Below, in pieces: positions 1-32,453 of a stretch of DNA of 32,453 nucleotides; the stretch's first letter is position 1, and each line of letters opens with the position of its first letter. Source of the stretch: a virus; the IMG/VR virus record IMGVR_UViG_3300001450_000057, positions 15,178 through 47,630 of that record. One strand, given 5' to 3'. The notes beneath the pieces were generated by a model. It did no database searches. It was not told the origin of the DNA and saw only the letters and a list, made by a program, of their open reading frames with translations. A program made the position numbers and the translations under genes.

Positions 1-291
1 GGTAAAATCGCTGGTGTAGCTGGTGGTAGTGCTGGAGCCTTGGGTACAGCTGCAGCAGTAAAAGCTGCATTTAAAACCATTGGAGACAATATTAGTAAAA
101 AAGGGACAAGATGGGCTCTGACTAGAGTAATGAAGCGTGGTGGTCCAGCATTAGCTGCCAAATTCATTTTAAAGGCAGGTTTGGGAGGGATTGCTGCGCC
201 AACAACAAGTGGTATAGGGACTATAGGGGCGGCTATATGGATAGCTTCAGATGCATATGAGATAGCAAAAATACTTTCAGAAGACGACTAA
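1..291 (+). CDS. C-terminal part of a Gly/Ala-rich structural protein (start outside window)
   Basis: Frame 1 is open from the first base to the TAA at 289-291, so this is the last 96 residues of a longer gene; the TTG at position 40 is probably not the real start. The visible part is rich in Gly and Ala, with basic stretches (ISKKGTRWALTRVMKR) alternating with hydrophobic helices, and ends in an acidic tail (SEDD). Such amphipathic or membrane-seeking C-termini are common in podovirus internal virion (ejection) proteins. The giant protein starts 20 bases downstream, so the two are probably co-expressed. The function is inferred from position and composition only; no catalytic motif is visible. 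Confidence 0.6.
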   Translation, partial: GKIAGVAGGSAGALGTAAAVKAAFKTIGDNISKKGTRWALTRVMKRGGPALAAKFILKAGLGGIAAPTTSGIGTIGAAIWIASDAYEIAKILSEDD

Positions 292-310
292 ACAAAGGTA
301 TATTTAGCCC

Positions 311-3300
311 ATGGAACAACAACAATTTCAACCTGTTTGGACTAAAGAACAAGTTAAGCAATACACTAACATTTACCAAGGTAGAGGGCATCTTTTATCC
401 CCTGAATATAAAGACAAAATAGAACAACATTCAGCGCATTATAATGTGCCTTTTTATGAAGGTGAAGGCGGAATTTTAAGCGCTATAAAAGCTGGAGCTC
501 AAGGATTTACTGAAGCTTTAACCCTTAATATATATCAAGGTGATAAGCCTAAAACTCAGACTGAAGCTATAGCTAAGAACATAGGACACTTAATAGGATT
601 TGCTCCTGCGATGGTAGCTGGGCCTTTAGGCAAGATAGCTAAAGCAGTTAACAGCAGAGGTCTAAGTAGAATGGCTGGATATATTGGGGCTACTGGCAAT
701 AAAATTTCTCCATCTATGATAGCAGCTGATTGGGCTACTAAAAAAGCTTCAAAAATAGGTAATCTTGCGTTAGCATCTGTAAATAAAAAAAATGTAGACA
801 ATTTAACTAGCGTAAGTAAGCTTTTATTAGGCGGTGGGGCAAGAAATATATCTCATCAAGCTTTTCATTTAGGAGTAGCTTCTGCAGTTGGCACACTTCC
901 TGAAATGCTTAAAGGTAATTTTACTCCATCTATGGAAGCTTTTATGGGCGGGGCTACAGCAGGTTCTGTGTTTGGTGTTTTAGGAAACCTTACAGGGCCA
1001 ACTTTACAAAAAATGTTTAAATCTAGCAATCCTGAAACATTACAAACTGCAGAAACTTATTTAAAAGGTATATTAGGAGCAGGGGCTCAAGTACAACTAG
1101 CTGGAGCTCAAGATGCTACTACTCCAGAGCTAGTATATGAAACTATATTAGGGGCTTACTTTGGTGCTAATGCTGGTCAATGGAAAAATGCTAGGGCTGG
1201 TAAAGTATATAGTAAAATTTTAAAAAAGGGTGCTGAAGGAACTAAGGCTGAAAAAGACCAATACAAAGAATGGGTTAATTTAACTGGTAAGGATATAGAG
1301 CAGCATCCTTTTACAATAAAAGAACCTGTTGAAGTACAAGAAGCTTTAAAAAAGTATCAAAAAGATTTAGGTGACCCTAATCAAAATTTACGAGGTTTAC
1401 ATTTAGAGCAACTTGCTAAAGAGCTTAATCTTGACATAGAATCTTTAAATAAAAAAATATCAGAAAAAACTCCTGAAGGTTTTGCTAATGAAGGTGAATA
1501 CGTAGCTGGCAAAAAAGTTATTAGAGTCCGAGAAAAAGATTTAACTGATGCTCCTTATGTTTCAACTACAGGTAATATAGGAGATGCCATATTAGCTGAG
1601 ATTACTGGTAGGTATGGGCTACCTACAATTAATTATGTACCTTTTAGAGGCAAAAAAGAAAGAGTTGTAGGACTTGATAGAGCATTAACAGAAGACCAAG
1701 TGCAACAAGCTTTTCCTGCTATAGTCCAGGCAAATAAAACTTTAAAGATTAAAAAAACAGATTCAAAAGGCAAAGACACTCAGCAACCTATTGATATAGC
1801 TAATATGAACGATGGTCAAAGAAAACAAATAGCTAAAAATTGGTGGGCAGTTAAAAACGCTAAAGAAGTTTATTTAGTTACTCCATTAGGAGGCAAAGCA
1901 GCAAAACGTTCCATTTATGATAGATTTCTTAAATGGCCTGCTCAATTTGCTAAAGATGCAAATAAGCCGTTATTTGTACTAGATAGCAACACAGGAAGGT
2001 GGAGTAAGTGGAATACACGAGTAAGAAACTTTGAAGCCATAAAAAGGCCACCTAAGCCTTCAGTTGCAATATCTATATTAGGCACTAATCAATTAGCAAA
2101 AGGTTCAGCTAAAAATATTTATGGACCAATGAAGTCTTGGCTAGGTGCTCACTTTAAACAAGCCCCTATTGCAAATACAGTTCAAAAGTTAGCTAATAAA
2201 CAAAATAAAGCTAAAGTTAAAGATATACAATCTATATTTACTGCAAAAGGTATTGCTAAAAAAGAACTTGATAAATTAAAAGATTTAGAACCTACTGATG
2301 ATATACAGGCTAGTCAAAAAGCGTTACAGGCAAATATAGAAAATCTTGACAATCGATTAAAAACATTAGAAACTGAAACTAGTGCAGAGTTTATTCAAAA
2401 AGCAGTAAAAGAAATTGTAAGGATTAAAGAAGAAATATCAGACGTAGATGAGTTTAGTTCAGAAAATGATAGAAGGGTAGGAAATAAATCTTTACAAATT
2501 ACACAAGAATATCTTAAAGATTTTTGGGGTAAAAAAGCTGAATTAAATACTTTATATGAGCAGCGTGAAAAGAAAATAGAGTTAGCTGAAAGTATAGATA
2601 ATATTTTATACAAACAATTTGGTGAAATAGGAAGTAAAATAAATCGTTCTGAAGAAGCTGTTAAAGCTATAGAAGACTTAGTAGGTAACTCATTTACAAT
2701 GCCAGAGTCTGGTAAAGGGGAAATACGTCAAGCTTTAACAAGGTTTAATCTTGGAAAGCCTATTATACATTATCAGTCTGATTCTGTTAGTTACAATAAG
2801 ATGAAAAGCAATGCTAATCCAATTAGTAGAGCTGGAAACAGAAAGCATCAAATAGAGCCTGAAAAATACATTGAAACTGTGTTTAAAGAGATTGCAGGGG
2901 GCACTGAGTCGCCTTTAGCTGTTTTAGACCATGTTACTAGGTATAGTGAAAAAAGAGGCTTTAACGTCGATATGGAGATTTCTAGGTTTAGAAGTAAGCA
3001 TCCAAAAGAGTATGCGAAATTTATTAAAAATATATCTCAAAAAGCTTCTAAAGATGGTATGTATATTTTTGGTGGTGCTAGTGATAAAGACCGATTATAT
3101 TTTATGAAATATCATCCTGAATTAACTAATATTTCTGCTAAAGATTTATTTAAAACAGGCATTACTAACGCTAAAGAATTAAGGCTTTCTAGAGAACAAT
3201 CTAAATCTGAAGAAGGTTTAACTACCGAGCAACATGATAAAGCATTTATATCTAATGTTTTGTATGATTTGTCTATGAATGGTTTAGAAACTAATATAGC

Positions 3301-6300
3301 TGGATTGCAAAAATTTGTAAAGGCTAATAGTGAATTTGTAAAAGGTTCTGCTCCATTCAATAAGCGTGCTCAAATATGGTTTACTAATTCATATAAAGCT
3401 GATTCAGAATTTGTTAAGAAGGCTTATGAGTCTGATGGTGGCGTACTTAATGCTAATGATAAATATAATGTAATAATAGTCAAGGATTTAAAGAAAGAGC
3501 TTGAAGATTACGGATTAAATTCTTTAGAGAATATTGAAAATCCAGAGCATGTTGATGGAGCTATTATAGTTCCTGACCGATTACTTAATGTTATTAATAA
3601 AGATTTTGGAGTTCCAGACTCAGGTCAAAATAAGTCTTTTATAGTATCGCCTAATGCAGAGCATGGAGCATTGCTTGGTAAATATATGATGCATTCTGCT
3701 GGGCCTAAAATGAGTAAACTTATGGAAGCTCAAGGTTTACATATGATTATGCAGGAATCAGCTGTTAAACAGCGTGGTACGCGTGAAATAGGTGATTATT
3801 TTGTAGAAAATGGTAAATTAGATATCAAAGCTAAGACATATGAAATAAATCCTGAGGATGTGCGTGGTAGTTACAGTGTATATGGCAATGAGCACTTTTT
3901 TGAGCCGCAACGATTACCTAAACAAGTTATGATGAACATGCTTCAACAAACTCATAATAATATGGACCAAGCTGTAATAGAAAAAGCGTTTGATGATATT
4001 ATCGGTAAGCGTTGGGCAGGTAGCAAAGAAAGTAATGATAGACTTGCTAAATATATAAAAGAGTCAAATGAAGGCAAAGAGCCTGAAGCTAAAGCTGAAG
4101 AAATTATTAAAAATATAGAAGAAACTTCTATGGTAGATATTGTAGAAGCTATTAGAAATGAATCTTCTCCAGTTCTTGCAGAAGCAATTTATCAAAAAAT
4201 GTTAAAGGTAACTAAAGAAACTGTTGCTAATGAATATAAAAACAATGAAATTAATAACGTTGAGTATGAGCAGTATCTAACAGAGTTATCTGAGTTTAAT
4301 AGCATTACAGACAGAATGATTAAACAAGGTACCATGGTATCTGAAAAAGCTAGAAGTGCAGGATATAATATTAATGCTGATTCAATATACAATCATAAAT
4401 TTATTAGAGACTTTAAAGCTAAAGCGGTTCAAAACTTTTTAGTTAATTCTGCTACTAAGCCTCATATGGGTAATTCGGGCTCAGCTTATATGCGTCCTTA
4501 TGATAAAGCAATGCAAGTTAACCTTGATAAATCTAATGAATTGCTTAATAGGGCTAAGATTGACCCTAAAACTGGCAAAGAAGTTCCAAATAAAAAAGGT
4601 GCTAATTATAATGATGAAGTATTCTTTTTAGATAATGGTCATAAGAAAACACCTATTTGGTTAAAAAACCCTGCAGGTAAAGAGTACTCTGAGCCAAAGA
4701 CACTTGAAGAAGTATTTAATATGTTTAACAAAGCTAAAGGTAAAAGGCTTGAGTACCTAACCGAAGTTCTTACTGCGGCTACTGTACGAGTTCCTATGGA
4801 TTCTGTATCTGGTATGCAGGTAATGAAATTTGGCGGGTTTACTGGACGAAAAGGTCATGGCATTTTATTACACTCTAAGGCTATGAGAGCTGAGGGTGGT
4901 GCTGATTTAGATGGTGATAAAGCTTTTTATTATTTTGGTGGTACTCGTGGCATGTCTAAAGATATGATGGAGCAATTCTACAAAAATAAAGATGAGTTTC
5001 AATATACAGATTCAAAAGGAAACGTCAAGACTAAAGATAATAAAAAAGCTAGGATATCTAAAAAAGTTGGTAACTATAAAAAGAATACGCCTATTAGAGA
5101 CTTATTGATAGCCTCTAGTACTACTGGTAAAGCAAGGGCCCAAATGGCTTTAGCTGAAACTTCTATTAGTCATTATGCGCCTTCTGAGCGTATTAGAATT
5201 TCTGCAGCTGCTGTAGATGGACGTAATCAATTAGGCCCTGCTGTTTCTAACTCTCAGTTAATGAAAGGTGCTTACAATTCTATTGTTGCTAATGGCGGCA
5301 CTGATGTTTTAATCTACAATACTAAGATTGAAGCGTCAAGCGGCAAAGAAGTTTTTAAACGATTTAAGGTTACAATTGAAGCTAGAACAGGTGATGCTGA
5401 TGTTAAATTGCAAAGAGACATGGCAAGAGCACAACTTGGACTTGCATCTGACCCTATGGATGAATTGGGTCTTGCTGGTATTAATGTATGGAAGAAATTG
5501 TTATGGGATACTCATTTTAAAGCAGTAAAAGTTGTTGAAGTTAATAGTTCAGGCAAGTCTGAATACCAATCTCAGGTATTAGAAAAATTAAAAACTGAAA
5601 AAAGTTTGCCTTCTCAGTATTCTAAGTCTGGAATATTTGGACATTTTATTAATCTTAACCAAGGTTTATGGGGCCGTGATTATGCTCAAAATAGAAAGTA
5701 TAACATGGATGAAGTACAAAACTTTTTAGAATCAGCTATTAGCCTTAGTAATATTGAAAACGCATCTAATTCATTTTTGCCTAAAATAGGTCAATTATTT
5801 TCTGGATTAGATTGGTCTGATTCTCCTTTTACTAGGATTAATCAATCTCGTGTTGAAAAAATGTATACTAGAAGTAATAACTTAATTAAAGGCCGTAGTT
5901 ATTTACAAGCTTTAATGGGCCGCTCTAGTATGAAAGTACCATATACAAGTCAAATAGCAAGTATATTAAAAAATAAACTCTTTAAAACAGACTCAAGGGT
6001 TGAAATTGCTAATAGTTTTGAAGATTTTTATTCAGTTATTAAGGATACAATTTATCAAACTAAAGTAGATAATAATGAAAGCCTTTATAAAACCAATAGA
6101 GATGCTTATACTGAAAGATTAAAGCTGTTAAATGAAATGGTTAAAGAAGGTGAAGATTTTATTGTTAATGATATGTCTGATATAATTACTTTAAACTTAG
6201 TAGAAAATGTAGTAAAAAAAGGAAACATTTCTCCTAAACGTTTTCAAAAAATTATGAATAAGGTAGATTCATTAAAGAAAAATAGTTATTTAAAAGCTAG

Positions 6301-9300
6301 AGATAGAAAACAATTAGATAAAGTTATTGACGAACTAGAAGGAACTGATTTAAGTAAATTTTTAGAAGATTATATTAGCGTATTTGATAAAAAACTTAAA
6401 ATTAAAGACAGGACAAGCAAAGACCAACTTAGAACAGCTGAAATGGACCAAGCTGAAATTGATGCGCAAATTAAAGAATTTAGAAAAAAAGAACGATTAA
6501 GTTCTGCTGAAAATAATTTGTTTGACCATTTAATGCTAGGCTCTATTAACAGAGGCAATAAAGCTAAAAAGATTAAACGTTTTGAGCGCAAGGTCAATGA
6601 TTGGAAAAATCCTATTGTTTTAGATTATATTAAGTATTTACGCAGTCAAAATTCTAAAAGTAATATTAGTAGATTAGGGTTTAGCAGTCTTGAAGTAAGT
6701 GACGTAGCGGTTAGAGAACATTTGCAAAGTTATATGGAAATGATGAAAGAAGCTTCTATTCCGTTAACAAAAAGCGAATCAGCAAATTTAACTGAGCAGA
6801 TAGATAAAGCTGTAAATACTTTGCCTAATGTCCCTAATACTGTTCAGAAAATGGCTACTAATACTGGATTTGAAGGTATTAAGTTTTTAGGTGGCAAGTT
6901 AAAGAATAAAGAAATAGCTAGTATGATTACAGAAACTGCAGAGCTACTAAGAGCACATCCGTCTATTACTAAAAATAAAACTGGTAAAGATTTAAATGAG
7001 TTTACTAGGGGGTTAGAGTTTATTAGAAAAGATTTTGATGCAATGGATATTGCTGATATTGGTAAACTTAATAGATATTTAAAACAAGTTAAAGAAGGTA
7101 CTATTTGGCAGCGAATACAAAAATTATTTGGTAAGGGCAAAGGCTTATCTTGGCGTAATTATCAACAATTACCTGGCACTACTAATAGAGAATTAATGGC
7201 TAATGATATACAGCTTGCTCGTAAAGAAGGATGGTTTACTGATGCTAAAGGTGAAGTTCAGTTTGGTAAAGTAAAAGTTCCTACTCAGTTTATGGATACT
7301 TTGTCTAATAGTATTGGCAGAATGACTGAAATGGGAACACAAGTTGGTGACAGTCTTGTAGCTAAGTTCCAAGAAGACCAAATGTTTTATCAAGGTTTAG
7401 AAGAAGCTCCTGGTTTATGGGAAGTTGCAATTAGGCAGCGAGAATATTCTGGGCAAGGCAAATATAGGGCTAGTCGCGCTAAATATAATAAGGATTTAGC
7501 AGAAACAGAAAACCATATTAAGTATATGCAAATTCAAAAAGAACAAGCTGAGAAAAAATTAAATTGGAATAAAGTTAAAAAAACTAAATATTATGTTAAT
7601 CTTGATGGAGTTAGAGTAAGAAAGACTGGACAAGAAATAGTTGACAGGATTAATAATAACCTTACTAATTTTATGGAAGAAATGCATGGTGTTATTAGAG
7701 GGAATAAAGAGTTTAGAGGTGAAGAATCTCCATATTTTGTAGAATGGTATGATAAAGAAAAACTATCCCCTAAATATAATCATAAATTATTCCTTAAAGA
7801 TTTAGATGTTTATTTAAATGGTAGAGTGCCTAATCGTTGGAAAGACGTTATGAAAAGCACTAATGAGTCTATACCAAGTATTTTTGGTATTGATGGCGTT
7901 AGGGCTATGATGCGTGAAATGCATATTGACTTTATGATGAAAATAGGTGAGAATCAAAAAAACGCTGTTAAAAAGAAATATTATATAAATAGAGCTATAA
8001 AGCTTTCTAAGTTTCCAATTAAAGATACTGGTAAGCTACCATTTGAAAATTATTTTCCTAGAATGTTTTTTGAACCTACAATAGTAAAGCAGGCGCTTAA
8101 AAAACAACAAGAAAAATTAATTAACAATGCTGAAAAATTAACTTCTGAAGAGCAAATAAGCAAGTTAGTTAAATTGCAACAAAGACATAAGCGTTTAGAT
8201 GGTGATTACATGTTTGAAGAAATGAATGATACTCATTTATATGATGCACTTCTTACAGAAATAGCTAAAAAAGATGGTCAAGTCTCTGACTCTCAAATGA
8301 ATAAATGGTTTAGCTTAGATGCTACTATGGGGAATATGAGAACCCGTGAGTATAGTACTGAAGGCTGGAGCGTTGCACCTACGTCTGTAGAAGCATATGT
8401 TCGCTCTTTAAGCAATACTTACTTTAAAGGCTTAGCTGGTATGGTATCTCGTAATATTGTATCTAATCCAGAAACAGGTATTTATAAAAAGCTTACTCGA
8501 GGTAATAAGTGGACTAAAACAGAAGCTGAAGCTTGGACAGAGTTTGCTAAGTTATATGTTAATGATGCTTTAGGTAATCCTGTAATGATTTCAAAGGAAA
8601 TGAGAAAAGACCCTAAAATGGCACTTAAACGTTCTCCATATGCTTTATTAGCAGATAATAGAGTAGCTGAAAGAATTGGTAAGATTGCAGCTAAATTAAA
8701 ATTAAAAGGTATTGTAGATAAAGATGGTGCGTTAATTGGTGGTGTTGATACATATGATATTCAACGTTGGTCACAAATGGAAGCTAAATTTGAAATGGCT
8801 GCGTTACTTGCACATCCTAAATCTATAATGGCTAACTTAATGGGTGGTAGTTTACATACTATACAAAGTGCAGGCTTGACAGCTTTTAAGAATGTTCGTA
8901 ATTATGAATACTTACAACAGATTAATCCTAAATTAAAAAGCCGTAAAGATGTACAGGATATGGTAGTTAATAGTGGCGTATTACCACAATGGATGGCTTA
9001 TGAGCTTGGTCTTCAAAAAGAGTTCCAGTCTAGTAAAGGCAAAGAAGCTTTAGAAATTATATCTAATTATATTAAAAATAACCCTGATGCTACAAAAGGG
9101 GACTTGGTAACTTTTTTAGGCTCTACTGGTCGAAACATTAGTGACAGTATAACTAATATTGCTGGTAAATTTATGAGTGGCCCTGAACGGGCATTGCGAA
9201 CAGATGCATTTATGTCTCATTATATTAAAGCTTGGGAGTCTTTTGGCGGTGCAATTAAAGACCCTAATCATCCTTTTTTAATAGAAATGGCTAAAAAAGG

Positions 9301-9952
9301 TGTTAGTGCTACACAATTTTTATATTCGGCTCCATATAGGCCAGCTTACGCTAGAACTTCTTTAGGTAAAGTTTTAACCAGGTTCCAAATGTTTGCTTGG
9401 AGCTCAGTTAAATTACGTGGAGACATGTTAAGAAGATTAGAAATAGCTGGGTTTAACCCTAATAGCCCTGAAGGTAAAGAAGCTCAACGATTTGTTGCAG
9501 GTGATATGTTTATGCTTGCTATGGCTAATATGTTTCCTTATTCTTTATTTGAAAACAATTTACCTCAACCTTATGGATGGTTTCAAGATACATCTGAATG
9601 GTTATTTGGTGATGAACAAGAAAGAGATAGAGCTTTCTTTGGAACTTATCCTACAGCAATTGCTCCTTTGCAAGTCATAACACCTCCTATTGGTCGTGTA
9701 GGATTATTACTGTCTGGAATTTTAAATGGAGATATGGAAAGAGTTACTAATTATTATGTATGGACTATGTTTCCGTTTGGAAGAATAGTTAGGGATTTAG
9801 CAGGCAAAGGTGGGATAGCTGAGGCTCCTATTAGATTGGTAGATAAGTTAACTGGTATACCTTTAACTCAAATACAACGAAAAAAGAAGCGTATGAGTGA
9901 AAATGAAGCTAATTTATTATATCCTAAAGCTTTTACTGGAGGATATGAATAG
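311..9952 (+). CDS. Giant (3213 aa) probable virion/ejection protein with RNA-polymerase-like DLDGD motif
   Basis: One uninterrupted frame of 3213 residues. The N-terminus (about 1-300) has hydrophobic Gly/Ala helices of the kind seen in giant phage ejection proteins. Residues about 415-620 resemble a SLOG-type nucleotide-binding fold (GNIGDAILAE, then a GG and KPLFVLD...W pattern). Residues about 670-850 are coiled-coil-like and charged. Residues about 1120-1660 look like a two-barrel RNA polymerase core: K1124 in LLGKYMMH and K1153 in QESAVKQRG, then RVP at 1493-1495, LLH ending at H1521, D1532-L-D-G-D1536, and a following GRNQLGPAVSNS from G1637. The Arg-x-Pro...LH...ADxDGD series matches the order in beta-prime subunits and in QDE-1/YonO/crAss-phage-type polymerases. 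The C-terminal 450 residues contain several hydrophobic helices. Packaging and ejection are inferred from size and position next to structural genes; the polymerase call rests on motifs alone. It ends in TAG followed by TGA. Confidence 0.8.
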   Translation: MEQQQFQPVWTKEQVKQYTNIYQGRGHLLSPEYKDKIEQHSAHYNVPFYEGEGGILSAIKAGAQGFTEALTLNIYQGDKPKTQTEAIAKNIGHLIGFAPAMVAGPLGKIAKAVNSRGLSRMAGYIGATGNKISPSMIAADWATKKASKIGNLALASVNKKNVDNLTSVSKLLLGGGARNISHQAFHLGVASAVGTLPEMLKGNFTPSMEAFMGGATAGSVFGVLGNLTGPTLQKMFKSSNPETLQTAETYLKGILGAGAQVQLAGAQDATTPELVYETILGAYFGANAGQWKNARAGKVYSKILKKGAEGTKAEKDQYKEWVNLTGKDIEQHPFTIKEPVEVQEALKKYQKDLGDPNQNLRGLHLEQLAKELNLDIESLNKKISEKTPEGFANEGEYVAGKKVIRVREKDLTDAPYVSTTGNIGDAILAEITGRYGLPTINYVPFRGKKERVVGLDRALTEDQVQQAFPAIVQANKTLKIKKTDSKGKDTQQPIDIANMNDGQRKQIAKNWWAVKNAKEVYLVTPLGGKAAKRSIYDRFLKWPAQFAKDANKPLFVLDSNTGRWSKWNTRVRNFEAIKRPPKPSVAISILGTNQLAKGSAKNIYGPMKSWLGAHFKQAPIANTVQKLANKQNKAKVKDIQSIFTAKGIAKKELDKLKDLEPTDDIQASQKALQANIENLDNRLKTLETETSAEFIQKAVKEIVRIKEEISDVDEFSSENDRRVGNKSLQITQEYLKDFWGKKAELNTLYEQREKKIELAESIDNILYKQFGEIGSKINRSEEAVKAIEDLVGNSFTMPESGKGEIRQALTRFNLGKPIIHYQSDSVSYNKMKSNANPISRAGNRKHQIEPEKYIETVFKEIAGGTESPLAVLDHVTRYSEKRGFNVDMEISRFRSKHPKEYAKFIKNISQKASKDGMYIFGGASDKDRLYFMKYHPELTNISAKDLFKTGITNAKELRLSREQSKSEEGLTTEQHDKAFISNVLYDLSMNGLETNIAGLQKFVKANSEFVKGSAPFNKRAQIWFTNSYKADSEFVKKAYESDGGVLNANDKYNVIIVKDLKKELEDYGLNSLENIENPEHVDGAIIVPDRLLNVINKDFGVPDSGQNKSFIVSPNAEHGALLGKYMMHSAGPKMSKLMEAQGLHMIMQESAVKQRGTREIGDYFVENGKLDIKAKTYEINPEDVRGSYSVYGNEHFFEPQRLPKQVMMNMLQQTHNNMDQAVIEKAFDDIIGKRWAGSKESNDRLAKYIKESNEGKEPEAKAEEIIKNIEETSMVDIVEAIRNESSPVLAEAIYQKMLKVTKETVANEYKNNEINNVEYEQYLTELSEFNSITDRMIKQGTMVSEKARSAGYNINADSIYNHKFIRDFKAKAVQNFLVNSATKPHMGNSGSAYMRPYDKAMQVNLDKSNELLNRAKIDPKTGKEVPNKKGANYNDEVFFLDNGHKKTPIWLKNPAGKEYSEPKTLEEVFNMFNKAKGKRLEYLTEVLTAATVRVPMDSVSGMQVMKFGGFTGRKGHGILLHSKAMRAEGGADLDGDKAFYYFGGTRGMSKDMMEQFYKNKDEFQYTDSKGNVKTKDNKKARISKKVGNYKKNTPIRDLLIASSTTGKARAQMALAETSISHYAPSERIRISAAAVDGRNQLGPAVSNSQLMKGAYNSIVANGGTDVLIYNTKIEASSGKEVFKRFKVTIEARTGDADVKLQRDMARAQLGLASDPMDELGLAGINVWKKLLWDTHFKAVKVVEVNSSGKSEYQSQVLEKLKTEKSLPSQYSKSGIFGHFINLNQGLWGRDYAQNRKYNMDEVQNFLESAISLSNIENASNSFLPKIGQLFSGLDWSDSPFTRINQSRVEKMYTRSNNLIKGRSYLQALMGRSSMKVPYTSQIASILKNKLFKTDSRVEIANSFEDFYSVIKDTIYQTKVDNNESLYKTNRDAYTERLKLLNEMVKEGEDFIVNDMSDIITLNLVENVVKKGNISPKRFQKIMNKVDSLKKNSYLKARDRKQLDKVIDELEGTDLSKFLEDYISVFDKKLKIKDRTSKDQLRTAEMDQAEIDAQIKEFRKKERLSSAENNLFDHLMLGSINRGNKAKKIKRFERKVNDWKNPIVLDYIKYLRSQNSKSNISRLGFSSLEVSDVAVREHLQSYMEMMKEASIPLTKSESANLTEQIDKAVNTLPNVPNTVQKMATNTGFEGIKFLGGKLKNKEIASMITETAELLRAHPSITKNKTGKDLNEFTRGLEFIRKDFDAMDIADIGKLNRYLKQVKEGTIWQRIQKLFGKGKGLSWRNYQQLPGTTNRELMANDIQLARKEGWFTDAKGEVQFGKVKVPTQFMDTLSNSIGRMTEMGTQVGDSLVAKFQEDQMFYQGLEEAPGLWEVAIRQREYSGQGKYRASRAKYNKDLAETENHIKYMQIQKEQAEKKLNWNKVKKTKYYVNLDGVRVRKTGQEIVDRINNNLTNFMEEMHGVIRGNKEFRGEESPYFVEWYDKEKLSPKYNHKLFLKDLDVYLNGRVPNRWKDVMKSTNESIPSIFGIDGVRAMMREMHIDFMMKIGENQKNAVKKKYYINRAIKLSKFPIKDTGKLPFENYFPRMFFEPTIVKQALKKQQEKLINNAEKLTSEEQISKLVKLQQRHKRLDGDYMFEEMNDTHLYDALLTEIAKKDGQVSDSQMNKWFSLDATMGNMRTREYSTEGWSVAPTSVEAYVRSLSNTYFKGLAGMVSRNIVSNPETGIYKKLTRGNKWTKTEAEAWTEFAKLYVNDALGNPVMISKEMRKDPKMALKRSPYALLADNRVAERIGKIAAKLKLKGIVDKDGALIGGVDTYDIQRWSQMEAKFEMAALLAHPKSIMANLMGGSLHTIQSAGLTAFKNVRNYEYLQQINPKLKSRKDVQDMVVNSGVLPQWMAYELGLQKEFQSSKGKEALEIISNYIKNNPDATKGDLVTFLGSTGRNISDSITNIAGKFMSGPERALRTDAFMSHYIKAWESFGGAIKDPNHPFLIEMAKKGVSATQFLYSAPYRPAYARTSLGKVLTRFQMFAWSSVKLRGDMLRRLEIAGFNPNSPEGKEAQRFVAGDMFMLAMANMFPYSLFENNLPQPYGWFQDTSEWLFGDEQERDRAFFGTYPTAIAPLQVITPPIGRVGLLLSGILNGDMERVTNYYVWTMFPFGRIVRDLAGKGGIAEAPIRLVDKLTGIPLTQIQRKKKRMSENEANLLYPKAFTGGYE

Positions 9953-10857
9953 TGAATATTCAATTTATGTCCAAACTATTAGCTAAGCTTGGTAGAGGTA
10001 GTCTTCTTAGAAAATCAAATCCTCAATTAGCAGATAAATTATGGAAATCTCTTACAACTGGTAAGCCTGTTAGTTTAAATATAGACGAACAAAACGCTTT
10101 TCGACCAATAGTAAGAGCAGTTACAGGCAGAAAATCTGAAGTTCAAACATCTTTAGGCCACGGCCTTGGGGTTAGGCGTGGAGCATATTATCATAATCCA
10201 CCTTCTGATAATCCGTTACTTAGAAAAGGAGACTTTAGTCGTTCTGTTTTTAGCGAACATAAACAAATGCCTATTGTTGATGTTGATTTTTTAGACCCAT
10301 TGTCACATAAACCAGCTCAAGTAATTCATCATACATATAAAGAATTTCAACCAGCTTTATTAGATTTTATAAAATCTCCTGCTGGTAAAAATAGCGCTTT
10401 AAAGGTTCTGAGAACTCCAGCTGGTATGAGAATTATGGACGTTAGTAAATTTAATAGAGGCATTAAACCTTTAGCTTACTCAAAAAAAATGAAAGATTTA
10501 GGAGTTGACCCTTTTTTTGACACTATGGCTAAATGGCAAGGTACATATAATGCAAGATTAATGCCTAAGCCTGGCAGAAAACATAATATTTGGGGACTTC
10601 CAGGAAACAACACGGTTGATGGGCCTTTAAAAGATTGGTATCTTAAAAATCCAGGTGATTTTGTAGCTAAACAGGTTAATGAGAGCGTTAAGCCTATTAA
10701 AAACTTTAATGTAATGATGGGTAAAAATGCAGAGATAGACCCTATGAGTTGGAGAGAATCATTAATTCATGATAGAATTATAAAGCAAGTAGTTAATAGG
10801 CAAAACGCAAAAGGAATTATACAAGTTGATAATTTATTAGATTTAGTTAAATTTTAA
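9952..10857 (+). CDS. 301-aa conserved-looking protein of unknown function, downstream of giant protein
   Basis: Starts at a GTG whose G is the last base of the giant protein's TAG, so it is probably translated by coupling. A second in-frame start, ATG, lies five codons later. The N-terminus is basic (MSKLLAKLGRGSLLRKSN). A central block has IVDVDFLDP, then LKVLRTPAGMRIMDVSKF, then YNARLMPKPGRK. The series Asp-x-Asp ... RTPAG.R ... ARL.PKPGR looks like a conserved catalytic or binding core, and I recall similar RTpaG/aRLtPKP patterns in uncharacterised bacterial proteins, but I cannot name a family. Its position suggests a virion or ejection protein, or a factor acting with the giant protein. 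Its TAA overlaps the end of the convergent gene, leaving no room for a terminator between them. Confidence 0.75.
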   Translation: MNIQFMSKLLAKLGRGSLLRKSNPQLADKLWKSLTTGKPVSLNIDEQNAFRPIVRAVTGRKSEVQTSLGHGLGVRRGAYYHNPPSDNPLLRKGDFSRSVFSEHKQMPIVDVDFLDPLSHKPAQVIHHTYKEFQPALLDFIKSPAGKNSALKVLRTPAGMRIMDVSKFNRGIKPLAYSKKMKDLGVDPFFDTMAKWQGTYNARLMPKPGRKHNIWGLPGNNTVDGPLKDWYLKNPGDFVAKQVNESVKPIKNFNVMMGKNAEIDPMSWRESLIHDRIIKQVVNRQNAKGIIQVDNLLDLVKF

Positions 10858-11075
10858 CGTTGTTCTACTTTTTCTAATAAGATACTTAATACAGAACTAT
10901 CTGCGCAGTCAGCGTGTATTATAACGCTTTCTTCTGCGTATATATCATATTGTTCTCCATGGCCTTCTTTAAATCCATAAGACATACTTATTACTGGTTC
11001 ATGAAACCCTAAACATTCTTCACATATTGGACACAATGAGTAAATACTGTGGTTATTGTCTACTATCTTCATCAA
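10854..11075 (-). CDS. Small Cys-rich (zinc-ribbon-like) protein, 73 aa
   Basis: Last gene of the long minus-strand region. It has C15-x2-C18-x2-C21 near the N-terminus and another Cys in HADCADS, a pattern suited to binding one zinc ion. It overlaps the upstream 103-aa gene by 23 bases and meets the convergent 301-aa gene tail to tail. No family recognised. Confidence 0.6.
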   Translation of the reverse strand: MMKIVDNNHSIYSLCPICEECLGFHEPVISMSYGFKEGHGEQYDIYAEESVIIHADCADSSVLSILLEKVEQR

Positions 11076-11364
11076 TCATTCCCCATAATAGCATAGAATA
11101 TACTATAATATCTGTTAACCTGCCTCTTACATCTTCTCGTTGAGATACATGTCCCTTTGTATATGAGACGACCCCGTCAATATGTTTTAATAAATAAGTC
11201 ATTAATACGCTTTCTCTAGATATTGATAATGTATTAGCTACTCGTTCAAAGTTTGCAAATACGTTATCTTCATCATGTGCGTATTCTTTTTGACCAGATT
11301 CTCTAGTCTTTGTTATTTCCGTCGATATCTTCTGCATCAACTGATTCATTTCGTTTGTTGTCAT
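11053..11364 (-). CDS. Hypothetical protein, 103 aa
   Basis: Mostly helical, charged protein of unknown function. The annotated ATG lies 62 bases inside the preceding gene. In-frame ATGs at codons 6 and 10 (11349 and 11337) would shorten the overlap, and no clear ribosome-binding site decides between them. Its C-terminus overlaps the next gene. Confidence 0.55.
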   Translation of the reverse strand: MTTNEMNQLMQKISTEITKTRESGQKEYAHDEDNVFANFERVANTLSISRESVLMTYLLKHIDGVVSYTKGHVSQREDVRGRLTDIIVYSMLLWGMIDEDSRQ

Positions 11365-11563
11365 TTGCGTTAATTTCCTCTAATTTTTTATCTAAATGTC
11401 CTTTAAATAGCATTGCATCGCCTTTAAATTCAATATACATATCTATAACTCCATAAAGCTCATTAATTCTTTCTTGAGCTATTTGCAGTTCTTGTATAAC
11501 AGAACTAGTTACCTTAACTATATCTTTAATACCTGGTTTTTTATTATGTTTTTCTTTAGCCAT
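11303..11563 (-). CDS. Hypothetical protein, 86 aa
   Basis: Lysine- and glutamate-rich helical protein. A basic start (MAKEKHNKKPGIKDIVKV) is followed by a likely helix or coiled coil and an acidic, Asn/Asp-rich tail. It overlaps the upstream gene by 8 bases and the downstream gene by up to 62 bases, and ends in TAG. No family recognised. Confidence 0.55.
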   Translation of the reverse strand: MAKEKHNKKPGIKDIVKVTSSVIQELQIAQERINELYGVIDMYIEFKGDAMLFKGHLDKKLEEINANDNKRNESVDAEDIDGNNKD

Positions 11564-11744
11564 TAGTATGCTCCATTTCTCGTTCTAGTTCCATTTCCTG
11601 ATATTTTTCAATTCCATCTGCTGCCGCAGATATAGCCGAAACAACTAAATATGCTGTTTCCGGATTATCTAATTCAGCTCTATCAACATTACAGTTTTTT
11701 AATAGTGCTGCTGCTATGATTGCTATATTTCTACCTTCAGTCAT
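11556..11744 (-). CDS. Hypothetical protein, 62 aa
   Basis: Short helical protein with an alanine-rich first half (IAIIAAALLKNC) and an acidic, Met/Glu-rich C-terminus. It overlaps both neighbours by 8 bases, as expected for translational coupling in a tightly packed phage region. No family recognised. Confidence 0.6.
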   Translation of the reverse strand: MTEGRNIAIIAAALLKNCNVDRAELDNPETAYLVVSAISAAADGIEKYQEMELEREMEHTNG

Positions 11745-11949
11745 CTAAAGTACCTTCTTTCATTCGTTTACGGTAATTTTTACTTCCATAGATTTCTCTA
11801 TAGACACATTTTCTACATACTAAGACTTCAGCAGGCTCCCAATCAGGTACAAATTGTTGAGGTTTGTACTTGTAGGGAGTCCGCTTTACAAAGTCATCGC
11901 ACATTTCACATTTAGTCATTTGATTAGCTGTTGTCTTTATTGCTATCAT
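11737..11949 (-). CDS. Small zinc-ribbon-like protein, 70 aa
   Basis: Two CxxC knuckles, C14/C17 (CEMC) and C45/C48 (CRKC), separated by 27 residues, form a typical treble-clef or zinc-ribbon arrangement. Between them is a basic and aromatic stretch. Such small phage zinc proteins often bind nucleic acid or host proteins. The role here is unknown. Confidence 0.6.
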   Translation of the reverse strand: MIAIKTTANQMTKCEMCDDFVKRTPYKYKPQQFVPDWEPAEVLVCRKCVYREIYGSKNYRKRMKEGTLDD

Positions 11950-12304
11950 CTTTTTTTGTTGTTAGTCCTGTTTTTGACAATAAATCCTCTAACTCCTTGT
12001 CAGCTATCAAACTATGAATGTCTTTATACGATTCCTGATGAGTGTCCATATGCAACTTTAATTCTGCTTTAATGTTGCGCATTTCCTCTTCATTCGTACA
12101 AAGTTTTTCCATTATCTTATTGACGGTTAAGTATGTAAAAGCAGCTTCTTTAGCTAAAAGAAGCTCTTCAAATATACGTACCTTTTCACTATCTTTCAAA
12201 TCATCCGAAACAACTGTTTTACCCATATGATGGAGCATCTCAGTAACATCACTTAATAATATGAGCAAAAAGTGCTTCGGATAAGATGAAATTCCTCCTA
12301 CCAT
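11924..12304 (-). CDS. Hypothetical helical protein, 126 aa
   Basis: Predominantly alpha-helical, with a hydrophobic N-terminal stretch (HFLLILLSDVTEML), charged helices in the middle and a Lys/Asp/Asn tail. The ATG overlaps the TAG of the preceding gene. A GGAGG lies just after this ATG rather than before it, so initiation may depend on coupling, or on an unusual start further in. No family recognised. Confidence 0.55.
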   Translation of the reverse strand: MVGGISSYPKHFLLILLSDVTEMLHHMGKTVVSDDLKDSEKVRIFEELLLAKEAAFTYLTVNKIMEKLCTNEEEMRNIKAELKLHMDTHQESYKDIHSLIADKELEDLLSKTGLTTKKDDSNKDNS

Positions 12305-12555
12305 TTACTTCTTAAGCTTTTCTTTAAACTTAATTGTTCAAGCCGCTTAACTGTAATATGAATTAAATCATAAGTTACTTTAACTTTATTTTTAGTGTAA
12401 TTACCAACTCCAATATCTTGAAAAGTTTGTAATTGTTGTTTATAAAAATCAATAAGTCCAGCTTTAGAAGCTAGCCTATAAGGATTATTAACTACACTTT
12501 GAGGTATATCAAGGCTTTTTATATACTTCTTTGTTTCTTTTTTTAAATCAGTCAC
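12298..12555 (-). CDS. Hypothetical basic protein, 85 aa (GTG start)
   Basis: Starts at a GTG that overlaps the stop of the 58-aa gene just upstream. The protein is basic and helical (MTDLKKETKKYIKSLDIPQS at the start, LKKSLRSKW at the end). It ends in TAG overlapping the next ATG. No family recognised. Confidence 0.55.
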   Translation of the reverse strand: MTDLKKETKKYIKSLDIPQSVVNNPYRLASKAGLIDFYKQQLQTFQDIGVGNYTKNKVKVTYDLIHITVKRLEQLSLKKSLRSKW

Positions 12556-12731
12556 TATAACTTTCCTTCTGGCTCAGGAGCCTGTTTAGTTTTTGGAGCT
12601 TTTGGAATAGAACTTGGGTTTTCTAGCCACACTATCCTTTTAATTAAATCATTTAACTTAATTTGTACTAGATTTAATTGCTCAAATAAGGTGTCTATAC
12701 TATCATTATGGTCTCCTAGTTTATCCCTCAT
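12555..12731 (-). CDS. Hypothetical small protein, 58 aa
   Basis: An open frame from an ATG that overlaps the preceding gene's TGA (ATGA) to a TAG that abuts the next gene's GTG, filling the gap exactly. The product begins MRDKLGDHNDSIDTLFEQLN and forms a probable amphipathic helix or short coiled coil (LFEQLNLVQIKLNDLIKRIV), followed by a Pro/Lys-rich tail. The perfect fit between neighbours supports it as a real gene; the function is unknown. Confidence 0.6.
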   Translation of the reverse strand: MRDKLGDHNDSIDTLFEQLNLVQIKLNDLIKRIVWLENPSSIPKAPKTKQAPEPEGKL

Positions 12732-13015
12732 AGGCCAAGCTCTTTTAGTTCTTTATTAACTTTAGGCTTAACATGGTCTGGAATATGATTCCAAAACTGT
12801 ATAAGTATATTATAACCTTTTTCATAAGTTTTCAATGATGTTTTTGGTATAGGGTGTGTATCTTTTTCTAAAACAAGGCTTAATGCTTGTATCCATCCTA
12901 AATTAACATAATAATCATTATCTTTAAAGTCTAATGTTTCTGGTCCTGCGTTATAGCTTTCATTAACTCTAATACATTGCTCTTTAAGTCGTTTTATTTG
13001 ACCTTCTGCTAGCAT
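12728..13015 (-). CDS. Hypothetical protein, 95 aa
   Basis: A soluble-looking helical protein beginning MLAEGQIKRLKEQC, with a Trp/Tyr-rich middle (YYVNLGWIQALSLVL). It sits one base after the zinc-knuckle gene and is coupled to the next gene by an ATGA overlap. No catalytic motif is visible. Confidence 0.6.
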   Translation of the reverse strand: MLAEGQIKRLKEQCIRVNESYNAGPETLDFKDNDYYVNLGWIQALSLVLEKDTHPIPKTSLKTYEKGYNILIQFWNHIPDHVKPKVNKELKELGL

Positions 13016-13016
13016 T

Positions 13017-13238
13017 TTATCTCCTTTTTATATCTTTAATAAGTTTGCATTCATTGCAAGTTTTTCTTTCTAGTCCATAAGTAGGCATATCTTTATACTT
13101 TCTAAAAAAACTACTACCACTTTGCCACCAATACTCCCACACTGTTTTACATTTAATGCAAAAATTCATTGGAGCGTCTTTTTGTTTTTTTATTACAGGA
13201 CTTATACCTTTTAAGTAAGTTTGTATTTCAACTTTCAT
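13017..13238 (-). CDS. Small zinc-knuckle protein, 73 aa
   Basis: Two CxxC pairs, C27/C30 (CIKC) and C61/C64 (CNEC), flank a Trp/Phe-rich stretch and suggest a single zinc site. The C-terminus is basic (KLIKDIKRR), so nucleic-acid binding is plausible. Its ATG lies inside the last codons of the upstream membrane micropeptide gene in another frame. Confidence 0.6.
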   Translation of the reverse strand: MKVEIQTYLKGISPVIKKQKDAPMNFCIKCKTVWEYWWQSGSSFFRKYKDMPTYGLERKTCNECKLIKDIKRR

Positions 13239-13332
13239 CTTTTATAGCCCAAATCATAAATATTGCAACTACAATTGTTGCAGCGCATAATACTAAGCCA
13301 AATATAGTTATCCAAACTGCTAATTCTTCCAT
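13228..13332 (-). CDS. 34-aa single-pass membrane micropeptide
   Basis: An ATG at 13332 follows a strong GGAGAAGG site. The product starts MEELAVWITIFG and forms one membrane helix of about 26 residues containing Trp and Cys, then ends in KDES. It overlaps the next gene by 11 bases. A role in membrane remodelling, lysis control or superinfection exclusion is possible, but nothing in the sequence decides. Confidence 0.6.
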   Translation of the reverse strand: MEELAVWITIFGLVLCAATIVVAIFMIWAIKDES

Positions 13333-13458
13333 CCTTCTCCTTTATTAAGTCTATAGCCACACCCCAACTAGCTAATTCGTGGTCAGCACGCCTCTTCTCT
13401 GTAATCCTTACATCACTTTGAAAATTGGAATGAAATGTGGCTCTTTTTAGACTATTAT

Positions 13459-13962
13459 TTAAAAAACATCTTTTCCTGCTAACTTTCTATTAATGTAACT
13501 TCTGACCCATTCTTTTTGAGTATTTAACCAAGCAACTACGCCTTCGTATTCGCCTGTTGTTAAAGGACCTTTTCTAGTGTTACATCTTTTACATATCATT
13601 TCTAAATTGACAGGAACTGAATCACCACCGTTGCTAAGAGGTACCATATGGTCACAGACCATATTCCTAACATCAAGTATATTGCGACAATACTTACATT
13701 TACTCCCGTAAGCTCGTAGCAATAATCTTCGAATCTCTGGTAAAGAGATTTTAAATATAACTTCATATTCTTTACTTCTCCTTTTTAAAGTAGAACGCAA
13801 TGTTGAGCTTTTTTTCATTATTCTATGAAATATTCTTTGTGCATGATTTCCATGCATTGATTTAAGTATTGGAATAAATTGCTCTTCCCAAAATAATGTT
13901 GATTTAGCCTTTCGGGGGGCTTTAATGCCCCCTTTAGGCTTATTGTTTTTAGGCGGACGCAT
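13459..13962 (-). CDS. HNH endonuclease
   Basis: 167 residues. The N-terminal half is very basic. The C-terminal half has a classic HNH core: C89-x2-C92, D104-H105 (MVCDHMVPLSNGG), N119-L120, and C124-x2-C127-N128 followed by RK. His105 would be the general base and the two CxxC pairs bind a structural zinc. It overlaps the HTH gene by 14 bases. Phage HNH proteins may be homing-type free-standing nucleases or nick DNA during replication or packaging; its place among small replication-region genes does not decide which. Confidence 0.85.
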   Translation of the reverse strand: MRPPKNNKPKGGIKAPRKAKSTLFWEEQFIPILKSMHGNHAQRIFHRIMKKSSTLRSTLKRRSKEYEVIFKISLPEIRRLLLRAYGSKCKYCRNILDVRNMVCDHMVPLSNGGDSVPVNLEMICKRCNTRKGPLTTGEYEGVVAWLNTQKEWVRSYINRKLAGKDVF

Positions 13963-14215
13963 TGCTTGTATTAGTAGTAATGCTAGGAGTTTCGTCTAGC
14001 TTATAAACAGCGTAAGTACTGCCTGCTCTAGTTATCATGTTAGTTGTTATTTTAAAACCTTTGTTCCTCCAGTTAAATATAACAGCTGATAATCTATAAA
14101 TGCCAAATTTAGTTAAGGCTTGGCGACCATTTATTGTTTGTCCTCTAAGCATATGCTTTAAAAGGCGCTGACTTCTACTTATTCTTTTGCTTTGTTTCTT
14201 TATTGTTTTAGGCAT
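13949..14215 (-). CDS. Small helix-turn-helix DNA-binding protein, 88 aa
   Basis: A basic N-terminus (MPKTIKKQSKRISRSQRLLK) leads into a short winged-HTH pattern: LKHMLRGQTINGRQALTKFG, then YRLSAVIFNWRNKGFKI, which matches the common phage HTH layout of G..I...EAL..FG..RL...I..LR..G..I. A beta-rich wing follows (TRAGSTYAVYKLDE). It has a strong GGAGG site. It is probably a transcriptional regulator or a replication accessory protein. Confidence 0.75.
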   Translation of the reverse strand: MPKTIKKQSKRISRSQRLLKHMLRGQTINGRQALTKFGIYRLSAVIFNWRNKGFKITTNMITRAGSTYAVYKLDETPSITTNTSNASA

Positions 14216-14384
14216 TTTTCCTCCAACCTATTGTTGTTGAGATTTCGGCTTTCCATAAACTAAAGCATAGGCTTGATGTAGAATAGTCATTTTTGCTTAT
14301 TCCTATTATACCTATACTAAATAATTTAAAAAACGTTACTACCAAAGTTCCGTCTCCATAATAAATATCTAATACATAACCCAT
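14208..14384 (-). CDS. Possible small protein, 58 aa
   Basis: The ATG overlaps the stop of the primase-helicase (TAATG), and the frame runs to a TAA just inside the HTH gene. The first 30 residues are hydrophobic and beta-like (MGYVLDIYYGDGTLVVTFFK); the rest is low in features. An alternative is a 20-residue product in another frame starting MTILHQAYALVYGKP. The 5' overlap supports translation of at least the beginning. Confidence 0.4.
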   Translation of the reverse strand: MGYVLDIYYGDGTLVVTFFKLFSIGIIGISKNDYSTSSLCFSLWKAEISTTIGWRKNA

Positions 14385-16153
14385 TAGCTTTCCTCTACTT
14401 TCCCTAATCTAAAACTTGGTCTCCATTCAAGCTTAGCTTCAAAGAGTTCGCCATCTGTATTTTTAAATAGCTGAACATTCTTTATAGAACTTTTTGCTTG
14501 ACCATTTAGACCAATAACTTTTCTACTGGCATTTTCTATTGCACCTGACCCTTTACCAGCGTATAAATCAAGTACTTCATTTCTACTATATTCTCTTGCT
14601 ACTTGAGAAACTTGAATAATAATAACATCACTATTAACTGCCATGTTAGATAGCGTGTGAGAAATATATTTTATTTGCTCATACTCGCCTCTTTTGTTAG
14701 TTTCGACTAAGTCTATATAGTCTACTATAACAACAGCTGGTTGTAATGTTTTAATTTTATTCTGTATTTGCTCTAATGTAGGAGAAATAGTCTGTATAAC
14801 TAAGTGGCTTAGTTTATCTTTATGGGCTTCATATACTTCTTTATAGTTTTCAGTTACTTCATCTTTTGATAGCCCTGAGACAATTTGTAAGTGTCTTCTG
14901 TGCATATACCAAGCTGATAACTCTAATGATAAGAATAGTGTAGGGATTTGCCAATCAGTTACGATTCTATCCTCTACAAAGTCTACTCCTAATGCTATAT
15001 TCTGTGCGAATGTAGTCTTACTTGAACCAGTGGGCCCAAAGATAGTTACTAATTCGCCAGGGTAAATGATGCAATCCATATCTTTTGGCAAATGAAACAT
15101 CTTGCCAAGGTCAATAGACCTTCCACTAAAATTAGTTGTCATGCGCTCATGAAACTCTGTCTGTAAATCACTAGCACTTTTAACATCTATTGTATAGTCT
15201 TTATGTTTAAAATGCATACATTTTGTTTGACAATGTTTTAACATTAGCTCGTCTTGACAACCATATTGATAGCCACGATTATATGTTTGTTCTACTTTAT
15301 CTACAACAATAGATTCATCTAAAGATTTGTCATTCCAATGCAACATAGCTACCTTGGTAAACTCTGATGGGATACCATTACGTCTAAAGTGACTTGCTAT
15401 ACGCATTACTGTATTATTCCTGTTACCATTTTGTGGTCCAAGAGTTAACATGCGCTGTATACATGGAACTACTTTAGTATTTTCTGTTGTCTTAGAAAAC
15501 TCTTTTACTCTAGGGCTTTCTGTAACTATGTATTCTTCTAATTCACCTTCTCCAAGCAATTCCTGATAAGGAAAATCTAATCTTGGTTCTTTGGCAATTT
15601 CCATAATTTCATCAGGCGTTTTATGTTTAAGCTCACTAATAGTTAAGGGGACTTTATAAAGCCCTGTTTTTTTATTAACAGTATGAGCTACACGATAAAT
15701 TGCTGTTCTTATATATACCATTTCATCTATGCCTGGCAATAGCTTGGCCATAGTCTGTTTGACGGTAAAAGGAAGATTTTCTGATGGAGCAAAATTAAAG
15801 CTATCATTAGATAATATTAAATGATAACCAGTTCCGCTAAAATAAGGCTGTATTGCTGACTTAGACTGGACTCCTAAATCTTCTAAAGCGTAAACACAAG
15901 CAAGCGTTCTACGCAATGTTTCTTCATTAGAATTTTGTCCTTTGTCAATATCTACAATGACTTTGTCTATATGACGTTCGCCATAATAAGAGCTTACAGT
16001 TCCTGATTCTTCAATGGACCCTTTGGCCGCTTCATCATAAAGATAAACTGAACGATAAAGCGGTATTTTGGGCTGAATATACTTAGCTAAATCACCCTTA
16101 CTGATTAATACATTCCTACTTCTAGGATTATTTTGGGCGATTTCTACAAACAT
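14384..16153 (-). CDS. Primase-helicase (AEP-type primase fused to DnaB/RepA-type SF4 helicase)
   Basis: 589 residues. The N-terminal primase has the archaeo-eukaryotic hhDhD pair D68/D70 (VIVDIDKG), the sGxGxH motif at 106-111 (SGTGYH) and Arg154 followed by VNKKTGLYKVPL. A linker carries C231 (VPCIQRM), then C299, C308 and C312 (GC..8..C..3..CMHF), laid out like the cysteines of iron-sulfur primase large subunits. The C-terminal helicase has Walker A 373-380 (GPTGSSKT), a SLEL segment at 409-412, Walker B 474-479 (VVIVDY), and a QVSQVAREY...GSGAIENAS motif near 514-543. It would prime and unwind DNA at the phage fork. It is coupled by TAATG to the gene upstream. No DNA polymerase gene is in this window. 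Confidence 0.9.
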   Translation of the reverse strand: MFVEIAQNNPRSRNVLISKGDLAKYIQPKIPLYRSVYLYDEAAKGSIEESGTVSSYYGERHIDKVIVDIDKGQNSNEETLRRTLACVYALEDLGVQSKSAIQPYFSGTGYHLILSNDSFNFAPSENLPFTVKQTMAKLLPGIDEMVYIRTAIYRVAHTVNKKTGLYKVPLTISELKHKTPDEIMEIAKEPRLDFPYQELLGEGELEEYIVTESPRVKEFSKTTENTKVVPCIQRMLTLGPQNGNRNNTVMRIASHFRRNGIPSEFTKVAMLHWNDKSLDESIVVDKVEQTYNRGYQYGCQDELMLKHCQTKCMHFKHKDYTIDVKSASDLQTEFHERMTTNFSGRSIDLGKMFHLPKDMDCIIYPGELVTIFGPTGSSKTTFAQNIALGVDFVEDRIVTDWQIPTLFLSLELSAWYMHRRHLQIVSGLSKDEVTENYKEVYEAHKDKLSHLVIQTISPTLEQIQNKIKTLQPAVVIVDYIDLVETNKRGEYEQIKYISHTLSNMAVNSDVIIIQVSQVAREYSRNEVLDLYAGKGSGAIENASRKVIGLNGQAKSSIKNVQLFKNTDGELFEAKLEWRPSFRLGKVEES

Positions 16154-16755
16154 TATAAAGCGTCAGCAGATACTACTGATTTTTCAGATGCTGGGCCTTC
16201 ATTAACTTCTTTAAGATAATTGTTGCTCTTCATCCATTTAGCATAACTATCCATTTCTACTTTACCTTTTTCGCTATTAGGATAAAGTTTAGCAAGCATA
16301 GTGTTAAATACTGAACCAGTCTTTTTATTTTGAGTCTTATATAAATAAGCTACAAAATCTAATACAGGTGTAGTACCTGGCATAAAGCTACTAGTATGAT
16401 GAGTATTAAGATAGGCAGCTATATCAGGTATTGCTGAACCATCATTAGTTTCCCATTCGCCTTTAATGTTAACGCCTGCAGTGCATCCTAAAGCGTCAAA
16501 TATTCTGTATATTTTATCAAGTACAGAACCACCAGTAATATTACCTGAAGCATCTTTTTCTAAGCTACCAGCTAATTGCATATTTCTAGTATATTTAGAG
16601 TCTTTAATTGCAAACTCGACATCAATATATATATCAGCCCAATCAAAATTACTTGATTTGTCTTCAAAGTTAACTATGCCTACTTCACAAACTCCTGAAT
16701 ATTTACTTTCTCCAGTAGCATTTTCTTGTTTTGGTGTGGGTCTAAATAACGCCAT
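16153..16755 (-). CDS. Probable DNA-replication/recombination accessory protein, 200 aa (ssDNA-binding-like?)
   Basis: No motif names this protein directly. It lies between a Sak4-like ATPase and the primase-helicase and overlaps both by TAATG, a slot that in many phages holds a single-strand DNA-binding or DUF669-like protein. The first half is beta-rich (SKYSGVCEVGIVNFED, DWADIYIDVEFAIKD), as an OB-like fold would be; the second half is helical. Unlike typical SSBs it lacks an acidic PF tip, which is found instead on the nearby JAB protein. Confidence 0.6.
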   Translation of the reverse strand: MALFRPTPKQENATGESKYSGVCEVGIVNFEDKSSNFDWADIYIDVEFAIKDSKYTRNMQLAGSLEKDASGNITGGSVLDKIYRIFDALGCTAGVNIKGEWETNDGSAIPDIAAYLNTHHTSSFMPGTTPVLDFVAYLYKTQNKKTGSVFNTMLAKLYPNSEKGKVEMDSYAKWMKSNNYLKEVNEGPASEKSVVSADAL

Positions 16756-17417
16756 TATTTACCTTCCTTTTTATATATTTTAGTCCAATCAAATGGCATT
16801 ACTTTACCTCGCAAATGGTCACAACGACTACCTGCTTCTAAAGCTTTACCTGATTCAAATGATACCATTAACTTGTCTTCTTCTCTAAACATATAGCCTA
16901 TTGCATCTGCATTAGCCATTACCATGTTCTTTAACTTACCTGATAAATCTAAGCTTTCTGGTTCTATTGCGGTTGAATTATCAATAGGAGATGCAGTTTT
17001 GCGATGACCAATAATTATTAAATGGTCACACAATGAACGCAACTTCTTGATATTATTCATTACTCGCTCGCGAACTAGCCCAAAGCCTTTACCAAAAGGT
17101 AAGTCATTTATGCTTTCAATGTCATGTTCTCTACAAACATCTTTTTCTGTCCAATTAACTATTTTATCAATAGTGTCAAGAGCAAAGTATTTGTATTCAT
17201 GACCATCTGCTGCATCAGCATAAAATTGCAACAATTCTTCTTTAGAATCTATAGAGTGAAAGTAACCTTCAAGCATATTACCACCTTGCTCAGTGTCAAC
17301 GATTAAACAATCATCAAGCTGACTAAGCATTGTAGTTTTACCAACTTTAGGTGCACCATACAACAATAAGATTCCTGGATTAATGGAAACAGGTTTCCGT
17401 TTTTGTTTTTTAAGCAT
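16755..17417 (-). CDS. Sak4-like RecA-fold ATPase (phage single-strand annealing/recombination)
   Basis: Walker A GAPKVGKTT lies in a GILLLYG strand near the N-terminus, an acidic Walker B-like strand in YKYFALDTIDK, and a sensor-like LIIIGHRKT follows. The layout and size (220 aa) match AAA_24/Sak4 phage ATPases that promote strand annealing with an SSB partner. A GTG nine codons upstream (17444) is also open, but the ATG at 17417 sits behind a strong AAAGGAGAAT site and is preferred. Its stop overlaps the next gene by TAATG. Confidence 0.85.
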   Translation of the reverse strand: MLKKQKRKPVSINPGILLLYGAPKVGKTTMLSQLDDCLIVDTEQGGNMLEGYFHSIDSKEELLQFYADAADGHEYKYFALDTIDKIVNWTEKDVCREHDIESINDLPFGKGFGLVRERVMNNIKKLRSLCDHLIIIGHRKTASPIDNSTAIEPESLDLSGKLKNMVMANADAIGYMFREEDKLMVSFESGKALEAGSRCDHLRGKVMPFDWTKIYKKEGK

Positions 17418-17463
17418 ATTCTCCTTTTGAATTAAATGGGCCACAACCGTAGTTATGACCCAT
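17410..17463 (-). CDS. Possible 17-aa leader micro-ORF
   Basis: Between the E1-like gene and the Sak4 gene, an ATG opens MGHNYGCGPFNSKGEYA and stops at a TAA that overlaps the Sak4 ATG in another frame. There is no strong ribosome site. It could couple translation to Sak4 or be chance; the Gly/aromatic composition is the only hint of coding. Confidence 0.25.
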   Translation of the reverse strand: MGHNYGCGPFNSKGEYA

Positions 17464-17495
17464 ATTTTGTTCTATATCACAAAAGTAATATATTG

Positions 17496-18155
17496 CTATT
17501 GAGCACTCGAAACAAGCATATTATTGGGAAAAGTAAAGATAATTTCTGCCTTACAAGGCTCATTATTTAATACTTTTTTAACTGCATTTGCAATAAAGGC
17601 ACCGCTCATATTTGAGCAGTAGCTTGTAGCTTTTGCATTGCAAGGTTCATCAGAAGCACTTTCGTCTGAATACCAAGTATTGATGTAATCCTGTAGCTTA
17701 GGATTCTTTAATACGTATTGACGATATTGCTCTGAGCCCATTCGACCATCAATCAATAAAAACGGTTTGTTTTTTTTGTTTAATGCTTCTTTAGCTGCTT
17801 CTAGTCTAGCTTCCATACTATCAAAACCAAGTATAACTACGTCATTGCTATTTAATGTTTTACCAAAATCTAGAAATAACCCATGGTTAGATTGAATAGA
17901 TACTTCATCATTAATGCTTTTTAAGTGACTACTTAAAGCATCAACTTTTTTCTTTCCAACATCTTTTAAGATATAATGACTTACTCCGATATTTTGTATT
18001 TCTACTTTATCCATATCATACAAGACGAATTTTTCTACACCCATACGACATAGTTGTGTAGCTGCGGAACTACCTATAGCTCCGCAACCTAACACATGAA
18101 ATACTTTATCTTGAAAGTCTTCTATCAATCCTGAACTACGTTCATTTATTCTCAT
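17496..18155 (-). CDS. E1-like (ThiF/UBA-type) ubiquitin-like-protein activating enzyme
   Basis: 219 residues, the minimal E1/ThiF adenylyltransferase core. It has a nucleotide-binding GCGAIGS at 23-29, Asp47 in LYDMDKVEIQN with N55, Lys residues at 68-70, Asp112 in VILGFDSMEAR, and a C-terminal EPCNAKATSYCS with Cys172 the best candidate for the thioester cysteine and Cys180 an alternative. It should adenylate the C-terminal glycine of a Ubl and pass it to a cysteine. It overlaps the JAB gene by TAATG, and the GAGGAGGT ribosome site for this gene lies in the JAB tail codons. Its short length fits PRTRC-type ThiF proteins better than eukaryotic E1. MoeB/ThiF roles are less likely because JAB, E2-like and Ubl genes are adjacent. 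Confidence 0.88.
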   Translation of the reverse strand: MRINERSSGLIEDFQDKVFHVLGCGAIGSSAATQLCRMGVEKFVLYDMDKVEIQNIGVSHYILKDVGKKKVDALSSHLKSINDEVSIQSNHGLFLDFGKTLNSNDVVILGFDSMEARLEAAKEALNKKNKPFLLIDGRMGSEQYRQYVLKNPKLQDYINTWYSDESASDEPCNAKATSYCSNMSGAFIANAVKKVLNNEPCKAEIIFTFPNNMLVSSAQ

Positions 18156-19126
18156 TAGAAAGGTACCTCCTCTTCCTGATTTACATTTTCAAAGAAATCA
18201 TCATCCCAATAAACCTGAAGAGCACTTGATAACGCTTCTTCATCTTTAAACTTAGAGATTTTAAAGTCATGTTTTTTAAATGCAATATTAGGTTTTTTGA
18301 TTTTCTCATTCCATTTTCTAAAAGCAACTTTAGCATTTTTGCATCTTCCTACTTCTTCAACAAGAGAAATAACAAAAAGCTCTGCTTCTTCTATAACTTT
18401 TTCTGGAACTGAGCTTAAATCTGTATATTTTTGAGTATGACTATTATAATAAGAAGAATGTTTAGTGTTATACGGAGCTTTATTATATCCTCCATACTCA
18501 TAACCATAACCATTATAATCTGCTGCTGCCCATGTGTTTTCTGCTGGAGTTAACGCTAGATGTCCTTGTTTGTAGCCTGTTCCGTAATTAACTATTGCAG
18601 ATGTACATTTTTCTTTAACTTCTTTCATTACAGCTTGGTTTACGCTAGTTTCAACTTCTAAAAAGTTTAATTCAACGTTTTCTTCATGCAAAAATGGTTT
18701 AAAGAATTGTACTCTTAATTTATACTCTTTCTTTAAGTTAATCACTAATGATAAAGACCAATCTTCAGCAGGCATTCCTAGTATAGTAGCATTGTCTGTA
18801 CCTGACCAGAACGCTCCCATTGTGTGATGACTATGCCACCAACAAAATCGTACATTTCTACCATACTTAGCAGCTGATTTAGAATAATATCTTGCTAATT
18901 CTTCAGCGTCTAATGTACACTCGCCACCAGATACATCTTGTTTCATAATTTCAGGAAACTTTAGTATAAAATCTCCTTCATCATCAGTTTCTACTATTAA
19001 TTGACCTGCGATTTCTGCTTTAAATTCTTGATATGAAGCAGAAGCATAATCTATTATCTTTTGGAAATCATCAGGATGTATCCAAAACTTTTTATCTTTA
19101 TTCTCTTGCGTGTTTATTTGGTGCAC
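18155..19126 (-). CDS. JAMM/JAB (Mov34/MPN-like) metallopeptidase, putative deubiquitinase-like
   Basis: 323 residues from a GTG start preceded by AAAGGTAA. The JAMM signature is complete: Glu38 (FKAEIAGQ), then H98-S-H100-x7-S108-x2-D111 (HSHHTMGAFWSGTD), which would bind catalytic zinc. Residues 1-160 form the peptidase domain. Residues about 190-245 are a Tyr/Gly/Asn-rich low-complexity linker (YNGYGYEYGGYNKAPYN), and a helical C-terminal region ends in an acidic tip NQEEEVPF. The peptidase could mature the neighbouring Ubl by cutting after Gly-Gly and could remove it from targets. The last codons also encode the ribosome site of the E1 gene, so the acidic tip may be partly a by-product of that signal. 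Confidence 0.9.
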   Translation of the reverse strand: MHQINTQENKDKKFWIHPDDFQKIIDYASASYQEFKAEIAGQLIVETDDEGDFILKFPEIMKQDVSGGECTLDAEELARYYSKSAAKYGRNVRFCWWHSHHTMGAFWSGTDNATILGMPAEDWSLSLVINLKKEYKLRVQFFKPFLHEENVELNFLEVETSVNQAVMKEVKEKCTSAIVNYGTGYKQGHLALTPAENTWAAADYNGYGYEYGGYNKAPYNTKHSSYYNSHTQKYTDLSSVPEKVIEEAELFVISLVEEVGRCKNAKVAFRKWNEKIKKPNIAFKKHDFKISKFKDEEALSSALQVYWDDDFFENVNQEEEVPF

Positions 19127-19147
19127 AATATTACCTTTCTTTTATTA

Positions 19148-20890
19148 TTAATCGTTAAAGGGATTATCTGGATAACTAATAGCATGAATATAAGTCCATA
19201 TATCTTTATTAGGATTATCATTGCTAACATTATTCATTCTTTGTCTAGTTATATCAGTACTTCTTATTCTTTTAAGCGTTTGGTTACAATCTATGCCTGT
19301 TTTAATAGCTATACTATTATAATATGCGTTTTCTGCATATTTAAAATAATCTACAAACATATATACATTAAAAGATTTAGAATACATTTCGTCTAATGAA
19401 TATAGCCCATCATATTCTTTCAATGTACTTACATCTAATTCGTATAAATTAAATAATTTCTGTAATTTTACACGATAAGTAAGATGTGAAGGGTCATCAT
19501 AACTTAATGGCTCTTTAAAGTCCTGTATAATACTTTTATACTTTAGTGTTAACATATCAATAATCTTTAGAGGAATTGATTTTCCGTTAATTATTATGAA
19601 ATCTCGTTCTAAAGGATAAAGATATTTTCCTGTAGTTGGATATTGCTCAACTATATATCTTGCTAGCTCTTTTATTTCTTTATATTCATCTGCAAGTAAT
19701 GGAATATTTTCTTGAGTCCATTTTTTATTTACAGAACATTCTTGGATATAGTCACAATTAGAACAAAACCTTTCTATAAAATCTTGTTTTGCTTCAGTGC
19801 TAGAGCCAACTGCTGTTTTACATGTTGTATTATTAACAAATAAAGTATGTGTTTCTTTAAACTTTCTATTTAAAGGGCGACCAAACAGCCAGTCGTCATA
19901 CTTTACTAATGGATTAACACTATTTACAGGATAAAAAGAAGCCCATCTATTTAAAAACATTTTTGCTGTATTTAATTTACCGCTAGCTATGTTTACTAAT
20001 ATTTGGTCTTTTAAATCTCCGAAACAAGTGTTGCCTGTATCATACCCATTCCATGAAGCACTTTTAGAGACAAATGGATGCAGTCTTTTTTTAACATACT
20101 TAGGAAATAAAAATGTATAGCCACTCATTTTATCATTTATAGAAAACCTTCTATTGGCTGATTTTGTATTTATTAATCTTAAAAATGAAACAGCATCGTA
20201 TACACTTATAGTTTGGCATATTAACATATCGCCATAATCTACTTTGCATATTGTTTTATTTCTACTTGTTGATATGTCAATCTCTACATTTTTTAAAGGA
20301 ATGCCAATATTTAGAAACCAGTCTTTAGGGTTTGTAGTTTCTTTTATTTTGTATTCAGATAAATTTCTAGTAAAGTTTTTAATTGTCCCATTAATATCTT
20401 CTATTACAGGTCTAGCAGCAATTTTATTATAAGCTTGTTTAAACCATGGAACTTGACTAATATTTACTTGTAAATCAGGATTCTTAATTATTGATTCATT
20501 AAAATTATCTATAAGTTGGTCTAATAATTTTTTACCAGACCCATCATCTTCATACAATTTTAAATTATCGACTCTAAATTGCTTTAAGTCAGAGTTTAAT
20601 TTCATTAATTCACTTTGAGCATCTCTTAATGAATATGTTTGTGCGTTAAATATATTTTGAATATTCTTTTTATTAATTAAGTTTGGAAATGCTAAATCGA
20701 CAGCTAATTGTTTAAACTTTTTAAATGCACCTTGTTCCCATCTAGCTGAATTTAATGCTTTTAAATCTGCATTATATCTGTAATTAAATCTTTCTAGTCT
20801 TTCTTCAAATCCAGAGGTATTGCTTAATGAGTTACTATCAATTTCTGGAAATTCTATTACTTTGTTTTTAAGTATTAATGTTTCTTGCAT
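19148..20890 (-). CDS. E2-like conjugating-enzyme candidate with WhiB-type cysteine cluster, 580 aa
   Basis: It sits between the Ubl and the JAB/E1 pair and has a good GGAAGGA ribosome site. Residues 1-190 are helical and charged. The segment at about 190-330 has strands followed by YTFLFPKYVKKRLHPFV, in which H271-P272 precede GNTCFGDL with Cys289, and then helices. This resembles the E2 active-site signature (HPN...G.ICLD). The spacing from His to Cys is 18 rather than about 10, so an insertion would be needed. Residues 357-385 carry C357-x18-C376-x2-C379-x5-C385, with GSSTEAK before the second Cys, very close to the iron-sulfur motif of WhiB proteins. The remainder (390-580) is helical with no recognised motif. 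If real, this is an E2 domain fused to a metal or Fe-S site. Alternatively, it is an unrelated phage protein with a chance HP...C. Confidence 0.65.
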   Translation of the reverse strand: MQETLILKNKVIEFPEIDSNSLSNTSGFEERLERFNYRYNADLKALNSARWEQGAFKKFKQLAVDLAFPNLINKKNIQNIFNAQTYSLRDAQSELMKLNSDLKQFRVDNLKLYEDDGSGKKLLDQLIDNFNESIIKNPDLQVNISQVPWFKQAYNKIAARPVIEDINGTIKNFTRNLSEYKIKETTNPKDWFLNIGIPLKNVEIDISTSRNKTICKVDYGDMLICQTISVYDAVSFLRLINTKSANRRFSINDKMSGYTFLFPKYVKKRLHPFVSKSASWNGYDTGNTCFGDLKDQILVNIASGKLNTAKMFLNRWASFYPVNSVNPLVKYDDWLFGRPLNRKFKETHTLFVNNTTCKTAVGSSTEAKQDFIERFCSNCDYIQECSVNKKWTQENIPLLADEYKEIKELARYIVEQYPTTGKYLYPLERDFIIINGKSIPLKIIDMLTLKYKSIIQDFKEPLSYDDPSHLTYRVKLQKLFNLYELDVSTLKEYDGLYSLDEMYSKSFNVYMFVDYFKYAENAYYNSIAIKTGIDCNQTLKRIRSTDITRQRMNNVSNDNPNKDIWTYIHAISYPDNPFND

Positions 20891-21181
20891 ACTATCCTTC
20901 CAAGTTTGTTTAAAAGGGGCGGACCTTGAGTGACTCGTGGAGTATCTTCAGAAAAAGCCCCTTATAAACGTTTAAAGTTTAAGGCCCTGTAAAAACACAG
21001 AGCCTAAAGAAAATATATTAAAACGGATTAACAGTGAGTGCTTCAGAATATTTTATTAGTAATCAGCGTGAGACTTTACCTGTAAGCCCGAAGCTCCGAA
21101 GGTTTAGTCGACCTGTTATTGAATGAATATTTGTGAGTGACTTTATTAAAAGATTTCTTAATATATTTTTATTGCATATTA
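20891..21181 (-). other. 291-nt structured intergenic region between Ubl and E2-like genes
   Basis: No convincing gene. It contains a perfect AAGGGGC/GCCCCTT pair (20914-20920 with 20957-20963) enclosing a small ACTC-GTG-GAGT hairpin, and an 8-bp hairpin (20983-20990 with 20997-21004) whose one non-Watson-Crick pair is a G-U only in minus-strand RNA. Short modules recur: GAGTGACT twice, GAGT..CTTCAGAA twice, and CCGAAG tandemly. It forms the 5' leader of the E2-like gene and may set the ratio of Ubl to enzymes. Confidence 0.5.
20983..21004 (-). terminator. Hairpin downstream of Ubl gene (possible weak terminator/processing site)
   Basis: Minus-strand RNA reads GGCUCUGU-GUUUUU-ACAGGGCC, an 8-bp stem with one G-U pair and a 6-nt loop. 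There is no U-run directly after it, so attenuation, pausing or RNase processing is as likely as termination. Confidence 0.35.
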
Positions 21182-21400
21182 CTAGTTACCGCCTTTAACT
21201 CCTTGAGATACATGAGATATATCCATGTTTTCTTCAATAGCGGTTGAATCAGCTACAATTACGTCGTTAATTGCAATAGAACCTGTTAATCCAAGTTCAC
21301 TGCGAAGTTCTCCAACTGTACTTGCTTCTACTTCTGTTTGAACAAAATTAACTGTTCCGTTCATAAGTCCTATTGTTATGCTAGTATTAACTGCTGCCAT
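21182..21400 (-). CDS. Ubiquitin-like protein (Ubl) modifier ending Gly-Gly-Asn, 72 aa
   Basis: Small beta-grasp-like pattern: strand SITIGLMNG, strand VNFVQTEVEAS, helix TVGELRSELGL, strand SIAINDVIVAD, a turn, and ISHVSQGVKGGN. The order beta-beta-alpha-beta-beta and the C-terminal K69-G70-G71-N72 are those of prokaryotic ubiquitin-like modifiers, including PRTRC protein C-type Ubls. One residue after Gly-Gly would have to be removed, which suits the JAB peptidase encoded downstream. It has a strong AAGGAGAA ribosome site and a candidate promoter of its own, so it may be made in excess of the enzymes. The tail is verified on the DNA: AAA GGC GGT AAC TAG. Alternative: a ThiS/MoaD-like sulfur carrier, less likely because no sulfur-pathway genes are near. 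Confidence 0.85.
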   Translation of the reverse strand: MAAVNTSITIGLMNGTVNFVQTEVEASTVGELRSELGLTGSIAINDVIVADSTAIEENMDISHVSQGVKGGN

Positions 21401-21430
21401 ACGTGTATTCTCCTTCTATGTGTTAAATAT

Positions 21431-21492
21431 AATCTAATACGGTTTAGTTCATAGTACCGCAAAATACTCCTGACTGACAAGGTCATTAGATT
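21431..21492. repeat. Inverted repeat flanking the Ubl promoter
   Basis: Perfect 8-bp arms AATCTAAT (21431-21438) and ATTAGATT (21485-21492). Inside are CGGT/ACCG (21440-21443 with 21456-21459) and TGAC/GTCA pairs. The arms bracket a candidate minus-strand promoter, so this is either an operator pair or a branched leader/terminator structure. Confidence 0.5.
21451..21480 (-). promoter_or_regulatory. Candidate promoter for the Ubl gene
   Basis: Minus strand TTGTCA (21475-21480), 18-bp spacer, TACTAT (21451-21456), about 50 bases before the Ubl ATG. It matches sigma-70 consensus at 5/6 and 4/6 positions. Confidence 0.4.
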
Positions 21493-21513
21493 GGATTAGT
21501 TGTCTAATTAAAC

Positions 21514-22209
21514 TTATTCCCAATTCATTGTTGGAATTGGCTTTCTTTCATTAATACATTCTACAAGAGTTTCAATAGGTATAAACTGATTGATAGCTTG
21601 TTTTACATGATTTGCTGTATCAACATTTAGTATAAAATATGCAGCTTTAATAGCTCCCTTAGCTGAAGTATCTTCTACATAATTAAGATAAGCACTCATT
21701 CCATCACACATGGTTATAGCTGATACATTTTGGGCTACACAACGGGCAATAGTTAATTTTGTTCTACGTATTCCTAATTTATTCTCTAATTGACGTATAG
21801 AACGCATAACTCTTTCAGAAATATTCTTAGCTCCCTTGAGCCATCTTTCACATTCCTGAACAGCTGTTATCTTCATAGTATCTTCATGTAAAGCAGTAAA
21901 TATCTTATCATAATCCAATGTACTATCTATTAAACATCCTTTAACGGTCTTGCGACCTAATGCTTTTAAAGCATTATATCTTCTATGCCCATTAACAACC
22001 ATGAGATTATTACCATTTTTAATTACGGTAATAGGTTCAATATGTCCAATAGCATGAAGATTCTTTTTTAAGGTTTTTAAGCTACCTTCAGTTGTACGTT
22101 GCTTAGGGTTTAAAGGGCTTAAGGTTAAATCTTTAAGTTTAAAATCCTTTAATGTCATCTGATGAACAGGCATTGTTGTGCTAGTTCCATCTTTAATAGT
22201 TAAAGCCAT
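21514..22209 (-). CDS. ParB/Sulfiredoxin-fold (ParB-like nuclease domain) protein, 231 aa
   Basis: The N-terminal domain has the ParB pattern: LSPLNPKQR, then LKKNLHAIGHIEPITVI, LMVVNGHRRYNALKALG with G74-H75-R76-R77 (the GxRR nucleotide-contacting motif), followed by a helical domain. ParB-fold proteins bind DNA and CTP, or act as nucleases or regulators; the length (231 aa) is short for a chromosomal ParB. A good TAGGAGAAA ribosome site precedes it. Its position directly before the Ubl gene and the other conjugation genes recalls PRTRC cassettes, where a ParB-related gene is a defining member. No ParA partner is visible, so plain partitioning is unlikely. Confidence 0.85.
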   Translation of the reverse strand: MALTIKDGTSTTMPVHQMTLKDFKLKDLTLSPLNPKQRTTEGSLKTLKKNLHAIGHIEPITVIKNGNNLMVVNGHRRYNALKALGRKTVKGCLIDSTLDYDKIFTALHEDTMKITAVQECERWLKGAKNISERVMRSIRQLENKLGIRRTKLTIARCVAQNVSAITMCDGMSAYLNYVEDTSAKGAIKAAYFILNVDTANHVKQAINQFIPIETLVECINERKPIPTMNWE

Positions 22210-22242
22210 AGCTTTATTTCTCCTAATTTATTAGTTGATTAA

Positions 22243-22316
22243 AAAGAGAGACCCGCTAAATGTGTTTATAATAGCACCCTGAGTAAACTCAGCGAGGTGT
22301 GCATATCTCTCTCTTT
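22243..22316. repeat. Inverted-repeat element B upstream of parB-like gene
   Basis: A perfect 9-bp outer stem AAAGAGAGA (22243-22251) with TCTCTCTTT (22308-22316) encloses CACC/GGTG (22275-22278 with 22296-22299) and a CTGAG-TAAA-CTCAG hairpin (22279-22292). It fills the gap between the 41-aa gene and the ParB-like gene. The outer arms match those of element A near 23.1 kb. Confidence 0.6.
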
Positions 22317-22318
22317 AA

Positions 22319-22444
22319 TTATGATTGATACCAAATAGCATAGAGTTGCTTCTTGGTAAGTTTATTAGCTTGCGCTTTCGTTAATCCACGATGATGTGTT
22401 ATCCAATTAACGAGTTGATGTTTGAAGTGATATGGACAGGTCAT
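22319..22444 (-). CDS. Hypothetical small protein, 41 aa
   Basis: Starts MTCPYHFKHQLVNWITHHRG and continues LTKAQANKLTKKQLYAIWYQ. Basic, helical and His-rich; the second half looks like a small helix-turn-helix or an SAP-like motif (LTKAQANKLTKKQL). It overlaps the preceding gene by ATGA, which supports translation. Function unknown. Confidence 0.6.
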   Translation of the reverse strand: MTCPYHFKHQLVNWITHHRGLTKAQANKLTKKQLYAIWYQS

Positions 22445-22614
22445 CTTTCTTTAGACCATAGTAGTACATATACTGTGAGGAATTGAAATATTGTAAAGCA
22501 TAGCATTGGAAGCGCATAATTGCCTTGAAACCAATGTATTATTGTAAAGATTAACCATAAAAATGGCATTATTTCTATACCCATTTCTATAAAAAGCTTA
22601 AATAAATTTCTCAT
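22441..22614 (-). CDS. Small membrane protein, 57 aa
   Basis: Two probable membrane helices (about 11-28, EIMPFLWLIFTIIHW, and about 35-52, LPMLCFTIFQFLTVYVLL) with basic residues at both ends. It is coupled to both neighbours by ATGA overlaps. It could be a membrane anchor, or a holin-like or exclusion protein; no family is recognised. Confidence 0.6.
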   Translation of the reverse strand: MRNLFKLFIEMGIEIMPFLWLIFTIIHWFQGNYALPMLCFTIFQFLTVYVLLWSKER

Positions 22615-22781
22615 GTTGCTCCTTTTACTTTTTTATATTGCTTGCACATATGTCGGTTACCACCTTTATTGTACAATAACCACCCGTATTCAGTAAATGC
22701 CCAATGTACTTTATCTGATTTGCAAAACCTACATTTTGCTTTTGACTTACTTTCTTTAAATTTTTTACTTTGAGTATACAT
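22611..22781 (-). CDS. Small Cys/His zinc-binding-like protein, 56 aa
   Basis: Starts MYTQSKKFKESKSKAKCRFC after a GGAG site. C17-x2-C20 and a later H44-M-C46 (NRHMC) could bind zinc; the rest is strongly basic with aromatic residues. The stop is coupled to the next ATG. Probably nucleic-acid binding; unproven. Confidence 0.6.
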   Translation of the reverse strand: MYTQSKKFKESKSKAKCRFCKSDKVHWAFTEYGWLLYNKGGNRHMCKQYKKVKGAT

Positions 22782-22800
22782 TATAACTCCTTTGCATTTA

Positions 22801-22875
22801 TTAGATTTCTTGAGATATTAATATTGCTACGACTATAACATATACTATAATATATAAATAGAATACTTGTTTCAT
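22801..22875 (-). CDS. 24-aa membrane micropeptide
   Basis: An AAAGGAGGAC site precedes an ATG at 22875. The product begins MKQVFYLYIIVYVIVVAILI and ends SQEI, a single membrane helix with almost no soluble part. A longer in-frame start at 23004 exists, but that extension crosses the hairpin at 22897-22959 and lacks a ribosome site, so the short form is preferred. Confidence 0.55.
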   Translation of the reverse strand: MKQVFYLYIIVYVIVVAILISQEI

Positions 22876-22896
22876 TTGTCCTCCTTTTAAAATTTT

Positions 22897-22959
22897 GAGA
22901 GTGTCAAAAAAAGTCATAAGTAACTTCGGTCTGCCTCGCGGTAAAGACTCTCCACTCTC
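22897..22959. repeat. Inverted-repeat element D in leader of 24-aa gene
   Basis: Perfect 7-bp arms GAGAGTG (22897-22903) and CACTCTC (22953-22959), with an inner GTCT...AGAC hairpin capped by GCC-TCGC-GGT. An adjacent second copy of ACTCTC could pair instead, giving two alternative folds. It sits between a candidate promoter and the ribosome site. Confidence 0.5.
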
Positions 22960-22992
22960 GTACACATAAAAACACAAATAAGCTTTGTGCAG

Positions 22993-23020
22993 GCTATATA
23001 ACACCTTTAACAGTAGTCAA
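22993..23020 (-). promoter_or_regulatory. Candidate minus-strand promoter
   Basis: TTGACT (23015-23020), 16-bp spacer, TATAGC (22993-22998). It would drive the small-gene cluster and probably the ParB/Ubl region. Confidence 0.45.
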
Positions 23021-23087
23021 GAGAACTACTAGATTGTAGCATCGCTTGTTGTATAGGAGGTATGGTGTAAACCTCTGGTAAATCTAA

Positions 23088-23151
23088 ATTAAAGAGAGCC
23101 TGTTACTTTAAACTGTATCATTCAACAGTCGTGTAACTATTCTCTCTTAAT
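23088..23151. repeat. Inverted-repeat element A
   Basis: Outer arms ATTAAAGAGAG (23088-23098) and CTCTCTTAAT (23142-23151), one bulge, then GTTAC/GTAAC (23102-23106 with 23133-23137) and ACTGT/ACAGT (23112-23116 with 23125-23129). These nest into a single long hairpin that begins at the predicted start of transcripts from the promoter at 23156-23184. A 9-bp direct repeat ATCTAAATT flanks it. Confidence 0.6.
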
Positions 23152-23155
23152 GTGT

Positions 23156-23184
23156 ATCTAAATTTGTGCACCTTTGGATGTCAA
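23156..23184 (-). promoter_or_regulatory. Candidate minus-strand promoter with overlapping operator-like repeat
   Basis: TTGACA (23179-23184), 17-bp spacer, TTAGAT (23156-23161). The -35 match is perfect and the spacing ideal; the -10 is weak. An inverted repeat GCACCT...AGGTGC (23168-23193) covers the spacer and -35 and could be a regulator site. Confidence 0.5.
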
Positions 23185-23214
23185 GGTAGGTGCGAACCCC
23201 ATTGTTTTCGGTAG

Positions 23215-23388
23215 TCATTCCATAATAACACCACCGCTATTTACAGGGCCATTAAAATGAATACGCGCTTGGTTGCGTGCATCTGTAATATTAAAAGCCT
23301 TAAACATATGAGTACTACATGTGCGTTCACATATCATACGAAAGTTTATTAACGGCTTATTTATTCTTTCTATTGCTTTCTGTTTCAT
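23215..23388 (-). CDS. Hypothetical small protein, 57 aa
   Basis: The ATG at 23388 follows a GGAGTAA site; a longer in-frame start at 23442 overlaps a candidate promoter and is less likely. The product contains FRMICERTCSTHMFKAFNIT, then DARNQARIHFNGPV. The alternating basic and aromatic pattern and the DARNQAR..F segment look like a conserved small phage protein, but I cannot assign a function. Confidence 0.6.
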   Translation of the reverse strand: MKQKAIERINKPLINFRMICERTCSTHMFKAFNITDARNQARIHFNGPVNSGGVIME

Positions 23389-23417
23389 GGTTGTTACTCC
23401 TTTATGTGTAGTAAAAT

Positions 23418-23447
23418 AGTATAATACGCGCCTCATCCTCACGTTAA
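23418..23447 (-). promoter_or_regulatory. Candidate promoter for the 57-aa gene
   Basis: TTAACG (23442-23447), 18-bp spacer, TATACT (23418-23423), located just after a terminator and 30 bases before the gene's ATG. Confidence 0.4.
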
Positions 23448-23463
23448 ATTACCAATGATAAAA

Positions 23464-23496
23464 AATACAAGAGCACCCAAAGGGTACTCCTGTATT
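23464..23496 (-). terminator. Rho-independent terminator of the 89-aa gene
   Basis: Minus-strand RNA forms a 15-bp stem with a UUU loop (ACCC/GGGU at the tip, AAUACA/UGUAUU at the base), followed by a run of U. Two pairs are G-U on the minus strand but would be A-C mismatches on the plus strand, which fixes its direction. It lies 14 bases after the stop codon. Confidence 0.8.
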
Positions 23497-23509
23497 ATGA
23501 CCGAGGATT

Positions 23510-23779
23510 CTATGAGAAATCGAACTCAGCAAACGCTTCATCTGATGATTCGACTTTCTCTTGGAAGACGATAGTCATAGCTGGGCCCATAGATTGAGTC
23601 TGAGGGTTGAATTGGGCTTGATTGCTCGTGCAAGACCAACCAGCCGGAAGAAGAGAATCGATGGAGCCAGTGTCGGGGACGAAAGTAAAACAAACTATTG
23701 ATTTCTTACTCTTTGATAGTTTAGTTTTACCGAGTCCAACCAATTCATTCCAAATTGATGTGAAAATATGTTTTTCCAT
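23510..23779 (-). CDS. Hypothetical protein, 89 aa, first gene of the minus-strand early region
   Basis: Unknown function. A Lys/Ser-rich segment (KTKLSKSKKS) is followed by a beta-rich part with two Cys and ends in an acidic SSDEAFAEFDFS tail. It is flanked by a strong terminator and by the divergent control region, so it is transcribed alone. That layout often marks an abundant early protein such as a host-takeover factor. Its codons look less AT-rich than those of neighbouring genes. Confidence 0.65.
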   Translation of the reverse strand: MEKHIFTSIWNELVGLGKTKLSKSKKSIVCFTFVPDTGSIDSLLPAGWSCTSNQAQFNPQTQSMGPAMTIVFQEKVESSDEAFAEFDFS

Positions 23780-23825
23780 TTTTATATCCTTTTTGATTTA
23801 ATTGTTAAACGTGTCAACGTTAGTA

Positions 23826-23866
23826 GGGGAGAGCCGAGGACGCAGTCCGTAGGCGATTAACACCCC
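23826..23866. repeat. Nested hairpin 1 in control region
   Basis: GGGG-aga-GCC-ga-GGAC-gca-GTCC-gta-GGC-...-CCCC: three stems nested around a 3-nt loop (GGAC at 23838-23841, GTCC at 23845-23848). Preceded by a small AACGT/ACGTT hairpin (23808-23821). Confidence 0.5.
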
Positions 23867-23908
23867 AGTAAGTTGATGTGGTATACGGTAGTGTTGGTGG
23901 GAGCGAAG

Positions 23909-23961
23909 CAGTTGCTGATTGAGTCTTTCGGACGCAACGCGTCCGCAATCAGTTTCAACTG
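23909..23961. repeat. Long interrupted hairpin 2 in control region
   Basis: Stem of 20 pairs in three blocks: CAGTTG/CAACTG, CTGATTG/CAATCAG and CGGACGC/GCGTCCG, closed by an AAC loop (23936-23938). The inner two blocks are contiguous on the right side and split by 7 nt on the left. Confidence 0.65.
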
Positions 23962-24023
23962 AATCGACCCCCCATACACCCGTATTTCAACGGGGTGGGG
24001 TGGTGTGTATATCACGTAACCAC

Positions 24024-24050
24024 ATTCTACAGCAATTTTTTAAGAATCAA
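24024..24050 (-). promoter_or_regulatory. Candidate early promoter (minus strand)
   Basis: TTGATT (24045-24050) and TAGAAT (24024-24029), spaced 15 bp, which is shorter than optimal. It would read through the hairpin region into the 89-aa gene. Confidence 0.3.
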
Positions 24051-24131
24051 CCTAATCTTCTTATCTTTACCTTATTTTGGGTTATATTCGCCATACAAAC
24101 TGAATATTTTTTTTAAAATGAAAAATAAGAC

Positions 24132-24160
24132 TTGACTTTGATGTTCTTATTTGCTTAAAT
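24132..24160 (+). promoter_or_regulatory. Candidate promoter for the plus-strand late genes
   Basis: TTGACT (24132-24137), 17-bp spacer, TTAAAT (24155-24160). It is the best match to sigma-70 in the region and lies about 110 bases before the lysozyme-like gene. Confidence 0.55.
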
Positions 24161-24226
24161 TTAACCCACTGGTGTGGCACATAGAAGCTGCCTAGTGTTA
24201 TTTTTCAAAACAAAGCCTTTCATGTT

Positions 24227-24249
24227 ATCAGCTGATGTTAGCAGCTGCT
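24227..24249. promoter_or_regulatory. Twin palindromes, possible operator
   Basis: Two perfect 10-bp palindromes, ATCAGCTGAT (24227-24236) and AGCAGCTGCT (24240-24249), share the core CAGCTG with centres 13 bp apart. They lie between the candidate late promoter and the first late gene. Confidence 0.4.
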
Positions 24250-24274
24250 ATATGGCTATATATAGGATAAATTA

Positions 24275-24748
24275 ATGGAATTATATCAGTATGTTCTAAA
24301 GCATATAGGTGAGCGATACAAGCGTTCTGAAAGCTTTTTAGAAGGTGTTATGGATAGGATATCATGGCATGAATCAAGAAGTATAGTAGATTGTAAACAA
24401 ATAGGTGGAGGCCCAGGTAGAGGCCTCTTTCAATTTGAAGTAGGAATTAGTCAGGGTGGTGAGACTGCTATGAATAGACTGCTTAGGTGGTTTAATAAGC
24501 ATGAGGTAGACGTACCTTCTTGGGCTAATATTGGAATAAATGGGGTAGATGCTTCTAACTTGTCTAAAGAAGCTCAGTGTATGATGTTTTTAGCTAATGT
24601 ACGCTATCACCCTAAAGCTAGTTTTAAAGGCTTAACTATAGAAAATCTATCAGAATGGTGGGCAGACTACCATTGGGCAGGTGCAGACGTAGACCGTAAG
24701 CACCATCTACACTCATTTGAACACAGCATGGAACATTTTAATGCATAA
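24275..24748 (+). CDS. Lysozyme-like/lytic transglycosylase-like endolysin, 157 aa
   Basis: The segment MDRISWHESRS with Glu33 as likely catalytic acid, followed by GGGPGRGLFQFE (residues 44-55), is the hallmark of goose-type lysozyme/soluble lytic transglycosylase folds (E-S...GLFQ). A later WWADYHWAG matches the region closing the substrate groove. No signal peptide is seen, so export would need a holin; a small membrane protein follows directly. It starts the late plus-strand genes. It may instead act in the virion at entry, but its gene position favours lysis. Confidence 0.75.
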   Translation: MELYQYVLKHIGERYKRSESFLEGVMDRISWHESRSIVDCKQIGGGPGRGLFQFEVGISQGGETAMNRLLRWFNKHEVDVPSWANIGINGVDASNLSKEAQCMMFLANVRYHPKASFKGLTIENLSEWWADYHWAGADVDRKHHLHSFEHSMEHFNA

Positions 24749-24893
24749 CTTAGCATATTTTTTATTAGGTTTTATGGCTGTTTTTACTGCAGGGTACTAT
24801 CTTATGTCATTTGATTATTTAGAAGATTTTAAATATGACGATGATGACGAATTTCCTGGTTTAAATGATAATGACTATAAAGACAAGGAGTAA
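24741..24893 (+). CDS. 50-aa single-pass membrane protein with acidic tail (holin-like candidate)
   Basis: The ATG lies inside the last codons of the endolysin gene. One N-terminal membrane helix (about residues 4-22, AYFLLGFMAVFTAGYYLM) is followed by a very acidic tail (YDDDDEFPGLNDNDYKDKE). Overlap with the endolysin gene suggests a holin, a pinholin or a regulator of lysis, but a single helix with an acidic C-terminus is not diagnostic. Confidence 0.55.
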   Translation: MHNLAYFLLGFMAVFTAGYYLMSFDYLEDFKYDDDDEFPGLNDNDYKDKE

Positions 24894-24896
24894 TTT

Positions 24897-25034
24897 ATGC
24901 CATACGGAAAAGGAACCTACGGAAAGCAAGTAGGACGACCTAAAAAAAAGAAAGCTGTAGGCGCCCCTAAAAAGAAGAAAGAAAGCAAGGGGATACCTAG
25001 TAAACGACGCCAAGCGTCAAGGAAAAGTGCATAA
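24897..25034 (+). CDS. 45-aa very basic protein with AT-hook-like motif
   Basis: Preceded by an AAGGAG site. The product starts MPYGKGTYGKQVGRPKKKKA, with an AT-hook-type GRPKKKK core and a second APKKKK run, then a Lys/Arg/Ser tail. It contains no acidic stretch and almost no hydrophobic residues. It could bind the minor groove of the AT-rich phage DNA, as a nucleoid or packaging-associated protein. Its last base is the first of the next ATG. Confidence 0.6.
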   Translation: MPYGKGTYGKQVGRPKKKKAVGAPKKKKESKGIPSKRRQASRKSA

Positions 25035-25324
25035 TGGCTACAGAAAAAGATTCTAGATTAAAAAGAGCTGGCGTTTCTGGTTATAATAAGCCTAAAAAGA
25101 CACCTGGGCACAAAACTAAGTCTCACGTTGTAGTAGCTAAAGAAGGTACTCAAGTAAAGACTATACGTTTTGGACAACAAGGTGTTAAAACAGCTGGTAA
25201 GCCTAAAAAGGGTGAGCCTGCTAAAGAAAAAGCAAGACGAAAATCATTTAAGGCTAGACATGGTAAAAATATTAAAAAAGGTAAAATGTCTGCTGCCTAC
25301 TGGGCTGATAAAGTTAAGTGGTAG
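25034..25324 (+). CDS. Basic conserved-looking phage protein, 96 aa
   Basis: Lysine-rich and low in hydrophobic residues, ending in a distinctive block: KARRKSFKARHGKNIKKG, then KMSAAYWADKVKW. The RKSFKARH...SA.YW...W ending is, from memory, frequent in phage proteins found near terminase genes, but no function is known to me. It follows the AT-hook protein with a one-base overlap. The next gene is in the same frame after a single TAG. Confidence 0.65.
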   Translation: MATEKDSRLKRAGVSGYNKPKKTPGHKTKSHVVVAKEGTQVKTIRFGQQGVKTAGKPKKGEPAKEKARRKSFKARHGKNIKKGKMSAAYWADKVKW

Positions 25325-25327
25325 TAT

Positions 25328-26113
25328 TTGTATAGCATTAATATCCATCATAAGGGAGATAAGAACCCTACGACTTATAGTGTATACAGAGAAGAGGAAG
25401 CTAAGAAAGAAGGGATAGACTATGTTTACTGGAAAGACGCCAAAGCTAAGCAGTATGCGCTCTCTGATGATAAATACGTCGCATTGGTCATCTCTAAAAG
25501 ACTGTATCCTAGCAATCATGACATTCCAAACACTTACCTTCGTTTTCCTTGGGGTTATACTTTTTTTAATAGTAAGTATTCTAGCAAGAAGCTTAACGTT
25601 AAGGGTCGTAAGACCAATGTTACGTTTACTGGGAAAAGCTATATTGAAGTGCAAGCAGGCCAGGACAAAATGACTCATTTAGCCACTATGTTTGCTCTAA
25701 AGCCTGATTATGATTTGGCTATAGAGTGGGCTATGGGGGCCGTTACAGACAGTGAGCGTCGTAAATGGAAGCGCACAATGAAATCGGAGAAGTTTAAAAG
25801 TATGGTAAGAGACGAATTACAAGGATTATTGCTAGAACACGGGCTAACCGAAAAATATACCCTTGAGTTATTAGAAAAAACTATTGCTATGGCTAGTGAC
25901 AAAAAGGATATTACAAATTTACTAAGAGCTGTAGACAATTTACAGGATATGCATGGCATGAAAGATAAACATCTTGTAAAAACAACTGATAGAATAGAAG
26001 CTTCTAGCTCTACAAAGCTATTAGATGAGCTTATTGAAGAAGAACAAAAGCTTGTAGCAACTAGAACTACATTTAATAAAGATACAGGCGAGGTTAGCTA
26101 TAAGAAAGAATAA
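25328..26113 (+). CDS. Putative terminase small subunit, 261 aa (TTG start)
   Basis: It directly precedes and overlaps the large terminase by one base. The C-terminal half (from about residue 145) is helical with the pattern of TerS proteins: repeated amphipathic helices (MVRDELQGLLLEHGLTEKYT, LLEKTIAMASDKKDITNLLR), then an acidic oligomerisation-like end (LIEEEQK). The N-terminal half is beta-rich and unusual for TerS. No ATG is available before residue 114, so the TTG at 25328 is the likely start, with no clear ribosome site; it lies in frame with the previous gene, one codon after its TAG. TerS is inferred mainly from position. Confidence 0.6.
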   Translation: MYSINIHHKGDKNPTTYSVYREEEAKKEGIDYVYWKDAKAKQYALSDDKYVALVISKRLYPSNHDIPNTYLRFPWGYTFFNSKYSSKKLNVKGRKTNVTFTGKSYIEVQAGQDKMTHLATMFALKPDYDLAIEWAMGAVTDSERRKWKRTMKSEKFKSMVRDELQGLLLEHGLTEKYTLELLEKTIAMASDKKDITNLLRAVDNLQDMHGMKDKHLVKTTDRIEASSSTKLLDELIEEEQKLVATRTTFNKDTGEVSYKKE

Positions 26114-27609
26114 TGGATTACGAAGAAGAGTATAGCAGAAAAAAGGTCTTTGAGAAGCTGTATAGGAATATGGCTCTTTTTGGCCGTACTTGCTTTCCTA
26201 CCGCACTTAATAAGGAGATTCCTCCATTCCACAAAGAAGTGTATCAATCCCTAGCAAGTCCCTTAGAACGAAGGGTAGCAATAGCTGCCCCTCGTGGTAC
26301 TGCTAAGTCAACAACTACATCACTTATATTTCCTTTATGGAAAGCCGCATTCAAGCGGAGTGATGAGGACTTATTTATTGTAATTATATCAGAGTCACAA
26401 GCACAATCAATTAACTTTTTATCTCGGATTAAATATCATTTAAACAATTCAAGCCATTTTAAGGACTTGTTTGGAGATATGAGCTTTACTACAGCTAGAC
26501 GCTGGACTAACACAGACATAGTACTTGCTAATGGTACCAGAATTGTCGCAGTTGGTACTGGACAGCGTGTACGTGGTTTTATTGAAGGTGATACACGGCC
26601 TAATCTGATAATTGTAGACGACTTTGAGTCTGAATTAAACGCTTTTACTCCTGAAGCCCGTATGAAAAATAGAAAGTGGATGACAGAAGCGGTTATACCT
26701 TCTTTATCTGATGAGGGCAAGATTGTAATGATTGGAACCGTAATATCTGAAGATTGTTTCTTATATTGGGTTAAGGAGTCCTCCGCATGGAGAGTGTTAT
26801 GGTATTCTATAATGGGAGACGGAGAAGGCAAGTTGTTATGGCCAGAACGGTTTCCTATGTCCAGGATTGAAGAGATTAAAGAAGAGTATTCCTCTGTAGG
26901 AAACCTTAACGGGTTCTTTCAAGAGTATATGAATATAGCTCAAGACCCTGAAACAGCACCATTTAAGCCTGAGTGGATAAAAAGGCATCATTATGACTAT
27001 GAAATTATAGATGGTCAAGGGTGTTTGGTTAAAGAGGTTAAGGAAGAAAAAAAGATTATACCTGTAGAGGTATATTGTGGGGTTGACCCAGCTTCTTCTT
27101 TATCAGCTAGAGCTGACTTTTTTGTTATAGCTACAGTAGCTATAGACAGCGACAATAATAAATACTTAATAGGACTTTATAGAGATAAGATTACTCCAGA
27201 CCTGCAGCCACAAGCTATAATAGATGTCTACAAAAAATTTAGGCCTAGGAGGATGAAAATTGAAACGGTGGGTTATCAAGAAGCTCTTAGAACAGCAGTT
27301 AGACAGCTCATGCAAGAGGAAGGTTTATACATACCTGGACTCGAGCGTGGTGTTAAACCAAGAAACAGAAAGTCGGAAAGATTACTATCTTTGGTCCCTA
27401 TGTTTGCTAGAGGACAGTTTTTTTTCAGACCACAAGACATAGAGGCGGAGAAAGAGTTTCTTTCTTATCCTAAAGGTCAGCATGATGATGCAATGGACGC
27501 AATATACATGGCGCTAGATAATGCAAAGCCCTGTAGACACGCTAAATTTGATGAAAATGCAGATAATTCAAAGAAAATAAAAAAAGTTCTTGATTGGATG
27601 GTATTATAA
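26113..27609 (+). CDS. terL: Terminase large subunit
   Basis: 498 residues. The ATPase domain has Walker A APRGTAKST (59-67) and Walker B LIIVDDFE (165-172), followed by a MIGTV coupling strand. The RNase H-fold nuclease domain has D325 (YCGVDPASS), E384 (MKIETVG) and HDDAMDA with D458/D459/D462. All motifs of a functional packaging motor and headful or cos nuclease are present. It acts at the portal to translocate DNA into procapsids. It starts at the last base of the putative small subunit gene. Confidence 0.95.
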   Translation: MDYEEEYSRKKVFEKLYRNMALFGRTCFPTALNKEIPPFHKEVYQSLASPLERRVAIAAPRGTAKSTTTSLIFPLWKAAFKRSDEDLFIVIISESQAQSINFLSRIKYHLNNSSHFKDLFGDMSFTTARRWTNTDIVLANGTRIVAVGTGQRVRGFIEGDTRPNLIIVDDFESELNAFTPEARMKNRKWMTEAVIPSLSDEGKIVMIGTVISEDCFLYWVKESSAWRVLWYSIMGDGEGKLLWPERFPMSRIEEIKEEYSSVGNLNGFFQEYMNIAQDPETAPFKPEWIKRHHYDYEIIDGQGCLVKEVKEEKKIIPVEVYCGVDPASSLSARADFFVIATVAIDSDNNKYLIGLYRDKITPDLQPQAIIDVYKKFRPRRMKIETVGYQEALRTAVRQLMQEEGLYIPGLERGVKPRNRKSERLLSLVPMFARGQFFFRPQDIEAEKEFLSYPKGQHDDAMDAIYMALDNAKPCRHAKFDENADNSKKIKKVLDWMVL

Positions 27610-27619
27610 GTGTTAAGTT

Positions 27620-29830
27620 ATGACTATGTCAGAACCTAAAATCCAGGGTGTAGACCCTAAAAAACTAGTAACCGAAACTCAAGACCTTTACAGGCGTTAT
27701 TCTACCAAAAGAGATGGGTGGGCTCAACACGTTAAGGAAGATAAAGAGTTTCGTTTAGGCCGACAATGGACTAAAGAACAGGAAGCTGTTTTAAAGTCTA
27801 GAGGGCAGGCTCCTGTAGTAGTTAATCGTATACATCCTGCTGTTGAAGCGGCAAAGTCTATGATTACGGCTAACAGACCTTCATTTAGGGTAGCCCCTAG
27901 AGAAGACTCTGATAATAAAGTAGCTCAGGTATTATCATCCTTACTTGCATATATGTATGATATATCTGACGGAAGAACAGTAGTTCGTACCGCAGTAGAT
28001 GATTACTATGTAGCTGGGATGGGACTTATTCAAGTTTATCAAGACCCTATGATGGATATGGGTAAGGGTGAAGTATGTATGCATGCTATAGACCCTTTAG
28101 ATTTATATGTTGACCCTAATTCGAGAGATAGACTTTTTGATGATGCAGAAAATATTATTGTTTCTAGGTTATTTACAAAGAACCAAGCACAAAGTTTATA
28201 CCCTATGTATGAAAATGCTATTAAAAACGCCAATTCTGATGTGGATTTTAACGCACCAGAGACCGGCAGGACAAATGACAATTATTCTGCGCAATTTCCT
28301 GAAGATGTTGGTCAGGTTAGTGAGCAAGACTATGTAAGGGGTTATGAGCGATACTTTAAAATAAGAGTTCCTAAACATAGAGTTTTTGAAGAGTTTTCTG
28401 GAGATGAAAAGCTTTTAGACGAGTCTGAGTGGAATCAATACTTAGCTCAACCAGCTTGGATTGTTAATAACGAAAAAGTGTTAACGGACGGAGCACAAGT
28501 AGAGCAGCTATTGCAACAATTCCAAATGCAAGCTCAACAACAACGTCAAATGCAGTTAAATCAAACATTAGAGCAAGGCGGTGACCCTAATAGTGTATTA
28601 GAAGCACCTTTACCTGAGCCTCCTGTAGAGCAAGTTACTTTTGCTAATTTAATTGAAAGAAAGCTTATTAGAACAGTTAATATTACTGTTGAGCGAGTTA
28701 AGATGTGTGTAATGATGGGGGATGCTTATTTATACTCCCGTATACTACCTACGGATAAGTATCCTATAGTCCCAATGATGAATATGCACACAAGAACACC
28801 TTATCCTACCTCAGACGTACGCATGGTTAAAGGGATGCAGGAATATATAAATAAGACTCGCTCTTTAATTATAGCGCATGCTACGACAAGTACTAATACT
28901 AAGATACTTGTCCCTGAAGGCTCAGTAGACATGTCTGAGTTTGAAGAAAAATGGGCACAGCCAGGGGTTGCAATACCTTTTGACCCAACAGATGGCGCCC
29001 CAATTACAGTTCAACCAAGCCCATTACCTAATGAATTATATAATAATGAGCAAACAGCTAAAAATGATATAGACCATCAATTAGGATTGTATGAAATGAT
29101 GATGGGTAACTCTGCAGTTGCTCCTCAAACATATAAAGCTACTATATCTTTAGATGAATTTGGACAAAGAAAAATTAAATCAAAGTTAGCAGACGTAGAA
29201 GCAGCACTTACTCGTGTTGCACAAGTCGCTATACCTATGATGCAACAATTATACACTGGTGAAAAAGTGTTTAGAGTAGTTCAGCCCAATAACTCCTTAT
29301 CTGATTATGTTTTAAATAAAAAGCTTGTTGATGATAAAACGGGAGAAATTGAAATATTTAATGATATTACAGTAGGCCTGTATGATGTAGTATATATATC
29401 AGGCAGCACCCTACCTACTAATAGATACGCTGAGCTAGAGTTTTACATGGATGCATATCAAAAAGGTCTTATTGACAAAGTTGAAGTTCTTAAGAAAACT
29501 GAAGTCTTTGATATCGAAGGTGTTATGCAACGTCAGGATGAGATTGCTCAATTGCAACAAGCACTTCAGCAAGCTCAAGAAGAGGTTAAAGGGCTTAAAG
29601 GCGACTTACAAACTCGCGATAGAGAAGCTGTTAACCTTCGCAAGAGAGTTGAAGTCGAGAAGTTTAAATCAAATATGGACGGTGTTTCTAATAAAGCGAA
29701 AGCTGCCGGTACAGTCTTTGAAAGACGTCTTGATGACACTCTTGCCTCAGAAAAACGTGACATTGCGTCTCGTTTGAACGAACTATCACTTACCCCTAGA
29801 GGCGAGGGCAGTGAAATGGAGGACGAATAA
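27620..29830 (+). CDS. Portal protein (P22-like)
   Basis: 736 residues, close to the length of P22 gp1-type portals. The N-terminus (LYRRYSTKRDGWAQHVKEDK, then EFRLGRQWTKEQEAVLKSRG, VVNRIHPAVEAAKSMITANR) and the IDPLDLYVDP segment at about 155-165 match that family. The middle holds a Gln-rich insertion (about 295-315). The C-terminal 120 residues form a Gln/Glu/Lys coiled coil, as in the barrel or helical tip of P22-type portals. It forms the dodecameric ring at the capsid vertex, where TerL docks. The start is the ATG at 27620 or the second ATG two codons later. Confidence 0.9.
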   Translation: MTMSEPKIQGVDPKKLVTETQDLYRRYSTKRDGWAQHVKEDKEFRLGRQWTKEQEAVLKSRGQAPVVVNRIHPAVEAAKSMITANRPSFRVAPREDSDNKVAQVLSSLLAYMYDISDGRTVVRTAVDDYYVAGMGLIQVYQDPMMDMGKGEVCMHAIDPLDLYVDPNSRDRLFDDAENIIVSRLFTKNQAQSLYPMYENAIKNANSDVDFNAPETGRTNDNYSAQFPEDVGQVSEQDYVRGYERYFKIRVPKHRVFEEFSGDEKLLDESEWNQYLAQPAWIVNNEKVLTDGAQVEQLLQQFQMQAQQQRQMQLNQTLEQGGDPNSVLEAPLPEPPVEQVTFANLIERKLIRTVNITVERVKMCVMMGDAYLYSRILPTDKYPIVPMMNMHTRTPYPTSDVRMVKGMQEYINKTRSLIIAHATTSTNTKILVPEGSVDMSEFEEKWAQPGVAIPFDPTDGAPITVQPSPLPNELYNNEQTAKNDIDHQLGLYEMMMGNSAVAPQTYKATISLDEFGQRKIKSKLADVEAALTRVAQVAIPMMQQLYTGEKVFRVVQPNNSLSDYVLNKKLVDDKTGEIEIFNDITVGLYDVVYISGSTLPTNRYAELEFYMDAYQKGLIDKVEVLKKTEVFDIEGVMQRQDEIAQLQQALQQAQEEVKGLKGDLQTRDREAVNLRKRVEVEKFKSNMDGVSNKAKAAGTVFERRLDDTLASEKRDIASRLNELSLTPRGEGSEMEDE

Positions 29831-29833
29831 ACG

Positions 29834-30787
29834 ATGGAAGAAATGAATCAGGATACCCCACAAACAGCTAACCCTGCATTAAATGCTGAAGAAAGAGCAT
29901 TTGGCGCACCAGTTGAAAGCGGCTCCTCAGATAATAGTCTTACCGTTGCTGATGCTTTTTTTAATGAAGCAGAGCAATCTACAGAATCAGCTCCTGAAGA
30001 AGGAACACCTGAAGCTGTAGCAGGAACAACGAACATTAGTGAGCCTAATGAGGCTAAAAACGATGAGCGTAGATTTGAGTATTGGCAGTCACAAGCTGCA
30101 AAACGGGAAAATGAACTATCAGTTCTACAGCAACAGTTAGCGACAGCAAAAGCTGCACCGCAAGCAACGCCTGAAGTACCAACGCAACCAGCACAGCCAG
30201 CTGCTCAAGAGTTTCCACCTGCTCCTGCAAAACCAGAAAAGCCAAGAGTATTTTCTAGAGATGAGGCTTATACAGACCCTCAATCAGAAAGTGCTCAATA
30301 TTTAGATTCTGTAGAATCATGGAGAGATGATATGGTGCAATATACTGAGCTTAAAAATCAGTATGATGTAGCTATCTTGGAAGAAAGACTTGATGGGCAA
30401 GAAAAGCAACGTCAAGCTTCTGTAAAGCGTCAAAAAATTCAACAAAATAATCAACGACAATCTCAAGAAATATATGAGCATGTTACTGGTCATTATGGAT
30501 TTAACGATGCTGATGCAAGAGAATTTATTCAAACTATGAGTAAGCCAGAATCTATAACAATGGATAACTTAGTTAACCTATATAGGATGCAAAAAGGTGC
30601 GCCTGTGCAAAATCCTGCTGTTAATGCAGGGCCTAGTGCTGCGTTTACCCAAACTCAGAATGCTCAATCTATACCATCACCTATGGGTGTTGTGCCTGGA
30701 GAAAGCAATAATGATACGCGCCCTAATGGAGACAAAGTTATGGATGATTTAATTAATTCATTTAACTCCAAGAATCCTTGGGGTTAA
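29834..30787 (+). CDS. Scaffolding protein
   Basis: 317 residues. Acidic and Ala/Glu/Pro/Gln-rich, with a disordered N-terminus (TPQTANPALNAEERAFG), a Gln-rich coiled coil at about 85-115, a proline-rich stretch, a second charged helix (about 165-215, EERLDGQEKQRQASVKRQK) and a basic or helical C-terminus. Composition and the position between portal and major capsid genes are those of capsid scaffolds, which direct shell assembly and leave before or during packaging. GGAGG lies in the end of the portal gene. Confidence 0.85.
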   Translation: MEEMNQDTPQTANPALNAEERAFGAPVESGSSDNSLTVADAFFNEAEQSTESAPEEGTPEAVAGTTNISEPNEAKNDERRFEYWQSQAAKRENELSVLQQQLATAKAAPQATPEVPTQPAQPAAQEFPPAPAKPEKPRVFSRDEAYTDPQSESAQYLDSVESWRDDMVQYTELKNQYDVAILEERLDGQEKQRQASVKRQKIQQNNQRQSQEIYEHVTGHYGFNDADAREFIQTMSKPESITMDNLVNLYRMQKGAPVQNPAVNAGPSAAFTQTQNAQSIPSPMGVVPGESNNDTRPNGDKVMDDLINSFNSKNPWG

Positions 30788-30807
30788 TAACTTCTTAGGA
30801 GAAGAAA

Positions 30808-32118
30808 ATGGCAAATGTAACTAATATAGGTGCTGCGCTCGGTGCGAGTAAAGTGTCTATGGACAACAACCGAAGAATTTTTAATTTCGGTGAAAGAGTA
30901 GCAGAGCTGGCCCCTCAACAATCTCCTTTTTTCGTTTATTTATCTAAAGTAGCGAAAAAAGCGACTGATGACCCAGTTTTTAAATTTTTAGAGCAAAGAC
31001 ATCAATGGCAACGTCGTAACTTTACAGTGCATGACAATGTAGGTAGTGCAACGTATACTGCAGATGGTGCTGCAGATACAGACATCTTTAAGCTTGAATG
31101 TGGGTATAATTCCGCTGGTCAAATAGAAGCACATTCAAAACCTTTATTTTTACTTGAAGGTCAAATAATAGCTGTTAAAGCTGATGACGGTACTGTGAAT
31201 AACTTTAAAATCTCTGGTACCCCTGATTTAACTGTTGCGGGTGAAGTTGAAATTGATGTGATTCCTTTGAATACTCACACTGCTGTTTATAGCGCTGGAG
31301 CTGAAGGTCAAGTAATTGGTTCAGCTTTTGCTGAAGGAACTGGTACTCCTGCAGGATGGGAAGATAGCATGTCTGACAGTGAAGGTTATTGCCAGATATT
31401 TAAAACAGGCATGAATTTATTTTCTGGTACTGCAATGGCAACTCGCTATCGTGGTATAGAAGATGAATATAAGCGTGTTTGGACTAACAAGTTGATGGAG
31501 CATAAAATGGATTTGGAGCAAGGCTTCTTATTTGGATTAGGTTCTGCTGGTAACGCAGATGCTTCAATTGATACTAGTTTAAGATATAGTCATGGTATTG
31601 TGCCTTATACTGAAGCTAATGGTAAAGTATTTAACTTTTCATACGCTTCATCTGGGTATGATGCTTTCTTAGATGCAATGGAAGATTTCTTTGCACCTGA
31701 GTCTGGCAATTCAGGAAATAAACTTGTACTAGCTTCACGTAAGGTTATTACTTACTTGAATAAACTTGGTGCAGGTTCATTTATGAATAATTCTATTGGC
31801 TCATCTCAATACAAACTTGATGTTAGTAGTATTCCTGGAGCATTTGGGCATAGCGTAACAATGGTTAACACAATATTTGGAAATCTACACTTTGTAGCTG
31901 AGCCTTTATTGCGTGGCCCTTGGGAAAATTATGCGGTCGCAGTTGATATGAGTAATGTAGCTTATCGTCCATTGGTCGGTAATGGCATTTCTCGCGATAC
32001 ATTCATTGAAACCAATATTCAAGGCAACGATGAAGATGGAAGAAAAGACCAGATTATTACTGAAGCTGGACTTGAAATTAGCCTTCCTGAAACTCACGCA
32101 ATACTTAAATTCTCATAA
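30808..32118 (+). CDS. Major capsid protein (HK97-fold inferred)
   Basis: 436 residues after a strong TAGGAGAAGAAA site. The N-terminal FGERVAELAPQQSPFFVYLS, then PVFKFLEQRHQWQRRNF, and the beta-rich middle and C-terminus are typical of T=7-type capsid proteins in podoviruses. Position after portal and scaffold confirms the role. The exact subfamily cannot be told from reading. No protease domain is visible here, so scaffold removal is probably by exit rather than cleavage. Confidence 0.9.
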   Translation: MANVTNIGAALGASKVSMDNNRRIFNFGERVAELAPQQSPFFVYLSKVAKKATDDPVFKFLEQRHQWQRRNFTVHDNVGSATYTADGAADTDIFKLECGYNSAGQIEAHSKPLFLLEGQIIAVKADDGTVNNFKISGTPDLTVAGEVEIDVIPLNTHTAVYSAGAEGQVIGSAFAEGTGTPAGWEDSMSDSEGYCQIFKTGMNLFSGTAMATRYRGIEDEYKRVWTNKLMEHKMDLEQGFLFGLGSAGNADASIDTSLRYSHGIVPYTEANGKVFNFSYASSGYDAFLDAMEDFFAPESGNSGNKLVLASRKVITYLNKLGAGSFMNNSIGSSQYKLDVSSIPGAFGHSVTMVNTIFGNLHFVAEPLLRGPWENYAVAVDMSNVAYRPLVGNGISRDTFIETNIQGNDEDGRKDQIITEAGLEISLPETHAILKFS

Positions 32119-32132
32119 AGGAGGTTAGATAG

Positions 32133-32453
32133 ATGGCAGCACAAACTCAAACAGCCTGGACAGAAACTAGTATTAATGGTTATACTGTACTTTCAAGCAC
32201 AGCAACTACCGATGCAAGCAATGAAGTAAATTGGTCATTAAAAACACCAAAAGCGTTAGATACTTCTAAGCCTTGGTCATTAATTGTGTCAGCTTCGGCT
32301 GCTCAAGATGGTGCAGCAGCACCTTTAATGATTTGGGGTGGATACTCTGATGACTTTGCATTAGCGGGTACAGAAGCTAGAGCAACAGCAACAGATGGTG
32401 TTCAAATTGGCGAATTAACTGATGATTTAGGTTATGCAGGAGCTGTATTAGGT
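32133..32453 (+). CDS. Structural protein, N-terminal part (runs off the window)
   Basis: The ATG follows AAGGAGG. The first 107 residues are visible; they are Ala/Thr/Ser-rich and beta-like (MAAQTQTAWTETSINGYTVL). Its position right after the major capsid gene suggests a head decoration or head-completion protein. The end lies outside the window. Confidence 0.65.
   Translation, partial: MAAQTQTAWTETSINGYTVLSSTATTDASNEVNWSLKTPKALDTSKPWSLIVSASAAQDGAAAPLMIWGGYSDDFALAGTEARATATDGVQIGELTDDLGYAGAVLG

Follow-up and report, generated by a model that had tools for sequence, protein, structure and literature searches.

Organization of the locus

We wanted to investigate whether four neighbouring genes of a phage could encode a complete ubiquitin-like conjugation pathway, as an earlier reading of the sequence alone had proposed. 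The window, that is the whole stretch of DNA that we analyzed, comprises 32,453 nucleotides (G000:C1:15178-47630) of an IMG/VR virus record that is 47.6 kb long. The four genes are located on the minus strand and encode, in the order of transcription, a ubiquitin-like protein (Ubl; 21182-21400), a putative E2-like protein, here called X (19148-20890), a JAB/JAMM peptidase with a GTG start codon (18155-19126) and a minimal, ThiF-like E1 (17496-18155). Base 18155 belongs both to the stop codon of JAB and to the start codon of E1 (TAATG, one-base overlap), so the translational coupling of these two genes suggested before is plausible.

The cassette is preceded by a gene for a ParB-N domain protein (21514-22209, minus strand), which adjoins Ubl and is found in only a few relatives. 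It is followed on the same strand by genes for a Sak4-like ATPase (16755-17444), a protein of 200 aa at an SSB-like position (16153-16755) and a primase-DnaB helicase (14384-16153), all three outside the cassette. The Sak4 and primase-helicase genes bear out the earlier description of a cassette placed among replication genes, and because these genes adjoin it the region may be called early. The plus strand carries terminase, P22-like portal and capsid genes; the portal was called from a weak tblastn match, while terminase and capsid were named by reading the open reading frames and their neighbours. For all four cassette genes dN was lower than dS, with dS near saturation. Compared with the related locus L007, X was the fastest changing of the four proteins (36% identity), while E1 retained 77%.

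Several other features of the record were observed. The intergenic RNA between Ubl and X (20891-21181, minus strand) is strongly folded (z -3.36); it contains hairpins, and a stem of 13 nt lies ahead of a U-rich run. A Rfam scan of positions 16000-24300 gave no match, for this RNA or elsewhere; it could be an attenuator that holds Ubl in excess over the enzymes. The first and the last 1.5 kb of the record (L180:3-1491 and window 30963-32452) are 86% identical over a capsid gene, and the record looks as though two strains had contributed to the assembly of a circularly permuted genome, which may be nearly complete. A single open reading frame of 3213 aa (311-9952, plus strand) takes up about a fifth of the record and presumably encodes a giant virion protein. 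A 167-aa open reading frame (13459-13962, minus strand) resembles an HNH endonuclease by eye only.

Ubl, E1 and JAB

The Ubl was expected to end in Gly-Gly-Asn, and the 72-aa product indeed ends in V-K-G-G-N (K69-G70-G71-N72), with the codons of G70-G71 at 21193-21188 and that of Asn72 at 21187-21185 (minus strand). The GG pair was present in 83/83 distinct relatives. Four of them have 77-126 residues after it and all the others 0-31; in 23 of the 83 nothing follows GG. The AF2 model has the strand order of a beta-grasp fold and is of moderate confidence (pLDDT 73.6). A Foldseek search with this model gave Caldiarchaeum ubiquitin as the top match, together with other ubiquitins, MTH1743 and TtuB (probability ~0.98, E ~0.007), and VIA-align superposed the model on ThiS with Z 8.4. 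Pfam ThiS was matched by 22/39 Ubl relatives, the best at 3.7e-5. On its predicted fold and its C-terminal GG we assign the window Ubl to the beta-grasp ubiquitin-like modifiers.

The predicted E1 matched Pfam ThiF at 4.8e-21 (75.5 bits, cut-off 28.1). A profile of 26 E1 sequences keeps R6, the GCGAIGS motif (residues 23-29), D47/D49, N55, K70, D112 and C172/C180. This score, the motif, the catalytic Asp D112 and a C-terminal Cys place the protein, as judged from its sequence, in the E1/ThiF superfamily. The closest solved relatives of the profile were UBA6 and UBA5, then MccB, MoeB/ThiF, Cap2 and BubCD; the best NCBIfam model, ThiS adenylyltransferase, scored below its cut-off. The enzyme consists of one 219-aa domain and lacks a separate Cys or UFD domain, as do sulfur-transfer enzymes. 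Both GCGAIGS and a C-terminal cysteine had been pointed out previously. There are in fact two such cysteines, and C172 (17642-17640) is the likelier catalytic residue, because it matches C332 of the crAss enzymes (45/45). We dropped C180 as a candidate, since it is not conserved in crAss E1s.

The claim that the JAMM peptidase has all its metal and catalytic residues held: E38, H98-S-H100, S108 and D111 (S108-x2-D111) of the 323-aa protein are invariant among its relatives. JAB matched Pfam Prok-JAB at 7e-5, with a score of 23.1 just under the cut-off of 25. The best match of its profile was the Caldiarchaeum Rpn11 homologue (2.3e-5), followed by eukaryotic RPN11, which was not significant. 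With the E, the H-x-H-x10-D and the conserved Ser, the protein is classed from its sequence as a JAMM/MPN+ peptidase. JAB was also kept in 26/26 loci where the Ubl already terminates in GG. As no trimming is needed there, this argues for deconjugation and not only for maturation.

Evidence that X is E2-like

The profile searches recommended in the sequence-only reading connected E1 with ThiF, relatives of the Ubl with ThiS and, below the cut-off, JAB with Prok-JAB, and left the 580-aa X without a convincing match in Pfam, NCBIfam, PHROGs and PADLOC. No E2 match was obtained in the Pfam, NCBIfam and PADLOC scans, or when HMMER profiles of X, of the HPH family described below and of crAss gp78 were run against PDB sequences, and plain Foldseek of the X model against PDB found nothing. 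In these searches the E2-like candidate X was not linked directly by sequence to any known E2.

Across 89 relatives, C289 (20026-20024, minus strand) is the sole invariant residue of X, with P272, W316 and P327 nearly invariant. It lies within CxG, after an HP(Y/F)(I/V) motif whose HP is at residues 271-272. The AF2 model is confident from approximately residue 190 to 330, within an E2-like region of approximately residues 112-345. When the Foldseek candidates were re-ranked with VIA-align, E2/UEV domains filled the top seven rows (two Tsg101 UEV entries, UBE2R1, UBE2L6, UbcH10, UbcH7 and Cdc34), with low Z of 4.1-5.2. The Ubl model thus has the fold anticipated from the sequence, and the ranking for X points to the anticipated E2 fold, though weakly by itself.

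Since the structural Z was low, we looked for a bridging family. In several long contigs that share the terminase of the window, this position ahead of Sak4-SSB-primase/helicase is taken by a divergent cassette. The protein between Ubl and JAB in these contigs has HPH(I/L)...C(L/F)G, the canonical motif of E2 enzymes, with H-P-H...C-x-G invariant in 8 sequences. Profile alignment of X with this HPH...CLG family gave E=1.6e-6 and placed C289 on the motif Cys; the best of 40 column-shuffled controls reached 0.29 and unrelated families gave at least 0.22. Our confidence that X is E2-like is moderate to high, because the fold ranking, the homology with the HPH...CLG family and synteny agree in this prediction.

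Beyond the E2-like region X has conserved cysteines C357, C379 and C385, which suggest a metal site; the Cys cluster may bind metal. We considered X as an iron-sulfur (WhiB-like) protein on the basis of Cys spacing and rejected this, as it leaves C289 and the HP motif unexplained.

The cassette in related phages

Scans of IMG/VR found 94 relatives by JAB and 221 by distant E1. Among 80 non-redundant loci that extend 4.5 kb or more upstream of JAB, we set aside four crAss/Fpv records, whose Ubl and E2 are beyond the reach of the marine profiles. All four genes were present in the order Ubl-X-JAB-E1 in 70 of the remaining 76 viral loci, and E1 was present in 12/14 long contigs with a related terminase. 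The genes are inherited as a block, which is what the survey of related phages proposed earlier was to establish. E1 and JAB profiles run against 84,980 bacterial and archaeal genomes detected no relative, in a search based on short conserved peptides that remote homologues would escape.

The window E1 matched proteins of crAss-like and Flavobacterium Fpv phages with ~28-31% identity (CRASSVIRALES). In crAss001 the order is gp79-gp78-gp77 (JAB)-gp76 (E1), and Flavobacterium phage Fpv4 has the same order. By profiles, the order gp79-like, gp78-like, JAB, E1 occurred in 46/50 Crassvirales/Fpv loci, including a few duplicates; the other 4 were truncated. The N-terminal ~90 residues of gp79 end in K-x-I-x-SG (S in 40/41, G in 41/41) and are followed by a further domain; the Fpv4 counterpart of this end is KSGG. 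The motif of gp78 is YMHSH...CxG, whose Cys is kept in 41/41. The E1 of crAss001 (gp76, L002:7542-8000) has an N-terminal extension of ~150 residues. Alignment of the marine with the crAss families by hhalign gave 8.8e-77 for E1 and 9.2e-42 for JAB. The values were modest for Ubl (1.3e-4) and E2 (8e-4, C289 on C198), and these two links are strengthened by synteny. Full-length X gave no signal against four crAss-like proteins, and the link appeared only with deeper, trimmed profiles.

A related E1 was also found in the jumbo phages PhiXhv-15 and Ep032. In PhiXhv-15 (L307:2757-6636) we read by eye a Ubl-like protein of 141 aa whose last residues are GG, then a Cys-rich, E2-like protein of 892 aa with HPHM...CLG, followed by E1; no JAB was seen at this cassette.

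The four-gene cassette, as recognized from sequence, is carried by a marine-type phage and hundreds of relatives, as well as by human-gut crAss phages. Our searches of the open-access literature found no description of a Ubl-E1-E2-JAB cassette in phages, although one may exist elsewhere, and term searches in three crAss papers gave no description of it.

Comparison with known systems

The bacterial Bil and PRTRC systems had been offered as the nearest comparison, which is apt; by the features that we compared, the cassette falls in neither. BilABCD has the same four roles in the same order (Ubl, E2, JAB/JAMM, E1). Bil is characterized by a tandem-domain BilA, a BilD with an inactive and an active adenylation domain, a BilB with CEHH, and a JAB that trims the Ubl tail (PMC11354881). 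In contrast, the phage Ubl has one domain of 72 aa where BilA has two, the phage E1 has one adenylation domain where BilD has two, X shows no CEHH after C289 by inspection, and the cassette is phage-borne and located beside replication genes. As the features of BilA, BilD and BilB are absent from its sequences, we do not class it as Bil.

In operon type 6d, described by Iyer et al. 2006 (PMC1779556), Ubl, E1, E2 and JAB are encoded separately and lie on mobile elements. PRTRC and type 6d share these separate genes with the cassette, and a ParB-related gene adjoins the window Ubl, but the predicted phage E2 keeps HP before the Cys, unlike 6d. NCBIfam PRTRC models scored far below their cut-offs (PRTRC_ThiF 26 bits against 144.75, PRTRC_A 13.9 against 101.8), with no further PRTRC match. 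ParB clustered upstream in only 3 loci, where very divergent ParBs might have escaped detection, and a general PRTRC-like association with ParB was ruled out, as ParB is not conserved in relatives. On these profile scores and the lack of a conserved ParB, the cassette is not assigned to PRTRC.

The phage E1 resembles the E1 part of the E1-E2 fusions of CBASS type II (best PADLOC match 7.1e-17, partial). However, the phage genes are separate and include a dedicated Ubl, and a scan of the neighbouring genes revealed no CD-NTase, so that from sequence the cassette does not appear to be a Cap2/Cap3 system. The Caldiarchaeum and eukaryotic systems have the nearest match of the JAB profile (the Rpn11 homologue), the top Foldseek match of the Ubl (Caldiarchaeum ubiquitin) and the nearest relatives of E1 (UBA6/UBA5), but they are very divergent from the cassette, whose E1 is minimal and in which no RING E3 was found. 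The I/K pair of lambdoid phage tail assembly likewise consists of Ubl and JAB proteins encoded by a phage, and the phage examples of Iyer et al. are such tail Ubl-JAB pairs (PMC1779556). The I/K pair has neither E1 nor E2 and belongs to tail genes, not to replication genes.

Proposed function and alternatives

We consider it highly probable that the cassette encodes a complete, reversible and phage-specific system of Ubl-protein conjugation, because the gene order, the GG and the catalytic residues are conserved, and in view of the evidence on X and the retention of JAB. JAB would remove the residues that follow the GG of the Ubl (a single Asn in the window), and the minimal E1 would use ATP to adenylate the GG end and form a thioester at C172. 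The Ubl would then be handed to C289 of X, which probably selects the target via its extra domains; no separate E3 was seen among these genes. In this way the Ubl would be joined to lysines of target proteins, from which JAB could afterwards take it off. The genes, their conserved catalytic residues, the beta-grasp model of the Ubl, the homology of X and the co-inheritance are what we observed; the catalytic steps and the target are inferred.

The main biochemical rival is a sulfur-carrier pathway, as in CysO/Mec+ and QbsE, which are Ubl thiocarboxylate systems with JAB trimming. E1 would then make a thiocarboxylate of the trimmed Ubl, and X would use the sulfur to modify DNA, RNA or a metabolite. 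ThiS is indeed the best family of the Ubl, and E1 is of ThiF size, with ThiS adenylyltransferase as its sub-threshold NCBIfam match. On the other hand, the E1 and JAB profiles fit members of ubiquitin systems better than MoeB/ThiF. We regard sulfur transfer as quite improbable, because X appears to be E2-like and no rhodanese or sulfurtransferase was seen beside the cassette. Still more improbable is the attachment of Ubl to a lipid or small molecule instead of a protein, in the manner of Atg8 or MccB. Atg3 occurs among the VIA matches of X (rank 47, Z 2.1) and MccB among the relatives of E1, but these matches are very weak and nothing else points in this direction.

If the Ubl is conjugated to proteins, the same chemistry could serve different targets. 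We tentatively prefer replication or recombination proteins of phage or host, with some reserve, on the argument, from synteny only, that several phage lineages have the cassette within their replication block. A rather unlikely use, though one to be taken seriously, is counter-defence or host takeover, in which the Ubl would inactivate defence or housekeeping proteins of the host. The resemblance of E1 to the E1-E2 proteins Cap2 of CBASS would fit this, as would the fastest change being in X, the presumed target selector. The constant place in the replication modules of diverse lineages and the presence in most long contigs fit a core function more readily than an accessory role. Bacterial Bil conjugates Ubl to phage structural proteins, which are thus reachable targets, and a phage could modify its own virion proteins for assembly or protection. 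We consider such a role improbable, since the cassette lies among replication genes, and the virion genes are on the other strand.

Returning to replication as the preferred target, a broader and somewhat more doubtful extension is that this is a near-core viral Ubl system that reversibly tags replication-fork proteins. It would be a viral counterpart of PCNA ubiquitination and SUMOylation with its own E2 and Ubl families, present both in podovirus-like phages that are uncultured and in Crassvirales, but found in none of the cellular genomes sampled.

In summary, most of what is known of Ubl conjugation in bacteria comes from anti-phage defence, whereas these results suggest that phages themselves carry the whole pathway. 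crAss phages are among the commonest gut viruses, and in crAss001 the genes concerned sit under the misleading labels 'hypothetical', 'metalloprotease' and 'thiamine biosynthesis'. Because crAss001 can be propagated on a cultured Bacteroides, the Ser-Gly remnant predicted on lysines can be looked for directly. If the proposed function is true, it would add a class of viral post-translational modification, together with new and highly divergent E2 and Ubl families that bear on the origin of ubiquitin systems.
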